NCBI RefSeq assembly: GCF_000420325.1
Contig: NZ_ATUS01000006.1
Location: 64,501 to 128,500, forward strand
Source: Spongiibacter tropicus DSM 19543
GTDB lineage: Bacteria; Pseudomonadota; Gammaproteobacteria; Pseudomonadales; Spongiibacteraceae
Direction of reading: 5' to 3'
Length of the DNA: 64,000 bases
Each line of letters begins with the position of its first letter. The stretch's first letter is position 1. This document shows, in pieces, positions 1 to 64,000 of the stretch. The notes below the pieces were generated by a model. That model ran no database searches. It worked only from the letters and a program-made list of their open reading frames with translations, and was not told the DNA's origin. The translations under genes and the position numbers were made by a program.

Positions 1-420
1 GCGGATGTTCAGGGTATCGGCATTTTCCTGCATCCAATCCCAGGCCGCCATGCAGTCGTCCAGCGGGCCGGGAAATGGCGTCTGTGGTGCCAAGCGATAG
101 TCGACGGATACCACCAACAGATTCAGTTTGCGTGCATAGCGTTTGCAGTCGATCGCATTCATCCGATGCGAACCCAGTACGTAACCACCGCCGTGAATCC
201 AGAGTATGGCGCCTGCTGGAGGCGTTCTCGTAGGGCGATAAAGCAGCAGTGGTGTAGGGCCTGCCTGTGCTTCACTAATGGTCACCAGATCGCTGGAGCG
301 CGGTTTTGGCAGCGAGCGAGACAGGGTCCGCAGCAGCGGCAGCAGACGCTTGTGTACCGGAATACCCGGAATCGCTTTGACGGTGCGGCGGAAGTCCGGG
401 TGCACCCGTTGAATGTCCAT
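1..420 (-). CDS. Alpha/beta hydrolase (HSL-type esterase), C-terminus outside window
   Basis: This reading frame starts at an ATG at 420 and runs off the left edge, so only the first 140 residues are visible. It shows the HGGGY oxyanion-hole motif of the hormone-sensitive-lipase family of carboxylesterases, followed about 30 residues later by SVDYRLAP, the usual second landmark of that family. The catalytic serine (GDSAGG) would lie beyond the edge. A GGAG ribosome site sits about ten bases upstream. It follows the TetR gene by 43 bases on the same strand, so the two are probably cotranscribed. The substrate is unknown; a role in ester or ketone catabolism with the neighbouring genes is only inferred. 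Confidence 0.85.
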   Translation of the reverse strand, partial: MDIQRVHPDFRRTVKAIPGIPVHKRLLPLLRTLSRSLPKPRSSDLVTISEAQAGPTPLLLYRPTRTPPAGAILWIHGGGYVLGSHRMNAIDCKRYARKLNLLVVSVDYRLAPQTPFPGPLDDCMAAWDWMQENADTLNIR

Positions 421-463
421 GTATGTTTGCTCCGGTGTGCGTGCACAGTAACGGCGATGTGGG

Positions 464-1174
464 TCAGGGGGCGTCGAGCTTGCGTTCCAAGGTGGCAATC
501 ATGTCGGCCAGCCCTTCATCCAGAATGGCTTGAGCGCTCAGTTGCTCGTGGTAGGGGCGCAGCATCAGGTAGTGCTCCTGATCCTCTCGTGCCAATTCAT
601 CCAATTGTGCGAAGGAAATGGGGGAGTGGAAGCCCCCCATCAGCTCGGCATTAACGAGTGCGATGGCTTCACAGGTAAATAGCCAGCTGTTAATCGCCAA
701 TGCCCTGCCTTCGAAACCCGCCTGTTGCAGGGTCGTGCTGACGATCCGTGCAATTCGCAACCAGCCTGAGGAGGTTTTGCCATCAATGCCAGTCACCTTG
801 ATCATGATGGGATAGCGGGCGGCGAGTGTGCGAAGCGTGGCGACCCAGTCCTCAAGCGTGCGCTGCCAGGCTTGATCAGCGGGGGCGGTGGGCATTTCAA
901 ACTGCTTACAGATGTGATTGGAGAGTTCCGCCAGGAGGGCTTCGCGACTGGGGAAATAGTTGTACAGTGCCATCGACACGGTATCCAATTCCTCGGCAAC
1001 CTTGGCCAGCGTAAAGCCCTCAATCGAGTACTGCTCCAGCAGCTTCATCGAGGTGTCGATGATCATCTCCCGAGAGAGGCGACTCGGACGCCCGGCACCC
1101 GAACGCTTTGCCGGTTTTTTCTCGGACTTGGCGGCGTTGCGAGCCGGGGACTTGCGCTTGGCGCGGTCAGCCAT
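464..1174 (-). CDS. TetR/AcrR family transcriptional regulator
   Basis: The 236-residue protein has a Lys/Arg-rich tail of about 28 residues and then a typical TetR helix-turn-helix (about residues 33-80, ending ALYNYFPSREALL). The remaining alpha-helical part is the ligand-binding and dimerisation domain, which is not conserved enough to name a ligand. The gene is divergent from the crotonase gene with a 115-base gap and lies upstream of the esterase. It likely represses one or both neighbours, possibly through the small dyad at 1184-1196. The start at 1174 is the only ATG that keeps the basic tail. Confidence 0.9.
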   Translation of the reverse strand: MADRAKRKSPARNAAKSEKKPAKRSGAGRPSRLSREMIIDTSMKLLEQYSIEGFTLAKVAEELDTVSMALYNYFPSREALLAELSNHICKQFEMPTAPADQAWQRTLEDWVATLRTLAARYPIMIKVTGIDGKTSSGWLRIARIVSTTLQQAGFEGRALAINSWLFTCEAIALVNAELMGGFHSPISFAQLDELAREDQEHYLMLRPYHEQLSAQAILDEGLADMIATLERKLDAP

Positions 1175-1183
1175 CAGCGTAAA

Positions 1184-1196
1184 TACCTTATCGGTA
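1184..1196. promoter_or_regulatory. Possible TetR operator dyad
   Basis: The sequence TACCTTATCGGTA forms TACC/GGTA arms around a 5-base centre. It lies 10 bases upstream of the tetR start codon in the divergent gap before the crotonase gene, where an autoregulatory operator would be expected. The arms are short, so this is tentative. Confidence 0.3.
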
Positions 1197-1289
1197 AAAA
1201 GACGCTAAGATATTAGCAAGTGCACTATTAACTGTCAGTACAAGGTTCGGCTGCCTGTCGCTCGTCGGCCCGCGACATGGGGAGTATTC

Positions 1290-2174
1290 ATGGAATATCA
1301 AACGCTTAACTATCACCTTGAAAACCGCGTCTTGACGCTGACGCTGAACCGCCCGGAGCAGCTGAACGCGTTTACCGTGGAAATGGCCAATGAGCTTGAG
1401 CAGGTATTCCGCCGGGCCAGTGACGACGATGACGTAGGCGCCATCGTGGTGACCGGTGCAGGGCGGGCATTTTGCGCGGGGATGGATCTGTCTTCAGCGG
1501 GTAATGTGTTCGGCCTCGACGAGTCGCAGCAGCCCTCGTTGGAGGACATGGAAACACGGTTGGACACGCAGGAAATGATTGACGGCGTTCGCGATACTGG
1601 CGGCCGTGTCACGCTGGCGATCTACGATTGTAAAAAGCCGGTTATTGCTGCGATCAACGGCCCCGCTGTCGGTATCGGGATTACCATGACATTGGCCATG
1701 GATATTCGCCTGGCCTCTGAAAACGCGAAAATTGGCTTTGTTTTTGGTCGTCTCGGGATTGTGCCTGAGGCCTGCTCGACGTGGTTCTTGCCGCGTATTG
1801 TCGGTCTCTCCCAAGCGCTGGAGTGGTGTTATGAGGCCAATGTGTTTGATGCGGCAGAGGCGCTGAGAGGCGGGCTGGTTCGCTCCGTGTCGGCGCCGGA
1901 TCAACTGTTGTCCGACGCCCAGGCCATCGCGGCACGGCTGGCCGCCCGTTCCCCGGTTGCCACCGCCTTGACCCGCCAGATGATGTACCGCAACTCCGCC
2001 CAGCCGCATCCCCTCGATGCCCATAAAATTGATTCATTGAGCATGTTTTACCTCAGCCAGGGCGACGGCAAAGAAGGCGTCAGCGCATTTCTGGAAAAGC
2101 GAGATGCGCAGTTTCAGGGGCGCGTTTCTACCGATATGCCACCGTTCTACGACGCGTGGAAAAAGACCCGCTGA
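1290..2174 (+). CDS. Enoyl-CoA hydratase/isomerase (crotonase superfamily)
   Basis: The 294-residue protein is a crotonase-fold enzyme acting on acyl-CoA thioesters. The oxyanion-hole segment GRAFCAGMDL (about residues 59-68) and the second one, GPAVGIG (124-130), are clear. The FGRLGIVPE segment places an acidic residue at position 160, near the site of the second catalytic glutamate of enoyl-CoA hydratases. A GGGAG ribosome site precedes the ATG. The length is slightly above the usual 260. It is divergent from tetR and convergent with the MalT-like regulator. It could be a hydratase, isomerase or hydrolase of a beta-oxidation-like route; family membership is certain, exact reaction is not. 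Confidence 0.9.
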   Translation: MEYQTLNYHLENRVLTLTLNRPEQLNAFTVEMANELEQVFRRASDDDDVGAIVVTGAGRAFCAGMDLSSAGNVFGLDESQQPSLEDMETRLDTQEMIDGVRDTGGRVTLAIYDCKKPVIAAINGPAVGIGITMTLAMDIRLASENAKIGFVFGRLGIVPEACSTWFLPRIVGLSQALEWCYEANVFDAAEALRGGLVRSVSAPDQLLSDAQAIAARLAARSPVATALTRQMMYRNSAQPHPLDAHKIDSLSMFYLSQGDGKEGVSAFLEKRDAQFQGRVSTDMPPFYDAWKKTR

Positions 2175-2182
2175 GCGCGGCG

Positions 2183-4888
2183 TCAGACCAGCCCCAGGGC
2201 CAGCGCGCTGCTGATCGCCTGGGTGCGGGTTTTTACCTGTAACTTGTGGAAGATGTTCTTCAGGTGAAATTTCACCGTGTTCTCCGAGACAAACAGGTGG
2301 CGGGCAATATCCTTGTTGGTCTGTCCCTTGGCGAGCAGGGACAGCATCTGCATTTCTCTGGCGGTCAGGGATTCGGTGAGCTGGGCCGCTTCGGTGCCGG
2401 CTTGCGGGGCGCCTTCCCGATGCGTGGCATGGCTTCGCAGCTTGTTGATATAACGCCCGATATTCGCCGGCCAAAGTGCCGTGTCCTGAGCCTGTATCAA
2501 GGTCATCAACTCGGGGCCTTCATCGATAATGCTGCGGACAAAACCGTAATCGGCGGCCATGGTCAGGGCAATCTTCAGTTCCTTGCTGGCGTGATCTGCC
2601 TTGTTTTGACGGGATTTCCACAGCGCGCTGAGCAGACGCAGTTTCAGTTCGCGGGGAATGCGGTTGTTGTCCCGGGCGTCGACGATGGCGTCGCCAAGTT
2701 GCTGCTCCAGTGTCTCGTCATCGCCAAGGTAGACGGCCAGTCGCAGGCGGCCCAGTTCGGGATCTTCGCTGGCTTCGGAAAAAGGCAGATAAGGGCGCGG
2801 TGAGATGGCGTGCTTGTCCGCGCTTTGATTGTCGGCCATCAGCTTGGCGGATTGGATGTCGCCGCGAATAATCGCGCGTCGAATCGCTTCCCAGTGACAG
2901 AGTTGGATCACCCGCTGCCAGTTGGCGGTAATGCCGATATCCTCCAGCGACTCCAGCAGCGCCTCTGCCTGCGCCGCCTCGCCACGGGCGTCATAGAGTC
3001 GAATCATCGGCAGATAGGCCGCGGCCACAAAATCCAGCAGCAGACCGGTATCGATTTCCTTGCGGTACTGGGTAAACACCTTCATCGCCGTCTCGGTATC
3101 GCCTTGCTCATACAGCGGATACAGGGTGCAGCAAACCGTGGCGACGGCCGCGTAGGAATCTTCGATATCCAGGCCCTTGGCTTTAAGTGCCGACATGCTG
3201 CGCTGGCAGGCTTCGTCGACGCGCCCCTGCAGGTAGCAGCTGATAATTGTCAGGCCGGTGTTGTAGCCTGCGAGAAACGGCGCCTGTCCTTCGTGGCTGT
3301 GATTACGCCCCAGCGCAATATGGTAACGGGCGGCGGCAAAGTTGCCGTGGGCAATATCGTTAAACGCCTGAATATTCGCGGCAGCGCCAAGCTCGAAGGC
3401 CCAGAAGCCTTCCGCCTCGTGATTCTCGGTATTGATGATGCTGGCATTGGCAAAGCAGCGCTCCAGATTATCCAGCGCCATTTCCACCACGGCCATGGTG
3501 ATCTGTCGCTCGGTGCGGAACTGGCTGTCGAGCTGCGCCTCATCGAGATTGCGCAGTATTTCCAGATAGGGCAGTACCTTGTTGCGGCGGCGCAGAAACG
3601 TCAGCGCCCAGGTGATTTTTACCGCCAGCCGCGGGTATTCGCGAATATGCTCAATGGGCAGCCGCGCCGCCCAGCGCTCGACACTGTGCAGGCAGGCATT
3701 GGTAATCTGCTCGCTGGCCCAGATATCCATGGCCTGCGTTGCAAGGTTGAAGTTGTTGGCGTTGAGGGCGTGACGCATCGCGTCTTCATAGAGCCCCTGC
3801 GCCATCGACCACTCCGCCGCGCGGGCGTGAATCTTGCGGTAACGGCTCACCGAGCGTTTCAGCATCAGCTCGCGCAGGTAGTGGGCGAACAAGGCGTGAA
3901 ACTGGAACCAGCAACGTTCATTGTCGATGTTGTTCAGGAACAGGCCCTGCTGTTCAAGCTGCTCAAGCAGAGCCTGACTGTCTTCCCGGCCGGTGATGTA
4001 TTCGCAGAGCGCCGCATTCAGCCGCGGCAGCATGGCGCAACTCAGCAGGAAGTCTTGAATGTCTTCGGCTTGCTGGGCCAGTACATTGCTCGACAGGTAT
4101 TCGGTGATTTGAAAAGGTGTATAGGACTCGAGATTGTTCAGCGACTCCCGCACCGGCATCCGCGACAGGGTCAGGCGAAACAGTTGCAGCGCGGCGGGCC
4201 AGCCTTCGGTCCGGCTGTATATCGTCGACAGCTCCTCCTCGCTCAGCGACAGCCGTTGCTCGGTGGTGAAAAACTCGCGGGCTTCGTCCAGTGAAAATTT
4301 GAGCTCGTCGTAGCGGATCAGTTCGACCTGCTGATTGACCTGCATTTCCGGAATGCCGATACGCGGCAGCGAGCGGGAGCCGATAAATACGCAAACGCGG
4401 GCGGGCAGGTTGATGATGATATTGCGAAACAAGGCCTCGACCTCGCCTTCATCGATGACCTGAAAATCGTCAAAAAACAGGTGAATATCCCGGTCCATTT
4501 CCAGCAGCCGGTTGTTGAACTGGTCCGCCAGCCCCTTGGGCAGCGATGTTGCGGCGGCCGCCTGTTCGTGTGTGGGTGGGCAGGCGTCCTCAAGCTGAGA
4601 AAGCAGATGATTGAGGTGGTTCATCAAGCGGGTGAGATCGTTGTCGGCGTCGTCGAGTTTCAGCCAGGCGGTTTGAATGCCGCGTTGCACACTGTCGCGC
4701 AGTAATTGCTGCAAGAGGGTGGATTTGCCGTGTCCGGCCGGCGCCTGTACCAGAAAACAGTGCACGGCGGGGTTGTCACGGATACGGCGGATCAGGGCGT
4801 CACGGGAAACCAGCTTGCGGTCCCCGCCGGGGACCTGAAACTTTTGCTGGAACACGGGTGTGCGTTGACTGCTGGGCTTCGCGGACAT
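2183..4888 (-). CDS. MalT-like ATP-dependent LuxR-family activator (LAL/STAND)
   Basis: This 901-residue protein has an N-terminal P-loop (QAPAGHGKST, about 48-57), a Walker B-like LFFDDF near 138-142, a long helical repeat middle, and a C-terminal LuxR-type HTH in the last 60 residues (LTAREMQMLSLLAKGQ onward). That architecture is shared by MalT, AlkS and AcoK, which bind an inducer with ATP, oligomerise and activate catabolic operons. It is flanked by the crotonase gene and the CurA-type oxidoreductase and faces the ketone carboxylase operon, so it is the best candidate activator for that operon. The inducer may be the ketone or its product. The start at 4888 gives the usual spacing to the P-loop. 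Confidence 0.92.
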   Translation of the reverse strand: MSAKPSSQRTPVFQQKFQVPGGDRKLVSRDALIRRIRDNPAVHCFLVQAPAGHGKSTLLQQLLRDSVQRGIQTAWLKLDDADNDLTRLMNHLNHLLSQLEDACPPTHEQAAAATSLPKGLADQFNNRLLEMDRDIHLFFDDFQVIDEGEVEALFRNIIINLPARVCVFIGSRSLPRIGIPEMQVNQQVELIRYDELKFSLDEAREFFTTEQRLSLSEEELSTIYSRTEGWPAALQLFRLTLSRMPVRESLNNLESYTPFQITEYLSSNVLAQQAEDIQDFLLSCAMLPRLNAALCEYITGREDSQALLEQLEQQGLFLNNIDNERCWFQFHALFAHYLRELMLKRSVSRYRKIHARAAEWSMAQGLYEDAMRHALNANNFNLATQAMDIWASEQITNACLHSVERWAARLPIEHIREYPRLAVKITWALTFLRRRNKVLPYLEILRNLDEAQLDSQFRTERQITMAVVEMALDNLERCFANASIINTENHEAEGFWAFELGAAANIQAFNDIAHGNFAAARYHIALGRNHSHEGQAPFLAGYNTGLTIISCYLQGRVDEACQRSMSALKAKGLDIEDSYAAVATVCCTLYPLYEQGDTETAMKVFTQYRKEIDTGLLLDFVAAAYLPMIRLYDARGEAAQAEALLESLEDIGITANWQRVIQLCHWEAIRRAIIRGDIQSAKLMADNQSADKHAISPRPYLPFSEASEDPELGRLRLAVYLGDDETLEQQLGDAIVDARDNNRIPRELKLRLLSALWKSRQNKADHASKELKIALTMAADYGFVRSIIDEGPELMTLIQAQDTALWPANIGRYINKLRSHATHREGAPQAGTEAAQLTESLTAREMQMLSLLAKGQTNKDIARHLFVSENTVKFHLKNIFHKLQVKTRTQAISSALALGLV

Positions 4889-4938
4889 GGCAATGCGATC
4901 TTTTTTATTGTTTTTACCGGGGGCGGAGGACGGGGCAA

Positions 4939-5964
4939 CTACGCCGGTTCGGCGATTTGCACCATCACTTTGCCGTCATTATCCCCAGTGTACAGCGAAC
5001 GCAGCGCCTCGGGCGCTTTTTCCAGTCCCTGCTGACAGTTGAGCCGGAACTTGAGCTGCCCGTCACGTAGCCACTGGGCCAGATAGCTCTGCATGCGCGG
5101 AAAATCGGCCGCGTGGTCCAGAATCACAAAGCCCTCAATTTTCAGGCGCTTCATAATGCTGTTGTGAAACATATAGGGGCCGGGAACATTCTCTGCCGAG
5201 TTATACATGGAGATCAGTCCACAAATGACCACCCGGCCGTTGTTGTTCATCAGCTTCAGGCAACTGTCCAATACGGCACCGCCCACATTTTCAAACTGCA
5301 CGTCGATGCCGTTTGGACAGGCTTGCGCGAGTTGCGTCTCGAAGTCATCGAGCTTGTAGTTCACGGCAGCATCGAAGCCCAGGGTTTCGGTCAGCCACTG
5401 ACATTTGGCGTCGCTGCCGGCAGTGCCGACAACGCGACAGCCGCTCAGTTTGGCGATTTGCCCCGCGAGGCAACCCACGGCGCCAGAAGCCGCGGTGACC
5501 ACGACGGTTTCTCCGGGGCGGGGCTGGCCGATATTGAGCAGCCCGTGATAGGCCGTTGGTCCGGCGATGGCCATGATGCCAAAGGCCATGTCCAGCGCCA
5601 GTCCGTCGGGCGCGGCGAACGGCTGTACCTGAGTGGCGTCCAGAATGGAGTAGTCCGCCCATTCCCCCAGCGCGGTGACGAGCTGCCCGGGCTGGTAGAG
5701 TCGGCTGCGCGATTCCACCACCTGACAGAGGGAGAACGCTTTCATGCAGTCGCCGAGGGCGATCGGCTCCATATACAGCTCTTCGCGCTCCCCCAGCCAC
5801 AGGCGGTTGGTGGCATCCATGGAAATCAGCAGGTTTCTGACCAGCAGCTCACCTTCTTCGGGAGTCGCAACGGCACGCTCCTGCAGGCTGAATGTTTGGG
5901 CATTGACCAGAGATTCGGGACGGGTGTCGAAGCGCCAGTAACGGCTGGACTGGGGTCGGCTCAT
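4939..5964 (-). CDS. NADP-dependent oxidoreductase, MDR superfamily (CurA/prostaglandin-reductase type)
   Basis: A zinc-free medium-chain dehydrogenase of 341 residues. The Rossmann fingerprint AASGAVG is at about 158-164, and PEEGELLVRNLLISMD (about 35-50) is characteristic of the CurA/leukotriene B4 12-hydroxydehydrogenase group, which reduces activated C=C bonds of enones using NADPH. I chose the ATG at 5964 because AAGGAG lies upstream at good spacing and the family begins here; a longer frame begins at 6039. It is divergent from the carboxylase operon. A role in processing an unsaturated ketone substrate is inferred. Confidence 0.88.
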   Translation of the reverse strand: MSRPQSSRYWRFDTRPESLVNAQTFSLQERAVATPEEGELLVRNLLISMDATNRLWLGEREELYMEPIALGDCMKAFSLCQVVESRSRLYQPGQLVTALGEWADYSILDATQVQPFAAPDGLALDMAFGIMAIAGPTAYHGLLNIGQPRPGETVVVTAASGAVGCLAGQIAKLSGCRVVGTAGSDAKCQWLTETLGFDAAVNYKLDDFETQLAQACPNGIDVQFENVGGAVLDSCLKLMNNNGRVVICGLISMYNSAENVPGPYMFHNSIMKRLKIEGFVILDHAADFPRMQSYLAQWLRDGQLKFRLNCQQGLEKAPEALRSLYTGDNDGKVMVQIAEPA

Positions 5965-6039
5965 GCCTGTGACTCCTTGTGACTCATTATTGTTTATAGG
6001 AATACCTCTTTTGTACCGCAAAAGGCCGGGAGCAATCAT

Positions 6040-6084
6040 CTACCCGTTAGGGTAGTGCTCGTTCGTTTTCAGACTTCGCATAAT
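6040..6084 (+). promoter_or_regulatory. apcA promoter region: Putative activator site and promoter of the ketone carboxylase operon
   Basis: A perfect dyad CTACCC-GTTA-GGGTAG occupies 6040-6055. A -10-like CATAAT follows at 6079-6084, with no recognisable -35 hexamer at 17 bases upstream. The dyad would centre near -43 from the inferred start, the position of a class II activator. Another GGGTAG lies at 6140-6145. This fits activation by the MalT-like regulator or another local factor; the assignment is inference. Confidence 0.4.
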
Positions 6085-6205
6085 TTCCCTCAACGCCAGC
6101 AGCAAACTGTCACCTAGTGGCAGCAAGAACTGCTCGTATGGGTAGTAGTCCGCTCAGGGCTGCTTCACCAGAATGCCCACATAAACCTATAAAAAGAGAA
6201 TTGGC

Positions 6206-8143
6206 ATGGGAAAACTCATCAATATTGATAACGGCGGCACCCTGACCGATATCTGGGTTCTGGATGGTGAGAACTCGTATCACACCAAAACCATTACCAC
6301 GCCGTATGACCTCAGCAAGTGCTTCTTTGAAGGCCTGAAAAAAGTCTCGGAAGACATTTACGGCAAGGAAGATCTGCGGGCGCTGCTGCAATCCACCGAC
6401 CATATCCGCTACTCCACGACTCAGGGGACAAACGCACTGGTCGAACGCAAGGGGCCCAAGCTTGGTCTGTTGCTCAACGGCGGTGACCGCAGTTGGTGCT
6501 GCGACGACGATCAGCAGCGTGCCTTGTTCGATGGGCTGCTGGGTGACCGCGTAGCCGTGCTCCCTGCCGATGCGGAAGGTGAAGCTTTTCAGCGGGCGTT
6601 GACCGATGCGGTGAACAGTCTGTCTGCAAGCGGCGCCAGCCGTATTGTGGTGGCCTACACCGGTGAGGATTACGCCGCGCAGGAGAGTGCCTTGCGCAAG
6701 GCGATGCTGCGCGCCTATCCCCGGCACCTGCTGGGCTCGGTACCCGTCCTTTACGCCAGTGCGCTGTGCCGTCACAGCAATCCGAATACCCGCCTGTGGA
6801 CCTCGCTGTTCAATGCGTTTCTGCATCCGGCGATGGAGCGCTTTCTGTACAACACCGAAGGCGATCTCTCTCAGTACCGCATGCGCAACCCCCTGTTGGT
6901 CTATCGCAACGATGGCTACTCGGGGCGGGTGGCAAAAACGGTGGCGCTGAAAACCTACAGCTCTGGTCCCCGCGGCGGTGCAGAGGGGGCGCTGGCTTAC
7001 AGTCGCTACTACCAGGCCAAACGGGTAATCACCATCGATGTGGGCGGCACTACCACCGATATCGGCCTGATTGAAAATGACCGCATTGTCGACAACCGCT
7101 ACGGGCTGGTTGAAGGCGTGCGCTGTGCCGACCCGCTGGCGGAAATTGTCAGCGTCGGCGTTGGCGGTGGCTCGATTATTCGGGCGGAGAACGGCGCGAT
7201 TTGTGTCGGGCCGGAATCGGTCGGTGGTGCGCCTGGTCCGGCCTGCTTTGGCATGGGCGGCGAGCTGGCCACCATCACGGATGCACTGCTACTGATGGGG
7301 CTGCTCGATCCCAAGACGTACTTCGGCGGCAAGCTGGCATTGCGCGCCGACAAGGCCGAGGCCGCGGTGCGCAAACACGTTGCCGAGCCGCTGGGGCTGG
7401 ATGTGCCCTCTGCCTGTCTGCAAATGCTGGATGCCTGGGCGGGAAAAATTGCCGACGGCATTCGCGACTACACCGACATTACCGACGACTCCGTACTCAT
7501 GGCCTTTGGCGGCGGCGGCCCCATGGGCGTGGCGGCCATCGCCAGAAGCGCCGGCATTGCCAGTGTGCTGATTCCACGCTTATCGGCGGTGTTCAGCGCG
7601 CACGGCATCGGCTTCAGCGACATTGCGCATATCGCCTCTGAAACCGTTGATGGTGGCGACGACGATGCTCTGAGCCGTGCCTTTGACGTGCTCAAAGACC
7701 GGGTGCTCAGGGATATGCGCACCGAGGGTTACGAGGCGGAGGAGTGTCGCCTGGAAGCCTGGTGCGACACCGAGCAGGGGCCGGTAGACCTGCCGATAAC
7801 GGCGGAGTTATCGCTGGCTGATGTCTCCCTGCCCGATGAGCGGCTGTTGCTGAACGTGCGTGCGGTGAAGGCGATTCACCATGCCCGTCTGGCCGACCCG
7901 GCCGACCTGCAGGCCATGGCAGCGGTGCCCGAGGGTGAGCGTTCACTGCTGGTCGCGCAAGAGAGAACACAAGCGGTGCCGGTGTATCGCGTCGAACAGC
8001 AGCAGGCCGGCGCACAGGCCAGTGGCCCGGCGGTACTGGAAGAAGCCTTCTGGACCTGCGCCGTGCCCGATGGCTGGGATTTCCGCTTCACCGCCAACCG
8101 CGACATTTTGCTGAACGTGACCAGCCAGCGTCAGACGAGCTGA
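6206..8143 (+). CDS. apcA: Acetophenone carboxylase-like subunit A (HyuA-type ATPase)
   Basis: The 645-residue protein (about 70 kDa) belongs to the hydantoinase A/oxoprolinase family, whose ASKHA-fold domain phosphorylates bicarbonate or substrate at the expense of ATP. The first phosphate motif is D8-N-G-G-T-L-T-D15, the second is DVGGTTTD (278-285), and the adenosine motif is AFGGGGPMG near 433-441. Size and first position in the operon match ApcA of Aromatoleum aromaticum. The leader Asn in place of the more common Ile/Val in the first motif differs from the second HyuA gene downstream. A weak AAGAGA ribosome site precedes the ATG. It could equally be a subunit of a carboxylase for another ketone. 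Confidence 0.85.
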   Translation: MGKLINIDNGGTLTDIWVLDGENSYHTKTITTPYDLSKCFFEGLKKVSEDIYGKEDLRALLQSTDHIRYSTTQGTNALVERKGPKLGLLLNGGDRSWCCDDDQQRALFDGLLGDRVAVLPADAEGEAFQRALTDAVNSLSASGASRIVVAYTGEDYAAQESALRKAMLRAYPRHLLGSVPVLYASALCRHSNPNTRLWTSLFNAFLHPAMERFLYNTEGDLSQYRMRNPLLVYRNDGYSGRVAKTVALKTYSSGPRGGAEGALAYSRYYQAKRVITIDVGGTTTDIGLIENDRIVDNRYGLVEGVRCADPLAEIVSVGVGGGSIIRAENGAICVGPESVGGAPGPACFGMGGELATITDALLLMGLLDPKTYFGGKLALRADKAEAAVRKHVAEPLGLDVPSACLQMLDAWAGKIADGIRDYTDITDDSVLMAFGGGGPMGVAAIARSAGIASVLIPRLSAVFSAHGIGFSDIAHIASETVDGGDDDALSRAFDVLKDRVLRDMRTEGYEAEECRLEAWCDTEQGPVDLPITAELSLADVSLPDERLLLNVRAVKAIHHARLADPADLQAMAAVPEGERSLLVAQERTQAVPVYRVEQQQAGAQASGPAVLEEAFWTCAVPDGWDFRFTANRDILLNVTSQRQTS

Positions 8144-8158
8144 ATAAGGAGAAAAATA

Positions 8159-8527
8159 ATGAAAGTTCAGGTAACCGAATACCTCAGGGTCGACCTCAAT
8201 GAAGAGCAGTGGGAATGCAATCGCTGTGACCATGTGCTGGGTTCTGCGCGAGAAAACTACAAGCATTTTTTGCTGATCCACGACCGCAATCCCCGCGAAG
8301 TTCACGAGCCGCTGCTGGACCCGGAGCGCTACCGTTTCTGCTTCTCGCCAGACCCGGAAGTCTGCGTGATCTATGAATTCTACTGCCCTAACTGTGGCGT
8401 GATGATGGACGTGGAATACACCGTTCCCGGCCACGCACCCCTGCACGATCTGGAATTGGACATCGACTCGCTGCGGGAGAAATGGCGCGGTGTGCCGGAC
8501 AGCAGCACTGGCAGCGTCAAGGCATAA
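8159..8527 (+). CDS. apcB: Small zinc-ribbon-like carboxylase subunit (ApcB / acetone carboxylase gamma-like)
   Basis: A 122-residue protein with two CxxC pairs, at about 20-23 and 76-79, that could form one zinc site. Small subunits of this type occur in acetone carboxylase (gamma) and acetophenone carboxylase (15 kDa ApcB). It starts 15 bases after apcA behind AAGGAGA and ends 13 bases before the next gene, so it is in the middle of the operon. The metal ligands are visible; metal binding itself is inferred. Confidence 0.82.
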   Translation: MKVQVTEYLRVDLNEEQWECNRCDHVLGSARENYKHFLLIHDRNPREVHEPLLDPERYRFCFSPDPEVCVIYEFYCPNCGVMMDVEYTVPGHAPLHDLELDIDSLREKWRGVPDSSTGSVKA

Positions 8528-8540
8528 GGGGGGCGAGCAG

Positions 8541-10682
8541 ATGAGACGTATTGCAGTAGATATCGGCGGTACCTTCACCGACTGCTTTGTCAGTTGGGAT
8601 TCCCGCTTTGTACAGACCAAGGCACTGACCAGTCACCACAATCTGGCATTGGGCTTTAATGATGCGCTGGATCAGTCCTGCGAAATTCTTAACGTTGACC
8701 GGCGCGAGTTGTTGCAGGCGGTGGATTCTGTGCGTTACGCCACCACTCTGGGCACCAACGCGTTGATCGAGCGCCGTGGCCCCAAGGTCGGCCTGCTGAT
8801 TACCAGCGGCTTCGACAGCACCATTCCCATCTCCCGCGGTCGCGGGTACGGCGATGGTCTGCCGGATGAGAAGGCCCGCGATCTGTCCCGTGCCCGGCGC
8901 CCCGATCCCATTGTTCCCATTGCGCGGATTCGCACCGTCAAACAGCGGATGAACTACCGTGGCGAGGTGTTGATGGACCTCGATGAGCAAGATGTGCGCA
9001 ACAAGCTCAAGGAGCTGGTGGATGCCGGTGTGCAGGCCATCGTGGTGAACATGATCAACTCGGTGGAAAACCCCGAGCACGAGCTGCGTATTCAGGAGAT
9101 CTTCGAAGAGGAGTTTCCCTCCTCGATGCTCGGCGCGATTCCCATGGTGCTCTCCCATCAGGTGGTCGGGCGCAAGGGCGAATACGTGCGGACCTCGTCG
9201 GCCATTATCGACGCCTTCCTGCATTCCGCCATGTATTTCGCAATGAACGCGCTGGAGCAGAACCTGCGGGAAAACGGTTACGACCGGCCGATGCTGTTGG
9301 TGCATAACTCCGGCGGTATGGCGCAGTTGAACTCCACCGATGCGCTGAAGACCCTGCACTCGGGCCCCGTTGCCGGCATTCATGCCGCCGGTCAGCTCGC
9401 CCTGCAGGGCGATGTACAGAATATTGTCTGCGGCGATATGGGCGGCACTTCCTTCGATATCGGTCTGATTACCGAGGGCGGCACCAAACACTACGATTTC
9501 AGCCCGGTGGTTGATCGCTGGCGAGTCACCTTGCCGATGGTGCACCTGGTGACATTGGGGGCCGGGGGTGGCTCTATCGCCAGCTACGACCCCATCTTCG
9601 ACACCGTGCGCATCGGTCCGGAAAGTGCGGGCAGTGACCCCGGTCCGGCCTGCTACGACCGCGGCGGTATGAACCCCACCGTCAGTGATGCCGACCTGAT
9701 CCTCGGCTACCTCGATCCGGAGAACTATGCCAAGGGCGCGATTCCGTTGAATAAGCGTCGCTCGTATCAGGCGCTGGAAGATATCTGCGACGAGATGGAT
9801 ATCGACGAGGTGGACGCGGCTCTGCTGATCAAGTCCATGGCCGACAGCGAAATGGCGGCGGGACTGGTGCGCGAACTCAATGGCGGCGGTTATCAGGCCT
9901 GCGACTTTGTCTTTCTGGCCTACGGCGGCAATGGTCCGCTGCACTGCTGCGGCATTGCCGACAAGGCGGGCATTCGCCGTATTCTGGCGCCGCCCTACAG
10001 CAGCGTGTTCTCCGCCTGTGGCGGTGCCGGGCTGGACCAGATGCACATCCACGAGAAGAACGTCTCACTGGGCTTTTACAACAAGCACACTCGCTCGTTG
10101 TACAACCAGTACGACGCTTTCAACGCGCTGGTTGCCGATCTGGAAGAAAAGGGGCGACAGGATCTGCTGCGTCAGGGCTTCAAGGACGAGGACATTCAGT
10201 ACGTGCTCGAACTGGATATGCGCTATGGCATTCAGAAAATGGAAATCAGTATCGCGCTGGACAATCGCCGACTGAGCAAACCGGGCGAAGTGCTGGCCGC
10301 CATTGAGCAGATGAACGACGACTTCGGCAAACGCTACGGCAAGGAGATCGTATCGCCCGAGTCGGGAGTGTGGGTCACCACCATTCGCGTCGTATCACGG
10401 GTGGATTTGGGCACGGTCACCTTTGATGATCTTGCGCCTCCTGCGCAGCGTATCGCGCCGCCGACGCCGGTGGCACATCGGGAGTGTCACTTCCAGGCCG
10501 CCGACGGTGCGGTAGCGACCCCGATCTACGGTATCGAGGCCCTGCAGCCCGGCGTGCAGATCGATGGACCCGCCATCGTCAATCCCGGCGAAACCACGTA
10601 CCTGGTCGAGCCCGGCTGGACCTATGTCGCGGCAGCACAGGGCGCGGTGTGGTTTCTGCGCAATACCCCCTCTGACGAATAA
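8541..10682 (+). CDS. apcC: Acetophenone carboxylase-like subunit C (second HyuA-type ATPase)
   Basis: The 713-residue protein is a full HyuA/oxoprolinase ATPase: D7-I-G-G-T-F-T-D14 at the N-terminus, a second phosphate motif CGDMGGTSFD, and AYGGNGPLH toward the C-terminal part. Two dissimilar HyuA-like subunits in one operon are a hallmark of acetophenone carboxylase, in contrast to acetone carboxylase which has one. The ATG at 8541 is preferred over an upstream in-frame start at 8490 because it begins exactly at the MRRIAVDIGG motif and follows a GGGGGGCGAG ribosome site. It follows apcB directly. Confidence 0.87.
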   Translation: MRRIAVDIGGTFTDCFVSWDSRFVQTKALTSHHNLALGFNDALDQSCEILNVDRRELLQAVDSVRYATTLGTNALIERRGPKVGLLITSGFDSTIPISRGRGYGDGLPDEKARDLSRARRPDPIVPIARIRTVKQRMNYRGEVLMDLDEQDVRNKLKELVDAGVQAIVVNMINSVENPEHELRIQEIFEEEFPSSMLGAIPMVLSHQVVGRKGEYVRTSSAIIDAFLHSAMYFAMNALEQNLRENGYDRPMLLVHNSGGMAQLNSTDALKTLHSGPVAGIHAAGQLALQGDVQNIVCGDMGGTSFDIGLITEGGTKHYDFSPVVDRWRVTLPMVHLVTLGAGGGSIASYDPIFDTVRIGPESAGSDPGPACYDRGGMNPTVSDADLILGYLDPENYAKGAIPLNKRRSYQALEDICDEMDIDEVDAALLIKSMADSEMAAGLVRELNGGGYQACDFVFLAYGGNGPLHCCGIADKAGIRRILAPPYSSVFSACGGAGLDQMHIHEKNVSLGFYNKHTRSLYNQYDAFNALVADLEEKGRQDLLRQGFKDEDIQYVLELDMRYGIQKMEISIALDNRRLSKPGEVLAAIEQMNDDFGKRYGKEIVSPESGVWVTTIRVVSRVDLGTVTFDDLAPPAQRIAPPTPVAHRECHFQAADGAVATPIYGIEALQPGVQIDGPAIVNPGETTYLVEPGWTYVAAAQGAVWFLRNTPSDE

Positions 10683-10724
10683 CAACAAGAAGCCGGCGGT
10701 CGCCCGTCGGCTCAGGAGAACATC

Positions 10725-12971
10725 ATGACAACGAATACCCCCGCATTGAATCCGGATACCGCCGACGAGAGCACGCTGGTCAATACCTTTCTCAGCAAGA
10801 ACCGGGCGTTTCTCGGTCCCGATCCGGAAATTCAGCGCAACCACCATGTGGCGCCGCGCAGCGAGCGCGAAGAGCGCGTCCTCTCCGGCGAGGTCGACAA
10901 TAATCTGTTTGCCGAGATCCGCTCCGGTTTGCGGGCCGCGCTGGACGAGACCTTCAAGATTGCCGAGATGACGGTGGCCTCACCTGCGGCGCAGTGCGCG
11001 GATATGTCTACCGGTTACTTCACCGCCTCGGGTGACCTGTCACTGGCCTCGACCCGCGGTGTGGCCGGCTTCACTGTGAGCCTGCATTACCCCATTCGTT
11101 TCATTCGCAAATATTTCGAGCAGGATGAAACAGTGGGTATTAAAGAGGGCGATGGTTTCCTGCTCAACGACGCCCACTACGGCGGTATTCACAGCCCGGA
11201 CCAGCACCTGTTCATGCCGATTTTTGATCAGGGCGAAATCGTTAGCTGGTGTGTCTGCGCGATGCACGAAGGGGAAATCGGCGCGCGGGTGCCCGGGGGT
11301 ATGGGGCCGATGATTGAGTCGCCCTGGGACGAAGGGCTGCGCGGTTCACCTATTAAAGTGGTGGAAAATTACGCGCTGAAAACCGATCTGGTGACCTTTC
11401 TGCAGAACAGTTGTCGCGAGCCCCAGACCATGCTGGCCGACCTCAAGGCGCGGCTGGCGGCCTGCTGCCGACTTGAGCGCCGAGGCAAGGAACATATCGC
11501 TCGCTACGGCATTGATTCGGTTATCGGCTTTCTGCGCAGCAATGTGGAATTCATGCGTGACGAAGGGCGTCGACGTATTGCCGAGCTGCCGGACGGCACT
11601 GTGCGCACCCAGTTCTACATTGATGACACCATGCGCGAACCCGCGCTGATGAAGGTGGTGTACAACTTTACGGTGAAGGGTGACAAGGTCATCGTCGATC
11701 TGCGTGGCAGCTCGCCCGAGCTGTTTAACCGTCCCATCAACAGCCTGCTCAGCACCCAGGTGCTGGGTGTGGCAATCACCCTGGCCCACCATATCTGGCC
11801 GGATATGCCTTGTGCGCAGGCCATTATCGACTGCTTCGAGTTCATCACCGATCCGGGCACCATTCCCGACTGTAGCGATCAGGTGCCGGTGGCGCTGTGT
11901 GTGCAGCCCATGTTCAAAATCATGACGGCGGCCGAACTGGCCTTCGCCAAACTCTACTTCGGTGCGCCCAAGCAGTATGGCAAAACCAAGGCCGGATGGT
12001 TTAACCAGCCCGCCGCCATTATCTACGGCGGCATCAACCAGCATCAGGATTCCTGCGGCAATATGTGCGGCGACCTGAACGGCATGGCCGGGGGCGCAAA
12101 ATGCGATGAGGACGGCGAACACAGCATCGCCCCCTGTTTCGGTGCCAATGTGGATATCGGCGAGAGCGAAGAAGCGGAAGAGCAACTGCCGTTTATCTAT
12201 GCGATTTCCAAGCGCATCTGGCCGGGCAACTGTGGCTTTGGCAAATTCCGCGGCGGCGCGGCCTACGAATACGGCCTGATGCGCTACGGTGAACAGCCTT
12301 TCGGCTTCCAGACCTTTACCGCCGGCTCCTACTTCCCGTCGACCTTCGGGCTGTTCGGCGGCTATGCCTGTCCGACCTATGGCACGGCGCGGGTACGTGG
12401 CAAAAACCTGTTCAAGACGATGAAAGAAACCCCGGAGCTGTTCGAGGCGTCCATGGCCACCATCATGAATGAGCGGCCCATCGAAGGTGCCGAATACACC
12501 AGTCATTCGATGGCGGTGGCTTTTGAACTGTATCCGGAAGGCGAGCTGTTCATGACCAGTCAGGGCGGCGGTGGCGGCTACGGCGATGTGCTGGACCGCG
12601 ATCCGGAGCTGGTGGTGAAAGACCTTGAAGAGGGCCTGATCAGTCACACCACGGCCAGTTCGCTCTACGGGCTGGTCTACGACGAGAAGACCCTGGCTGC
12701 CGATCTGGAGGCCACGGCCGAGCGCCGCGATGCCATACGCCGTGCGCGTATTGAGAAGGGCCTCAGTTGGGATGCGTTTATGGCGACCCGCGTCAAGGCG
12801 CAGCCACCCGAGGGCGTGCCGTTCTTCGGTGCCTGGAACGACTCCAAGGAACTCTACTGCGGGCCTTTCGGCAAGGCGCTTCCCGGTGAACTGCCGCCGA
12901 TTATTTTGCCTGATCCCAAAGACGTGGAGATTCAGGAATTGAAAGCGAAGCTAAACGCTTTGCAGGGCTAG
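10725..12971 (+). CDS. apcD: Acetophenone carboxylase-like subunit D (HyuB/hydantoinase B type)
   Basis: The 748-residue protein is a hydantoinase B/oxoprolinase family member, the subunit that carries out the second half reaction (carboxylation of the activated ketone) in ketone carboxylases. Recognisable are the ADMSTGYFTASGDLSL stretch near residues 90-105 and the glycine-rich FGKFRGGAAYEYG segment in the C-terminal half. Several Cys/His residues cluster around QHQDSCGNMCGD, a plausible metal site. A CAGGAG ribosome site precedes the start. It is the fourth gene of the operon. Confidence 0.87.
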   Translation: MTTNTPALNPDTADESTLVNTFLSKNRAFLGPDPEIQRNHHVAPRSEREERVLSGEVDNNLFAEIRSGLRAALDETFKIAEMTVASPAAQCADMSTGYFTASGDLSLASTRGVAGFTVSLHYPIRFIRKYFEQDETVGIKEGDGFLLNDAHYGGIHSPDQHLFMPIFDQGEIVSWCVCAMHEGEIGARVPGGMGPMIESPWDEGLRGSPIKVVENYALKTDLVTFLQNSCREPQTMLADLKARLAACCRLERRGKEHIARYGIDSVIGFLRSNVEFMRDEGRRRIAELPDGTVRTQFYIDDTMREPALMKVVYNFTVKGDKVIVDLRGSSPELFNRPINSLLSTQVLGVAITLAHHIWPDMPCAQAIIDCFEFITDPGTIPDCSDQVPVALCVQPMFKIMTAAELAFAKLYFGAPKQYGKTKAGWFNQPAAIIYGGINQHQDSCGNMCGDLNGMAGGAKCDEDGEHSIAPCFGANVDIGESEEAEEQLPFIYAISKRIWPGNCGFGKFRGGAAYEYGLMRYGEQPFGFQTFTAGSYFPSTFGLFGGYACPTYGTARVRGKNLFKTMKETPELFEASMATIMNERPIEGAEYTSHSMAVAFELYPEGELFMTSQGGGGGYGDVLDRDPELVVKDLEEGLISHTTASSLYGLVYDEKTLAADLEATAERRDAIRRARIEKGLSWDAFMATRVKAQPPEGVPFFGAWNDSKELYCGPFGKALPGELPPIILPDPKDVEIQELKAKLNALQG

Positions 12972-13020
12972 TCCGGTCGGTGCCCCAGGGCACCGCAACG
13001 CCAATCACAATAATGACGGG

Positions 13021-13863
13021 ATGAACATGCTGGAATCCAACGCCATGAATACACACCAACTCTGGCTGAATGCCCATGCATTTGCCGAAAATGTTCTGAA
13101 TCAGGGGCGGGTGCTGCAATGGCACAACCCGATTGAATTTGCCGAGAACTACAAAAAAATCCAGGGCATTGTCTCGGCCGACCGCCTCAGTCTGCCGCTC
13201 ATGGGGTTTCTCGACTACTGGGTCGATGCCCATCCCCATGTCCTGCAGACCATGACCGGCAAACGCCGGGTGCGCTACGCCATCAAGAAATTGCTGACCA
13301 ATGAAGACATGCGTCAGGAGCTGCGTGAACTCGTGGCCGCCTGCTGCGCGATGGTGCCCTGCGAGTTGTTGATTGAACTGCCGTCCAATGCGGCGCTCAT
13401 CGCCTGGGCCCACGGTCTCGCCAATCCCGGCGAAGAGGTGTCTGGCCTGAGCGATCTGGATATCGACTCTACCTCGGTCTACCTGGCTGATACGGTGCGA
13501 CAGCTCAAGGCGGCCGGAATCGCGGGGGTGGTGAGCACGCTGTCTGATGCCGACATGGCGGCGGGGGCGACCGTGGAGCTATACCAGCCGTTGATGAATG
13601 TGGCGGCGAACTATCACTGGCAGTTTGCTTTCCGTTGCCCGGTGATGGCCACTGCAGAGCGCTTCTCTGCAGGTGATTGGCATTGCCTCGGCGGTGATAT
13701 GAGCAGCCAGCGCAAGGACCTTATCTCGCTGCCTGCGGCGTTCTGGTCTGCCGAGGCTTCGGATGAGCTTGGTGACGCGCCGTGGTATTACGCGGAGCTG
13801 CCCGCCTTTGTCGAGCCAGAGCAGGTTCGGCAGAAGCTGACGCAACTGCGCGGTTTGGCCTAG
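13021..13863 (+). CDS. apcE: ApcE-like fifth carboxylase subunit (no known domain)
   Basis: A 280-residue (about 31 kDa) soluble protein with no motif I recognise. The assignment rests on position and size: in Aromatoleum the operon has a fifth 34-kDa subunit, ApcE, needed with the ABCD core for activity, directly before the CoA ligase gene. Here it lies 49 bases after apcD and 9 bases before the ligase. Another in-frame ATG lies nine codons in. If homology fails, it should be called hypothetical. Confidence 0.65.
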   Translation: MNMLESNAMNTHQLWLNAHAFAENVLNQGRVLQWHNPIEFAENYKKIQGIVSADRLSLPLMGFLDYWVDAHPHVLQTMTGKRRVRYAIKKLLTNEDMRQELRELVAACCAMVPCELLIELPSNAALIAWAHGLANPGEEVSGLSDLDIDSTSVYLADTVRQLKAAGIAGVVSTLSDADMAAGATVELYQPLMNVAANYHWQFAFRCPVMATAERFSAGDWHCLGGDMSSQRKDLISLPAAFWSAEASDELGDAPWYYAELPAFVEPEQVRQKLTQLRGLA

Positions 13864-13872
13864 GAGGTGCCC

Positions 13873-15861
13873 ATGATTGTCGAAGGGCAAAAACTCTGGG
13901 AGCCGTCCGCGGCGTTTGTTGAAAGCAGCAATATGACCGCGCTGATGCACTGGCTCGGCGAGCGGCAACACCTGCAGTGCAAGAACTATAAGGAACTGTG
14001 GCAGTGGTCAGTCACCCAGCCCGAAGCGTTCTGGGCGGCGATGTGGGACTACTTCGAGGTGATCAGCGATACGCCTTACGAGCGCGTACTCAGCGATCGC
14101 CAGATTCGCCCCGGAGTGCGTTGGTTTGAAGGCAGTCGGGTAAATTTTGCCGAACATATCCTGCGCCACAAGGGCAGCCATGCGGCAATTTCGGCTATGG
14201 CCGAAACTCGTGATCTGGAGGTCACGAGTTGGGATGAGCTGGCATCGCAGGTGCGCCGCGTGGCAACGAAGCTGCGCGAGTGGGGGATTCGCCCTGGCGA
14301 CCGCGTGAGTGCGGTGATGCCCAATCGACCGGAGACCGTTGTCGCCATGTTGGCGGTGATCAGCATTGGCGGTGTGTGGAGTAATGCGGCGCCTGAGTTT
14401 GGTACTCAGGCGATTCTTGACCGCCTGGGCCAGGTTGAGCCCAGGCTGGTCTTTTTTGGCGACGGTTATGAGTTTGGCGGCAAACGCTTTGATCGCACGG
14501 CCATGCTGTCTGAGCTGCTGGCGGCGTTGCCCTCTGTGGAGCGGGTAGTGCGGCTGGATGTGCTGGGTGACTGCCCCGCGTTTACAGCCGATGCCGAGGT
14601 CAGCGACTGGCCGGGTTTGATGGCGGCCGCTGATCCGGGAGAGGCCGCGTTTCAGTTTGAGCGGGTCGCCTGTGATCACCCGCTGTGGTTTGTGTTTTCC
14701 TCCGGCACAACGGGCCTGCCCAAGGCCATCGCTCACTCCCATGTGGGCGTGCTGATTGAAATGCTCAAGTTCATGACTTTCCACATGAACCTGAAGACCG
14801 GCGATAACAGTTTCTTCTACACCACCACGGGTTGGGTCATGTTCAATCTGGTGGTGGGGATGATGCTGACCGGTGCCGGCGCCATTCTCTACGATGGCAG
14901 CCCCGTGTATCCGCAAACCGATATGTTGTGGAAACTGGCAGAGCAGAGTCAGGCCAGTCACTTCGGTGCCAGTCCGACCTATGTACAACTGATGGAGAGC
15001 AATCAGGTGGTGCCGAAACAGCACTATGCGCTGGACAAGCTCACCACCGTGCTGGTCGGCGGCTCACCGTCCATCCCCTCAACCTTTGCGTGGTTCTATC
15101 AGAATGTGAAGGACGAGCTTTGGGTGACCTCCCAGAGCGGCGGCACTGAAATCGCCAGTGCCTTTGTTGCCGCCACACCGACGCAGCCCGTTTACGCTGC
15201 CGAGATACAGGCGCGGGCGTTGGGCATGTCGGTAAAAGCCTTGAATGACAGCGGAGAGCCGGTGATTGATGAAGTGGGCGAACTGATCTGCGATACACCA
15301 TTCCCGTCCATGCCGCTGTACTTCCTTGGCGATGACGACAATAGCCGTTACTGGTCTTCGTATTTTGAAGAGATTCCCGGTGTCTGGCGGCACGGCGACT
15401 TTATCAAAATCAATGAACGCGGTGGCTGTTATATCTACGGTCGCTCTGATGCCACCTTGAACCGCTTTGGGGTTCGCATTGGCACCTCAGAGATCTATCA
15501 GGCAGTGGAATCTCTGGAGGGTGTCAGCGACAGTCTGGTGGTGTGTATTGAAACCGCAGACGGCGGTTTTTATATGCCCTTGTTTGTCAGCCTGACTGCG
15601 CAGCAACGCTGTGATGAGGCGTTGAAGCAAGAGATTACCCGCAAGCTGAAAACTGCCTGCTCGCCCCGCCATGTCCCCGACGAGATTATTCCCGTCCCCG
15701 ACATTCCCTACACGCTGACCGGCAAAAAACTGGAGGTGCCGGTGCGTAAAATTCTAAAGGGGGCCAAAGCCGACGAGGTCGCCAGCCGTGGTTCCATGCG
15801 AAACCCTGACAGCCTGGATTTCTTTGTCGATTTTTATCGAGAAAAGAAACACTGGATGTGA
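13873..15861 (+). CDS. 3-oxoacid CoA ligase (acetoacetyl-CoA synthetase/benzoylacetate-CoA ligase type)
   Basis: The 662-residue adenylate-forming enzyme would activate the 3-oxoacid made by the carboxylase to its CoA thioester using ATP. The A3 motif FSSGTTGLPKA lies near residue 275, the A8 region YGRSDATLNRFGVRIG in the C-terminal third, and the A10 lysine in LTGKKLEVPVRK near 616. The long N-terminal part (LWEPSA, FEGSRVNFAEH) is typical of acetoacetyl-CoA synthetases. The ATG at 13873 follows GGAGG at 13863-13867. It closes the operon, as the bal gene does in Aromatoleum. The following thiolase is not in the window. Confidence 0.9.
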   Translation: MIVEGQKLWEPSAAFVESSNMTALMHWLGERQHLQCKNYKELWQWSVTQPEAFWAAMWDYFEVISDTPYERVLSDRQIRPGVRWFEGSRVNFAEHILRHKGSHAAISAMAETRDLEVTSWDELASQVRRVATKLREWGIRPGDRVSAVMPNRPETVVAMLAVISIGGVWSNAAPEFGTQAILDRLGQVEPRLVFFGDGYEFGGKRFDRTAMLSELLAALPSVERVVRLDVLGDCPAFTADAEVSDWPGLMAAADPGEAAFQFERVACDHPLWFVFSSGTTGLPKAIAHSHVGVLIEMLKFMTFHMNLKTGDNSFFYTTTGWVMFNLVVGMMLTGAGAILYDGSPVYPQTDMLWKLAEQSQASHFGASPTYVQLMESNQVVPKQHYALDKLTTVLVGGSPSIPSTFAWFYQNVKDELWVTSQSGGTEIASAFVAATPTQPVYAAEIQARALGMSVKALNDSGEPVIDEVGELICDTPFPSMPLYFLGDDDNSRYWSSYFEEIPGVWRHGDFIKINERGGCYIYGRSDATLNRFGVRIGTSEIYQAVESLEGVSDSLVVCIETADGGFYMPLFVSLTAQQRCDEALKQEITRKLKTACSPRHVPDEIIPVPDIPYTLTGKKLEVPVRKILKGAKADEVASRGSMRNPDSLDFFVDFYREKKHWM

Positions 15862-15870
15862 GTTTGCTTA

Positions 15871-15911
15871 TGGGCTTTTAAGGACTCCCCGAATGGGTAG
15901 TTAAAAGCCCA
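15871..15911 (+). terminator. Inverted repeat after the carboxylase operon
   Basis: TGGGCTTTTAA at 15871-15881 pairs perfectly with TTAAAAGCCCA at 15901-15911 across a 19-base loop. It starts 9 bases after the ligase stop codon, so it probably ends or stabilises the operon transcript. There is no clear T run after it. The loop holds another GGGTAG (15895-15900), the hexamer found in the operon's promoter dyad. Confidence 0.5.
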
Positions 15912-16339
15912 ACTTCTCTACCGCTACTATTTGAGTCCTTATCAAAGCTGGGTGGTGATACACAGTCCCATGAATTCTGTTGAATCGTAGTACGCCCGAT
16001 TTTTCATAATATTAATAAGAACGGGATGGTTAACATTGAAAAATAAAAAATTGCTGGCGTCAAGCATTTTGTTGAAATCACGCGAAGCTTGAAACCATAT
16101 ACGGGGCAATAGGTTAGCTCTGTTTCATGCCGTTCGCAGAGGATGCGGCATTGTGGGCTGGGAGCCACATAAGAGCCTGGAGAAAGAGAGTCGAGTCGCG
16201 TTGCAGCGATGGAGATTGCCAATGGCTGGCAGGCTTGTTCAGTCATCTTAGCCGATTCCCTCGCAGCCTATCCAGAACGAAGAACGCGCAGCGTTGGGCT
16301 GCGCGTTCGAGGGATGGTCAGTCTGGTTCCAGTGCATCT
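15912..16339. other. Gene-free junction between chromosome and ICE end
   Basis: No convincing gene is present between the CoA ligase terminator and the DUF2274 gene. The stretch turns AT-rich between about 15990 and 16090, contains the TTTTTCAT octamer at 16000-16007, and includes about 330 bases of presumed ICE terminal DNA. An 80-codon frame on the minus strand (16004-16246) has no ribosome site or recognisable content and is not called. Confidence 0.6.
16000..16007 (+). other. att: Putative ICE attachment core (attR-like), TTTTTCAT
   Basis: The octamer TTTTTCAT equals the published direct-repeat core of Tn4371-family ICEs. It lies 333 bases beyond the last conserved transfer gene (DUF2274), where the non-integrase end of these elements falls, and just after a chromosomal operon. 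The octamer also occurs by chance at 59370-59377 and, inverted, at 56135-56142, so the call rests on position. The matching copy should lie beyond the right edge next to the integrase gene. Confidence 0.65.
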
Positions 16340-16585
16340 TCAGCTTGGCTTCGGTGGCACGGCCTTGCTGCCGTTTCCTTTCCTGAATCCCCGATCCCCC
16401 GCCATGAACGCCTCCAGCATGTGCGGGATCAGCGTCGAGGCATCGACCGCCTCGCCATACGCCTGCGCATGCAGCGCGGCGTAGCGGTCGAGATCGGCTT
16501 TCAAGCTGGCCGGGCAAGCGAAGGTCAGCTTGACGCTTTCGGTCTTGGGTAGCGGCCCCAGCCGCAGTTTCTTGGTCGTGCTCAT
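16340..16585 (-). CDS. DUF2274 family protein, last gene of the trb operon
   Basis: An 81-residue basic protein carrying the DUF2274 pattern (KLRLGPLPKTESVKLTF at the N-terminus, then a helical SLKADLDRYAALHAQ segment). The helical part recalls ribbon-helix-helix proteins. It overlaps the trbI stop by ATGA and ends the transfer operon, its standard position in Tn4371-type elements. Its function is not known. Confidence 0.85.
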   Translation of the reverse strand: MSTTKKLRLGPLPKTESVKLTFACPASLKADLDRYAALHAQAYGEAVDASTLIPHMLEAFMAGDRGFRKGNGSKAVPPKPS

Positions 16586-17859
16586 CGAGAAGTCCCCTTG
16601 TTGAAGAACAGCGGCTGATAAGGCCGTAGCACCAGATCGCGGTTGACGATGATGCGCACCGGCAAGCCGGGGCGGCTGGTCAGCGTGGGTTGGATGTTGA
16701 GATTGCGCCGGGTCACTTCCTGGCCGACCTGGTTCACGGTGTCCTGCAGGCTGTCGCGCCCGGCGATGATGACGCGATCGCCGTCCTGGCGGTTCTCAGG
16801 TGCAGCCAGTTCGGCACCGACACCCAGCAGCGTGGTCAGCACGGCACCTGCAAAGATCCGATCCCAATGCCAGTCCACGTTGTCCTCCAGACCGGCATAG
16901 CCTGCCGGGTCGGTGCCGATCAGGTTGTCGAGCGTGAGTGATGACGTGTCGGGCAGGATGATGCGATTCCACACCACCTGCACGCGGCTCTGGCCGTAGC
17001 TGACCTGGCTGTTGTACTTGCCCAGTATGCGAGATCCCTGCGGGATCAGCAGGAACTTGCCAGTGGCCGTGTCGTAGATCGGTTCCGTCACCGTGGCGAT
17101 CACGTCGCCCGGCAAGTCGGACTTGATGCCCGTGACCAGTGCCCCGGCAATGACCGTTCCGGCCATCACCTGATACGGCGAGGTGGGCATTTGCAGGTTG
17201 CCGGAGTTACGGGTTTCCGTAGAACCGCCTGTCAGGAACGCCTCTTTCTGGTCTTGCCGGTTCTGCACGGCAGTCGGATCAGCAGGCTGGGCCGCCGTCG
17301 AGGCCGGGCCAGCGGCCAGTGGATCGAAAGCGGCATTGGCGGCGAAGCCCGGCGCGGCAGCGACTTGCGACTGCGCCACGGGCGCGGCCTGCGGGGAGCC
17401 GGTGCGGAAGAACACCGTTGAAGCTGCCGCCGCTTCTGCTTCCTTGTGCAGCGCATCGTTGGGGTCGTAGCCGGGCGCGGCATAGGTGGCGGCGACCGGC
17501 TGCTGCGAATTGACGATGGCCGGCCCCAGATCACCCGGTAGCGGTGGCCCCAGCTCCGGCACGTCGGGCGGCAGCGCTGGCAACTTGGAATAGTCGGCAG
17601 GAAGTTGGTCGAGGCCTTCCGAGCGCGATACACGATCCACGTTGTACAGTTCGGTGGATTCGCCCGCGCCGCGTTGCTGCGGTTGCAGTGACCAGATCAG
17701 CGCGCCCATCACGCCAACCGACAGGCCGCCAGCGAGGATGGCCAGCGTGCGTCGGTTCAGACGCGTGACCGGGCGCGGTTGGGCGCGCAGCGCCACCGCC
17801 TCGGGTGCCATCTTGTCCGCCTGCGGCGTGGCAAGGTCGGGAGTGTCGTCCTGGCTCAT
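16582..17859 (-). CDS. trbI: TrbI, VirB10-like type IV secretion channel protein
   Basis: The 425-residue protein has a short cytoplasmic tail, one membrane helix near residues 38-57 (RTLAILAGGLSVGVMGALIW), a proline- and alanine-rich periplasmic linker, and a conserved C-terminal half with the VirB10 beta-barrel pattern (GDVIATVTEPIYDTATGKFL, PQGSRILGKYNSQV). VirB10 proteins span both membranes and gate the mating channel. It starts two bases after the trbG stop and is coupled to the DUF2274 gene. Confidence 0.93.
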   Translation of the reverse strand: MSQDDTPDLATPQADKMAPEAVALRAQPRPVTRLNRRTLAILAGGLSVGVMGALIWSLQPQQRGAGESTELYNVDRVSRSEGLDQLPADYSKLPALPPDVPELGPPLPGDLGPAIVNSQQPVAATYAAPGYDPNDALHKEAEAAAASTVFFRTGSPQAAPVAQSQVAAAPGFAANAAFDPLAAGPASTAAQPADPTAVQNRQDQKEAFLTGGSTETRNSGNLQMPTSPYQVMAGTVIAGALVTGIKSDLPGDVIATVTEPIYDTATGKFLLIPQGSRILGKYNSQVSYGQSRVQVVWNRIILPDTSSLTLDNLIGTDPAGYAGLEDNVDWHWDRIFAGAVLTTLLGVGAELAAPENRQDGDRVIIAGRDSLQDTVNQVGQEVTRRNLNIQPTLTSRPGLPVRIIVNRDLVLRPYQPLFFNKGTSR

Positions 17860-17861
17860 GC

Positions 17862-18854
17862 TCAGTTCCTCCCGACGATGCCATCCGCGCGCTCGATGCG
17901 CACCATATCGCCCTTGTCGGCCCCCAGGCGCAGTTCTGCTGCACCGAACAGGCGATCCACGATGTAGTACGGCGAGCGGAAGCGATAGTTCACCAGTTGC
18001 CCGTCGCCCTGTGCGCCGATGACGAACAGCGGCGGCAGCTCGCCCTGGGCGATGCCTGCCGGGAACTGGATATAGACCTTCTCGCCATCATCAAAAGCGC
18101 GCAGCGGTTTCCACGATGGATTGCTGCCGCTGATTGCATAGCGAAAGCGGATGTTATCCAGCGACAAGCCTGCATCGACCGGCGCGGCAGCGTTGGCGGC
18201 TTGGGCTTGGCGCCGCAAGGCCAGCATTCGGTCTTTCGGGTAGTCCCAGGACACCGACGCCATCCATGCCTTGTCGGTCGAAGTCAGTTCCAGCAGGTAC
18301 GTCCTGCGGCTGGTGGTAATGACCAGATTGGTCTTCAAGCTGGAACGGATAGGCTTGACCAGCACATTGACGCGCAGATCGGCCCCGCTGCCGCTGGAGG
18401 TGTCACCGACGATCCAGCGCACGGTATCGCCCGCAGCGACCGTCACCAGTTCCTCGCCAGGCTGGAGCGCGATCACCGTCACGCGACCTACTGACGCATA
18501 GACCTGGTACAGCGCGCCATCGCTATACGGCCAGACCTGGATCGCATTGACATAGCCTTCGCGCGTCGGAGCCACCCGTGCCTCGGCATTGGCTTTCGAG
18601 ACACGTACCGTCTCATCAGCCGGTTCAGGCGCAGGCTTCGCATCCTTTTCCTCCGGCACTGGCTTCAACTGCTCAGGCAATGGCAGTGGCTCTGCAATAG
18701 TGACCACCTCGATCGGCACAGGCATTTCCGGCAAAGGCTCCGCCTGTACCGGCTCATCCAAGGAAATCACTGGCGGGGGTTTGCCCTGCGTGGCGCAGCC
18801 GGCCAAGGCCAGCACGACAAGCGGCAAAGCGTAAAAACGGAAAGGCACATTCAT
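17862..18854 (-). CDS. trbG: TrbG, VirB9-like outer-membrane complex protein
   Basis: The 330-residue protein begins with a lipoprotein signal (LALAGC, cysteine at about 20), followed by a proline/glutamate-rich spacer and a conserved VirB9 domain (residues about 90-320, with IQVWPYSDGALYQVYA and TNLVITTSRRTYLLEL). VirB9 proteins form the outer-membrane ring with VirB7 and VirB10. The trbF stop overlaps its ATG. It is slightly long for the family because of the linker. Confidence 0.92.
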   Translation of the reverse strand: MNVPFRFYALPLVVLALAGCATQGKPPPVISLDEPVQAEPLPEMPVPIEVVTIAEPLPLPEQLKPVPEEKDAKPAPEPADETVRVSKANAEARVAPTREGYVNAIQVWPYSDGALYQVYASVGRVTVIALQPGEELVTVAAGDTVRWIVGDTSSGSGADLRVNVLVKPIRSSLKTNLVITTSRRTYLLELTSTDKAWMASVSWDYPKDRMLALRRQAQAANAAAPVDAGLSLDNIRFRYAISGSNPSWKPLRAFDDGEKVYIQFPAGIAQGELPPLFVIGAQGDGQLVNYRFRSPYYIVDRLFGAAELRLGADKGDMVRIERADGIVGRN

Positions 18855-19555
18855 GGCTTCACTCCTTCAGACGAATCCAGTTCACGGCTCCACGACAGGC
18901 CATTGACGTAGATGCCCAGCGGGTTGCGGCGCAGGCGTTCTTCGGTGCGCGGGGTCTGCTGCACGATGGACACCACCGCCGTCCATCGCTCCAGCCCGGC
19001 CGCCGCGCCATTGACGTAGCGGCGTTCCATCCAGCGCACGTTGAACGACGCATCGCTGGCGCGAACCACGCTGGTGATCTGTACCGTTACCGACTCTTTG
19101 CCGATGCGGGCGAACGGGTCATTCACCCGCGCATAGTCGTTAAGCACCGCCGCGCCTCGGTCGGTGGTGTAGTCGTAGGCATCGAGCCAGTTCTGGCGCA
19201 CGACGATGGGGTCGATGGACAGTGAGCGCACCAGCGTCACGAACCGCGCGATATGGTGTGCCGTCTGCGCATCGGTGGGCCGGTACGGCGTGGCCGCTTC
19301 GCCCACGGTGCGCACCTGGCCGGACTGATCGACTTCGATGACATAGGGCGTGACGATGGATTGGGCCGAGCGCCACACCAGGCCACCGGCCATCAGCAGC
19401 GCGAGCACCAGGCAGCCGAAGGCCATCAATCGCCAGTTCTTGGCCTGCACGCGGGCCGAGCCGATGCGCTCGTCCCACACCTGGGCAGCGGCTTGATACG
19501 GGGTGGCAGGCTGCGGCGTATCGGCATAGCGCACCTGCGGTCGTTTGAATCGCAT
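18851..19555 (-). CDS. trbF: TrbF, VirB8-like inner-membrane scaffold
   Basis: The 234-residue protein has a cytoplasmic N-terminus, one membrane helix near residues 42-64 (WRLMAFGCLVLALLMAGGLV) and a periplasmic VirB8-like domain ending in VNGLSWSREL. VirB8 proteins nucleate assembly of the secretion channel. It lies 17 bases after trbL and overlaps trbG by ATGA. Confidence 0.92.
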   Translation of the reverse strand: MRFKRPQVRYADTPQPATPYQAAAQVWDERIGSARVQAKNWRLMAFGCLVLALLMAGGLVWRSAQSIVTPYVIEVDQSGQVRTVGEAATPYRPTDAQTAHHIARFVTLVRSLSIDPIVVRQNWLDAYDYTTDRGAAVLNDYARVNDPFARIGKESVTVQITSVVRASDASFNVRWMERRYVNGAAAGLERWTAVVSIVQQTPRTEERLRRNPLGIYVNGLSWSRELDSSEGVKP

Positions 19556-19572
19556 GGCGTTCTCCTTGAAAG

Positions 19573-20967
19573 TCAGCTATCGGAATCTCGCAGACTCGGG
19601 CCTTGGCCCGAACCGCCGCCGTCGCCACCGCGCAGCGTGTGCGCGGCCGTGGTGGTGGCCTGGGTGAGTCGTTGGCGGCGTTGCAGGCGCTTGGCCCAGC
19701 CCGGTTTTTCCTGCTTCTGCGCGTTGGCCGTGTCGCCAGCGGCATCGCCTGCGGTGGCCTGCCCGGAACTGGCAGCGCCACCGCCTGAGCCACCATCGGT
19801 GCCGGAGCCTTGCCAGCCTGCTTTGAATGGCGCGGCCGCCTTGGCTGCCGCCGCTTTGATGCCTGCACCGGCGCGCTGGCCAGCGGCCTGTGCGCCGCCC
19901 TTGGCGACACTGCCCAGTCCAGCCATCGCGCCTTTGGCTCCGCCGCCCGCAGCGGCAGAACCGGCCTGGAAAGCCGACTTCGCGCTGCCAGCCGCCGAAG
20001 TCGCGGCCCGCGCGCCAGCCCCGGCGAGCTTGGCGGCAGCCGGTGCCATGCGCGCTCCGGCCATCACGGCACCGCCCACGCCGGTGGCGGCGGCACCTAC
20101 GGCAACCGCCGCGCCTGCGGCACCAATCGCAGCACCGGCCATCGCGCCTGCGCCAAGCTGCGGTGCACCGGATACCAGCCCGGTGGCAATGCCCGGCCCG
20201 AAGATCCCCAACGCCAGCAGCGTGAGCGAGGCCAGCATGATGACCACTGCATGGTCGATGGACGGCTCGGCCGGATGCACCTGGAACTCGGCAAACAGGC
20301 CCGAGCCGATGCCGACGATGACGGCCAGCACCAGCACCTTGATGCCCGAGGACACCACGTTGCCCAGCACCTTCTCGGCGAGGAAGCTGGTCTTGTTCCA
20401 CAGCGCGAACGGCACCAGCACGAAGCCCGCGAGCGTGGTCAGTTTGAACTCGATCAGCGTGATGAAAAGCTGGATCGCCAGCACGAAGAAACACAGGATC
20501 ACCACCGCCCAGGCCAGGAACATGACCACGATGGGCGTCATGTTCACGAACACTTCGGGGAAGCCCGCCATGTCGCTGATCTGCTCAAGAATGGGGGCCG
20601 CCGCGTCGATGCCGGTCTTGGCCAAGCGTCCCGGTTGCAGGAATTCGCCCATGCTCATCGTCGAGCCGCTGGCCGTCAGGCCGAGGCCCGCGAACGAGCG
20701 GAAGACAATGCTGGCCAGCCAGTTGAAGTTGTTGATGATGTAGGCGAAGGCACCGACGTAAAGCACCTTGCGCAGCAGTTTGGCGATCACATCATCGCCC
20801 TGATCGGTGGCGTGGCTCATCGCCCAGTACAGCCCGGCAATCGTCATGTCGATGACGATCAGCGTGGCGGTGAGGAACGCGACTTCGCCCTGCAGCAGCC
20901 CAAAGCCCGAGTCGATGTAGCGCGAGAAGGTAGCGAGAAATCGGTCGATCACGGTCACGTCATTCAT
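19573..20967 (-). CDS. trbL: TrbL, VirB6-like polytopic membrane protein
   Basis: The 464-residue protein has several membrane segments in its first 260 residues (for example VAFLTATLIVIDMTIAGLYW and the region around VVMFLAWAVVILCFFVLAIQL) and a long Ala/Gly-rich, then basic, C-terminal tail. VirB6/TrbL proteins form the inner-membrane part of the DNA path. It overlaps the trbK stop by ATGA. The low-complexity tail is normal for TrbL in this ICE family. Confidence 0.93.
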   Translation of the reverse strand: MNDVTVIDRFLATFSRYIDSGFGLLQGEVAFLTATLIVIDMTIAGLYWAMSHATDQGDDVIAKLLRKVLYVGAFAYIINNFNWLASIVFRSFAGLGLTASGSTMSMGEFLQPGRLAKTGIDAAAPILEQISDMAGFPEVFVNMTPIVVMFLAWAVVILCFFVLAIQLFITLIEFKLTTLAGFVLVPFALWNKTSFLAEKVLGNVVSSGIKVLVLAVIVGIGSGLFAEFQVHPAEPSIDHAVVIMLASLTLLALGIFGPGIATGLVSGAPQLGAGAMAGAAIGAAGAAVAVGAAATGVGGAVMAGARMAPAAAKLAGAGARAATSAAGSAKSAFQAGSAAAGGGAKGAMAGLGSVAKGGAQAAGQRAGAGIKAAAAKAAAPFKAGWQGSGTDGGSGGGAASSGQATAGDAAGDTANAQKQEKPGWAKRLQRRQRLTQATTTAAHTLRGGDGGGSGQGPSLRDSDS

Positions 20968-21266
20968 GGCACGTCCCCCTCGAAGGGCATGGCGCCCTGG
21001 TCACTGATGGGCGAGTCGAAGCTCGGCGGGATCGGCGGCAGATCGGCCAACGTGCGGAACTCGTCAGGCCCGGTTTCACCGGCGACGAAGCGCCGCCGGA
21101 AAGCGTCGGCCGCGGGCAGGCAGGCGTCTTCGCCTGCGGCCGTCCTGTCGGCGGCACACTGCACACGCAAAGCCTTGAGCCGCACGGGATCAGCGACCAG
21201 GTCTTCGGTCGGCTGCTGGCTGCAAGCGACCAGCAGCACGGGAAGCAGCAAGGAAACGCATCGCAT
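20964..21266 (-). CDS. trbK: TrbK-like entry-exclusion lipoprotein
   Basis: A 100-residue protein with a lipoprotein signal peptide (LLPVLLVAC, cysteine at about 15) and a small periplasmic part. Its place between trbJ and trbL is that of trbK in IncP plasmids, where TrbK blocks redundant conjugation. Its sequence resembles the 'TrbK-alt' group of ICEs rather than RP4 TrbK. The ATG is 12 bases after the trbJ stop. Confidence 0.8.
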   Translation of the reverse strand: MRCVSLLLPVLLVACSQQPTEDLVADPVRLKALRVQCAADRTAAGEDACLPAADAFRRRFVAGETGPDEFRTLADLPPIPPSFDSPISDQGAMPFEGDVP

Positions 21267-21278
21267 GGCCGTCTCCCG

Positions 21279-22022
21279 TCAGTTGCCGTAGAAATCCACG
21301 CGCTGCGGCGTGTACGGCGTGCCATCACCCAGGAAGCGGCGCGTCACTTCACGGCCACGCTCGACAGCCGCTGCTTGGCGTGCCAGTTCCAGCGCGGCGG
21401 CGCGTTCCTGCGTGATCTGGAGTTGCTGCGCCTGGATGGACTGCTTGGCCTGCAAGGCCAGAAGCTGGTTGGTCGCCTGCATGGCTTGCAGCGCGCCGGT
21501 GGCGGACTGACTTTGGCTGACCAGATCGGACAGTGCGCTTTCGTCTTTTGCCAGGTTCTGCGACACCTGCGCCTGCATCCGCATCGCGGTATGCAGGCCA
21601 TTCAAGGTGTTCTTCCAGCGCTCCTGCGCGTCGCGCACCATCTGGTCGCCGCTGACAGTCGCGGCGTACTGCTCCGGGTACAGCCGGGCGAAGGTCGCAT
21701 CCATGCTCTGCACGTCGTAGGCCAGGCCGCGTGCCTCGGCGATCAGGCGTTCGGTCGTGGCGAGCGTCGAGCGCAGGCGATTGACGATGTTGAAGTCCAG
21801 ATTCGCCAGATTGCGCGCCTGGTTCATCAGCATCTGTGCTTCGTTCTGGAGTTGGTTGATCTGGTTGTTGATCTGCTCCAACGTGCGCACGGCGGTCAGC
21901 GTGTTCTGCACGAAGTTGGACGGGTCGAACACCGTCAGCGCGGATGCGGGCTGAACGATTAGCAGCGACACCGACAGCACGGCGGCAAGCGAGACAGACA
22001 GCAGACGGGGCTTGGTCTTCAT
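21279..22022 (-). CDS. trbJ: TrbJ, VirB5-like minor pilin/adhesin
   Basis: The 247-residue protein has a signal peptide (LSVSLAAVLSVSLLIVQPASA) and a coiled-coil-rich body (LEQINNQINQLQNEAQMLMN), as in VirB5/TrbJ proteins found at pilus tips and in mating contact. I start it at the ATG at 22022, which has AGGAG upstream and overlaps the trbE stop; a longer frame from 22094 would destroy the signal peptide. Its C-terminus contains FLGDGTPYTP, which resembles the end of the EexN-like protein at 28914-29168. Confidence 0.92.
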   Translation of the reverse strand: MKTKPRLLSVSLAAVLSVSLLIVQPASALTVFDPSNFVQNTLTAVRTLEQINNQINQLQNEAQMLMNQARNLANLDFNIVNRLRSTLATTERLIAEARGLAYDVQSMDATFARLYPEQYAATVSGDQMVRDAQERWKNTLNGLHTAMRMQAQVSQNLAKDESALSDLVSQSQSATGALQAMQATNQLLALQAKQSIQAQQLQITQERAAALELARQAAAVERGREVTRRFLGDGTPYTPQRVDFYGN

Positions 22023-24466
22023 GGCAAGTTCTCCTGTGGTTGGGAAAGAAAGGAAGTGGCCGCCGGTGCGGACGGCAACAGGTCGGCCGCCCAATCGAGG
22101 CCGCGATGACGTAGCCAGGCACCGGCAAAGCCAGGTGTGCCTGCGTCCAGCAGCATGCGATCCATGTCGCGTTGGTCTTGTGGGGTGGATGCCCCGGCGA
22201 AGGCCAGCGTGGTTGGCCCCAGGTCGAGGTCGAACAGGCGATTGCCCAGACGCGATTGGTAGTAGTAGTCCCGCTTGGGCTGCGCGGTCGCCACGATCTC
22301 GATCTGGCGAGAGTTCAGCCCAAAGCCTTCGTAGATCGTGCGAATCTGCGGCTCGGTGGCCTGCGGATTAGGGAGAAAGATCCGACTGGCGCAGCTTTCA
22401 ATCACCGCCGGTGCAATGCTCGAATCCTTGATGTCGGCCAGCGACTGCGTGGCGAACATGACGCTGACATTCTTCTTGCGCAGCGTCTTGAGCCACTGGC
22501 GAATGCGGGCGGCGAACACAGGGTCATCGAGGAACAGCCAGGCTTCATCGAGGATCAGCAGCGTGGGCGCGCCGTCGAAGCGTTCATCGAAGCGGGCGAA
22601 CAGGTAGCCCAGCACGGCCAGCACCGCCGCCTTGCTGTGCATCAGTTCTTCCATCTCGAAGCACTGCACGCCGCCGGAACCCAGGCGGTCGGCATCGGCA
22701 TCCAGCAGCTTGCCGTGGGCACCGCCCAGCACATAGGGCGCAAGCGCCTGGCGCAGTGCGTTCGATTGCAGCAGTACCGACAGGCCCGTCAGCGTGCGTT
22801 GCTCCGCTGGCGCACCGGCCAAGCTGCCTAGTGCCGACCAGATCGCAGCCTTCTCGTCCGGGCCAATGACGACACCTTCATGCAACAGGCGGCCTTCCAC
22901 CCATTCGGCGGCCCAGGTGCGGTAGCCCTCCTGGTCGATGCGGGCCAATGGCTGAAAAGCAATCGCCCCGTCATTGCCGAGGTCGTAATGCTCGCCGCCC
23001 AGCCCGAGGATGGTGGCGCGCATCGAGCGGCCCATGTCGAAGGCGAAGATGCGCGAGCCGGGATAGCGGCGAAACTGCATTGCCAGCGTGGCGAGCAGCA
23101 CCGACTTGCCCATGCCGGTTGGCCCGGCGACCAGCGTGTGGCCCACATCGCCGATGTGCGTCACCAGCCGGAACGGCGTCGCGCCATCGGTGCGGGTGAC
23201 GATCAGCGGCGGGCCATCCAGATGCGCGTTCTTCTCCGGCCCGGCCCACACGGCGGACAGCGGCATCATGTGCGTCAGGTTCAGCGTCGAGACGATGGGC
23301 TGGCGCACATTCGCGTAGGCGTTACCGGGAATGGACGACAGCCAGGCATCCACCGCGTTCAAGGTTTCGGGGATGGTGACGAAGCCGCGCCCCTGAATGA
23401 CGCGCTCTACCATGCGCAGCTTCTCGTCGGCCACGGCAGGGTCGGTGTCGAGCACTGTCACGGTAGCCGTCAGGTAGCCGAAGGCCACCTGATCGCTGCC
23501 CAGTTCTTGCAAGGCGGCGTCTGCATCGGCGGCCTTGTTGTTGGCGTCGGTATCGACCAGCGGGCTTTCCTGCTGGAAGATCGTTTCACGCAACAGCGCG
23601 ACGACATTCTTGCGCTTGGCGAACCACTGGCGACGCAGGCGTCCAAGCTCTTTTTCCGCTTCGGCTTTGTCGAGGCAAAGGAACCGGGTTGCCCAACGAT
23701 AGCCGAAGCCCAAGCGGTTGAGGTCGTCCAAAATCCCCGGCCAAGTCGAGGTCGGAAAGCCTCGCACCGACACCACGCGCAGGTGCTGATCGCCCAGCAT
23801 GGGTGCCAGACCACCGACCAGCGCGGAGTCGGCCAGCAATGCGTCGATGTGGAATGGCACCTCGGGTACGCCGACGCGGTAGCGCCGCGTGGACACCGTG
23901 GCGTGCAGGTAAGTCAGTGTCTGGCTGTCATCGAGCCAGGCAATCTCCGGCATCACGCCGTCGAGCAGGTCGAACACGCGATCCGTTTCCGCCACGAAGG
24001 CTTCCAGCCGACCCTGCCAGTCCACGCCATCGCCCGGCGCATTCTCATAGAGCATCTTGGCGGCACGGGCGCGGGATTCTTCTGGTGGCAGGTAGGCCAG
24101 CGTCAGGTGATAGGCGCTCTCGTAGTGGTGGCCGGATTCCTCGAAGGCTGCACGGCGTTCTTCCTCCACCAGCCAGGACAACGGCTCGGGGAAATCGGAA
24201 CGTGGATAGCCCGCCGCTGCGCAGCGCTCGGCTTCGATGAACAAGGCCCAGCCCGACCCCAGGCGGCGCAGTGCGTTGTTCAAGCGTGCCGACGTGGCGA
24301 TCAGCTCGCCTTGCGTGGCGCTGTTCAGATCCGGCCCGCGAAAATGTGCCGTGCGCTGGAACGAGCCATCCTTGTTCAAGACGACGCCCGGCCCGATCAG
24401 CCCGGCCCAGGGCAGCCAGTCGGCCAGCAGTGCGGGCCGCTGGCGGTATTCGGCAAGGTTCAGCAT
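22019..24466 (-). CDS. trbE: TrbE, VirB4-like conjugation ATPase
   Basis: The 815-residue ATPase powers pilus biogenesis and DNA transfer. The Walker A box GPTGMGKS lies near the middle and the Walker B segment LLILDEAWLFLDD about 200 residues later. The N-terminal half matches CagE/TrbE/VirB architecture. It lies 12 bases after trbD, and its stop overlaps the trbJ start. Confidence 0.95.
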   Translation of the reverse strand: MLNLAEYRQRPALLADWLPWAGLIGPGVVLNKDGSFQRTAHFRGPDLNSATQGELIATSARLNNALRRLGSGWALFIEAERCAAAGYPRSDFPEPLSWLVEEERRAAFEESGHHYESAYHLTLAYLPPEESRARAAKMLYENAPGDGVDWQGRLEAFVAETDRVFDLLDGVMPEIAWLDDSQTLTYLHATVSTRRYRVGVPEVPFHIDALLADSALVGGLAPMLGDQHLRVVSVRGFPTSTWPGILDDLNRLGFGYRWATRFLCLDKAEAEKELGRLRRQWFAKRKNVVALLRETIFQQESPLVDTDANNKAADADAALQELGSDQVAFGYLTATVTVLDTDPAVADEKLRMVERVIQGRGFVTIPETLNAVDAWLSSIPGNAYANVRQPIVSTLNLTHMMPLSAVWAGPEKNAHLDGPPLIVTRTDGATPFRLVTHIGDVGHTLVAGPTGMGKSVLLATLAMQFRRYPGSRIFAFDMGRSMRATILGLGGEHYDLGNDGAIAFQPLARIDQEGYRTWAAEWVEGRLLHEGVVIGPDEKAAIWSALGSLAGAPAEQRTLTGLSVLLQSNALRQALAPYVLGGAHGKLLDADADRLGSGGVQCFEMEELMHSKAAVLAVLGYLFARFDERFDGAPTLLILDEAWLFLDDPVFAARIRQWLKTLRKKNVSVMFATQSLADIKDSSIAPAVIESCASRIFLPNPQATEPQIRTIYEGFGLNSRQIEIVATAQPKRDYYYQSRLGNRLFDLDLGPTTLAFAGASTPQDQRDMDRMLLDAGTPGFAGAWLRHRGLDWAADLLPSAPAATSFLSQPQENLP

Positions 24467-24478
24467 GTCGGCACTCCC

Positions 24479-24748
24479 CTATGCGTCCAGCAGCGGCTTG
24501 TGCTTGATGTGCCGGGCGAAGACCTGCATGAACTGCGGATCGACGCGCGCGCCCCAGACCGCCAGCGAATGGCCGGCGATCCAGAGCACCACGCCGGGAA
24601 TCCACAGTTGCAGGCCCAGCCCGACGGCGGCGGCCAGCGTGCCGTTGGCAATCGCCACGGTGCGCGGCGCACCGCCCAGCAGGATCGGCTCGGTCAGCGA
24701 GCGATGCAGCGGCACTTCAAAGCCCGGAAGATCGGTGGCCGTGCTCAT
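24479..24748 (-). CDS. trbD: TrbD, VirB3-like membrane protein
   Basis: An 89-residue protein with the VirB3 pattern: a polar start (PLHRSLTEPILLGGAPR) and one or two membrane helices (IANGTLAAAVGLGLQLWIPG, VVLWIAGHSLAVWG). The ATG at 24748 overlaps the trbC stop by ATGA, which decides the start against a longer open frame. VirB3 proteins work with VirB4 at the inner membrane. Confidence 0.92.
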   Translation of the reverse strand: MSTATDLPGFEVPLHRSLTEPILLGGAPRTVAIANGTLAAAVGLGLQLWIPGVVLWIAGHSLAVWGARVDPQFMQVFARHIKHKPLLDA

Positions 24749-25131
24749 ACGACGGCCCCGCCGGAGAAGCTGAAGAACGACAGGAAGAAGCTCGAAGCCG
24801 CGAAGGCGATGGACAGGCCGAAGACGATCTGGATCAGCTTGCGAAAGCCGCCACTGGTATCGCCGAAGGCCAACGCCAGGCCGGTGGCGATGATGATGAT
24901 CACCGCGACGATGCGGGCTACCGGCCCCTGGATGGATTCGAGAATGGATTGCAGCGGGCCTTCCCACGGCATTGAGGAACCGGCGGCCTGCGCCGTGCCC
25001 GCCAGCAACAGCATCAACACCGCGAGCAGCAACCCTTGTCCTGCGGGTCGGGCCAGGCGATGCAAACGCGCCAGCATGGGCAGCGGGGAAAGCGGGTTTA
25101 CAGAAAGACGGAAAGCATCAACGTGCGTCAT
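24745..25131 (-). CDS. trbC: TrbC, VirB2-like major pilin
   Basis: The 128-residue prepilin has a long leader ending in GTAQA and two hydrophobic helices in the mature part (GPVARIVAVIIIIATGLALA and LIQIVFGLSIAFAASSFFL), the usual plan of VirB2/TrbC. IncP TrbC is cyclised by TraF; a TraF gene is present at 44037-44636, so the same processing may occur. Both ends are coupled to trbB and trbD by ATGA overlaps. Confidence 0.93.
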   Translation of the reverse strand: MTHVDAFRLSVNPLSPLPMLARLHRLARPAGQGLLLAVLMLLLAGTAQAAGSSMPWEGPLQSILESIQGPVARIVAVIIIIATGLALAFGDTSGGFRKLIQIVFGLSIAFAASSFFLSFFSFSGGAVV

Positions 25132-26198
25132 GGCAGTTCTCCAGGTTGTTCAGGGATCGAGGAAGGCGTAGCGGCAGCGGCTGTAAGAGGAACCGGCGGC
25201 AGCTCGGGAAGCGTCGCTTCCAGCGCATCCGCCAGGCGGTAGCCCGCGCCGTCGAAACCGACGACGCGGGAAATGGTTTCGACGTGGCGCTTGCGGCCGC
25301 GGCCTGCGATGTGGATCACGACATTGACCGCCTCGGCGATCAGGGCGCGGGGCGGATTCACCGCCACTTCGAGGATCAGTTGCTCCAGGCGCAGCAGCGC
25401 GCCCAACGCGGAGCCGGCATGAATGGTGGCGATGCCGCCGGGGTGGCCGGTGCCCCAGACCTTCACCAGATCCAGCGCTTCGCCGCCGCGCACTTCGCCG
25501 ACGATCACGCGGTCGGGCCGCAGGCGCATCGTGGCCCGCACCAGCTCGGTCATGGACACGACGCCGGCGCGGGTGCGCAGCGGCACATGGTCGCGGGCCG
25601 CGCATTGCAGTTCGATGGTGTCTTCGAGCACCAGCACGCGGTCGCCGGTGGCGGCGATCTCGGCCAGCAAGGCATTGGCCAGCGTGGTCTTGCCGGTGCT
25701 GGTGCCTCCGGCGATCAGGATGTTGTGCCGCTCGCGCACGGCATGACGCAGAAACTCGGCCTGCCCAGTGGTCAGGATGCCATCAGCCACATAGCGATCC
25801 AGACCGATGATGCTCACGGCACGCTTGCGCAGCGCAAAGGCCGGGCCGGGTGCGGCGGGCGGCAGGATGCCCTCGAAGCGTTCGCCGGTTTCAGGCAGTT
25901 CGGCGGTCAAGAGCGGTTGGCCGCGATGCACCTCCGCACCGACATGGGCGGCGACCAGGCGGATGATGCGTTCGCCATCGGCTTCGGGCAGTTCGACGCC
26001 GAGCGGCGCACGGCCAGACGACAGCCGATCCACCCACAATGTCCGGTCGGGGTTGAGCATCACTTCCACCACGTCCGGGTCTTCCAGCGCAGCGGCGATC
26101 ACCGGCCCCATCGCCGTGCGCAGCATCTGGATGCGGCGATCCTGGGATGCTGCAGCGGATGAGCGCGGTTCGGGCGGGATTTGAGGAACGGCACTCAT
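25128..26198 (-). CDS. trbB: TrbB, VirB11-like traffic ATPase
   Basis: The 356-residue protein is a hexameric secretion ATPase. The Walker A box GGTSTGKTT is near residue 195. The Asp box (ILVLEDTIELQ) and the Walker B/His boxes (RPDRVIVGEVRGGEALDL, GHPGGIATIHA) follow in the correct order. It is the first trb gene after the RHH protein, overlapping it by ATGA. Confidence 0.95.
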   Translation of the reverse strand: MSAVPQIPPEPRSSAAASQDRRIQMLRTAMGPVIAAALEDPDVVEVMLNPDRTLWVDRLSSGRAPLGVELPEADGERIIRLVAAHVGAEVHRGQPLLTAELPETGERFEGILPPAAPGPAFALRKRAVSIIGLDRYVADGILTTGQAEFLRHAVRERHNILIAGGTSTGKTTLANALLAEIAATGDRVLVLEDTIELQCAARDHVPLRTRAGVVSMTELVRATMRLRPDRVIVGEVRGGEALDLVKVWGTGHPGGIATIHAGSALGALLRLEQLILEVAVNPPRALIAEAVNVVIHIAGRGRKRHVETISRVVGFDGAGYRLADALEATLPELPPVPLTAAAATPSSIPEQPGELP

Positions 26199-26683
26199 GA
26201 CGCACGCTCCGCAGTGCGTTCATGGGCGGCGGCCATCGCGGCCGCGTCATCCATGCGCATCTCGAACTCACGATCCTGGGGATGCAGTTCTTCCACCACG
26301 TCCCGTACCAGGCTGCGGCCACGCAGCAGGTGGCGGCCTAACTGTTCGACGAACTGCTCGAAGCGCGCCTTGCCCTGCGCGCGAGCCGCATCCTGATGGG
26401 CCTCCGGCACCGGCGTGCTGACGGTCAGGTAGTAGCGGACGAATAGCGCCAGCGTCTCGATCTGGATGTTCTGGTCACGCTCCAGGCGCTCGGCCTGCCG
26501 CGACAGGCGATCCAGTCGTTTGGCGATGGCGGCCTCACGCTGGTCGCCGGCATCGGGTGACAGCCAGGACGCCAAGGCAGCGGCGACGATGCTGGACTTT
26601 GACACGCCTTTCTTCGCGGCCAGCTCGTCCAGACGCTTGGCGTGCTCGTGCTGGATGAACAGGTTCAATCGGTATTGGCTCAT
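26195..26683 (-). CDS. CopG-like ribbon-helix-helix protein between traG and trbB
   Basis: A 162-residue protein with an N-terminal RHH-like motif (YRLNLFIQHEHAKRLDELAAKKGVS onward, shown here as residues 4-29) and a helical, charged remainder with coiled-coil potential. The motif suggests DNA binding. Its ATGA overlaps with both traG and trbB make it an integral part of the transfer operon. It may be an autoregulator of the operon or part of the relaxosome; neither is shown. Confidence 0.8.
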   Translation of the reverse strand: MSQYRLNLFIQHEHAKRLDELAAKKGVSKSSIVAAALASWLSPDAGDQREAAIAKRLDRLSRQAERLERDQNIQIETLALFVRYYLTVSTPVPEAHQDAARAQGKARFEQFVEQLGRHLLRGRSLVRDVVEELHPQDREFEMRMDDAAAMAAAHERTAERAS

Positions 26684-28677
26684 ATGTCGATTCCGTCGTT
26701 GGGGTCGAGAGATGCCAGCCGCGCCGTGCGTTGCAGGGCGGGGTCGAACTGGTCGGGAAGCAGCGGGGGCATGTCGTCGTCATCGAGCAGCGCCAAGTCG
26801 CTGGGCGTGTAATCGGGTTCGGGGTCGTAGGCGACGGTTTCGGACAGCTCGGGCTGACGGCGGGGGCCGCCGTCGTCGGAGCCACCCAGGTCATCGGCAG
26901 ATGCCGTGGCCTGTGCCGCAGGCACGGCCGGGATCGCCAAACCGCTCCAGTCATCGGGACGTGCAGGCGGCACATCGGCATAGCGGCCTGCCGTTAGCGC
27001 AGGCGGCGGCAGTACCCGCTGCTTGAAATTGGCATCAGCGTAGTAGCGCAACTTCTTGGCCTTGATCGGCGCGACGCTGGACACCATCACCACTGATTCG
27101 TCTGGCGCAAGCTGCATGACTTCGCCGGGCGTCAGTAGCGGCCGCGCCGTCTCTTGGCGGGACACCATCAGGTGGCCGAGCCACGGCGCAAGTCGATGGC
27201 CTGCGTAGTTCCGCTGCGCACGCAGTTCGGTAGCCGTGCCCAGCGTTTCGGAGATCCGTTTCGCCGTGCGTTCGTCATTCGTGGCGAAGGTCACGCGCAC
27301 ATGGCAGTTGTCCAGAATCGAATGGTTCTGCCCATACGCCTTGTCGATCTGGTTGAGCGACTGCGCGATCAGGAAACTGCGGATGCCGTAGCCGGCCATG
27401 AAGGCCAGCGCCGTCTCGAAGAAGTCCAGGCGCCCCAGAGCCGAGAACTCGTCGAGCATCAGCAACAGCTTGTGGCGGCGCTCAATGCCGTCGCTGCCAT
27501 CGAGCGACTCGGTGAGCCGTCGCCCGATCTGGTTGAGGATCAACCGGATCAGCGGCTTGGTGCGGCTGATGTCCGAAGGCGGCACCACCAGATACAACGA
27601 CACAGGGGATGCAGACGCGATCAGATCGGCGATGCGCCAGTCGCAGCGCGACGTGACTGCGGCCACGGTCGGATCACGGTACAGGCCGAGGAACGACATG
27701 GCGGTGCTCAACACGCCGGAACGCTCGTTGTCCGACTTGTTGAGCACTTCGCGGGCGGCGGACGCGACAACGGGATGCGGTACATCTCCAAGATGCCGCG
27801 TGGTCATCATCCGATGCAGCGTCAGCTCGAACGGGCAAGCCGGGTCACTGAGGAAGTTCGCCACGCCGCGCAGCGTCTTGTCCTCTCCCGCGTAGAGCAC
27901 ATGCAGGATCGCGCCGACCAGCAGCGCATGACTGGTCTTCTCCCAGTGGTTGCGCTTCTCCAGCGCCCCTTCGGGATCGACCAGGATATCGGCGATGTTC
28001 TGCACGTCGCGCACCTCGTGCGCGCCGCGCCTCACTTCCAGCAACGGGTTGTAGGCCGCCGAACTGGCATCGGTCGGGTTGAACAGCAGGCAGTGGCTAA
28101 ATCGACTGCGCCAGCCAGCGGTGATCTGCCAGTTCTCGCCCTTGATGTCGTGGATGACGGCGGATGCCGGCCAGGACAGCAGCGTCGGCACCACCAGGCC
28201 CACACCCTTGCCCGAGCGCGTGGGCGCAAAGGTCAGGACGTGTTCCGGCCCTTCGTGCCGCAGGTAGTGGCCGTCATGCTGGCCGAGAAAGACGCCGGCG
28301 GGCTGCGTCAGCCCGGCCTTGCGAATGTCGGCGACATCGGCCCAGCGGGCCGAGCCATAGGTCGTCACTTTGCGCGCCTGGCGCGAGCGCCACACCGACA
28401 TGGCGATGGCGACCACCACGGCCAGCAGGCCGCTGCTCGCCGCGATCATGCCGCCGGTGTCGAACACCTGCGGCGCGTAGGCGTCGAAGAAGAACCACCA
28501 CTCGAACAGCTTCCACGGGTAATAGACCGGCGTGCCGTGGAAGTCGAACCAGGGCGCGCCCAGGCGTAGCTGGTAGCCCAAGGCGGCGGCGGTCCATTGC
28601 GTGGCACCCCACACACCGGCGATCACGATGCCGAAGACGGCGGCGATCTGCCCGAACAACACGCCCTGAGCTTGCAT
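26680..28677 (-). CDS. traG: TraG, VirD4-like type IV coupling protein
   Basis: The 665-residue coupling protein links the relaxosome to the secretion channel. Two or three N-terminal membrane segments (LFGQIAAVFGIVIAGVWG, MIAASSGLLAVVVAIAMSVW) precede the ATPase domain, with Walker A FAPTRSGKGVG and Walker B LLLMLDEFSALG. I start at the ATG at 28677, which follows GGAGG by seven bases, rather than at 28728. The acidic C-terminal tail is typical. Confidence 0.94.
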   Translation of the reverse strand: MQAQGVLFGQIAAVFGIVIAGVWGATQWTAAALGYQLRLGAPWFDFHGTPVYYPWKLFEWWFFFDAYAPQVFDTGGMIAASSGLLAVVVAIAMSVWRSRQARKVTTYGSARWADVADIRKAGLTQPAGVFLGQHDGHYLRHEGPEHVLTFAPTRSGKGVGLVVPTLLSWPASAVIHDIKGENWQITAGWRSRFSHCLLFNPTDASSAAYNPLLEVRRGAHEVRDVQNIADILVDPEGALEKRNHWEKTSHALLVGAILHVLYAGEDKTLRGVANFLSDPACPFELTLHRMMTTRHLGDVPHPVVASAAREVLNKSDNERSGVLSTAMSFLGLYRDPTVAAVTSRCDWRIADLIASASPVSLYLVVPPSDISRTKPLIRLILNQIGRRLTESLDGSDGIERRHKLLLMLDEFSALGRLDFFETALAFMAGYGIRSFLIAQSLNQIDKAYGQNHSILDNCHVRVTFATNDERTAKRISETLGTATELRAQRNYAGHRLAPWLGHLMVSRQETARPLLTPGEVMQLAPDESVVMVSSVAPIKAKKLRYYADANFKQRVLPPPALTAGRYADVPPARPDDWSGLAIPAVPAAQATASADDLGGSDDGGPRRQPELSETVAYDPEPDYTPSDLALLDDDDMPPLLPDQFDPALQRTARLASLDPNDGIDI

Positions 28678-28913
28678 ACCCTGGCCTCCGATTTCTCCTG
28701 CGCTGATTCCCCGTGGAAAACGCGGCACAAAGGCGTGCCGCAGGCGTCAGGATCGGTGCCGGTTCAGTGCCGGTCAAAGACCGTTATCGGCAGCAAGGTG
28801 ATGCAAAAAGCATGGTGTCATGCAGAGGCGAAACCAGTAAAAACGCCGCAGGCGTGAGCGCGCGGCGGCGTGTCGAGAAAGAAAAATCAAGATTCGCGGC
28901 AGAAAGCCAACAA

Positions 28914-29168
28914 TCAGAACTTCGGCGGCGTGTAGGGCGTGTTTCCATAGCCAAAGAAGCGCTTGTTCGTCGCCTCGGCCACCCGGTTGCACAGCACGTC
29001 TCCCATCGTCGGGCGTTCGGTCTTGCACTGGCGGCGCAGCTCCCTCAGGCGCGCAGGATCTGCGACCAGCTCTTCCACGGTCGGTACATTGGTTGCCTGT
29101 TTCGGTGTTTCGGACTGGCCGCAAGCGGACAGCGCGGCGACCAACAGGAATGGGGCGATCTGCTTCAT
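28914..29168 (-). CDS. eexN: EexN-like entry-exclusion lipoprotein
   Basis: An 84-residue protein (86 if the overlapping ATG at 29174 is used) with a lipoprotein signal (LLVAALSAC) and a small cysteine-containing periplasmic part. Its pattern LVADPARLRELRRQCKTERP is shared by EexN proteins and by the TrbK-like protein at 20964-21266 (LVADPVRLKALRVQCAADR), so the ICE appears to carry two related exclusion lipoproteins. The ATG at 29174 overlaps the LysR stop. It lies upstream of traG with a 236-base gap. Confidence 0.8.
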   Translation of the reverse strand: MKQIAPFLLVAALSACGQSETPKQATNVPTVEELVADPARLRELRRQCKTERPTMGDVLCNRVAEATNKRFFGYGNTPYTPPKF

Positions 29169-29170
29169 GG

Positions 29171-30115
29171 TCATGACTCGACTTCCTCTTGGGAATCGGG
29201 TTCAAGGGGGGGCGTGGCTCTGATGCCGTCCGGCGATTCGATGGCCTGCACACGCTCGATAAAGCGTGACAGCACGTCCGAGGATCCACCTTCCCGGTGC
29301 AGCACATAAGTGGTCAGCATGGGTGAGCGACCCGCCAGCGGCCGAGCCACAATCCCAGGCTCACGGCTGCCTGCGATATGCGGCGCTCCGGCTAGGCCCA
29401 GCGCAAAGCCCGCCGACACTAACGCCATCATCAAATCGCACGAAGCCACACGTTCGGCAATCAGCGGCTCCATATCTATCCGGCGCAGTACGCGCTCGAC
29501 TTGGCGAGCATGGCCTTCGCATACGTGCGGATCGCACAACACCAGCGGATAGCGCAGCACTTCTTCCAGCGGGATGCGCTTGTGCTTCAAAAGCGGATGA
29601 CGTGCAGGAACCGCCACCATCAGCGCATCGCTCCAAACGGCTTCGGCAGTGATGCCTTCTCCAACTTCATCGGACTGGGCAAAGCCCACGTCGTACAGGT
29701 CGTCATGCAGTCCCTTGATCTGCTGCGACAAGGGTACCTCGAACAGGCGAATCTCGACTTCGGGTTCTTCCTGCCGACACAGCGCCAGCAAGGACGGCAG
29801 GCGCGAGGGCGTGATGCCGTCGGACAGTGCGATACGCAACTGACCGTGGAAGCCGTTGGTGGCTGCATTCACGCTATCGCGCGCCTGCTGCAAGGCGGTG
29901 AAGATGCGCGGCACATGCTCCAGAAACAGCTTGCCCGCCCGTGTCAGCCGCGTGCTGCGGCTGGTACGAATGAACAACTGTTCGCCCAGGCTCTCCTCCA
30001 GCTCCTTGATAGTGCGCGACAGCGGTGACTGCTCGATGTGCAGCCTCTCGGCCGCGCGGGCGAAATGTAGTTCTTCGGCGACAGCGAGAAAGCAGCGTAA
30101 GTGTCGAATCTCCAT
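29171..30115 (-). CDS. LysR-family transcriptional regulator
   Basis: The 314-residue protein has the N-terminal LysR winged HTH (MEIRHLRCFLAVAEELHF, then TIKELEESLGEQLFIRTSR) and a periplasmic-binding-protein-like effector domain. GGAGG precedes the start. It lies 14 bases after the outer-membrane efflux gene and overlaps eexN, so it sits between the drug-pump cargo and the transfer genes. It could control traG-trb expression, the pump (as MexT controls MexEF-OprN), or both; the effector is unknown. Confidence 0.9.
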   Translation of the reverse strand: MEIRHLRCFLAVAEELHFARAAERLHIEQSPLSRTIKELEESLGEQLFIRTSRSTRLTRAGKLFLEHVPRIFTALQQARDSVNAATNGFHGQLRIALSDGITPSRLPSLLALCRQEEPEVEIRLFEVPLSQQIKGLHDDLYDVGFAQSDEVGEGITAEAVWSDALMVAVPARHPLLKHKRIPLEEVLRYPLVLCDPHVCEGHARQVERVLRRIDMEPLIAERVASCDLMMALVSAGFALGLAGAPHIAGSREPGIVARPLAGRSPMLTTYVLHREGGSSDVLSRFIERVQAIESPDGIRATPPLEPDSQEEVES

Positions 30116-30129
30116 TTCGCCTCCTGTTG

Positions 30130-31731
30130 TCAGTACAAAGGCCGTTTGAGAGTCGCAGCGTTGTAGCCGCTCATCTCACCGAGTTCATCCAGTTCAGGCC
30201 TGTCGCCGCTTTTGTGGCGCTGCGCGACTGCCTCGCCCTGCGGTCCGGGCAAGGCGTGTGACCAGCCGCCGGCCAGCGTCTTGTAGACCGCCACCAACGC
30301 CGTCGCCCTGCGGGTGGCGCTTTGTGCCAGCAAGTCTTCGGACTCCAAGCGTGAACGTTCGGCCTCCAGCACATCCAAAACATGGATGGCGCCGCCCTCA
30401 AATTGCAGGCGAGCCGTCTTGGCTGCCCGGCGGCTGGCCTCGGTCGCCTGTACCAGCATGGCGTACTCGGTCTGCGCGCGCGATAGGCGTACCAGCGCGT
30501 TCTCGGTTTCTTCCATGGCGCGCAGCACCGTGCGCTCGTATACCGCCAAGTTTTCGGCAGTGGCTGAATTGGCCGCCGCGATGCGCGACCGCACCCGGCC
30601 CACGTCTAGGAAGGAACCACCCACACCGAGCGAGATCATTCGCGTTTCACTATCACGCTCGAACAACGAACCAAAGCCCAACGCCTGCGTGCCGATCAGC
30701 CCTCCCAACGTAAAGCGAGGGAACAGGTCTGCCATGGCTACGCCGATACGCGCAGTGGCCGCAGCCAGCCTACGTTCTGCCGCAGCCACATCGGGACGGC
30801 GACGCAGTAGATCGCCCGGTGCACCGGCGTTGATCTGGGCGGGCAGCTCAGGCAAGGCTGCGGGGTGATCCAGCACTTCGGCCATCGCCGCAGGCGTGCG
30901 GCCAGTGAGCACGGCAATGCGGTGGGCGGCCACAGCAGCCTCAGCTTCAAGCGGCGGAATGCGCGAGCGTGTCAGCGCCAATTGCGTGCGGGCGCGGTCG
31001 GCATCGAACGACGTGCCCCGGCCGTTCTCGAACAAGACCTCGATCAGCCGCAGCGTATCGGCTTGGTTGATTTCGTTGTCCCGCGCGACCTGTAATTGCA
31101 CTTGCAAGCCGCGCAAGCGGAAATAGGCGTCGGTCAACTCGGCCACCATAGCCACTTGTACGCCCGCCAGGTCGGCTGCGCTGGCCTCGGTCTCGGCGCG
31201 CTGCGATTCCACGCTGCGCCGCACTCGGCCAAAGAAGTCCAATTCCCAGATCACGGATAGGCCAGCCGAATGCAGATCGTTATCCCGGTCGGAGCGGGAC
31301 GCATCCGGTGCTTGTGCAGCACTGGCGCGCTGGGTACTGATTTCACCGGACGCGCCCAGCGTCGGATAGTAGTCTTGGCGACGTTCGCGCGACAGTGCGC
31401 TGGCTTGCTCGTAGCGCGACAGTGCTATGCGGATGTCGTGATTGGCGTGAAGAGCATTCTCCACCAAAGAGTGCAGCACCGGGTCATCCAGTTCCCGCCA
31501 GAATTGCGCATCGGCCTCCGGTACAAGCTGGGACACGGCAACGGGGTCTTGGCGGGCATACGTCACTGCCTGGGGCGCGGCAGGTGCCTTGTAATTCGGC
31601 CCTACTGCGCAAGCTGCCAGCGTCAACGCCACCAAAGGGAGCAGTACCAGATGTGGCATCCGACGTAGGCATGGTCGGATGCGGGATGGCGTTTGAAGCA
31701 TGACGGAATCAGTCCTTGTGGAGTCAGACAT
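30130..31731 (-). CDS. Outer-membrane efflux channel (OprM/NodT family lipoprotein)
   Basis: The 533-residue protein is a TolC-like channel for the RND pump. It has a lipoprotein signal (LVALTLAAC followed by AVGPNYK), characteristic of OprM/OprN-type factors, and two OEP repeats rich in coiled coil. The ATG at 31731 follows GGAGG by six bases and overlaps the end of the RND gene by eight bases, so translation is coupled. A later ATG at 31701 is possible. Confidence 0.93.
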   Translation of the reverse strand: MSDSTRTDSVMLQTPSRIRPCLRRMPHLVLLPLVALTLAACAVGPNYKAPAAPQAVTYARQDPVAVSQLVPEADAQFWRELDDPVLHSLVENALHANHDIRIALSRYEQASALSRERRQDYYPTLGASGEISTQRASAAQAPDASRSDRDNDLHSAGLSVIWELDFFGRVRRSVESQRAETEASAADLAGVQVAMVAELTDAYFRLRGLQVQLQVARDNEINQADTLRLIEVLFENGRGTSFDADRARTQLALTRSRIPPLEAEAAVAAHRIAVLTGRTPAAMAEVLDHPAALPELPAQINAGAPGDLLRRRPDVAAAERRLAAATARIGVAMADLFPRFTLGGLIGTQALGFGSLFERDSETRMISLGVGGSFLDVGRVRSRIAAANSATAENLAVYERTVLRAMEETENALVRLSRAQTEYAMLVQATEASRRAAKTARLQFEGGAIHVLDVLEAERSRLESEDLLAQSATRRATALVAVYKTLAGGWSHALPGPQGEAVAQRHKSGDRPELDELGEMSGYNAATLKRPLY

Positions 31732-34700
31732 GGGTGGCCTCCATGGCGACATTTGCCTGGCGACGTGGCTTGCGCGTCGCGAGCCTGCGTAACGCGACGT
31801 AGAAAACAGGAGTCAGGAATAAACCGAACAAGGTCACGCCGAGCATGCCGGCGAACACAGTCACTCCCATAACCTGGCGAATCTCCGCGCCTGCGCCGGA
31901 ACCGACCATCAGCGGCACCACGCCAGCGATGAAGGCGATGGAAGTCATGATGATCGGGCGCAGACGAAGGCGTGATGCCTCCAGCGCGGCATCGAGGATG
32001 CTGTGCCCCTTGCGCTCAAGTTCACGGGCGAACTCCACGATCAGAATGGCATTCTTGGAGGCCAGACCAATCAGCACTATCAAGCCAATCTGCACGAAAA
32101 TGTTGCTGTCACCACCCGCGAGCCACACGCCCGTCATGGCCGACAACAGGCTCATGGGCACGATCAGGATGACGGCCAGCGGCAACGTCCAGCTTTCGTA
32201 CAGTGCCGCCAGCACCAGGAAGACCAACAGTACCGCCAGCGGGAACACCACCAGCGCGGTATTGCTTTGCGTGACCTGCTGGTAGCTGAGGTCGGTCCAC
32301 TCCAGTTGCATGCCTGGCGGCAGCACCTTGTCTGCAATGGATTGCACTTGCTGCAATGCCTGCGATGACGACACCAGACGCGGATCTGACTCACCAATCA
32401 GGTCGGCAGATGGATAGCCGTTGAAGCGGATGACGGGATCGGGGCCGAATGTCTTGCGCACGTCCACCATGCTGCCGATGGGCACCATGTCGCCATTGGC
32501 GTTGCGGGTGCGCAGTTTGACCACGTCCTCGACAGAACTGCGGAACGGTGCGTCCGCCTGAGCCATCACCCGGAAGGTGCGGCCAAAGCGCGTGAAGTCG
32601 TTGACATACGCCGAACCCAGGTACACTTGCAGCGTATCGAAAAGATCGGTCACGGCCACGCCCTGTGCCTTCGCCTTGGTGCGGTCCACTACGGCGTCAA
32701 GCTGCGGCACATTGGCCTGATAGGAACTGATCGGATATTGGAATCCCGGTTCTTGCGAGATGGCCGTCGCCAGCTCGGTGGTCGCCGTCTGCAATGCGGC
32801 ATAGCCCTCACGGTTGCGATCCTGCACGTAAAGAGAGAACCCGGAACCCGCGCCCAGCCCCATGACAGGGGGCGGCATGATGGCAAAGGCCAGACCGTCC
32901 TGCTCCTGAGCGAAGCGCTCGTTCAACTGTTCCGCAATCTCGGTTGCAGTGTGCTTGCGCTCATTGATGGGCTTGAGTACGAAATACACTAGGCCGCTAT
33001 TGGACGTGTTGGTCGACTGCAAGCCGTTCATGCCCGGGAACTGCACGGCGTTGTAGACGCCATCGGTCTTGAGCGCGATGTCGCTCACACGGCGGACCAG
33101 CGCTTCCGTGCGCTCCAGGGATGCACCCTCGGGTAGCTGGATGACACCGATGAGATACAGCTTGTCCTGCATGGGGATGAATCCGCCAGGGACGGCCTTG
33201 AACACAGCTCCCGTCGCCACCAGTAGCGCGATGTAGACGAGAAACACCGCACCACGCCGCCCGAGGATGCGCGACACGCTGTTTCCATAGCCATCCGCGC
33301 TGCGCAGGAAGAAACGGTTGAACGGCCGGAATATCCAGCCCAGACTGCGATCCAGCACCCGCGTGGGCAGGTCTGGCGCGGCACCATGCGGGCGAAGCAG
33401 GCGCGCGGCCAGCGCAGGCGACAGCGTCAGCGAGTTGATGGCCGAAATTACCGTGGAGATCGCAATGGTGACGGCGAACTGTTTGTAGAACTGCCCTGTC
33501 ACGCCGGACAGGAATGCCATAGGCACGAATACCGAGCACAGCACCAGCGAGATGGCGACGATGGGGCCACTGACTTCGCGCATGGCCTGATGGGCCGCAG
33601 CCAGCGGCGCCAGCCCTTCGGCGATGTTGCGCTCGACGTTTTCCACCACCACGATCGCGTCGTCCACCACGATCCCGATGGCAAGCACGAGTCCAAAAAG
33701 CGTGAGCGTATTGATGGAAAAGCCCAGCATCAGCAGCACGGCGAAGGTGCCTACCACCGACACCGGCACGGCTAGCAGTGGGATGATGGAGGCACGCCAA
33801 GTCTGAAGGAACAAGATCACCACCAGCACCACCAGTCCGATGGCTTCCAGCAGAGTGTTGACGACCGCCTTGATCGACTGACGCACGAAGACAGTTGAGT
33901 CATACTCCACCGACCATTCCACTCCCTCGGGAAAGCGCTTGGCCAACTCGTCCATCTTCGCGCGGACTTGATCCGAGATTTCGATGGCATTGGCGCCCGG
34001 GGCTTCAAGGACAGAGATCGCGACAGCAGGCTTGTTGTTGAGCAACGACATCAGCGAGTAGCTGGATGCGTCCATTTCCACGCGCGCCACATCTCGCAGC
34101 CGGGTGACCTGACCCTGCGATCCGGTCTTGACGATGACGTCGCCGAACTCTTCTTCCGTCACCAGCCGGCCCTGCGCATTGATGGACAGGAGGAAGTCGC
34201 TTCCCGAGGGGTTGGGCGGCGCACCTAGTTGACCGGCCGAGACCTGGACGTTCTGTTCGCGCACGGCTTCGACCACATCGCCGGCGGTCATACCCAGCGC
34301 CGCAATTTTGTCGGGGTCCAGCCATAAGCGCATGGCGTAGTCGCCAGAGCCGTAGATCTTGGCATCGCCCACCCCCTGGATGCGTGCCAACTCGTCGCGT
34401 ACATGGAGCACGGCATAGTTGCGCAGGTACAGCGCGTCATAGCGATCGCCCGGCGAGCGCAACTGCACGACCAGCGTTTCGTTGTGGGACTGTTTGACGG
34501 TCACCACACCTTGCTGGCGCACCGCTTCGGGAAGACGCGGCTCTGCCTGGGCGACACGGTTCTGTACCTTGACCTGGGCGTCGTCGGGATCGGTGCCAGG
34601 ACGGAAGGTGACGGTCAGCACCAACACGCCATCACTACCGGCCACGGACTTCATGTAGAGCATGTTTTCCACGCCGGTGATGGATGCCTCCAGTGGTGCG

Positions 34701-34891
34701 GCTACCGTGTCGGCGATTTCGCGCGGATTTGCGCCAGGATACGTGGCGCGAACCTGTACGCTGGGTGGCACGACTTCCGGGTACTCGCTGACGGGCAAGA
34801 GCGGGATCGCGATCAACCCAACCACGAAAATGATGATGGACAGCACGGCCGCAAAAATCGGCCTGTCCACGAAAAAGCGGGCAAAGTTCAT
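31724..34891 (-). CDS. RND (HAE1) multidrug efflux transporter, MexF-like
   Basis: The 1055-residue inner-membrane pump starts MNFARFFVDRPIFAAVLS, the standard HAE1 opening; the longer frame from 34957 is not needed. It contains the hallmark GLVLAIGIVVDDAIVVVENVERN, whose two aspartates are the proton relay, two large periplasmic loops and 12 predicted helices. The N-terminal sequence is close in style to MexF. It works with the adaptor upstream and the OprM-like channel downstream, likely exporting hydrophobic drugs or solvents. Confidence 0.94.
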   Translation of the reverse strand: MNFARFFVDRPIFAAVLSIIIFVVGLIAIPLLPVSEYPEVVPPSVQVRATYPGANPREIADTVAAPLEASITGVENMLYMKSVAGSDGVLVLTVTFRPGTDPDDAQVKVQNRVAQAEPRLPEAVRQQGVVTVKQSHNETLVVQLRSPGDRYDALYLRNYAVLHVRDELARIQGVGDAKIYGSGDYAMRLWLDPDKIAALGMTAGDVVEAVREQNVQVSAGQLGAPPNPSGSDFLLSINAQGRLVTEEEFGDVIVKTGSQGQVTRLRDVARVEMDASSYSLMSLLNNKPAVAISVLEAPGANAIEISDQVRAKMDELAKRFPEGVEWSVEYDSTVFVRQSIKAVVNTLLEAIGLVVLVVILFLQTWRASIIPLLAVPVSVVGTFAVLLMLGFSINTLTLFGLVLAIGIVVDDAIVVVENVERNIAEGLAPLAAAHQAMREVSGPIVAISLVLCSVFVPMAFLSGVTGQFYKQFAVTIAISTVISAINSLTLSPALAARLLRPHGAAPDLPTRVLDRSLGWIFRPFNRFFLRSADGYGNSVSRILGRRGAVFLVYIALLVATGAVFKAVPGGFIPMQDKLYLIGVIQLPEGASLERTEALVRRVSDIALKTDGVYNAVQFPGMNGLQSTNTSNSGLVYFVLKPINERKHTATEIAEQLNERFAQEQDGLAFAIMPPPVMGLGAGSGFSLYVQDRNREGYAALQTATTELATAISQEPGFQYPISSYQANVPQLDAVVDRTKAKAQGVAVTDLFDTLQVYLGSAYVNDFTRFGRTFRVMAQADAPFRSSVEDVVKLRTRNANGDMVPIGSMVDVRKTFGPDPVIRFNGYPSADLIGESDPRLVSSSQALQQVQSIADKVLPPGMQLEWTDLSYQQVTQSNTALVVFPLAVLLVFLVLAALYESWTLPLAVILIVPMSLLSAMTGVWLAGGDSNIFVQIGLIVLIGLASKNAILIVEFARELERKGHSILDAALEASRLRLRPIIMTSIAFIAGVVPLMVGSGAGAEIRQVMGVTVFAGMLGVTLFGLFLTPVFYVALRRLATRKPRRQANVAMEATHV

Positions 34892-34910
34892 GATGGCTGG
34901 CTCTCCGCGC

Positions 34911-36113
34911 TCATTCGCTCGCCTGGGCGATTTGTCGGCCTGCAGGCGCCATTTCAATGTCCTGGGCCGTCACTGGCATGCCGACAGAAACCTTCTGGAT
35001 GCCGTTGACGATCACGCGGTCGCCGGGATTTAGACCTTCCTCGACGATGCGCAGGCCTTCGGCCTTGCGTCCCAGCGTGATGTCGCGGCGCTGGGCGGTG
35101 TTGTTCTCATCGATCACATACACGTACTTGCGGCTCTGGTCGGTCAGGATGGCCTTGTCGTCGATCAGCATGGCCTCGAAACTGCCGCTACCCGGCAGGC
35201 GCACTCGGGCATAGAGGCCCGGCGTAAGCAGGCCGTCGGGATTGACCAGGGTGGCGCGTGCGCGGATGGTGCCGGTGGCCGCATCGACACGGTTGTCCAC
35301 GAAGTCCACGTTTCCGGCGTGTGGATAGCCGTTCTCGCCGACCAGGCCCACCTGCACCGGGATACTTTCGCTGCGCTGGTCGGGGCGCTCTCCGTTGCGA
35401 GCCATGTGGGCGTAGCGCAGATAGGTACGCTCGTCGCTATCAAAATGCACGTGCACCGGGTTCAGCGAGACTACGGTGGTCAGGATGCTGGCCTGGCCGT
35501 CAGCACTCACCAAGTTGCCTGCCGTGACCAGTGCACGTCCGGCGCGGCCTGTGATGGGCGAACGTACCTGGGTGAACGACAGATCCAACTTGGCGGTCTC
35601 GACTGCGGCTTGGGCGAACTGCACGTTGGCTTGGGCCTGATCGGCGGCGGCGTGGCGCTGCTCCAACTCCTCGGTGGAGGCTGCTTGCAACGAAGCCAGC
35701 TTTTGAGCACGGGCCGCTTCGCTACGTGCCAGTGCGGCCTGCGTGCGGGCGCGGGCCAAGTCTGCTTCCGCGCGAGCCAGAGCAGCACGGTAACTGCGAG
35801 CGTCAATCTCGAACAGCACGTCGCCACGTTTGACGATCTGGCCCTCTTCGTAATTGACCCTGTCGATGTAGCCACTCACACGTGGCCGCAGCGCAACGCT
35901 TTCCACCGCCTCGACGCGGCCATTGAACTCATCCCATAGGACGATCTTGCGCACCGACACAGGTGCCACGCTGACCGTGGGTGGAGGGGCGGCGACCGCG
36001 TCGGCGGCGTCGCTATTGCAGCCAGCTAGGGACAGCGCCAGCAAGCTCGCCGCAGCTAACGGCAAGGCGCGGCGCCAGGAAGGCAGGACCGCAAGGTAAG
36101 GCAATGTGCTCAT
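34911..36113 (-). CDS. Periplasmic adaptor (membrane fusion) lipoprotein of the RND pump, MexE-like
   Basis: The 400-residue protein has a lipoprotein signal (LLALSLAGC), then a barrel-sandwich lipoyl domain (VEAVESVALRPRVSGYIDRV), an alpha hairpin and a beta-barrel, the usual HlyD/MexE plan. I choose the ATG at 36113 because the longer frame to 36179 would cross the promoter/operator region. It is first in the efflux operon and divergent from tetR. Confidence 0.93.
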   Translation of the reverse strand: MSTLPYLAVLPSWRRALPLAAASLLALSLAGCNSDAADAVAAPPPTVSVAPVSVRKIVLWDEFNGRVEAVESVALRPRVSGYIDRVNYEEGQIVKRGDVLFEIDARSYRAALARAEADLARARTQAALARSEAARAQKLASLQAASTEELEQRHAAADQAQANVQFAQAAVETAKLDLSFTQVRSPITGRAGRALVTAGNLVSADGQASILTTVVSLNPVHVHFDSDERTYLRYAHMARNGERPDQRSESIPVQVGLVGENGYPHAGNVDFVDNRVDAATGTIRARATLVNPDGLLTPGLYARVRLPGSGSFEAMLIDDKAILTDQSRKYVYVIDENNTAQRRDITLGRKAEGLRIVEEGLNPGDRVIVNGIQKVSVGMPVTAQDIEMAPAGRQIAQASE

Positions 36114-36156
36114 TGTTTTCAGTCTCGAAGGGATGGCGAAACCCGGTTGATAAAAT

Positions 36157-36210
36157 TTGACATACGTGACGTATGCCATTTATCATCCACTCATACGCAA
36201 CGTATGTCAA
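36157..36210. promoter_or_regulatory. Divergent promoters with twin palindromic operators (tetR / efflux operon)
   Basis: Two 6-3-6 palindromes, CATACG-TGA-CGTATG at 36161-36175 and CATACG-CAA-CGTATG at 36192-36206, have centres 31 bases (three helical turns) apart. Each outer arm is fused to a perfect -35 box: TTGACA at 36157-36162 reading right (with TATCAT at 36181-36186) and TTGACA at 36210-36205 reading left (with GATGAT 17 bases on). Repressor binding would block both promoters. The cognate regulator is most likely the adjacent TetR protein. Confidence 0.75.
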
Positions 36211-36254
36211 TCATTTACATACACTTCTTATGTGAAAAATCGGAGGACGACCTA

Positions 36255-36860
36255 ATGGCACAAAAGCGTGCAGAGATGATTGAGGAAACGCGGGCCAAGC
36301 TCATCAGTGCCGCCCGCGCTGCGTTCGCAACCGTGGGATATGCGGACAGTTCAATGGATGAGCTGACGGCCCAAGCCGGACTGACGCGCGGAGCGCTCTA
36401 TCACCACTTCGGTGGAAAGAAAGGGCTGCTGGAGGCGGTCATCGCCCAGATTGATGCAGAGATATCTGGCCGACTGGCCGTCATCGTCGAGGAGGCGGAG
36501 TCCACCTGGGACGGCTTCGTTCAGGAGTGCATTGGCTACATCAAGATGGCCGTCGAGCCCGAAGTCCAGCGGATCGTCCTGCTGGACGGGCCAGCGGTTC
36601 TGGGCGATCCCTCCCAGTGGCTCTGCCAGAACGTGTGCATCGTGAACACGCGCCGCAGCCTCCAGAAGTTGATCGAGGAGGCAGTCATACGCCCCGTCGA
36701 TCCCCTGGCGACGGCCCGCCTGATAAACGGGGCGCTGCTGGGCGCATCGCTGTGGATCGCCAGCGCAGACGACCCACGCGCCGCTTCCGAAAAAGCCGTG
36801 CAGGGATTTCTTGTACTGGTGGCGGGCTTGCGGCGGGACACCTCTCCCGCGCAGCCGTAA
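36255..36860 (+). CDS. TetR/AcrR repressor of the efflux operon
   Basis: The 201-residue protein has a textbook TetR HTH (FATVGYADSSMDELTAQAGL, then TRGALYHHFGGKKGLLEAV) and a C-terminal helical drug-sensing domain. The ATG at 36255 follows GGAGGA at 36242-36247 by seven bases; a longer frame from 36147 would run through the operators. By analogy with AcrR, MexR-like and TtgR systems it should repress itself and the pump until a ligand binds. Confidence 0.93.
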   Translation: MAQKRAEMIEETRAKLISAARAAFATVGYADSSMDELTAQAGLTRGALYHHFGGKKGLLEAVIAQIDAEISGRLAVIVEEAESTWDGFVQECIGYIKMAVEPEVQRIVLLDGPAVLGDPSQWLCQNVCIVNTRRSLQKLIEEAVIRPVDPLATARLINGALLGASLWIASADDPRAASEKAVQGFLVLVAGLRRDTSPAQP

Positions 36861-36923
36861 CAACCCAAAGGTGCCGACCGGCAGGCCGGACTCTTTGACC
36901 CAGAAATATAGGAGTAATATTGA

Positions 36924-37958
36924 ATGTCATCTCAACTCCAAGACGCTCTAGGCATGTTCGCCTTTCTCGCTATCGAGCTATCGGTTTTATTCATTGGCAT
37001 TAGCTTGCTGGTCGGAGTTCTTCAACGTCACATCCCACCATCCAAGGTGGAAGCGTTACTGACTTCCAGTGGGAAGCGAGGCTATTTTCTTGCTGCTGGT
37101 TTAGGAGCTATAACGCCCTTCTGTAGTTGCTCGACTATCCCCATGTTGAAAGGGTTGATTCGGGCACGGGCCGGTTTTGGGCCGATGATGGTGTTTCTTT
37201 TCTCATCTCCGTTGCTGAATCCTATCGTCGTCGGCCTGCTGGTTGCCACGTTTGGATGGACACTTACTGCTATCTATGTGCTCGCCGCTTTGGTGGTCGC
37301 GGTAGGTGCCGGATGGCTGCTTCACACGCTTGGCTTCGAGCGTTATGTGCGCCGGACGGCGACACAAGAGAGCAGTGGATGTAGTTCATCAGCAAGCCCG
37401 TGCAGTGCTACATCGACCGCATCGAGTTGCGGCACCAACAGCTGCGACACCACTCCGAAGACGGCTTCTTGCGGGGCTGATAGGAAGACAACAGTCTCTA
37501 CGTCTAGCGAATGCTGTGACAGTCAACCCACTGTCACGGTTAAGAAAGAAGGGAAGTACAGTGGTGTGTGGCGGGAAGCTTGGTCGGACTTTATCGATGT
37601 GTTGCCTTACCTGCTCATCGGTATTGCGATTGGCAGCGTGATCTATGGTTTCATGCCCACTGACTTATTGGAGCAGTATGCAGGCCCAGATAATCCCTTT
37701 GCCATTCCAGTTGCCGCTGTCATCGGCGTGCCGTTGTATATTCGCGCTGAAGCCGTCATACCTCTGGCAGCGGCTCTGATGGCCAAAGGCGTGGGTGCCG
37801 GGACGGTGCTAGCGTTTATCATCGGCAGTGCCGGAGCCAGCCTGACTGAGCTCATTCTGTTGCGCTCTTTGTTCACGCTGAAGCTTTTAGCGGCGTTTTT
37901 AGCAGTCATTTTTGCTATGGCGATGATTGCCGGTTACGCCACCTACCTGTTTTTCTGA
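36924..37958 (+). CDS. Permease of the DUF318/SO_0444-like heavy-metal efflux family
   Basis: The 344-residue membrane protein has two conserved halves of about four helices each, with the signature PFCSCSTIPMLKGL followed by GFGPMMVFLFSSPLLNPI. Between the halves lies a loop of about 60 residues (about 150-205) with at least ten cysteines, many as CxxC-like or Cx4C spacings, which could bind Cu, Zn or another soft metal. AGGAG lies upstream. It ends 12 bases before the ISL3 transposase and probably travels with it as a passenger gene. The exact metal is unknown; ArsP-like organoarsenical export is an alternative. Confidence 0.82.
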   Translation: MSSQLQDALGMFAFLAIELSVLFIGISLLVGVLQRHIPPSKVEALLTSSGKRGYFLAAGLGAITPFCSCSTIPMLKGLIRARAGFGPMMVFLFSSPLLNPIVVGLLVATFGWTLTAIYVLAALVVAVGAGWLLHTLGFERYVRRTATQESSGCSSSASPCSATSTASSCGTNSCDTTPKTASCGADRKTTVSTSSECCDSQPTVTVKKEGKYSGVWREAWSDFIDVLPYLLIGIAIGSVIYGFMPTDLLEQYAGPDNPFAIPVAAVIGVPLYIRAEAVIPLAAALMAKGVGAGTVLAFIIGSAGASLTELILLRSLFTLKLLAAFLAVIFAMAMIAGYATYLFF

Positions 37959-37970
37959 TCAAGGCGGGAG

Positions 37971-39248
37971 ATGATTAATTCGTTAAGCCTTCCTGGGTAC
38001 CAGTTGGTGGATTCTGATGAGCAGAATGAAGACATACATTTTCGGCTTGAAGCACCTACACCAGTAGCCTGCGAGGGGTGCGGCGTGCAGGGTGAGTTCG
38101 TGCGGTTCGGCAAGCGTGACGTTCCCTATCGTGATCTGCCCATCCACGGCAAGCGGGTCACTCTCTGGGTGGTCCGCCGCCGATACACCTGCCGGGCCTG
38201 CAAGACAACATTCAGGCCCCAGCTACCGGAGATGGTGGACGGATTCCGTATGACACTGCGGCTGCATGAGTACGTGGAGAAGGAATCCTTCAACCACCCC
38301 TACACCTTTGTGGCGGCACAGACCGGCCTGGACGAGAAGACGGTGCGCGACATCTTCAACGCCCGCGCCGAGTTCCTGGGGCGCTGGCACCGCTTCGAGA
38401 CGCCCCGCATCCTGGGCATTGACGAGCTATACCTGAACAAGCGCTACCGCTGCATTCTGACCAACATTGAGGAGCGAACCCTGCTCGACCTGCTGGCCAC
38501 CCGCCGCCAGGACGTGGTGACCAACTACCTGATGAAGCTGAAAGACCGGCAGAAGGTCGAGATCGTCAGCATGGACATGTGGAACCCCTACCGGGCAGCG
38601 GTCAAGGCTGTGCTGCCCCAGGCCCGTATCGTGGTCGATAAGTTCCATGTGGTGCGCATGGCCAACGATGCCCTAGAGAGAGTGCGCAAGGGCCTCAGAA
38701 AGGAGCCGAAACCGTCCCAGAGCCGGACTCTCAAGGGAGACCGGAAAATCCTGCTGAAACGCGCTCACGAAGTCTCAGACCGGGAGCGCCTCATCATGGA
38801 GACCTGGACAGGCGCGTTCCCGCAACTGCTGGCCGCCTACGAGCACAAGGAGCGCTTCTACGGCATCTGGGACGCCACCACACGGCTCCAGGCAGAAGCC
38901 GCCCTGGACGAGTGGATAGCCACCATCCCGAAGGGCCAAAAGGAAGTCTGGAGCGATCTGGTCAGGGCAGTGGGAAACTGGCGCGAAGAGACCATGACCT
39001 ACTTCGAGACGGACATGCCCGTCACCAACGCTTACACGGAGTCCATCAACCGACTGGCCAAGGACAAGAACCGTGAAGGGCGCGGTTACTCCTTCGAGGT
39101 GATGCGGGCACGAATGCTCTACACCACGAAGCACAAGAAGAAGGCACCGACTGCGAAGGTCTCTCCTTTCTACAAGAAAACCATCGGTTACGGACTGCCG
39201 GACTTCGCAGAGGAACTCAACTACGGAGTCGATCTATCAACCATCTGA
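37971..39248 (+). CDS. tnpA: ISL3-family transposase
   Basis: The 425-residue transposase has an N-terminal zinc-binding region (CEGC near 34-37, CRAC near 74-77), an HTH, and a DDE catalytic core with D in ILGIDELYL, D in IVVDKFHVVRMAN and E in TNAYTESINRLAKDKN. The last element, with the DUF1016-like spacing before it, is typical of ISL3. It is full length for the family and appears intact. It reads in the same direction as the metal permease just upstream. Confidence 0.94.
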   Translation: MINSLSLPGYQLVDSDEQNEDIHFRLEAPTPVACEGCGVQGEFVRFGKRDVPYRDLPIHGKRVTLWVVRRRYTCRACKTTFRPQLPEMVDGFRMTLRLHEYVEKESFNHPYTFVAAQTGLDEKTVRDIFNARAEFLGRWHRFETPRILGIDELYLNKRYRCILTNIEERTLLDLLATRRQDVVTNYLMKLKDRQKVEIVSMDMWNPYRAAVKAVLPQARIVVDKFHVVRMANDALERVRKGLRKEPKPSQSRTLKGDRKILLKRAHEVSDRERLIMETWTGAFPQLLAAYEHKERFYGIWDATTRLQAEAALDEWIATIPKGQKEVWSDLVRAVGNWREETMTYFETDMPVTNAYTESINRLAKDKNREGRGYSFEVMRARMLYTTKHKKKAPTAKVSPFYKKTIGYGLPDFAEELNYGVDLSTI

Positions 39249-39261
39249 GGGTGGTATCAGA

Positions 39262-39287
39262 TTGATGGGGTGAAGGTGCCCCATCAA
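39262..39287 (+). terminator. Hairpin after the ISL3 transposase
   Basis: TTGATGGGG (39262-39270) and CCCCATCAA (39279-39287) form a nine-base perfect stem with an eight-base loop, 13 bases after the transposase stop. It may end the transcript or protect the IS end. It overlaps the first copy of the terminal repeat by three bases. No T run follows. Confidence 0.45.
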
Positions 39288-39328
39288 CCATTAAATCCGT
39301 ATACCCCAACCATTAAATCCGTATACCC
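39285..39328. repeat. Tandem duplicate of the presumed ISL3 right terminal repeat
   Basis: Two identical adjacent 22-base units (39285-39306 and 39307-39328), each beginning CAACCATTAAATC and ending CCGTATACCC, lie downstream of the transposase. Read inward they begin GGGTATACGG, which fits the G-rich ends of ISL3 elements such as the ISPpu12/IS1411 group. Two units in tandem are unusual; a single terminal repeat is expected. I found no matching left end upstream of the permease. Confidence 0.7.
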
Positions 39329-40129
39329 GTATTTCTCAATGTCCCGTTTTTTGGCGACGTGGGTCACATCCATGACCTGTGGCCATTCATGGGCTACGTC
39401 ACGGCACAGACGTCGCGCATCGCGCTCGCAACTGGCAGCGTCATCACCACTCTGCGTCATCCCTTGCTTGTGGCCAAAGCAGCAGCCTCGATCGACCGCT
39501 TGTCAAATCAGCGCCTGGTGCTAGGTATCGCCACGGGTGATCGGCCAACAGAGTTCCCGGCCTTCGGTCAGACAATGGATGCGCGAGCCACGTTGTTCCA
39601 AGAAGCATTGACTGTGTTGCGTCAAGCCTGGCGTGAGGACTTCCCGGAAATCTCCACGCCCCGAGTGAACTTGTCGGGTGCAGATACGCTGCCGAAACCG
39701 GCGTTGAGAGACATTCCCGTGATGGTGACTGGTCATTCACGCCAGTCGGTCGAATGGATTGCCGAGCATGGGGATGGCTGGCTTTACTATCCCCAAAATA
39801 TCGCGCAGCAAGCCATGACAATCAAGAATTGGCGGTCGCTGACACCAAGATTCAAACCCTTCACGCAATCCTTCTATATTGACCTGTCGGAGAATCCCGA
39901 TGAACCCCCGTCGCCCATCTTCCTCGGGTTTCGGGCTGGTCACCGATTCTTTACTGACTACTTCAGCCGCTTGCGCGATATTGGGGTTAATCATATTGGC
40001 CTCAACCTGAAATACGCGACACGTCCGGCGCATGAGATTGTTCAGGAACTTGGCGAGCATGTCGTACCGCACTTTCCGGCGCACGCTACTGCCCATTTGG
40101 AGGAGGCGCAGGATGCTGCACGGTCATAA
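39329..40129 (+). pseudogene. Flavin-dependent (luciferase-like) monooxygenase, 5' end lost
   Basis: The frame encodes about 267 residues of a bacterial luciferase-like (LLM) monooxygenase, TIGR03571-type: GDVGHIHDLWPFMGYVTAQT, ALATGSVITTLRHPLLVAKA, LGIATGDRPTEFPAFG. The family normally has some 60 further residues at the N-terminus including the first strand of the TIM barrel. Here homology begins directly at the IS terminal repeat, and an in-frame TAA lies inside the repeat (39314-39316). A GTG at 39359 could start a shorter protein. The most likely reading is truncation by the IS or by a deletion next to it. Confidence 0.85.
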
Positions 40130-41000
40130 AATTTTTGCCTGGGATCTCGCTTTTACTTCTTCGGCTGGTACCTATGCCTTCGATGTCCAATGCGAAATGC
40201 TGGCTGACATCGGTTATGACGGCCTGACCTATGCCGTCTGGTCAGGGAGCCGATGGGAAACCGCAAAGCGTCTATCCACCGTGAAAGATCGTTTCGGTTT
40301 GGAGGTCTTTAGCGTGTATGTGGTGATCGACCTGGATCAGGGCCCACAGCATCCCATCAACGCAGGACTCTTGCGGATGCTTGAGGAGATGGAAGGCGTG
40401 AAGGCTGTCAATCTTGGAATCAGGACGGCAGGCCACGGTTCAAATCATCGAAAGGCACCGGACGACAAGGTATTGCAGGACTTCCTTGGTCGGGCACTTG
40501 AGATTTGCGCACGGCGCGGAATTGACATCCTGCTGTATTTTCATCTGGGCTTCTGGATGGATCATTACTCCATTGCGGCACAGATCTGCTCGGTCGTGAA
40601 CCATCCGAATCTCGGCATCGTGTTTCCAAGCTATCACTGGTATGGCTACGAAACCAATGCAGGCAGCCCGACGGAGGGCTATCAGGCAGTAGACCCGACG
40701 CCAGCGTTAATGGCGTCAACACCCTTCATGCGGGAATTGACTCTCAGCGGCGCAACCCGCAGCCCACTTGGCTGGAGTCGTATTGCCACTTTCGAGGCGC
40801 TCGATGCAGGAGAACTCGACAACTTCGCACTTCTTGGACTTGCCAAGTCGTTCGGTTATACCGGCCCCGTCGGCTATGACGGCACATTGGTCGGGGGGAA
40901 TCCATACAGCACGCTCAAACGCTCCTATGACGCGATGGACGAGATGTTGGGTTTGCTGACAAAGCACCCTGGTTGGGCCAAGCGTGAAACGCACCCGTAA
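40113..41000 (+). CDS. Xylose-isomerase-like TIM-barrel protein (sugar phosphate isomerase/epimerase fold)
   Basis: The 295-residue protein has the AP endonuclease 2/xylose isomerase-like pattern: DIGYDGLTYAVWS near the start, GIDILLYFHLGFWMD in the middle and NLGIVFPSYHWYGYE later, with His/Asp/Glu residues that could hold a metal. The ATG at 40113 follows GGAGG and overlaps the end of the monooxygenase gene by 17 bases, so the genes were one operon. The substrate is unknown. Confidence 0.82.
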   Translation: MLHGHKIFAWDLAFTSSAGTYAFDVQCEMLADIGYDGLTYAVWSGSRWETAKRLSTVKDRFGLEVFSVYVVIDLDQGPQHPINAGLLRMLEEMEGVKAVNLGIRTAGHGSNHRKAPDDKVLQDFLGRALEICARRGIDILLYFHLGFWMDHYSIAAQICSVVNHPNLGIVFPSYHWYGYETNAGSPTEGYQAVDPTPALMASTPFMRELTLSGATRSPLGWSRIATFEALDAGELDNFALLGLAKSFGYTGPVGYDGTLVGGNPYSTLKRSYDAMDEMLGLLTKHPGWAKRETHP

Positions 41001-41003
41001 CCT

Positions 41004-41522
41004 ATGATTGAGCACACCTACATGTCCCAACACCCTTTGATTGCTGCCCAATTGAGGCAGGCGATGCGCGGCGTGGCCTCCACGGTGACGCTAATCACGT
41101 CGATCGCTCCCGATGGCCACGGACACGTAATGATCGCCAGTTCATTCACATCAGTCTCACTGGAGCCGCCCACGGTTCTAGTGTGCATTGGTCAGCAAAC
41201 CCGTATCCATGGGCCGCTGCTGGCTGCTCGACGATTCTGCATCAATGTACTCCGCGCAGAACAGGAGGTACTTGCGGTGCACTGCCGTAGCGCCACGGGG
41301 ACCGACCGTTTCGATCATGAAGCCTGGCGATTTGATGAAGTCAATGGGTTGCCCTATCTGCAAGGGGCGCAGGCTTCGCTGTTCTGTGAGCTGATTGAAC
41401 ACCATGCAGTCGGCACCCACTCGGTAATGCTGGCCAGTGTCGAGCGTGTGCTCACATCTGCATATGCCGATCCACTCGTCTATCTGGATGGCCGCTTCCG
41501 GGCCATAGATCCAACCCGTTGA
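41004..41522 (+). CDS. Flavin reductase (HpaC/NtaB-like, FMN-binding split barrel)
   Basis: The 172-residue protein matches the flavin reductase domain: QAMRGVASTVTLITSIAPDG, then MIASSFTSVSLEPPTVLVCI and FCINVLRAEQEVLA. Such enzymes supply reduced FMN to two-component monooxygenases, so it probably served the LLM monooxygenase two genes upstream. It starts four bases after the TIM-barrel gene. A second ATG at 41022 is a possible start; neither has a strong ribosome site. Confidence 0.9.
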   Translation: MIEHTYMSQHPLIAAQLRQAMRGVASTVTLITSIAPDGHGHVMIASSFTSVSLEPPTVLVCIGQQTRIHGPLLAARRFCINVLRAEQEVLAVHCRSATGTDRFDHEAWRFDEVNGLPYLQGAQASLFCELIEHHAVGTHSVMLASVERVLTSAYADPLVYLDGRFRAIDPTR

Positions 41523-41605
41523 AGATATGCAGCGAAGAATTTCACAACTGCCTCGGCATATCTCTAGACAGCCTGCCGGGTTATGTGGCTGAGACTCTTC
41601 GAGCA

Positions 41606-43600
41606 TTAGCCAATGCCCATTCCCCGCTGCCGTCCGATTTCCCACGCCACGCCGCCACCGCTCACCGTCGCGGCAAGTTGCTGCCCCAGTCGCTGTTCAA
41701 TCACCGGCTTCCACGGCACCAGACTGAACCCCATGCCGTCGTCTAGCATCGCGTAGCGCCCGCTGGCGAGCATGAGGCTGCGCCGGTAGATGCCAGCCAC
41801 GCGCTGCCCGTCGGTGACGGGCCGATGCGCTAGGCCGATTTCGGCGGCAATATCCTTGGCGGCCTTTGCCAGTTCCCGATTCCGCAGCGTCCCCAGCAAG
41901 TTCCGGGCGAGGATCACCCGCTGCCCACGCCGCTGGGCCAGCCCCTGTTCTTCAAGGAAGTCGGCGCGCTGCTGCAAGGCTTCCTTCGTCTCGCCGCCAA
42001 AGCCCAGATCGCCCAGCCCCTTGCCGCCACCGATCAACTGCTGGTCCAGCCAGGTCGCGCCGATCACGCGGGCCTGCCGCTCGATGGGCAAGTGCGATTT
42101 CAGCTCCACCGCCACGCCGCCCAGGCGCTGTGCGTCGTTCTGGCGGCCACGTTCGGCCAGGTCGTCCGGCACCTTCCATAGTCCATCAGCCACACGTTCC
42201 ACGATGCCGGCCCGGCGCAGGGCTTCCAGTCGGCGGACATGGGCCGCGACGACCTCCTGCGGGTCGCGGCCGGGCTTGGCTCGGCCTTGCTCGATCGCCA
42301 GGTGATGATCGGCGCGGTACAGGCCATCGCTCGCCAGCGCGGCGATGTTCTTGTCGGCCGCCCGCACCTCGTTGGAACCGCGTACCTCCACCACGGCTCC
42401 GGTGGGATAGTTCGCCAGCTCGTCGCGGGCGTTCAAAGCGACGTAGTGGGCCTTGCCGTCCACGCCGTCGATGACCAGATAGCCGCGGTCGTGCAGCTCG
42501 TCGGCCAGCCCCTTGCCGGCCACGCGGCCGACGATGGTGCGGCCGTCGTCGCCGGGCTCAAACACCGCCTGCTCGCGCGGCTGGCCGCTCATGGCGCGCT
42601 GCATGGTGCGGATGATGTCACCACGCTCGCCCAAGGCGCGCAAGGTCTTCTCCGCGTCGGCATGCACGGCCCAGGTGCCGGGCTGCGTCTCGTCAGCCAG
42701 GCCCAGGCGCTGCAAGCGTTGGAGTCGGCCGATCAGCAGCAGCCGCTGGCGTTGCAGGCGGGGCTCATTGAAGCGCTCGATCTGCACCCGGCCATCCTCG
42801 CCGGCCTCACGCTGCAATGTGCGGTCGAGGCTCGTCCACCGCTCCTGTTCCACCTCGCGCTGCAAGGTCTGCTGGATCTCCAGTTCGGTGCGCGGCCCCA
42901 GCCATTCCGTCGCCAGTTCGGCGGCGCGATGGCGGAAGCCGTGGGCGATGTAGTCGCCCGCGATGATGAGGTCTTTGCCGGTGTCGTCGCGCCCGCGCAC
43001 GATCAGGTGGGTGTGCGGGTTGTCGGTGTTCCAGTGATCGACTGCCACCCAATCCAGCCGCGTCCCCAGATCGGCTTCCATGCGGTTCACAAGATGCCGG
43101 GTGTAGGTGCGCAGGTCGTCCAGCTCGGCCCCGTCCTCGGGCGAGACGATGAAGCGGAAATGGTGCCGGTCGTCGTTGGCCCGCTCCTTGAAGGCATCGA
43201 GGTCGGCATCGTCAATCTGCGGCCCGTAGGCCCGGCCCGGTTCGCCATCGCGGCCGGCGCCGTCGCGCTCGATGTAGCGCAGGTGCTTGGCGAGCGACTG
43301 CGGGCTGGCGTTGCGTTGATTGACCAGTAGGGTCTTGATGGTCACGCGCCGCGACATGGACGTCAGCTTCGCCCCGGCGAAGCGCGCCGCCGTATGGCCG
43401 CGCCCCAGGCGCGAGCCGGGCCGCTGGCCGGCGCGTGCGCCGCTGCCGCCGGCTGCGGAATGGCGCATCGAGGACTTGCCGCCGCTGGCCTTGCCCGCCT
43501 GCTTGAGTACCTTGGAAACGAAGCTCTGGCCCTGGCCTTTGCCCCGGTTCTTCGGGGCGCTCGGACGCACCCGGAAATCGTCGTCGCGGCGGGCGGTCAT
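41606..43600 (-). CDS. rlxS: Relaxase of the RlxS/VirD2-like type (Tn4371 family)
   Basis: The 664-residue protein should nick the ICE at oriT and lead the strand into the recipient. A catalytic-Tyr region (KHLRYIERDGAG, Tyr near 109) and the metal-binding His motif DHWNTDNPHTHL (about 188-199) are both present, followed by the long DUF3363-like C-terminal part. I choose the ATG at 43600; a longer frame from 43726 adds low-complexity sequence. The gene is convergent with the flavin reductase cargo, and the DNA upstream of it is the likely oriT region. Confidence 0.92.
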   Translation of the reverse strand: MTARRDDDFRVRPSAPKNRGKGQGQSFVSKVLKQAGKASGGKSSMRHSAAGGSGARAGQRPGSRLGRGHTAARFAGAKLTSMSRRVTIKTLLVNQRNASPQSLAKHLRYIERDGAGRDGEPGRAYGPQIDDADLDAFKERANDDRHHFRFIVSPEDGAELDDLRTYTRHLVNRMEADLGTRLDWVAVDHWNTDNPHTHLIVRGRDDTGKDLIIAGDYIAHGFRHRAAELATEWLGPRTELEIQQTLQREVEQERWTSLDRTLQREAGEDGRVQIERFNEPRLQRQRLLLIGRLQRLQRLGLADETQPGTWAVHADAEKTLRALGERGDIIRTMQRAMSGQPREQAVFEPGDDGRTIVGRVAGKGLADELHDRGYLVIDGVDGKAHYVALNARDELANYPTGAVVEVRGSNEVRAADKNIAALASDGLYRADHHLAIEQGRAKPGRDPQEVVAAHVRRLEALRRAGIVERVADGLWKVPDDLAERGRQNDAQRLGGVAVELKSHLPIERQARVIGATWLDQQLIGGGKGLGDLGFGGETKEALQQRADFLEEQGLAQRRGQRVILARNLLGTLRNRELAKAAKDIAAEIGLAHRPVTDGQRVAGIYRRSLMLASGRYAMLDDGMGFSLVPWKPVIEQRLGQQLAATVSGGGVAWEIGRQRGMGIG

Positions 43601-44036
43601 GGCTGCGCTCCCTGCAAGCTCTGGCGTGTCCTGTCGTGCGAAGCACGGGGACATGCCTGCATTGGCGCGGGCCTCGCGCCCCAAGCGGCACGGTGGCGAA
43701 GCCGCTCCGTGCCGCGCCACCCCCATGTGCAGACAGGCTTTCTACGCGGCCTGGTGCCGCGTCCTTTTGTCTTGCCTTCCGCCTTTGCCCTTCGCTCCCG
43801 CTCCGGGCGTCGGCGGCCCGGCGGCGCTGTTGCACCCGCAGCCAGCCCGCCGATGAGCGCGCCAATGGCCGCTGGCCGGGCGCGATCGAGGCAAGACGCC
43901 TGCACGTTGGACGGCTTCGCCGAAGGCAGCGCGACGTGCGGTGCGAATGCACCAGCACGGCAGGCGCGACGACACGGCAACAGCAGCGAGAACGACATGC
44001 CCGATGGCACGCCGGAGCGCAGCGAATTGGCGACCA
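43601..44036. other. oriT: Gene-free interval upstream of relaxase, likely oriT region
   Basis: No convincing gene is present; a 147-codon minus frame covering it is low-complexity Arg/Pro/Ala sequence. Between 43628 and 43652 an imperfect hairpin (GTCC-TGT-CGTGC, loop GAA, GCACG-GG-GGAC) lies 28 bases from the relaxase start and contains TCCTG, resembling the core of IncP-type nic sites. oriT next to the relaxase gene is usual for this family. The exact nick site cannot be placed. Confidence 0.4.
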
Positions 44037-44636
44037 TCATGGGCGTGTCTCCAGCCAGACCGGATGCGCAACGCCGATCACGGCGGATGCGCTGACCGGG
44101 CCGAAATACCGGCTGTCGAACGATGCAGGATTGGTCACGCTCAACAGGAACAGTTCGCCCGGTTCAAGGCGGCGGCAAAGCTGCAAGGATGGCAGCGGTC
44201 GGCCCAGCCGGTCGGCAGGCAGCACGGCGGCCGAAGGCACGCCGTCGATGCGTACCCGCCCGGCGACGATGCAAACGTGTTGCGGCGCGACCGCGCCCAC
44301 ACGTTTGAGCAGCGGAACGTGTACCGGCAGGTAGCGGCGCTGCGCAGCGAGCGCGGCAACATCTGGCGGCAATGTGGTCAGGACGATGTTGCCCACGGAC
44401 AAGGGACGTGGCAGCGAGTCGGCGCCATGGAGCTGCGGATCGACGCGATACCAGCCGACCGGAACGCTGTCAGACGGGTTGTAGATCAGGCGCGGCAACG
44501 GCTGTACGAAAGCTGCCCAGGCTAGCGCAGCGAGGCCGACGGCGGCGAAGCCCGCCAGCACGAGGCGAGCGCGCAGGCGCGAGCGAGGAAGCGGCGCGGC
44601 TTTGGGTGTGCGTGCGGCGGTGGGATGGGCCGTCAT
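44037..44636 (-). CDS. traF: TraF, conjugative transfer signal peptidase (S26 family)
   Basis: The 199-residue protein has one N-terminal membrane helix (about 23-42) and an S26 peptidase domain with the Ser motif NPSDSVPVGWYR (Ser57) and the Lys motif VPLLKRVGA (Lys111). In IncP plasmids TraF cuts and cyclises the TrbC pilin; trbC is in this ICE. Its ATG overlaps the DUF2840 stop. Confidence 0.93.
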   Translation of the reverse strand: MTAHPTAARTPKAAPLPRSRLRARLVLAGFAAVGLAALAWAAFVQPLPRLIYNPSDSVPVGWYRVDPQLHGADSLPRPLSVGNIVLTTLPPDVAALAAQRRYLPVHVPLLKRVGAVAPQHVCIVAGRVRIDGVPSAAVLPADRLGRPLPSLQLCRRLEPGELFLLSVTNPASFDSRYFGPVSASAVIGVAHPVWLETRP

Positions 44637-45178
44637 GGCAGCGCCCTCCCGGCCAGCCAGGCGGCGTGCCGGTCGGCGGTGTATCCGGGCAGCGGCAAAT
44701 GCGCGGCGAGCCGGTTGGCGAGCGTGCGCCAGTAGGCGGGCGACACGTCAATGGCAGCGATGCCCAGCGCCTCGATGCTGTCGATGCGTTCCAGCACGGC
44801 GCGCACATTGGCGTCACCTTCTGCATGCAGCAGCAGGCACGCGCCTGGCTGCACGCCGGGGATGCGCTGCGTGGCATCAAGCGGTGTAGCAGCCTGCATC
44901 ACCATGAGCTGCCAGCGGATCGTGCCGTAGTCGTTGGCCTGCCAGCGAACGCGGCAGAGCATTGCACCCGGCATGAACATGGCGCAGCGCCGCCAGCGAT
45001 CGAGCTGGAGCGTGCGCGCTGGTTCGCCGAAGCGCAAGTAGAGCTTGAAGCGCGGTTCGATGTAAGCCAGCGCCACGCGCGTCAGTGGCGTGCTGACAGG
45101 CTGGCTGGAAGAGGCTTCATGGGTAGCCGTGGCCGCGATGGCGGCAGGCACGACAGCAGACAATGCGGATGTGGTCAT
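44633..45178 (-). CDS. DUF2840 family protein
   Basis: The 181-residue protein fits the DUF2840 pattern of Tn4371-type ICEs (LTRVALAYIEPRFKLYLRFG, RCAMFMPGAMLCRVRW). It has no recognised catalytic motif or membrane helix. The ATG at 45178 overlaps the RHH stop and its stop overlaps traF, so it is made with the partition/transfer proteins. Function unknown. Confidence 0.85.
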   Translation of the reverse strand: MTTSALSAVVPAAIAATATHEASSSQPVSTPLTRVALAYIEPRFKLYLRFGEPARTLQLDRWRRCAMFMPGAMLCRVRWQANDYGTIRWQLMVMQAATPLDATQRIPGVQPGACLLLHAEGDANVRAVLERIDSIEALGIAAIDVSPAYWRTLANRLAAHLPLPGYTADRHAAWLAGRALP

Positions 45179-45462
45179 GGCGTGTTCTCCCTGCGGTGTT
45201 CTGGAAACTCGCGCTCCAGCAAACCGCGCAGCAAGTCGGCCACGGTCACGCCTTGCGTGAAGGCCGACACCTTGATGCGCGCCCGCATGGCGGGCGTGAT
45301 GTCGAGGGTCAGGCGTGCGGTGTAGAGGTCGCCTTTGTTGAGCGCATCCGCGTCGCCCTGGCGAATCCACGCCTCAGCGTGTGGATTGGCGGGCGGACGC
45401 GCGCCGATGCCGACCCGCTTGGCCGGGCGTTTGCTGTTGGGTGGGTTGCTGTTGTCGCTCAT
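45175..45462 (-). CDS. Ribbon-helix-helix partition/regulatory protein
   Basis: A 95-residue basic protein whose C-terminal half reads YTARLTLDITPAMRARIKVS, then AFTQGVTVADLLRGLLEREF, a ribbon-helix-helix pattern. It overlaps the parA stop by ATGA, the place of a small centromere-binding or repressor partner (ParG/ParB-like) for ParA. The N-terminal basic region may be disordered. Its binding site may be the CTAAC repeats upstream of parA. Confidence 0.8.
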   Translation of the reverse strand: MSDNSNPPNSKRPAKRVGIGARPPANPHAEAWIRQGDADALNKGDLYTARLTLDITPAMRARIKVSAFTQGVTVADLLRGLLEREFPEHRRENTP

Positions 45463-46097
45463 GACGGCCACCGCAGCAGCTCATCGACCAGCGCGGTGAT
45501 TTCCTGCGCCGCTGCGCTATCGGGGGCTGTCTCCCGCGCCAATCGACCCGCAGCCACGCTGTCGGCAAAGACGATGCGCTGGCGCACCTCGCTGCGCAGC
45601 GCTGGCAACGGCTGTTCGGCCAAGGCTTGCCGTGCTTCGCGCCCGATCACCGTGGTGCTGACGCGCCGGTTGATGACAAAAGCCGCCGCTAGCTGCGGCC
45701 GGAACACCTGGGCCTCACGGATCAGCGCCACCATCTCGGCGCTGGCCCACAGGTCATAGGGGCTGGGCTGTACCGGAATCAGCACCCGTTCGGCCGCCAG
45801 CAGCGCAGAGCGCGCCAAGGCGGCGATCCGGGGTGGCCCGTCGATGATGACGTGATCGGCCCGCCTGGCGAGTTCTGGGGCTTCCTGGTGCAGTGTCTCG
45901 CGTGCCAGGCCCACGGCGCTGAACAGCCGTGGCAAGCCTTGCTGGCTTCTGCGCTGCGTCCAGTCGAGCGAGGAACCCTGCGGGTCGGCATCCAGCAGGA
46001 CGACGTGCAGGCCGCGCAGCGCCAGTTCGCCAGCGATGTGCGTGGCGAGCGTGGTCTTGCCGACACCGCCTTTCTGGTTGAGCAAGGCGACGATCAT
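45459..46097 (-). CDS. parA: ParA-family partition ATPase
   Basis: The 212-residue protein is a compact ParA: NQKGGVGKTTLATHIAG at residues 7-23 is the deviant Walker A box, with LDADPQGSSLDW and VIIDGPPR following. It lacks an N-terminal DNA-binding domain, so autoregulation would need its RHH partner. ParA helps keep the excised or replicating ICE in the cell line. The ATG at 46097 starts directly at the conserved strand. Confidence 0.93.
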   Translation of the reverse strand: MIVALLNQKGGVGKTTLATHIAGELALRGLHVVLLDADPQGSSLDWTQRRSQQGLPRLFSAVGLARETLHQEAPELARRADHVIIDGPPRIAALARSALLAAERVLIPVQPSPYDLWASAEMVALIREAQVFRPQLAAAFVINRRVSTTVIGREARQALAEQPLPALRSEVRQRIVFADSVAAGRLARETAPDSAAAQEITALVDELLRWPS

Positions 46098-46386
46098 GGC
46101 GCGGCCCTCCAGCTTGGAAGACCGGACTGTTTTTGCCGCGTCGAACGGGGTGTTTTTTGCAGTTCTTGCTGGCTGTTTTTTCGGCCTGCGGCAGTTGTCC
46201 ACCGCGATGCTGCTTCTCTACTAATAGTTAGAGAATTTAAGTTAGTAATGTTAGAGGGATCGCAAACCCGCGCCGTTACTGGCTTTCCGGCGTTTTCGTA
46301 CTCCTGATAGCACGATAGGCGTACTCCTGATAGCACGACACCTCTTACTCCTGATAGCACGACCCCATCCACAGCTTGTCCCGCTG
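46098..46386. promoter_or_regulatory. Origin-like region between parA and repA
   Basis: This 289-base gap holds an AT-rich block (about 46216-46257) with three CTAAC repeats on the minus strand in front of parA, then the three iterons at 46299-46362, then DnaA-box-like CCATCCACA at 46365-46373 and TTATCCCCG at 46387-46395 across the repA stop. The arrangement (iterons, AT-rich DNA, DnaA boxes, repA and parA on each side) is that of a plasmid replication origin. Confidence 0.6.
46299..46362 (+). repeat. Three 17-bp iterons (RepA binding sites)
   Basis: The unit TACTCCTGATAGCACGA occurs three times without mismatch at 46299-46315, 46322-46338 and 46346-46362. The unit starts are 23 and 24 bases apart, about two helical turns, as in iteron origins. 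They lie just past the repA stop codon. Confidence 0.8.
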
Positions 46387-47247
46387 TTATCCCCGTGCCG
46401 TCTGCGGCACGGGCCGGAAGGTCAGCAATTCCATGTCGTCCTCGGGAATCCGCACGATGCCCAGCTCGTATCCCGGCAGTGATTGCCGGGCGACCAGCGC
46501 CCGCAGGTCGTAGGCGAAATCCGAAAACCGCGTGCTGCTGCCCGACTTGCGGTGCAGATGCCGGAAGTCGAACTGCCAGCCGTATTCCTGCCGGCCGCCA
46601 TGCTTGCGCACCAGGCGGTACAGCCAGCGCTCGATGCCGCCCGTGAGTCGGAAATACGTCGGGTCGATGGTCAGCACCAGGGCGGCGTCCAGCACGCCCG
46701 CATAGAACCAGTCCGGCAGGATCAGCTCGATGCCCAGCGGCGTGCCTCTGGCATCGGCCAGTTCCTTCCATTCGTTGATCCACGAAAAGCGGTGCAAGCG
46801 CCTTCCCGTGGTTTCGCGGATGGACGTGGCCACTGTGGTCGATTGCAGCCGATCCAGCGCGGCCTTGAGACGCTGGTAGTCGCGCAGCGACTTGCCGCGC
46901 CCGATGAAGCGCAGGATCTCGTAGGGCGTAGCCTGCATCCGCCGGGACGGCTGGATGCCCGCATCCTTGGCTTCGACGATCTGGCTGGCCGCCCAGATCA
47001 GGATGTCGGCATCCCAGATGGTGGCGATGCCATGCTCCTGCGTGCCTTCCACGCGAATGGTGATGTTGCCGCTGCGGAAGTCGATCGGCGCGGTGCGCCG
47101 CGACTTCGCCAGCGAGAAAAACGGATAGGCCATCAAGTCCTGGGCATCGCGCGGTGCCATGTCCTCGCCCGGCAGTGCGCGGAACAGGTCGAGCTGTTCG
47201 CCCTGCTGCAAGGCGTGCCCTGGTGGGCGGGACATGGCGATGGCCAC
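46387..47247 (-). CDS. repA: RepA, plasmid-type replication initiator
   Basis: The 286-residue protein matches the 'replication initiator protein A' family found in Tn4371-like ICEs and IncP-type plasmids (AYPFFSLAKSRRTAPIDF, DILIWAASQIVEAKDAG, PYEILRFIGRGKSLRDYQRL). Winged-helix initiators of this class bind iterons, and three iterons lie immediately downstream. A second ATG at 47235 (MSRPPGH) is an equally likely start. It probably lets the excised circle replicate. Confidence 0.9.
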   Translation of the reverse strand: MAIAMSRPPGHALQQGEQLDLFRALPGEDMAPRDAQDLMAYPFFSLAKSRRTAPIDFRSGNITIRVEGTQEHGIATIWDADILIWAASQIVEAKDAGIQPSRRMQATPYEILRFIGRGKSLRDYQRLKAALDRLQSTTVATSIRETTGRRLHRFSWINEWKELADARGTPLGIELILPDWFYAGVLDAALVLTIDPTYFRLTGGIERWLYRLVRKHGGRQEYGWQFDFRHLHRKSGSSTRFSDFAYDLRALVARQSLPGYELGIVRIPEDDMELLTFRPVPQTARG

Positions 47248-47261
47248 CGGCGATGCGCCGA

Positions 47262-47543
47262 TCAGCGCGCACGGCTGTCAGCCGAGTGGTGCTCGGCATA
47301 TTCGGGGTCGGACGTGGTCTCGAAGCTGCGCGTTTCCGCCCAGGCATCGAGGTCGGCCACGGCGTACATGACGCGGCGACCGAACTTGCGAAACTTCGGG
47401 CCACCACCGATGACGCGCTGTTTCTCCAGCGTGCGCGGTGACAGGCGCAGGTAGTCGGCAGCCTCATCGTTGGTGAGATAGCGTTGGGGTTGTGCAGGTG
47501 TGGCAACGGGAGCGGCGGCAGGCCGCAAGGGAGCGGGTCGCAT
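47262..47543 (-). CDS. AlpA/excisionase-like helix-turn-helix protein
   Basis: The 93-residue protein carries a MerR-like winged HTH of the excisionase type (YLTNDEAADYLRLSPRTLEKQ, here residues 20-40, then GPKFRKFGRRVMY). The ATG at 47543 follows GGAGG by eight bases. It lies 14 bases upstream of repA on the same strand and may control repA or act in excision. Confidence 0.88.
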   Translation of the reverse strand: MRPAPLRPAAAPVATPAQPQRYLTNDEAADYLRLSPRTLEKQRVIGGGPKFRKFGRRVMYAVADLDAWAETRSFETTSDPEYAEHHSADSRAR

Positions 47544-47618
47544 GGGATGTACCTCCATCAAGCCCGGCCACACAGCGCAGCCGGATGGAGGCAGTCTCAA
47601 GAAACTTGGGGCTCTTGC

Positions 47619-48425
47619 TCAGGGACGTTCTGCAGGGGTTGCGAAACGTCCCCCCTCATGCGAAGTGACAACCGGAAGCTGTGCCAGACGGCGATAACCG
47701 CCGCGCATCAGCCCATCGCCCCGGCGCACCAGCCGTCGCACGCGCGCGCGCAGAGCGCTGTCGGCGTGCCAGTCGGCGGTAACGGCATCCACACCAAACA
47801 GCCCTTCGGCCACCTCCCGCAAGGACGCACCCGCCAGGGTCGCGTCCAGCGCCTGAAGCGTGTGCAGTTCCAGCAATGCGGACAGCGGCGGACGTGGCCG
47901 GACGGTCGCCGCAGGTACGGCACCGGCGGCTACGGCGATTTTGTTCAATTCGCTCGCCAGGGCCGCATAGCGTTCGCAAGGCGCGGCGCAGGCCCGGATG
48001 GCATAGGCGTAAGCCATGCCATCGGCCAAGCCTGGCGCGAGCACGAAGCGCAGGCAGCAACCGGGCCAGCGCGCCACCAGCACCAGGCGCTTGCCGTCAT
48101 GGATCAGGTGTTTGTGGCCCGGCAGCTTCCAGAACTCAAAGCACAGGGCATCGGGCGGTGGATCGGCATCCGGGTAGAGCTGCACCACGGCATCGTGATC
48201 GGGGAACCAGGCCGGGTGCGCGTCCCGCGCATCCAGGGCGGGATCTTCCAGCAGGCGCAGCCCCCAATGCCCGGCGGCATCCGGTTGGCGACGACGGCGC
48301 AACCAGTCGTGCCGATAGTCTGGATGACGGCGCAGGTACTCCCAGGCCAGCGCCGGGCCATCCAGGTGCAGAACGTAGAGATAGGCCGCCGTGGCATACC
48401 ACGGCTCGGCACTGCGATCAGCCAT
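47619..48425 (-). CDS. DUF2285-domain ICE protein with DUF6499-like N-terminus
   Basis: The 268-residue protein starts with WEYLRRHPDYRHDWLRRRR, the DUF6499 pattern, and ends with a DUF2285 segment (LQALDATLAGASLREVAEGLFG, then RARVRRLVRRGDGLMRGGYR), a helical putative DNA-binding domain. It is a standard backbone gene of Tn4371-type and other proteobacterial ICEs, probably regulatory. The gene lies upstream of the AlpA-like gene on the same strand. Confidence 0.88.
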   Translation of the reverse strand: MADRSAEPWYATAAYLYVLHLDGPALAWEYLRRHPDYRHDWLRRRRQPDAAGHWGLRLLEDPALDARDAHPAWFPDHDAVVQLYPDADPPPDALCFEFWKLPGHKHLIHDGKRLVLVARWPGCCLRFVLAPGLADGMAYAYAIRACAAPCERYAALASELNKIAVAAGAVPAATVRPRPPLSALLELHTLQALDATLAGASLREVAEGLFGVDAVTADWHADSALRARVRRLVRRGDGLMRGGYRRLAQLPVVTSHEGGRFATPAERP

Positions 48426-48746
48426 ACGGCAACCTCCCTGTGCTGGGGGTGCGTCGCCACGGCGAAACGGCGTGCTACGAGGCCATCGTCAAAACGTCAT
48501 GGGTGAAGCGTAAACTGGCAGTGTCAAGACCGATGAACTCCGATGCGTTGCTGAAATCGTCCGAGTGCGACGGCGGCAACGCTCTCCAATGGCATGCCGC
48601 GTCGGTCAGCTTGCCGCAGCCCGCGCCAGGCATCATGACCGTTTCGATCTGGCACGCACCGCTTCGGTGCAACACTGCCGATTCAGACCGAACGGGTCAC
48701 AGACCAGACCGAAATAGACACAGTGCGCCCCGCTTGGCGGTGGCGC
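48426..48746. other. Gene-free backbone interval between DUF2285 and DUF2958 genes
   Basis: I see no supported gene in these 321 bases. A 66-codon minus frame (48475-48675) starting MLHRSGACQ has no clear ribosome site or family. A short perfect hairpin, GCACCG-CTT-CGGTGC, lies at 48656-48670. The interval probably holds the promoter of the DUF2285 gene. Confidence 0.5.
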
Positions 48747-49094
48747 TCAATCGGTGATCGAGCCGTTGTCTTCGGCCAGTCGCAGGTATTCCGACAACCG
48801 CCGCAGCGGCTGGAAGTAGCGATCCCGCATCACGGGCTGCTGGCGCGGCCCGACGATGGCGGCCAGGTCGGACAGCTTCACCGTTCCCAGTGCAGGCATG
48901 CCAATCCCCAAGTCGATCAAGCCGTGGGCAGTATCGCCATCGGCGGGGTCGAGCGAAGCCAGCAGCCAAGTGGCATGCGCATCTGGCGTAAACAGGCGCA
49001 CCACAGGCATCGGATCGGTGTCCTGCCCGGCGGCGCGGGCGTGGCCGTTGGCCAGCAGGCACATGCGCTCGTCGGTGGTGATGAGCGTGGTCAT
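48747..49094 (-). CDS. DUF2958 family protein
   Basis: The 115-residue protein shows the DUF2958 pattern (PVVRLFTPDAHATWLLASLDP, then DTAHGLIDLGIGMPALGTVKLSDL), common in ICEs and plasmids, of unknown function. The ATG at 49094 is chosen at the conserved start MTTLITTDERM; the longer frame to 49196 is not supported. The gene is divergent from the XRE regulator. Confidence 0.88.
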   Translation of the reverse strand: MTTLITTDERMCLLANGHARAAGQDTDPMPVVRLFTPDAHATWLLASLDPADGDTAHGLIDLGIGMPALGTVKLSDLAAIVGPRQQPVMRDRYFQPLRRLSEYLRLAEDNGSITD

Positions 49095-49359
49095 GGCTGT
49101 ACGTCCACGGACTTGCGGAGCAGCAGAGGCGCTTTCACGCATTCCAACGAAAGCACCAATGTGCAATCCCACGTATCCGCAGAGACGTAGAGGCACGAAG
49201 GCACATGCACGTATGTCAGGAAAGACACGGATCAGGCTCTCCGCTTTTGAAGAAAGCCGCCGATGCGGATTTCAGTAAAGGCACAAAAACAGGTGAGATT
49301 GGATGAATGAGTTAAATATAACGTGGTTTTAATTGTGCTGCGAATCGACGCTTCTGTCT

Positions 49360-49650
49360 ATGCAGAAGCGAACCGTCCAGCGCGGCCGACCGGCCGGCTC
49401 CACCACCTTCGACGCCGAGCTGGCCCAGGCCTTCGGCGCGGCGGTGCGCGCACTGCGGGTCGAGCAAGGCGTGGCGCAGGAGACCTTGGCACATCAAGCC
49501 GGTATCGAACGTTCTCACATGGGCAAGATTGAGCGCGGCGAACACATGCCCACGCTGGCGATTATTTTCAAGATCGCGCGTGCGCTGGGGCTCAGCGTCG
49601 CCCACTTGATGGGGGCCGCTGAAGAAGTCCTGGGCGAAATGGCTAATTGA
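49360..49650 (+). CDS. XRE-family HTH regulator
   Basis: The 96-residue protein is mostly one Cro/C1-type HTH (LRVEQGVAQETLAHQAGIERS, residues about 31-51, then KIERGEHMPTLAIIFKIARAL). It is preceded by an AT-rich promoter-like stretch. It ends 52 bases before the HNH-type gene on the same strand and probably controls it, in the manner of C proteins or defence-cargo regulators. Confidence 0.9.
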   Translation: MQKRTVQRGRPAGSTTFDAELAQAFGAAVRALRVEQGVAQETLAHQAGIERSHMGKIERGEHMPTLAIIFKIARALGLSVAHLMGAAEEVLGEMAN

Positions 49651-49702
49651 CTCTGCATCGCATAGCTTCGCTTGGCGTGGTGCAACTTTGGAAAGGAACT
49701 CA

Positions 49703-51214
49703 ATGGCGAAGACATGCATCGTGTGCGGACAGGCCGCAGGCTCTGGGGAGCACGTTTTTCCGGCGTCTCTTGGAGGCCGGCGGGTCAACTCCGGCATCTA
49801 TTGCCCCAAGCACGACAACAGCTATTCGGGTCTCGTCAATGAGATTGCCGAGCAGCTCGACTTCCTCAATGCATACTTGGGCGTTCGGCCGGATCACTCC
49901 AAGCACCCCAAAACTGCCTATGGCGAGCACACGCTGACGGGAGAGACCGTTTCGATCTCTGCCAAGGAGATCAAATTCACGAAGCCCCGCGTCATATCCC
50001 GCACCGCAGTTGGCGAAGGTGAAGAGTTGCATCTGGCATTTCCCAACCAGCAGTCCGTCAAACAGTTCGCAAAAAAGATGGAGGACGATGGACACGAGTG
50101 GACACCCTTGTCGAAGCCCTCCGCTCGGCCGTATATCACCGGTTCCATTCACCATAAGCGCAAATTTGGCGGTGCCTGTGGTCTGGGCGCCATCGCGTAC
50201 ATGACGCAGACATTCTTCGCGCAGGAATTCCCAGAGCTCGCGCGATCAGGGACGCTTTCCAACTTCCTCAACTACACGCAAGCCATCGCCAAGGTCGCAG
50301 CGCTGGGCGGCTGCGAACAGCAGCCGGAAGAGCGCGAGGAATTGATCGAGGCACGCGCGGCGGTGACGGTTGCGCTGGAGCCCTTTGGAGGCACGGCACC
50401 GATCTGGTGGGATTTCAGCCCGCCCGCCGGAGCGCGCGCCAACAAGTTTGAATTTGGGCATCGAGTGACGGTTGGTATTGATGGCTTTGACGGCCAAATC
50501 TACGGCCGTGTCGCGCTGTTCTCCACTTTAACCTTTGCCGTACACCTGGGCACGGCACCGCAGGGTTCCGCCACGCGAGAAGTGACCGTGGACATTGATC
50601 CTCTCGCGGAGCATCCACCACACGATATCGACAAACATCAGGTGCTCTCAGCGCCAGGCCGCGTTCAAGTGCCGGAACACGCTACCGAAGGGCTTGCGAA
50701 TGCGCTCGCCGACGGCACGCAACAGCGTGCGTTCGCAAACCTGCTGGAACGCTTGGAAGAACATCAACTCCTCAAGCTGGCGCGCACCATGAGTACGGCG
50801 CTCGCGCCATGTTCCACGTTGTCGCTATTTGAAGCGCGAACACTGATCGAAAAGGAACTTGACCAACAACCACAGCAAATTTGGCGTTTGGTCACTGCTG
50901 TCGTTGAAGGCTTACGGGCGGAAATGGTCAAAGGCGGCATGGAAAACATTGCCCCAGTGCTCGATAACCTGATTGCGTATGACGCTCAATCAGCAAGCGG
51001 TCTATCGCAGCAGGCCGAGGCCACGTTAGCCCTGGCCAAAGCCGCATTAGTTGCACAGATGGAGCAAGACTGCGCAGCAGGCGTACTCCACGAGGAACGC
51101 ATTGCGGAACTCATGGGCAGAGGCCCAGGCCTTTATGCCGTGGGGCAGTTGGTGCTGGCCCCTGTCTTGCAGGTGTTTAGTGAATCCGCTCACCCCAATG
51201 AAGTGAGCAGGTAA
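49703..51214 (+). CDS. HNH-type zinc-finger nuclease-like protein, large C-terminal domain unknown
   Basis: The 503-residue protein opens with an HNH_5-like unit: CIVCG (4-8), EHVFPASLGG (about 16-25), then CPKHDNSYSG (about 31-40), giving the CxxC...EH...N...CxxH set of an HNH endonuclease. The remaining 450 residues have no domain I recognise; they contain a possible membrane-free alpha/beta core and a helical C-terminus. The ATG at 49703 follows AAGGA. Cargo location beside an XRE regulator suggests restriction or phage defence; this is inference. Confidence 0.75.
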   Translation: MAKTCIVCGQAAGSGEHVFPASLGGRRVNSGIYCPKHDNSYSGLVNEIAEQLDFLNAYLGVRPDHSKHPKTAYGEHTLTGETVSISAKEIKFTKPRVISRTAVGEGEELHLAFPNQQSVKQFAKKMEDDGHEWTPLSKPSARPYITGSIHHKRKFGGACGLGAIAYMTQTFFAQEFPELARSGTLSNFLNYTQAIAKVAALGGCEQQPEEREELIEARAAVTVALEPFGGTAPIWWDFSPPAGARANKFEFGHRVTVGIDGFDGQIYGRVALFSTLTFAVHLGTAPQGSATREVTVDIDPLAEHPPHDIDKHQVLSAPGRVQVPEHATEGLANALADGTQQRAFANLLERLEEHQLLKLARTMSTALAPCSTLSLFEARTLIEKELDQQPQQIWRLVTAVVEGLRAEMVKGGMENIAPVLDNLIAYDAQSASGLSQQAEATLALAKAALVAQMEQDCAAGVLHEERIAELMGRGPGLYAVGQLVLAPVLQVFSESAHPNEVSR

Positions 51215-51253
51215 GCCAAGCGCCTCGCCATAGTGGGCGAGGCGCTGATGTGG

Positions 51254-51568
51254 TTACGCCGCCTTGGGCTTGCTGCGTGACCAGATCAGGTCATGCGTGC
51301 CATCCTCGTTTTCGATCAGGCGGGCATAGACCATTGCAGGGAACGAAGGATCGTCCAGGGTCACGGACACATAGGGGCGTCCTGCCTCGCTGGTCTTTTT
51401 CCACGCTGCGCCGATGTCGTGGCCAGCCGCTTGCAGGCGGTAGTCGGGTGCGCTTTCGTTGTCACCCTTGTCATTGGGAACCAGCTTGACCTTGACGTTG
51501 AGCGTCAGGGTGCGAAGCGTGCCGGTGAAGCCGTCTTTCTCTGCGGCGAAGGTGCCGATGTTAGTCAT
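51254..51568 (-). CDS. DUF736 family protein
   Basis: The 104-residue protein has the DUF736 signature (MTNIGTFAAEKDGFTGTLRTL, residues 1-21 in outline, and YVSVTLDDPSFPAMVYARL at the end), a small protein found in conjugative elements. AGGAG lies upstream of the ATG at 51568. Function unknown; it is convergent with the HNH-type gene, with a gap of 39 bases. Confidence 0.9.
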   Translation of the reverse strand: MTNIGTFAAEKDGFTGTLRTLTLNVKVKLVPNDKGDNESAPDYRLQAAGHDIGAAWKKTSEAGRPYVSVTLDDPSFPAMVYARLIENEDGTHDLIWSRSKPKAA

Positions 51569-51678
51569 GATGATTTCTCCTTTCGGGTTGAACAAGGTCG
51601 CGCCAGTGCGTCCTTGTTGTGATCCGCCCGGCGGGGGATGGGTTGGCCGCACCGCGGAGCGGTCGCAACAACGTGGAG

Positions 51679-51752
51679 AACCTGGAGGCGAAAAGAATTT
51701 GTCCCGCGAGGAATGCGCGCAGCGCAGGGGAAATTGTTTTCGCCTCCAGGTT
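51679..51752. repeat. 16-bp perfect inverted repeat with 42-nt centre
   Basis: AACCTGGAGGCGAAAA (51679-51694) is matched exactly by TTTTCGCCTCCAGGTT (51737-51752). The bases just inside the arms (GAATTTGTCCC and GGGGAAATTG) can pair further with mismatches, so a single strand could fold into a long stem. Confidence 0.8.
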
Positions 51753-52184
51753 GCGGTCATAAAGCCAAAGGCGCAGCCGCGCCACCGCCAGGATTCGCAA
51801 CAAGACAAGGACGCACGGGCCGCCCGCTCCCGAATGGAAACATGGCCGACTCGGCATCCTCGCATGACAACTTCACCGGCTTGTTCCCTTACGCGGCCAG
51901 GTCAATGCCCCAGCAACAAGGTACGAGCGCTCCTGCCACAACTTGCGGCCACATGCTTGATGCGTGGCGTGGAAGCTCCACATCGAGGCCAGGTGGTGTG
52001 TCGGTGAACCGTCCTTCGTGACGTACAGGCAACGAACGCGCCAGCGTCGAGCACGGCACGCTTTCGTGCAACCTGCCGCAGCAAGCCGGGGCGTAGCCCC
52101 ACAAGCGCCGCCCATTGCGGCGAGGTGCTGTCGGGATGTCGGCGGCGCGTCCGCCGCTGCACTTGCATGGCTTCAATGGCTTTT

Positions 52185-52206
52185 GCGCACAAGACGACTT
52201 GTGCGC
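52185..52206. repeat. Perfect hairpin, 9-bp stem
   Basis: GCGCACAAG (52185-52193) and CTTGTGCGC (52198-52206) pair perfectly around ACGA. It ends two bases before the next hairpin. Confidence 0.75.
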
Positions 52207-52208
52207 GG

Positions 52209-52242
52209 CCCCTTTGCCGCCTGACCGAAGGCGGCAAAGGGG
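52209..52242 (+). terminator. 13-bp perfect hairpin followed by a short T run
   Basis: CCCCTTTGCCGCC (52209-52221) pairs perfectly with GGCGGCAAAGGGG (52230-52242) across an eight-base loop, followed by CGTTTT. It looks like an intrinsic terminator on the plus strand, but there is no plus-strand gene for 990 bases upstream, which leaves open an RNA or DNA-structure role. Confidence 0.55.
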
Positions 52243-52342
52243 CGTTTTGGCTTTGAGCCTTGAAACCGGGTGCGGCCACTGCCTCGCGCGGAGTTTTGGC
52301 ATTTCCCGCGCCCAAGACGGAACGGCTTGGGCGCGGGGCTTC

Positions 52343-52552
52343 CTATTCTTTGGTTTCGATGATCCGCCAAACGGCACGCGGCAAGGCGCGGCCCGTGATG
52401 GGGTGTAGGTCGGTCAGGTCGGCACGGGCTGTCCAGCCGCGAGGCGGACGATAGCCGCGCACGTCGCCATCGCCATGCCAGCGGCGGGCGCGTATCGTGC
52501 CGGGGGCGTAAGTCGCGGCCATGCGCGGGCGGTTCGTGGTGTCGTGGCTCAT
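52343..52552 (-). CDS. Small hypothetical backbone protein
   Basis: A 69-residue basic protein (MSHDTTNRPRMAATYAPGTI at the start, rich in Arg and Trp), of no known family to me. The ATG at 52552 follows a GGGGATTCCCCCATGAG context without a strong ribosome site. It sits 61 bases after the ParB gene on the same strand and may be its cotranscribed partner. Moderate support only. Confidence 0.55.
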   Translation of the reverse strand: MSHDTTNRPRMAATYAPGTIRARRWHGDGDVRGYRPPRGWTARADLTDLHPITGRALPRAVWRIIETKE

Positions 52553-52613
52553 GGGGGAATCCCCGGCATGAAAGCGCCCCGGCCGGAACCGGGGCGCTAT
52601 CTGTGGTGCGGGG

Positions 52614-54698
52614 TCAAGCGGCCAGTGCCTCGGCTTGCGTCTGCTCATCCGCCACGGCGGCGACTTCCTCCTGTGCTTCGGCTTCCTCGTCTGCCTTCAC
52701 GTCCTGCGCGGCCTGCTGCGTGGCTTTGGCGGCGAAGATGGCGGGCATCCAGCCGGTGCCATCGGCCAGCCGTTCGGCTTCGCTGGCAATGTCGCCTTTC
52801 TTCAACTTCGCCAGCCGGGTGACGTGCTCCGGGGCGTAATGCTCCACGGCGTCCAGAATCGCGGCCTTCGGCACATGCTGGAAATAGCCATCTGCGGTGG
52901 GTTGCCACCATACCGCCATGTCCAGCCCCACCGCCTGCGCCAGTTCGGCACCCGGCTGGTGCTGCGTGGCGCGGGGCGTCACCACATCGACCGTGGATGC
53001 CATGCATACGGCCAGCAGGCGCACCAGTTCATCCTGCGGCTTCGCCAGCAGCGCGGCGAACAGTTCGGCGCTGTCCCCCGGCAAGGCTTCACCCGCTACC
53101 TGTTGCAGTTCGCGCAGTGCCACGGCGGCGGGCGATTCCGGCCAGTCCGGGGCCATGCCTTCCAGCCGATCTTGCTGGGTCAGTTTCACACCCAGCGGCA
53201 GATCGTGGCCGTAGTGGCTGCCTTGCAAGACAGTCTGCACCATGCCATGCACCAGTGCGGCCAGCGCCACCTGCGGATGCCGGGCCACTTCGATTTGCAG
53301 CGCGGCGGTACGGTGGGCGCTCAAGCGTTGCGCCAGCCGGTCGGACATGGCGGCGGGCTTGGGGGCGTCGTCGGCTTCCTCGCCGGTTTCGTCGTTCCCG
53401 GCTTCGCCCTCGCTGCCGAAACCTTGCCGCAGCCGTTCAAGCGTGCGCAGTGCCTTGGCCTCGGCTTCGCGCAGCAGGCCACGATGAATCACGGCCTCGC
53501 CGTTGCGGTCGATGGTGACGATGGCACCGGCGGCAGCTTTGACGGCTTCCCCGTAGTCCTGCAAGCCATTTTCCAGCGCCTGCAACTGTTCGCCCAGGTG
53601 TTCGCCTTCCTCCTGCAAGGCGTCGGCCTTTTCTTCATCGTCGGCGTCCAGGGCGGCATCCACGGCCTCGGCCAGCGCCTGCATCTTGGTTTGCAGCTTC
53701 TCGATGCGTTGGGCTTCGCGCTTGTTCGGGCTGCGGCGCTGTCTCGGGGCGCGCTGGAAGGCTTGCAGGTCGGCATGGGTCGTGCCGGGGGTGGCATCCA
53801 CCCATACCCAGCCTTCGGCCTTCACCTCGGCGGCAAGGCTGGCCAGCTTGTCCTGCGCCAGCCGTTCCAACAGCGTGGCATCGGTCAGATACACGCCGCT
53901 ATCGGCTTCCGCGAACAGATCGCGGCGGGTGCCACCGCCTGCGGCCTCGTAAGCAATCAGTCCAACGAAGCGCGCCAGCGGATGCCGGTGGGCATCAATC
54001 TCGCGCTCGGTCAGGCGGTCGCGCAGGTTGTGCGGGCTGCGCTGCCATGTGGGCGCATCGTAGAACGCGGCTTCCTGCGCGGCGTGGTCGTCGGTGATGG
54101 CAAGGGCCATCAACTGGTCAAGGCTCACGGCCTCGGCCCGGTAGTCGGCCAGCAGGCGCGGCGACACGTTGGCGAGTTTCAGGCGTCGCTGCACCACCAG
54201 CGGCGTGACGCTGAAATCTGCGGCAATGTCCTCGATGGGGCGGCCTTCGGCCACCAGCGCGGCAAATGCCTCGAACTGGTCGGCGGGGTGCATGGCTTCG
54301 CGCTGCACGTTCTCGGTCAGGCTGGCGGTGCGGGCGGTGCCATCGGCCACCAGCAGGCAAGGCACCTCCCATTCCTTGCTGATGCGGTGCTTTTTCGCCA
54401 GCAGCTTGAGGGCGGCAAGGCGACGGCCTCCGGCCACGACTTCGTAACGCTCGCCGTCAGCGGTCGCGGTGACGATCAGGTTTTGCAGCAGGCCGACACG
54501 CTGGATGCTGGCGGCGAGTTCGGGAATCGACATGCGCGGGGTCTTGCGCACGTTGCGGCCCGTGGGGCGCGATACCAGCCGCGACAGCGGCACCAGAATC
54601 AGATTCTTGCTCGGGTCGGCGGCTTCCAGCAGCACGGCAGGGGCGGCGATGGCCGTGGCGTGGATGGCTTGGGCTTCGGTGTGGTTGATGGCGTTCAT
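52614..54698 (-). CDS. parB: Large ParB/Spo0J-family protein
   Basis: The 694-residue protein has the ParB N-terminal nucleotide-binding fold (IPELAASIQRVGLLQNLIV, VVAGGRRLAALKLL, then TENVQREAMHPADQFEAF), an HTH region (IEDIAADFSVTPLVVQRRLKL), a coiled-coil stretch around residues 325-395 and a long acidic C-terminal part. It is twice the usual ParB length, as in Tn4371-like elements, and it is far from parA. It may act in stabilisation or in transcription control rather than classic partition. Confidence 0.92.
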   Translation of the reverse strand: MNAINHTEAQAIHATAIAAPAVLLEAADPSKNLILVPLSRLVSRPTGRNVRKTPRMSIPELAASIQRVGLLQNLIVTATADGERYEVVAGGRRLAALKLLAKKHRISKEWEVPCLLVADGTARTASLTENVQREAMHPADQFEAFAALVAEGRPIEDIAADFSVTPLVVQRRLKLANVSPRLLADYRAEAVSLDQLMALAITDDHAAQEAAFYDAPTWQRSPHNLRDRLTEREIDAHRHPLARFVGLIAYEAAGGGTRRDLFAEADSGVYLTDATLLERLAQDKLASLAAEVKAEGWVWVDATPGTTHADLQAFQRAPRQRRSPNKREAQRIEKLQTKMQALAEAVDAALDADDEEKADALQEEGEHLGEQLQALENGLQDYGEAVKAAAGAIVTIDRNGEAVIHRGLLREAEAKALRTLERLRQGFGSEGEAGNDETGEEADDAPKPAAMSDRLAQRLSAHRTAALQIEVARHPQVALAALVHGMVQTVLQGSHYGHDLPLGVKLTQQDRLEGMAPDWPESPAAVALRELQQVAGEALPGDSAELFAALLAKPQDELVRLLAVCMASTVDVVTPRATQHQPGAELAQAVGLDMAVWWQPTADGYFQHVPKAAILDAVEHYAPEHVTRLAKLKKGDIASEAERLADGTGWMPAIFAAKATQQAAQDVKADEEAEAQEEVAAVADEQTQAEALAA

Positions 54699-54779
54699 GG
54701 TGAAGACTCCTTGCGATGATGGAATGCAGCAGCGAATGACGCGGCAAGGGTTGCTGCCTGCCCCTGCCGCGCAGGGAAA

Positions 54780-55607
54780 TCAGGCTTTCAACTGGCGCAG
54801 GCCGTCAGCCAGCAGCCACAGGGCGCGATTGAGGCGAATATCGGAATCAATGCCCTGCACCGGGCGGGTCTGCTGGCGGCGTCCGTTGGCGCTGCGTCCG
54901 TGCAAACCGCCTTTGGTCAGGTTCTCTTGGGTGCGGTTGAACACGCTCCACAAGTCCGGGCGGCGGTCGTCGAAACGGCGCGGCATCAGGATTTGCGATT
55001 CGGTGATCGGTGCGGGCTTGTCCGGGTCGTCGTACTTGAGCGACAGCGCGGCGCGGGCGAACACTTCGGCTTCGCCTTCGTCCAACGTGATGGCCTGCAT
55101 GGATTCGCGGGATTCCAGCGCACGGTCAAAACCGTGCAGTACCTGATAGGCACCTTCGATCACTTGCCCAGCCACATCGCCCTTATGCGGCACGCGCACA
55201 TCGGCCACGGTGTCGCCGCAAACAAGGCCATTGCTGCACACGAAACGGAACATGCCGGCCAGCATCTGGTAACTGCTGGTGCCATCGTGCGAGTTCAGCA
55301 GGATGATTTCGTTGGCTTCGCCTCGGGCGTTGATCTGGCTGGCATGGCGCAGCCGGATCATGTGCTTGGTGTAGTCGCGCCGGTCTTCGTGGCGGGTGCG
55401 GGTCTGCGTCACCATGAAGGGCTGAAACCCTTCCTTGCGCAGTTCGGTCAGCACCGTGGCGGTGGGGATATAGGCGTAACGCTGGGAGCGGCTTTCGTGG
55501 GGTGCTTCCGCAAAGATGGACGGGGCCACGCGGTGGATCTGGTCATCGGACAGCGGGGAATCGCTGCGCAGTACCGGGGAACGGGAAGCGAAACGGGATG
55601 CAAGCAT
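54780..55607 (-). CDS. DUF932 family protein
   Basis: The 275-residue protein matches DUF932 (phage/plasmid-like protein TIGR03299): SQRYAYIPTATVLTELRKEG, IRLRHASQINARGEANEIIL, MFRFVCSNGLVCGD. The function is unknown; related genes occur in the leading regions of plasmids and in phages. The ATG at 55607 follows AGGAG. It lies 81 bases upstream of parB on the same strand. Confidence 0.9.
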   Translation of the reverse strand: MLASRFASRSPVLRSDSPLSDDQIHRVAPSIFAEAPHESRSQRYAYIPTATVLTELRKEGFQPFMVTQTRTRHEDRRDYTKHMIRLRHASQINARGEANEIILLNSHDGTSSYQMLAGMFRFVCSNGLVCGDTVADVRVPHKGDVAGQVIEGAYQVLHGFDRALESRESMQAITLDEGEAEVFARAALSLKYDDPDKPAPITESQILMPRRFDDRRPDLWSVFNRTQENLTKGGLHGRSANGRRQQTRPVQGIDSDIRLNRALWLLADGLRQLKA

Positions 55608-56134
55608 GGTCTTTCTCCTGACGAAAATGGTTTGCTGTTCAAGCCGCACACCGGATTCCTAGATTCGGAGCCCAGCCTTTCGGCTGTTCGGTGCGGTTGG
55701 CACGAGGAACCCGGTTGGCCCTGTTGCCACCGTCTTTCCTGAGTTCATCGCCCGCGACGGTCAGGAGCCCACGGACGTGGGCCGTCAAGGAGGAAAGCGT
55801 CAGGTTGGTGCGGCCCGCAGGCGCAGCCGAGGACACGGCCTGGCGCGCCTTGATGGCACACGGCCACGGGCTACAGTCGCGAGCAAGGTGATGGAGTCAG
55901 GAGAGACGGCTGGACATGGCAACGGCCGCCGCGATGTGCAGACCGCACGCAAGCGCAAGCGCGCAGGCCCGAAGCTGGAAGCCGGGCCGTAGGCGTCAGG
56001 GATGTGGAAGGCTGGCGAATGCCAGTCCCGTCAGGGATGAGCGAATAGCGAACCTGGAGCAGCGCGGTCTGCGAAGCGGAGACGCCAGTGGCTTCAATGG
56101 TTACTATTCAATGCATAACTATTTTGGAGGAAAA
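55608..56134. other. Gene-free backbone-to-cargo transition
   Basis: No gene is supported here. The first 450 bases are GC-rich backbone DNA with a hairpin GCCCACG-GA-CGTGGGC at 55767-55782. A 15-base unit AAGCGCGCAGGCCCG at 55957-55971 recurs at 58168-58182. Base use changes to AT-rich at about 56090, just before the orphan gene. Confidence 0.55.
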
Positions 56135-57385
56135 ATGAAAAATATATTTGAAGAAATAGACGGCATTCATCTCGAAGAAGATGAGCGGTCGAGCTTTGGG
56201 AGATTCTGCGATGCATTTCTTGGGGAAAATCCGACTGTTGTCAAAAGACTATTTCCCCTCATTGATGCCTCATCCACAGACGAAAAATTTCAGTCCGACG
56301 TGATGCAGGCTTACACCAATGAATGCATCAATGAAAAGCAAGCAATAATGGAAAAACTAGATGCAACGAGAGGTCATCCGGATGCATTGAGGTTTTACAC
56401 TCCGCAACTTGATCTTGTTGATAGCAAGCTTTCTATAAAGACATTTCAGCAGCTTATTGATTCTCTAGGCAGCCACCTAGACAAGTACGCAGGATCGTTA
56501 GAGGTGTTCAATAACGCTTACAAAATAATCCACAATGCAGACGGCACTAAATATATAAGAAATAACTATGTCAATTACTCGATTGGCTCCATTTTGTATC
56601 GAAAACACCAGTCCGAAAAAGGCGGGGGCGACATGCTGAGCATGAAATATTCTGATGTCGTCAGGTCTGAATATGAAAAGTTGGGAATTGACATAGAGAA
56701 GGAGGATCTCCAGTTTTCAAAATACAAACTCATTAGCCTCAGTGACAATATTCAAATATTCAATGACAAGGACAGTCAAACGATACAGGACAGCCGGCTA
56801 GATAAGTATTTCTGGATCAAAGTACCAAGAGGCTTGCTAGCGAGCATTGAATCCCTGATTGAACAAAGAATGATTGCTGAAATTGCATTCAGGGTGGATT
56901 ATGTTTCCGATCATGTTCCTTCGATGGAGGAGAAGGAGTTTGGATCTCCAATGAAATTGAGTATTTCATCCCTGCCCGAACTATCCAAATTCTACTCTAC
57001 AGATAATTACAACAATAATCTGTGGATTCAGCATGACCAAATAAAGCAGAGTTTGACATTTGAAGAACTCCTGGAGGATTTTGAGGTGGCTGATGACAAT
57101 GTCGTCACGCAGGTTATTCACCTTGAATACACATCAAGAGGTGATGAGTTCTTTATAACCCACCTGGATCATGAGTTCATTATTTACACCATTGAACAGT
57201 ATGGGGAAAGAATGGGCAATGCAGGAGTAAAGGGGCATAGAAAGGTAAAGACATTCAAAGTCGATGGATCAATGATCCCATTCAATTCCAGGGTCAACGG
57301 AAATATATTCTTGATTCAGGTTCTCGACGCTTATTTTAATAATAGAGACTTGATTCAAGAGTATTTTGCAGAGGCATCGGCCTAG
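56135..57385 (+). CDS. AT-rich orphan protein, unknown function
   Basis: The 416-residue soluble acidic protein has no family I recognise. The ATG at 56135 follows TTGGAGG at 56124-56130; an upstream in-frame ATG at 56111 is less well placed, and the open frame further up is GC-rich backbone. Codon and base use are visibly AT-richer than the flanking backbone, a sign of recent transfer. It stands alone between the DUF932 and radC genes in an ICE cargo spot. Such singletons are often defence or anti-defence genes, but nothing in the sequence proves it. Confidence 0.8.
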   Translation: MKNIFEEIDGIHLEEDERSSFGRFCDAFLGENPTVVKRLFPLIDASSTDEKFQSDVMQAYTNECINEKQAIMEKLDATRGHPDALRFYTPQLDLVDSKLSIKTFQQLIDSLGSHLDKYAGSLEVFNNAYKIIHNADGTKYIRNNYVNYSIGSILYRKHQSEKGGGDMLSMKYSDVVRSEYEKLGIDIEKEDLQFSKYKLISLSDNIQIFNDKDSQTIQDSRLDKYFWIKVPRGLLASIESLIEQRMIAEIAFRVDYVSDHVPSMEEKEFGSPMKLSISSLPELSKFYSTDNYNNNLWIQHDQIKQSLTFEELLEDFEVADDNVVTQVIHLEYTSRGDEFFITHLDHEFIIYTIEQYGERMGNAGVKGHRKVKTFKVDGSMIPFNSRVNGNIFLIQVLDAYFNNRDLIQEYFAEASA

Positions 57386-57449
57386 AGTTCAAGAAGACTA
57401 CCGCCCCATGCTCGGTTTGTTTTGAGAGAAGGGGCCGAAGCCCCTAGGA

Positions 57450-57959
57450 TCAAATAAGGCCGTATTCCGCAAACGACGTCGTTTTCGTGCCACCCACAAC
57501 GATGTGATCCAGCACGCACACGTCCACCATCGCCAGCGCCTCCCGAAGTCGCTTCGTCAGCAACTTATCGGCTGCGCTAGGCTCGGGATTCCCGCTCGGG
57601 TGGTTATGAGAAATGATGACTGCCGCTGCATTGAGCCGCAGTGCCTCCTTGAGAACTTCACGCGGGTACACCGATGCACTGTCGATGGTGCCCCGGAAAA
57701 GCTCGCTGTACTCGATCAGCCTATGTTGCGTATCGAGGAACAACACTGCGAAGACTTCATGCTCCAGGCACGCCAGCTTGGTGCTCAGATACTCCTTTAC
57801 CGCCATCGGTGATGTAAAGGATTCGCCGCGCGGCATTTTCTGGTCGATGACCAGGCGTGCGGCTTCGAGGATCTGATCGGCAGAAGCTGGCTGGTAGCGC
57901 CCACGCGCGCTACGAACCATCAGAACGGAATCGAAGGAAGAAAGAGAAAGTTGCGACAT
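57450..57959 (-). CDS. radC: RadC-family JAB/MPN domain protein (short form)
   Basis: The 169-residue protein is the JAB metalloprotease-like domain: E66/E68 in CLEHEVF, the JAMM motif SHNHPSGNPEPSAAD with H118, H120 and D131, and a final LDHIVVGGTKTTSFAEYGLI. It lacks the N-terminal helix-hairpin-helix region of chromosomal RadC (about 225 residues). Such short forms are common on ICEs and plasmids. No proven DNA repair role. It is convergent with the orphan gene. Confidence 0.92.
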   Translation of the reverse strand: MSQLSLSSFDSVLMVRSARGRYQPASADQILEAARLVIDQKMPRGESFTSPMAVKEYLSTKLACLEHEVFAVLFLDTQHRLIEYSELFRGTIDSASVYPREVLKEALRLNAAAVIISHNHPSGNPEPSAADKLLTKRLREALAMVDVCVLDHIVVGGTKTTSFAEYGLI

Positions 57960-58461
57960 GATCGTGCTCCGGTTGCACGGGCGGAATTGCCCGGAACCGT
58001 GGCCAGCACGGCGCAGCGCAAGCAGTCAGGGGTCGCAGACGGCCAATGGGCCGCAAGCGCGCATGGCGCGTGCAGCCATTGACGGCGAGAACGCCGTGAT
58101 ACGGTGAAGGGAACAGCAAGACCGCCCACTCCCACCCACAGCGCACAGTAGGTTTTCATGGCAAGCGAAGCGCGCAGGCCCGTCAGGGCCGAAGATGTCA
58201 GGGGTCAAAGCCGAATGGCCACGATTCGGCACGAGGCGCGGGGCGCACGAATTGCTGCTTGGGCTACTCGTGCTGCTCAGCCTGCAAGCGGCCCCGCCCG
58301 AGACGGTCGGAAGCGTCGGCGACGTGAGCCACTATGAGCGTGACGCTTTGAAGTGCCTCAGCTAAAATGTAACTATCGCACAGCATTTCAAAATCAAAGT
58401 GACGTAAGTCCGAAAGAAGACGCAAATAGACTGCTTTCAATATAGGAGTTACGAAAACACA
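57960..58461. other. Gene-free interval before the phosphatase-kinase operon
   Basis: No gene is supported. The first 360 bases are GC-rich backbone with a small hairpin GGCCC-GTCA-GGGCC at 58177-58190 and the second copy of the 15-base direct repeat. From about 58340 the DNA turns AT-rich and should contain the promoter of the PP2C gene, with a TAAAAT box at 58363-58368. Confidence 0.55.
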
Positions 58462-59550
58462 ATGCACCCATTCCAAGAAAACATACAAGCTTGGATTTCT
58501 AGGCGTCTTGCAGACCGCACGTCCAGTCAATCCCTTGAGATTCCTTTTGTGCTTTCCAGTGATATAGGACTGGTTCGAAAGGAGAATCAGGATCGAGTGG
58601 CCGCTCTCTATACTGGAAAGAAGTCGATAAATCCCCTGTTTGCGATAGCAGTTGCTGATGGCATGGGAGGCATGCGCGATGGAGGGAAATGCTCTTCATT
58701 GGCAATATCGAGCTTCTTCTACTCTTTGATACAGCACCGTAATTTAGGTATCAAGGAACGGGCCTATGAAGCTGTAAAAGCGTCAAACAAACAGGTGTTC
58801 GACACATATCAAGGCGATGGCGGCTCTACGCTGACTGCCGTTTTGCTTGACTCTCAAGGCACCAAGATAATTGTTCATCTTGGCGATACGCGTGTCTACA
58901 CTTTCGGGGCTGGGAAAAAGGTTGAGCGGCACACAACGGACGACTCTCTCGTCGAAGCTGTTGGTGGAAGCGGTCGAGAACTACTCCAATTTGTTGGAAT
59001 GGGCGATTCGATGCAGCCCAAGATAACTGATTTTTTTTGTCAGGAAGGTTTTTGCGCCATTACCACTGATGGCATACACGGCATAGAAGAAAAGACCCTC
59101 AGCAGGATTCTAGAAAATTCATCAAGCCTTAATGATGCCTCCGAGCGTCTGAATTCTGTCGCGATGTGGTGCGGGGGGAATGACAACTCAACATCGGCCA
59201 TATTTGACATTGCCGGAATGCCTCCATCGCTTGCACGATATGAAGGAAGCGGAATCCGTTTATGGGATGCAGCTGGAGATCTAACCACGCTTTGGCTGCG
59301 AGAGGAAGACCAGGCCTTTAATGCAAAAAACGCTCAAGTTCCAAACGAGACGAATGAAGCAAAAAATAATTTTTCATCCCAACTGATACCCAGTACGCCG
59401 CCGACGAATGAGGGGGCGCCGAAGAAGTCAAAGCCACCCGTTCGCAAATCTCGAAAAAAGAAAAACGAGAATTACCCAGAAGAAGTTCAACTGGATATAG
59501 AAATTGGCAGTTCTGCCGAACAGGGAGACGTCGGTGTTGATAGCAAATAG
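58462..59550 (+). CDS. PP2C (PPM) family Ser/Thr protein phosphatase
   Basis: The 362-residue protein has the PPM metal-binding acidic residues in order: D44 (RKENQDR), D66 (ADGMGG), D203 (TTDGIHG) and D241 (GGNDNST), with GDTRVY between. The first 250 residues are the phosphatase. The last 110 form a Pro/Lys-rich, probably disordered tail (PKKSKPPVRKSRKKK) that could dock a partner or nucleic acid. GGAG lies 13 bases before the ATG. It overlaps the next kinase and so should be made with it, to reverse or set its phosphorylation. Confidence 0.92.
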   Translation: MHPFQENIQAWISRRLADRTSSQSLEIPFVLSSDIGLVRKENQDRVAALYTGKKSINPLFAIAVADGMGGMRDGGKCSSLAISSFFYSLIQHRNLGIKERAYEAVKASNKQVFDTYQGDGGSTLTAVLLDSQGTKIIVHLGDTRVYTFGAGKKVERHTTDDSLVEAVGGSGRELLQFVGMGDSMQPKITDFFCQEGFCAITTDGIHGIEEKTLSRILENSSSLNDASERLNSVAMWCGGNDNSTSAIFDIAGMPPSLARYEGSGIRLWDAAGDLTTLWLREEDQAFNAKNAQVPNETNEAKNNFSSQLIPSTPPTNEGAPKKSKPPVRKSRKKKNENYPEEVQLDIEIGSSAEQGDVGVDSK

Positions 59551-60580
59551 ATATAAAACTCTCGACAACTCCGACAGGGGCGGAATGGGGGAGGTAATTT
59601 TTTGCGAAGATCTACATCTACAACGTCAAGTTGTGCTAAAGCATCTGCAGGCTGGCGTCGAAGCTCGTAGATTGCTCGATGAGCAAAAGGCATTGTCAAA
59701 AGTTAGGTCGAAACACGTCGTTCAACTTTATGACATCGTAAATATTCAAGGAGCAGTCACGCAACAGCCCGCTATTGTCCTTGAGTTTATTGATGGAGAG
59801 ACACTCCAAGTTGGATCTCTTTCTGCCAATGCGGATTATCTAAACCTGATATGGCAGATTTCATGCGGACTTGCTGACATTCATTCGCACAGAATCATCC
59901 ATCGAGATATTAAACCCGGAAACATAAAAATAGATGGCGAGGGTGTCGTTAAGATTCTTGATTTCGGTTTGTCTAGAAATACTGCCGATGCAGAGACTAG
60001 GAGCATAATAGGAACTCCTATATTTATGGCGCCGGAACTATGGGGTGACCAAACAATCGCGTTTGACTCTTCCATTGATGTCTATGCGTTTGGTGTGACA
60101 TGTCTGGCCTTGCTGACCAACGAGCCTCCCCTTAGTTTGCGTCATAGGCCTCCAAGCCAGCCAACACTAGCAGATTTTTCTACTCCGTTCGCTGGGATGC
60201 CCGCTGAAATTACAAATGCCCTGTTCCAATGTCTTGCGACAAGCAGGCAGGATAGACCATCCATGCAAGCCATCAAGAATTTGTTGGAGAAACATCTTCT
60301 GAGGGACAGGCATCGTGCCACGGTTGTTTTAAACGGCGTAGCAAACACACTAGACCACAAGAATAGAAGAATATCTCTGAATGCAACCGTGGGAAGTCTC
60401 ACGATTGAATATGACGGCTTAGCCTTCACTGTCACTCAGGTCGCTGGTGCCGTTTATATAAATAACACATCCGTCACTGTAGGGGCGATAGTGCCAGGCT
60501 GTTGCGTTCTAACCTTCGGCAACGGCAGTGGCAGAAAGTTCGTGACTTTTGATGTTTCAAACCCGGAGGTAATGCCATGA
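59534..60580 (+). CDS. Ser/Thr protein kinase with C-terminal FHA-like domain
   Basis: The 348-residue protein has a Hanks-type kinase domain: Gly loop RGGMGEV (15-21), Lys36 (VVLKHL), catalytic loop HRDIKPGN (123-130), DFG (143-145) and MAPELWG. After residue 265 comes a small beta-rich domain whose end, VYINNTSVTVGAIVPGCCVL, resembles a forkhead-associated domain, though the key phospho-binding residues are not clear. I choose the GTG at 59534 behind GGGAG; a TTG at 59504 is possible. It overlaps the PP2C gene by 17 bases. It has no membrane helix, unlike PknB-type receptors. Confidence 0.9.
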   Translation: MLIANRYKTLDNSDRGGMGEVIFCEDLHLQRQVVLKHLQAGVEARRLLDEQKALSKVRSKHVVQLYDIVNIQGAVTQQPAIVLEFIDGETLQVGSLSANADYLNLIWQISCGLADIHSHRIIHRDIKPGNIKIDGEGVVKILDFGLSRNTADAETRSIIGTPIFMAPELWGDQTIAFDSSIDVYAFGVTCLALLTNEPPLSLRHRPPSQPTLADFSTPFAGMPAEITNALFQCLATSRQDRPSMQAIKNLLEKHLLRDRHRATVVLNGVANTLDHKNRRISLNATVGSLTIEYDGLAFTVTQVAGAVYINNTSVTVGAIVPGCCVLTFGNGSGRKFVTFDVSNPEVMP

Positions 60581-61647
60581 ATGCGCAAGATATTGTCTCC
60601 GGGCGCTATCGCATAGAGCGCCATATCGGTCGAGGCGGTATGCAAGACGTCTATTTGGCGCAGGACATATTGTTGGAATCTAACGTTGCACTAAAAACAC
60701 CTCAACCCGGACAGCCCGATAAGAGATTCAAAAGCAGTGCGAAGATTTCCGCTAGAGTTAATCATCATAACGTCGCTAAAACTCTAGACTACATTGAGGA
60801 GAATGGTCGGCTTTTTCTTATTGAAGAATTCGTTGATGGCGACAATCTTGAAAATAAGCTCAAGACCTTTGGAGCTATCGACCCGCACCTCGCTGCTCGT
60901 ATATTTCTGCACGTTTCCAAAGGCGTTGCCGCTTCACATCATGCTGGAGTTGTTCATCGTGACTTGAAGCCAAGCAATATCATTGTTGAACATGGCATTA
61001 ATTTGCATGAACTGAAAATAACTGATTTCGGCATCGCTACACTAACAGAAGAAGTTTTTGACGAAGCTGCGCGGGAAGGCGATATAACCAGATCGACATC
61101 TGGAACAATTCGCGGAGCTCTTCCTTATATGGCACCAGAGATGATGTTCAGGCAGCCGGGTGAACACCCAGGCGCCTCAGTCGACATTTGGTCGCTCGGC
61201 GCTATGATGTTCCAGATATTGACCGGAAAAGTTCCTTTCGGCGTCTATCTCCAGGCGGCTGTCAATGTTCAAAATAGAAATAGAGAACCGTGGCCGGACT
61301 TCATGACGTCAAACCCGCAATATAAGATTCTTGCGCAGCAGTTACAATCCCTCGTGGAAGACTGCCTTCAGTACAATGTTGCAGATCGCCCTACCGCTGA
61401 TGATGTTGTTGCGAAGATTTCTAATCTTTGCTTTATCGGTGTTGACAGAAAAGTTGGAAGTGTGACCAACCTGATTCAAAATGGATATAGCGGATTCATA
61501 GACGGGGATGACGGTGTAACGACCTTTTTTAGTCGAGAAAGCGTTTATGGGTCAAAGTCATCAGCCATGCCTGGAAAGAGAGTGTGCTATTCGAATTTCC
61601 CGGGATCGCCGCGTGACCGAGGTCATCCGATCATTGTGATCGAATAA
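60577..61647 (+). CDS. Ser/Thr protein kinase with C-terminal cold-shock-like OB domain
   Basis: The 356-residue protein is a second Hanks-type kinase: Gly loop GRGGMQDVY (18-26, with Gln where the third glycine is usual), Lys40, HRDLKPSN (127-134), DFG (150-152), and MAPEMMF. The last 66 residues (about 291-356) read VGSVTNLIQNGYSGFIDG, then TTFFSRESVY, then MPGKRVCYS, which follows the cold-shock domain order (KGxV, GFGFI, VFVHFS, GxxVxF). That would give a soluble kinase with a nucleic-acid-binding tail. Its ATG overlaps the previous stop (ATGA). It is not close to the TerY-P kinases. Confidence 0.88.
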   Translation: MNAQDIVSGRYRIERHIGRGGMQDVYLAQDILLESNVALKTPQPGQPDKRFKSSAKISARVNHHNVAKTLDYIEENGRLFLIEEFVDGDNLENKLKTFGAIDPHLAARIFLHVSKGVAASHHAGVVHRDLKPSNIIVEHGINLHELKITDFGIATLTEEVFDEAAREGDITRSTSGTIRGALPYMAPEMMFRQPGEHPGASVDIWSLGAMMFQILTGKVPFGVYLQAAVNVQNRNREPWPDFMTSNPQYKILAQQLQSLVEDCLQYNVADRPTADDVVAKISNLCFIGVDRKVGSVTNLIQNGYSGFIDGDDGVTTFFSRESVYGSKSSAMPGKRVCYSNFPGSPRDRGHPIIVIE

Positions 61648-61660
61648 TTTTTAGTAATTA

Positions 61661-61690
61661 AGTGGGGACTCCAACGTCCCCATTTTTTTA
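61661..61690 (+). terminator. Intrinsic terminator of the phosphatase-kinase operon
   Basis: GGGGAC (61664-61669), loop TCCAAC, GTCCCC (61676-61681), then A and a run of seven T. It lies 13 bases after the second kinase stop and ends the three-gene operon. Confidence 0.85.
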
Positions 61691-61693
61691 GAT

Positions 61694-61825
61694 TCATGTC
61701 AAGTAACGCTCGGCAAGCGATAGATTGTCCCGTCTTGAGCAGCCCAGTGCGCAAGTGAGCGTTCCCTTGATCTGCTGCATCAGTTGATGATCGGTCAGCG
61801 AAGGATCAGGACTCCCACTAGGATC
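61694..61825 (-). pseudogene. Remnant of a second radC-like gene
   Basis: The minus strand encodes DPSGSPDPSLTDHQLMQQIK, followed by a drifted tail to a stop at 61694. It resembles the JAMM segment (HNHPSGxPxPSxxD) and following helix of RadC, without the first two residues and with no start. The complete short RadC at 57450 has SHNHPSGNPEPSAADKLL in the same place. It looks like a decayed 3' fragment. Confidence 0.45.
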
Positions 61826-61901
61826 GTTTTAGGTGATTGGAGGCCAGATACCGCAGATAGCTTGAGCGGCACATTGGGAAGCTAGTCTGTTTGAGACAAG
61901 G

Positions 61902-62610
61902 CTAATCGTTGCGCGTTTCTCGCTGTTCTAGCTGCAACTGCGCCCGCTGAGTTGCCTGTTGTAGCCGCTCCACTAGAACGCCCCTCGGCGGCAAGGCTGT
62001 CAGGTACTCGGCGACGTGGATTCCGGACTTGTCCAGTTCCAGCAATTCGATCTGCTCGCGCTTCTTGCCAGTGCAAAGAATGATCCCCAGCGGCGAGGCC
62101 TCCTCTGGCTCCCGCTCGTGCTTGTCTAGCCAGCGCAAGTAAAGCTCCATCTGCCCCTTGTGCGCGGCCTTGAACTCGCCGATCTTCAACTCCACCGCCA
62201 CCAGCCGCCGCAGCTTGCGGTTGTAGAACAGCAGGTCAAGGTGGAAATCCTCGTCGTCGATCTGGATGCGTTTCTGACGGGCGACGAAGCAAAAGCCCGC
62301 GCCCAGCTCCAGTAAGAAGGCTTCCATTTCGCGGATGATGGCTGCCTCCAGGTCGCTTTCCTGCCAGCTATCCCGCAGCCCCAGGAAGTCGAGGATGTAG
62401 GGATCGCGCATGACCAGCGCCGGGGTCATGCGCTTTGCATCGCGCAGGGTCGCCAACTCCTGCGCGATGGTTTCTTCCGGTTTTTGGGACAGCGCCGTGC
62501 GCTCGTACAACATCGAGTCGATGCGCTCGCGTAGCGTCCGCACGCTCCAGCGCTCGGTGCTCGCCATCTGCGCGTAATAGTCCCGCTGGAGCGGATCTTT
62601 CAGCGGCAGC
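61902..62610 (-). pseudogene. YhcG/DUF1016 PDDEXK nuclease, C-terminal part, split by IS3
   Basis: This part encodes about 235 residues from the insertion point to the stop: LKDPLQRDYYAQMASTERWS, then the PD-(D/E)XK core DFHLDLLFYNRKLRRLVAVE and LKIGEFKAAHKGQMELYL (Asp, Glu, Lys visible). The gene starts right of the window; its N-terminal part resumes at 63815. Joining across the IS with one CAGC copy restores the frame (VALL-PLKDP). YhcG-like nucleases are putative defence or DNA-repair proteins. Confidence 0.88.
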
Positions 62611-62678
62611 CGACGTCCCCCCTCAATTGAGTAGCAAGTTGCTTTGGAGTCCAATCCCCAACGAGAAGGAGATTGGAC

Positions 62679-62942
62679 GTGAAAAAGCGTTTCAGCGAAG
62701 AGCAGATCATCGGCTTCTTGCGTGAAGCCGAGGCCGGGCTGCCGGTCAAGGAGCTGTGCCGTCGGCACGGCTTCAGCGAGGCGTCGTACTACCTGTGGCG
62801 CAGCAAGTTCGGCGGCATGAATGTGTCGGAGGCCAAGCGCCTGAAGGAACTGGAGACCGAGAACGCGCGCTTGAAGAAGCTGTTGGCCGAGCAGGTCCTC
62901 GAGAACGAAGTGATCAAGGACGTGCTGCGAAAAAAATGGTGA
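62679..62942 (+). CDS. IS3-family transposase OrfA
   Basis: The 87-residue protein contains the HTH ([20 protein letters not shown], then [20 protein letters not shown]) and a leucine-zipper-like helix ([20 protein letters not shown]) typical of OrfA. The GTG at 62679 follows AAGGAG by seven bases. Its 3' end holds the A7 run (62930-62936) in the frame A-AAA-AAA, the standard -1 frameshift signal to make OrfAB. Confidence 0.92.
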
Positions 62943-63769
62943 GCGCACCCGCCCGACGCGAGCAGGTGCGCTACATGGCAGGCAAAGGACTCAGCGAGCG
63001 GCGCGCTCTGCGCGTGGTCGGCATGAGTGCCAGCGCACTGCGCTACACGCCTCGTCCGGACCGCAATGTAGAACTGCGGGCGCAGATCCAGGCCTTGGCG
63101 CATCGGCACAAGCGCTACGGGGTGGGCATGATCTACCTCAAGCTGCGGCAAGGCGGCCAGGTCGTGAACTACAAGCGCGTCGAGCGGCTGTATCAGCAGG
63201 CGAGACTGCAGGTGCGGCGGCGCAAGCGCAAGAAGGTGCCCCTGGGCGAACGGCAACCACTGATTCGTCCGGTTGCGGCCAACGAGGTGTGGTCGATGGA
63301 CTTTATCTTCGATCGCACAGCCGACGGCCGTGTCATCAAGTGCCTGGTGATTGTGGATGACGCCAGCCACGAGGCGGTGGCAATCGAGGTCGAGCGTGCG
63401 ATCTCGGGCCACGGCGTCAGCCGCGTGCTGGACCGCCTGGCACTCAGCCGTGGCCTGCCGAAGGTGATCCGGACCGATAACGGCAAGGAATTCTGCGGCA
63501 AGGCAATGGTGGCCTGGGCGCACGAACGTGGCGTGTCGCTGCGTCTGATCCAGCCGGGCAAGCCGAATCAGAACGCTTACGTTGAATCGTTCAACGGGCG
63601 CCTGCGCGACGAATGCCTCAACGAGCACTGGTTCCCAACACTGCTGCACGCGCGCACCGAGATCGAGCGCTGGCGGCGGGAGTACAACGAAGAGCGGCCG
63701 AAGAAATCGCTCGGCGGGCTAACGCCTGCCGCCTATGCCCAACAGCTGGCGGTGAAACCGCTACGATAA
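62936..63769 (+). CDS. IS3-family transposase OrfB (integrase core)
   Basis: This 277-residue rve-type catalytic part has the DDE triad: D in [12 protein letters not shown] in [13 protein letters not shown] and E in [18 protein letters not shown]. The frame is -1 relative to orfA and open further upstream, so the active product is probably the OrfAB fusion from the A7 slip; an ATG at 62936 could give OrfB alone. The C-terminal [18 protein letters not shown] is typical of the IS407 group. Confidence 0.92.
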
Positions 63770-63814
63770 AGCCGGACTCCAAACAGCTCCGCTACTGAAA
63801 GCGGGGGGACGTCG

Positions 63815-64000
63815 CAGCAATGCCACGAAATGCGACCAGCTCAATTGTCGTGACAGCGTCACGACAATTGGCTCTTCGGGGTAAGTGGCCGCGAACTGCA
63901 CCATCCGGCGCAGGTTCTTATCCGCGAAGCTGCGCCCGTAGTCGCGGACAAGCTGCTCGGCCAGGGATGGCATGATTTCCTCGCCGTACTCGGCCCGCTG
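63815..64000 (-). pseudogene. YhcG/DUF1016 nuclease, N-terminal part, continuing past the edge
   Basis: From the right edge the frame reads QRAEYGEEIMPSLAEQLVRD, then YGRSFADKNLRRMVQFAAT and SRQLSWSHFVALL, the N-terminal DUF1016 helix-rich domain, up to the IS insertion. The gene start lies outside the window. Without the IS it joins in frame to 61902-62610. Confidence 0.88.

Follow-up and report, generated by a model that had tools for sequence, protein, structure and literature searches.

A putative five-subunit ketone carboxylase operon of the acetophenone carboxylase type, set in a conserved cassette split by a conjugative element

Gene content of the locus

The window analyzed here is a 64,000-nucleotide stretch of the Spongiibacter tropicus DSM 19543 genome (contig NZ_ATUS01000006.1, C6 below), near the left end of which five genes resembling apcA to apcE are followed by a CoA ligase gene (Table 1). 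All six open reading frames (ORFs) are free of stops and lie at the places, in the order, and with the sizes given in a preliminary description of this DNA. Pfam searches placed Hydantoinase_A domains in subunits A and C, bearing out the two distinct HyuA-type subunits that had been claimed, as well as Acetone_carb_G in B and Hydantoinase_B in D, and found no domain in the fifth protein. The apcC-like ORF has an alternative GTG start 51 bases upstream, giving 730 residues, and the ligase would comprise 664 residues if counted from GTG 13867. With 741 bits against TIGR01217 (cut-off, 521), the sixth gene product, first described as a CoA ligase, scores as one of the beta-keto-acid type.

TABLE 1 Features of the locus (window coordinates; positions prefixed C6 refer to the contig)
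Feature	Position	Strand	Remarks
Esterase (Abhydrolase_3)	C6:63982-64998 (window 1-498)		Runs past left window edge
TetR	464..1174	-	
Crotonase	1290..2174	+	
MalT/LAL-type LuxR-family regulator	2183..4888	-	901 aa; Pfam GerE and TPR_MalT; candidate cassette activator
CurA-type NAD(P)H-dependent enone reductase (MDR family)	4939..6039	-	366 aa; Pfam ADH_N_2; divergent from apcA
Palindrome CTACCC-N4-GGGTAG	6040..6055		Candidate operator of MalT-like regulator
Half-site TGGGTAGT	6139..6146	+	-67 from apcA; four related loci have it at -66 to -68
apcA-like alpha-prime subunit (Hydantoinase_A)	6206..8143	+	645 aa; best PDB match 5l9w_b
apcB-like gamma subunit (Acetone_carb_G)	8159..8527	+	122 aa; four zinc cysteines retained
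apcC-like alpha subunit (Hydantoinase_A)	8541..10682	+	713 aa; pocket signature T-L-H-P-V-H-L
apcD-like beta subunit (Hydantoinase_B)	10725..12971	+	748 aa
apcE-like epsilon subunit	13021..13863	+	280 aa; predicted URO-D/ApcE-type barrel
Acetoacetyl-CoA-synthetase-family (3-oxoacid) CoA ligase	13873..15861	+	662 aa; Pfam AMP-binding and ACAS_N
Half-site TGGGTAGT	15894..15901	+	Ancestral TonB-receptor promoter region, now severed from receptor
Left end repeat AAATAAAAAA	16041..16050		Right copy C6:130046-130055, outside window
Integrative conjugative element, window part	16041..64000		49,505 bp in all; T4SS, DUF3363 protein, ParB

The epsilon subunit and placement of the operon

In a search of solved structures, subunits A, B, C, and D each gave the corresponding chain of 5l9w, acetophenone carboxylase (Apc), as best match. 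The predicted fold of the epsilon subunit ranked the ApcE structure 9fou first among 350,542 chains in Foldseek (9fou_B; E value, 1.1e-6; TM score, 0.56-0.60; 12% identity), while hhalign gave a probability of only 84.6%. In a second structural comparison, entries for URO-D reached Z scores of up to 18.1 and ApcE 16.4, so fold by itself is not enough to distinguish ApcE; combining the Foldseek rank with gene position and profile similarity does so, and by its modeled fold the epsilon subunit is homologous to ApcE. The preliminary description had proposed it as the ApcE counterpart and had named dissimilarity to ApcE as grounds for abandoning its reading; the likeness exists at the level of predicted fold, although pairwise phmmer comparison detected none.

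A phylogenetic analysis of the beta subunits groups the Apc-like proteins with ApcD (support, 0.999), apart from acetone carboxylase (Acx) and hydantoinase (Hyd) sequences, while the monophyly of the Apc-like group itself has a support of only 0.547. Subunit D falls with ApcD rather than with hydantoinases and far from the acetone-carboxylase-type cluster, in agreement with the affiliation first proposed. Using a profile built from subunit D, acetone-carboxylase-type proteins scored 214-255 bits and full-length Apc-like members at least 991. The NCBIfam equivalog models for Apc gave 343.5, 119.8, 529.8, and 260.8 bits for A, B, C, and D, far below their respective cut-offs of 1250, 250, 1500, and 1500. 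Since the four core subunits best match Apc and the epsilon fold matches ApcE, the operon is, as judged from sequence, an Apc-type five-subunit carboxylase, yet not Apc itself. An ATP-dependent amidohydrolase of the hydantoinase or lactamase type that has gained extra subunits would share the HyuA/HyuB fold, and a caprolactamase subunit is also among the matches of D; nonetheless, we regard this as very improbable and rejected a hydantoinase identity on the extra subunits (gamma and epsilon are absent from hydantoinases [PMC5214803]), the presence of a CoA ligase and a thiolase among the genes of the cassette described below, and the tree position of D.

The relatives sampled comprised 79 distinct named Apc-like loci, the best of 302 relatives, and occur in Nevskiales, Burkholderiales, Rhizobiales, Rhodococcus, Brevibacterium, gastric Helicobacter, and one haloarchaeon. 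The Zhongshania group, to which the present operon belongs, forms a separate deep branch of the class together with one groundwater betaproteobacterial MAG (support, 1.0). The operon had been described as lying outside its known context, but Apc-like operons beyond Aromatoleum are already in print: Weidenweber et al. (2017; PMC5214803) noted such clusters without a substrate, and as of that year the Apc branch counted a single characterized enzyme with one natural substrate. In our literature searches, titles and the beginnings of abstracts yielded nothing characterizing the Apc-like class and no treatment of an isophorone carboxylase; the searches also returned no biochemistry for any class member and no paper joining "ketone carboxylase" with "methyl ketone" or "acetophenone carboxylase" with "uroporphyrinogen decarboxylase".

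Active-site residues

The ketone pocket of ApcC is lined by L81, F281, N282, P285, I333, Q344, and T345 (list from PMC5214803). At these positions the alpha subunit carries TLHPVHL, compared to LFNPIQT in all seven true Apc sequences, P285 being the sole residue retained; of 92 Apc-like alpha subunits, 88 have the histidine pair of this signature, which is missing from all seven true Apc. ASKHA motifs are present in alpha-prime and, as read by eye, in alpha, where the fingerprint R/KERiDsxG (PMC5214803) is partially retained (KQRMNYRG; RERIDSSG in EbN1). The D/H/D/H metal-site residues of ApcD are retained in the beta subunit. In alpha-prime, E248 and K281 of Apc are replaced by S and D, so that bicarbonate activation by this subunit is not certain.

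These residues bear on whether the operon encodes a true acetophenone carboxylase, as its EbN1-like subunits and gene order could suggest. We consider this highly unlikely and rejected it on the far-missed equivalog cut-offs, the altered pocket, and the different ligase family. BoxB is moreover absent from all seven operon-bearing genomes of the family (EbN1 served as positive control), a result that covers the aerobic benzoyl-CoA route only. The operon had been said to reproduce that of Aromatoleum, which holds for the subunits, the Apc order, and the epsilon fold but fails for the ligase family, the length of D, and the ketone pocket.

A conserved cassette interrupted by a conjugative element

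Six related genomes have the same operon with every gene conserved, except that in one of them the contig breaks off within apcA; the operon is therefore not a chance assembly. The conserved cassette consists of a MalT-like regulator, a CurA reductase, apcABCDE, the ligase, a TonB receptor, and an SCP2-type thiolase. MalT-like homologs adjoin the operon in five of the six related loci, the sixth being cut by a contig end. The CurA-type proteins are 62-82% identical among related loci; the one encoded here scored 338 bits against the NCBIfam CurA model, under its cut-off of 440. Neighborhoods were clustered for 98 loci, counting our own and a few that cover the same place; on this basis MalT-like homologs were found in 28 and CurA-type genes in only 9, six of them from the Zhongshania group, which limits the idea of an enone substrate to this branch. 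In Panacagrimonas and in two genomes from the same family, true apc operons likewise contain CurA-like genes.

All the neighbors first listed (MalT-like regulator, CurA-type reductase, crotonase, and esterase) are present, but no homolog of the crotonase or esterase was found in the fetched neighborhoods of the six related operons. Both look like bystanders and were dropped as pathway genes. That list was also incomplete, as the TonB receptor and thiolase genes lie outside the window, past an inserted mobile element. This conjugative element, whose integrase likewise lies past the window, sits between the ligase and receptor genes, in the first codons of the latter, and separates receptor and thiolase from the rest of the cassette. 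Its ends share the repeat AAATAAAAAA. The motif TTTTTCAT, which we take to be the att motif of Tn4371-type elements, was rejected in that role: a copy lies at window position 16000 and none near the receptor on the right flank.

With its TonB receptor gene deprived of promoter and start codon, the cassette in this genome may not function as a unit. Decay of the pathway in this strain, with the operon a remnant kept for lack of time after the element severed the receptor, could draw on the insertion in the first codons and on the detection of the epsilon gene in no more than 7 of the 21 family genomes. We nevertheless think it quite unlikely: the six operon genes and the thiolase gene are open, the apcA promoter region is intact with palindrome and half-site, and the element may excise.

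A palindrome shared with a putative export operon

The palindrome CTACCC-N4-GGGTAG is exact between curA and apcA in all seven operon-bearing genomes of the family and recurs, exactly or nearly so, with MalT-linked relatives. Elsewhere in this genome it has a single exact copy, which lies before a putative operon for export of apolar compounds resembling AmeABCD, described as the apolar monoterpene efflux system of Castellaniella defragrans (PMC6394551). This second copy could be due to chance, since 22 of the 368 other gammaproteobacterial genomes also have exact copies, as do 2 of the 14 family genomes without the operon; two operon-bearing genomes have an extra copy. In Nevskiales and Rhodanobacteraceae, Ame-like genes occur close to Apc-like operons, and in one congener they lie past the MalT gene; that congener's closer Ame-like module has no such palindrome in front of it.

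The surrounding genes also bear on whether the enzyme carboxylates acetone or another short alkyl ketone as a stand-in for acetone carboxylase. Helicobacter Apc-like members adjoin CoA transferase and thiolase genes in a manner resembling acetone-to-acetyl-CoA clusters, as noted for H. bizzozeronii (PMC3234257), and this operon's ligase belongs to the acetoacetyl-CoA synthetase family. The CurA reductase, TonB receptor, and Ame-like module, on the other hand, fit acetone poorly, and D is remote from the acetone-carboxylase-type cluster. In the Xanthobacter and Azotobacter genomes searched, an acetone-carboxylase-type HyuB (by profile score and tree cluster) coexists with an Apc-like one, so the two look non-redundant there. 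We thus judge a role with short ketones unlikely; acetone carboxylase identity as such was rejected on the five subunits, with gamma second, and the position of D.

Proposed function

From the computed gene content, family placement, pocket signature, epsilon fold, cassette, palindrome, and insertion, we infer a reaction, a substrate, and a regulator-operator pairing. The product of the operon is probably a five-subunit ketone carboxylase of the Apc-like class that depends on ATP but not on biotin and acts on a hydrophobic ketone in the pathway proposed here. By analogy to Apc, alpha would phosphorylate the ketone enol and alpha-prime would activate bicarbonate, with beta and gamma forming the core and epsilon closing or coupling the complex; the product would be a 3-oxo acid. 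The ligase would convert this acid to its CoA ester, which the SCP2-type thiolase past the element could then split, yielding acetyl-CoA or propionyl-CoA along with an acyl-CoA. Before carboxylation, the CurA-type reductase would probably saturate an alpha,beta-unsaturated ketone, the TonB receptor may import the substrate or a precursor, and the MalT-like regulator might act at the palindrome, both here and before the Ame-like export or tolerance operon. Our best guess for the substrate is a hydrophobic aliphatic, alicyclic, or perhaps terpenoid ketone (or enone); the earlier suggestion of one other than acetophenone is thus probably right.

More tentatively, and with considerable doubt, the MalT-controlled part of the T-x-H-P-[IV]-H-L class might consist of isoprenoid or terpenoid ketone carboxylases. 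One LAL/CTACCC-N4-GGGTAG regulon would then unite enone reductase, carboxylase, 3-oxoacid ligase, thiolase, TonB receptor, and Ame-type exporter for terpenoid or apocarotenoid (en)ones, while other ketones would be the substrates of those branches that have sigma-54 activators or CoA transferases.

New here are the apparent bystander status of the crotonase and esterase, the splitting of a conserved cassette by a conjugative element, and the recurrence of the apcA palindrome before an Ame-like operon. Pocket signature, palindrome, and cassette provide handles for finding the natural ketones of the class, and biocatalysis would profit from a carboxylase that forms C-C bonds without biotin and accepts larger ketones.

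Comparison with known systems

ApcABCDE of Aromatoleum aromaticum EbN1 (PDB 5l9w, core; 9fou, epsilon) shares with the present operon the order alpha-prime, gamma, alpha, beta, epsilon, and CoA ligase, as well as metal-site and ATP-site residues and the epsilon fold. The beta subunit is however 64 residues longer than EbN1 ApcD (748 versus 684) and exceeds both the Apc and Acx lengths given in PMC5214803, whereas gamma, with 122 residues, is Apc-like. The EbN1 ligase in the bal position has 464 residues and an AMP-binding_C_2 domain, unlike the larger acetoacetyl-CoA-synthetase-family enzyme here. The regulator is MalT-like, in contrast to the two-component system adiRS predicted for EbN1 (PMC4729919), and the cassette here includes CurA, TonB receptor, and thiolase. 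The clusters noted by Weidenweber et al. (PMC5214803) and in Helicobacter (PMC3234257) are likewise four- or five-gene apcABCD(E)-like sets in diverse bacteria, from which the Zhongshania group differs by its own cassette and deep branch.

Acetone carboxylase AcxABC (5svb, 5m45) has homologous alpha, beta, and gamma subunits, and the same kind of chemistry is expected, but it lacks alpha-prime and epsilon and follows the order acxABC. Hydantoinases and oxoprolinases consist of alpha and beta only, whereas this operon has additional subunits and a D protein outside the Hyd cluster. The Ame-like module combines DUF1302, DUF1329, YCF48/COG4447, and HAE3/MMPL proteins, a match to AmeABCD (PMC6394551) by domain set only, and is a neighbor or possible regulon partner rather than a part of the carboxylase.

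Results

The window is a piece of contig C6 (218,170 bp), which belongs to a 3.95-Mb genome. The preliminary description had placed an apcABCDE-like operon with a CoA ligase gene at window 6206-15861, and the coordinates and sizes of all six ORFs were confirmed. According to Pfam, the alpha-prime (A) and alpha (C) subunits carry Hydantoinase_A, the gamma subunit (B) Acetone_carb_G, the beta subunit (D) Hydantoinase_B, and the ligase AMP-binding plus ACAS_N; the fifth protein had no match in Pfam or NCBIfam. The best PDB-sequence match for each of A to D was the respective chain of acetophenone carboxylase (Apc; 5l9w), ahead of acetone carboxylase and caprolactamase/hydantoinase. The NCBIfam equivalogs were matched far under their cut-offs (A, 343.5/1250; B, 119.8/250; C, 529.8/1500; D, 260.8/1500 bits), and by this sequence measure the operon is not Apc proper.

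Searches with the ApcD model were bimodal, with 1390 to 1562 bits in seven genomes, all called true Apc here although only four exceed the 1500 cut-off, versus about 268 to 390 bits for full-length Apc-like proteins. Locus L207 was recognized as the Aromatoleum aromaticum EbN1 operon because its epsilon aligns end to end with 9fou (655 bits) and its ApcD matches 5l9w_A (1605 bits). One Rhodocyclaceae-family genome (G053; L210, L214) encodes a true-ApcD-like protein and six more ApcD-model matches (268 to 355 bits). A profile of the window's own D scored at least 991 bits for full-length Apc-like proteins, about 524 for L213/L214, 382 to 415 for true ApcD, 214 to 255 for acetone-carboxylase-type proteins, and below 165 for hydantoinase-type proteins. 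The HyuB phylogeny proposed earlier bore out the kinship of D with ApcD. A FastTree phylogeny was built from 117 beta subunits after removal of eleven loci that were small or duplicated, of sequences identical to or nested in others, and of fragments shorter than 480 aa; in it, Apc-like proteins and ApcD (with L213/L214) formed a group with a support of 0.999. Support was 1.0 for the seven tips of the Zhongshania group (close relatives sharing the operon), for these tips with groundwater MAG L027, and for true ApcD, and only 0.547 for the Apc-like class as a whole.

The epsilon gene was detected in 7 of 21 family genomes, including our own. Using phmmer, the window protein did not match any of six ApcE sequences, and hhalign, run between the families, aligned window residues 103-277 with 84.6% probability (P 6.9e-6). 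An AlphaFold2 model built with 62 sequences (mean pLDDT 90.3) retrieved ApcE 9fou as Foldseek hits 1 to 3 (best E 1.1e-6, TM 0.56 to 0.60, 12% identity), the next entry being at 5.2e-4. VIA-align gave Z 18.1 to URO-D versus 16.4 to 9fou_B. Among true ApcE proteins, L209:7978-8898 scored just under the Pfam URO-D cut-off (22.2 versus 23.9 bits; 8e-5); of two others scanned, one reached 0.074 and that of EbN1 had no match. Taken together, these results make an ApcE-type protein with a URO-D-like barrel the most likely prediction for the window epsilon. The similarity to ApcE claimed for 13021-13863 is thus retained for the predicted fold and in hhalign, but not in pairwise phmmer comparison. Gastric Helicobacter Apc-like clusters with a CoA transferase and a thiolase (L056, L059, L062, L064, L076, and L077) yielded no detectable epsilon homolog; L065 differs.

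Seven alpha residues lining the presumed Apc ketone pocket are listed in PMC5214803. These read LFNPIQT in 7/7 true Apc and mostly T-[ILV]-H-P-[IV]-H-L across 92 distinct Apc-like alpha subunits. The histidine pair is complete in 88 of the 92; in three others the first His is kept and the second is replaced by Y, R, or E, and one is truncated. In alignments judged by eye, the pair was absent from acetone carboxylase, caprolactamase, and N-methylhydantoinase. L213/L214, whose pocket reads THNPIEV, represent a third Apc-like type and have, by eye, an adjoining thiolase-like ORF. In alpha-prime, Apc E248/K281 are replaced by S/D in 17 of 18 aligned Apc-like sequences, including that of the window, and by N/D in a haloarchaeal one; the beta subunit keeps the D/H/D/H site.

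Six related genomes share the order MalT-like regulator, CurA-type reductase, divergent apcABCDE, ligase, and then receptor/thiolase. The TonB receptor is found in 5/6 of these loci and the SCP2-type thiolase in 6/6 (in L016 on the opposite side, truncated where the retrieved sequence stops); the L013 contig ends inside apcA. No homolog of the crotonase, TetR, or esterase genes was found in the retrieved surroundings of the six loci, and the crotonase and esterase were not counted as pathway genes. CurA-type genes occur in 9 of 98 loci clustered, of which six belong to the Zhongshania group; another comparison gave weaker matches at three additional loci. Their presence in this branch points to a possible enone precursor. 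A CurA-type gene also directly follows apcD in the true apc operons L145, L211, and L212 (Panacagrimonas and two further genomes from that family), lying between apcD and apcE in L145 and L212. BoxB is absent from 7/7 operon-bearing genomes and found in EbN1.

In our genome, a conjugative element lies between ligase and receptor. It carries VirB/Trb conjugation genes, a DUF3363 protein, a ParB-domain protein, and, at its far end, a tyrosine integrase gene, and we take it to be of the Tn4371 type. Both ends bear AAATAAAAAA (window 16041-16050 and C6:130046-130055), at a distance of 49,505 bp. Of 10 plasmid records matched, five (Hydrogenophaga, Pseudomonas aeruginosa, and Azotobacter) show similarity to the element's DUF2274-trbI end that starts at window 16045. 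When the empty site is joined, the receptor frame reads from a presumed TTG start, placing the element within its first codons; the receptor is thus severed from its promoter region, which retains a half-site at 15894. A low-GC insert within the element may represent a module for defence or stress response.

Features of the inserted element and of the cassette genes beyond it (C6, contig containing the window)
Feature	Coordinates	Remarks
Conjugative element, 49.5 kb	window 16041-64000 + C6:128501-130055	splits catabolic cassette
RND efflux pump (AcrB family) and outer membrane efflux protein	window 30130-34957	element cargo
Low-GC (46-50%) insert inside element	window 55916-61647	encodes a protein kinase; two ORFs lack a Pfam match
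TonB receptor (78%)	C6:130071-132491	just outside window
SCP2-type thiolase (70%)	C6:132584-133744	just outside window

A candidate operator, CTACCC-N4-GGGTAG, is located between curA and apcA (window 6040-6055), with half-site TGGGTAGT at -67 of apcA (-66 to -68 in four relatives). The exact palindrome occupies this position in 7/7 operon-bearing genomes, three of which have one extra copy each; in the 14 family genomes lacking an epsilon match, two copies occur altogether, and the background is 23 of 369 gammaproteobacterial genomes, ours counted. Upstream DNA was readable at 81 of 93 Apc-like loci (the other 12 were left out for a contig edge or missing apcA), and 15 of the 81 carry the exact palindrome within 700 bp. 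Allowing up to 2 mismatches of 12, counted by eye, it was found in 20/26 loci showing a MalT-like gene, 22/25 with an acetoacetyl-CoA-synthetase-type ligase, 0/11 labelled sigma-54, and 0/8 labelled CoA transferase, groups that overlap and include related, nonindependent loci.

Our genome contains exactly two exact palindromes, with identical spacers. The second (C1:1867242, on another contig) lies about 340 bp upstream of an MMPL, DUF1329, YCF48, DUF1302, DUF1329, and MDR operon. Independently, homologs of module parts, some incomplete or distant, are near Apc-like operons in 15 of the compared loci, in six of which (Nevskia, Nevskiaceae, Solimonas, Rudaea, and Rhodanobacteraceae) DUF1329 is 66 to 69% identical. 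Congener G014 has a full module 2 kb beyond its MalT gene, preceded by two one-mismatch sites; a second copy, closer to ours, has no site upstream. In operon-bearing G009, the best site upstream of the module has two mismatches and may be due to chance. Operon-less congeners G012 and G004 had no site better than 3 mismatches in the 16 kb examined, and the G012 module is 84 to 92% identical, save YCF48 (67%). Individually these pieces are modest; together, palindrome and module point to a hydrophobic substrate.

Discussion

Apc-like clusters across diverse genomes have already been reported, with the caution that distant members be assigned carefully (PMC5214803), and one was noted in H. bizzozeronii (PMC3234257). 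The published literature searched, as far as its text was available, described no member of the class whose function had been characterised, and gave neither a pocket signature nor an operator or regulon for it. The operon behind the second palindrome has the domain set of AmeABCD, a system that helps Castellaniella defragrans to grow on apolar monoterpenes (PMC6394551).

The match to the Aromatoleum operon claimed in the preliminary description holds for the kind and order of the subunits, with 5l9w chains as the best matches of A to D, but not for the ligase. The window ligase exceeds the TIGR01217 acetoacetate-CoA ligase cut-off (741 versus 521 bits), whereas the gene in the EbN1 bal position encodes a 464-aa protein of another family (AMP-binding_C_2), so the two operons differ at this step, although both ligases would yield a 3-oxoacyl-CoA.
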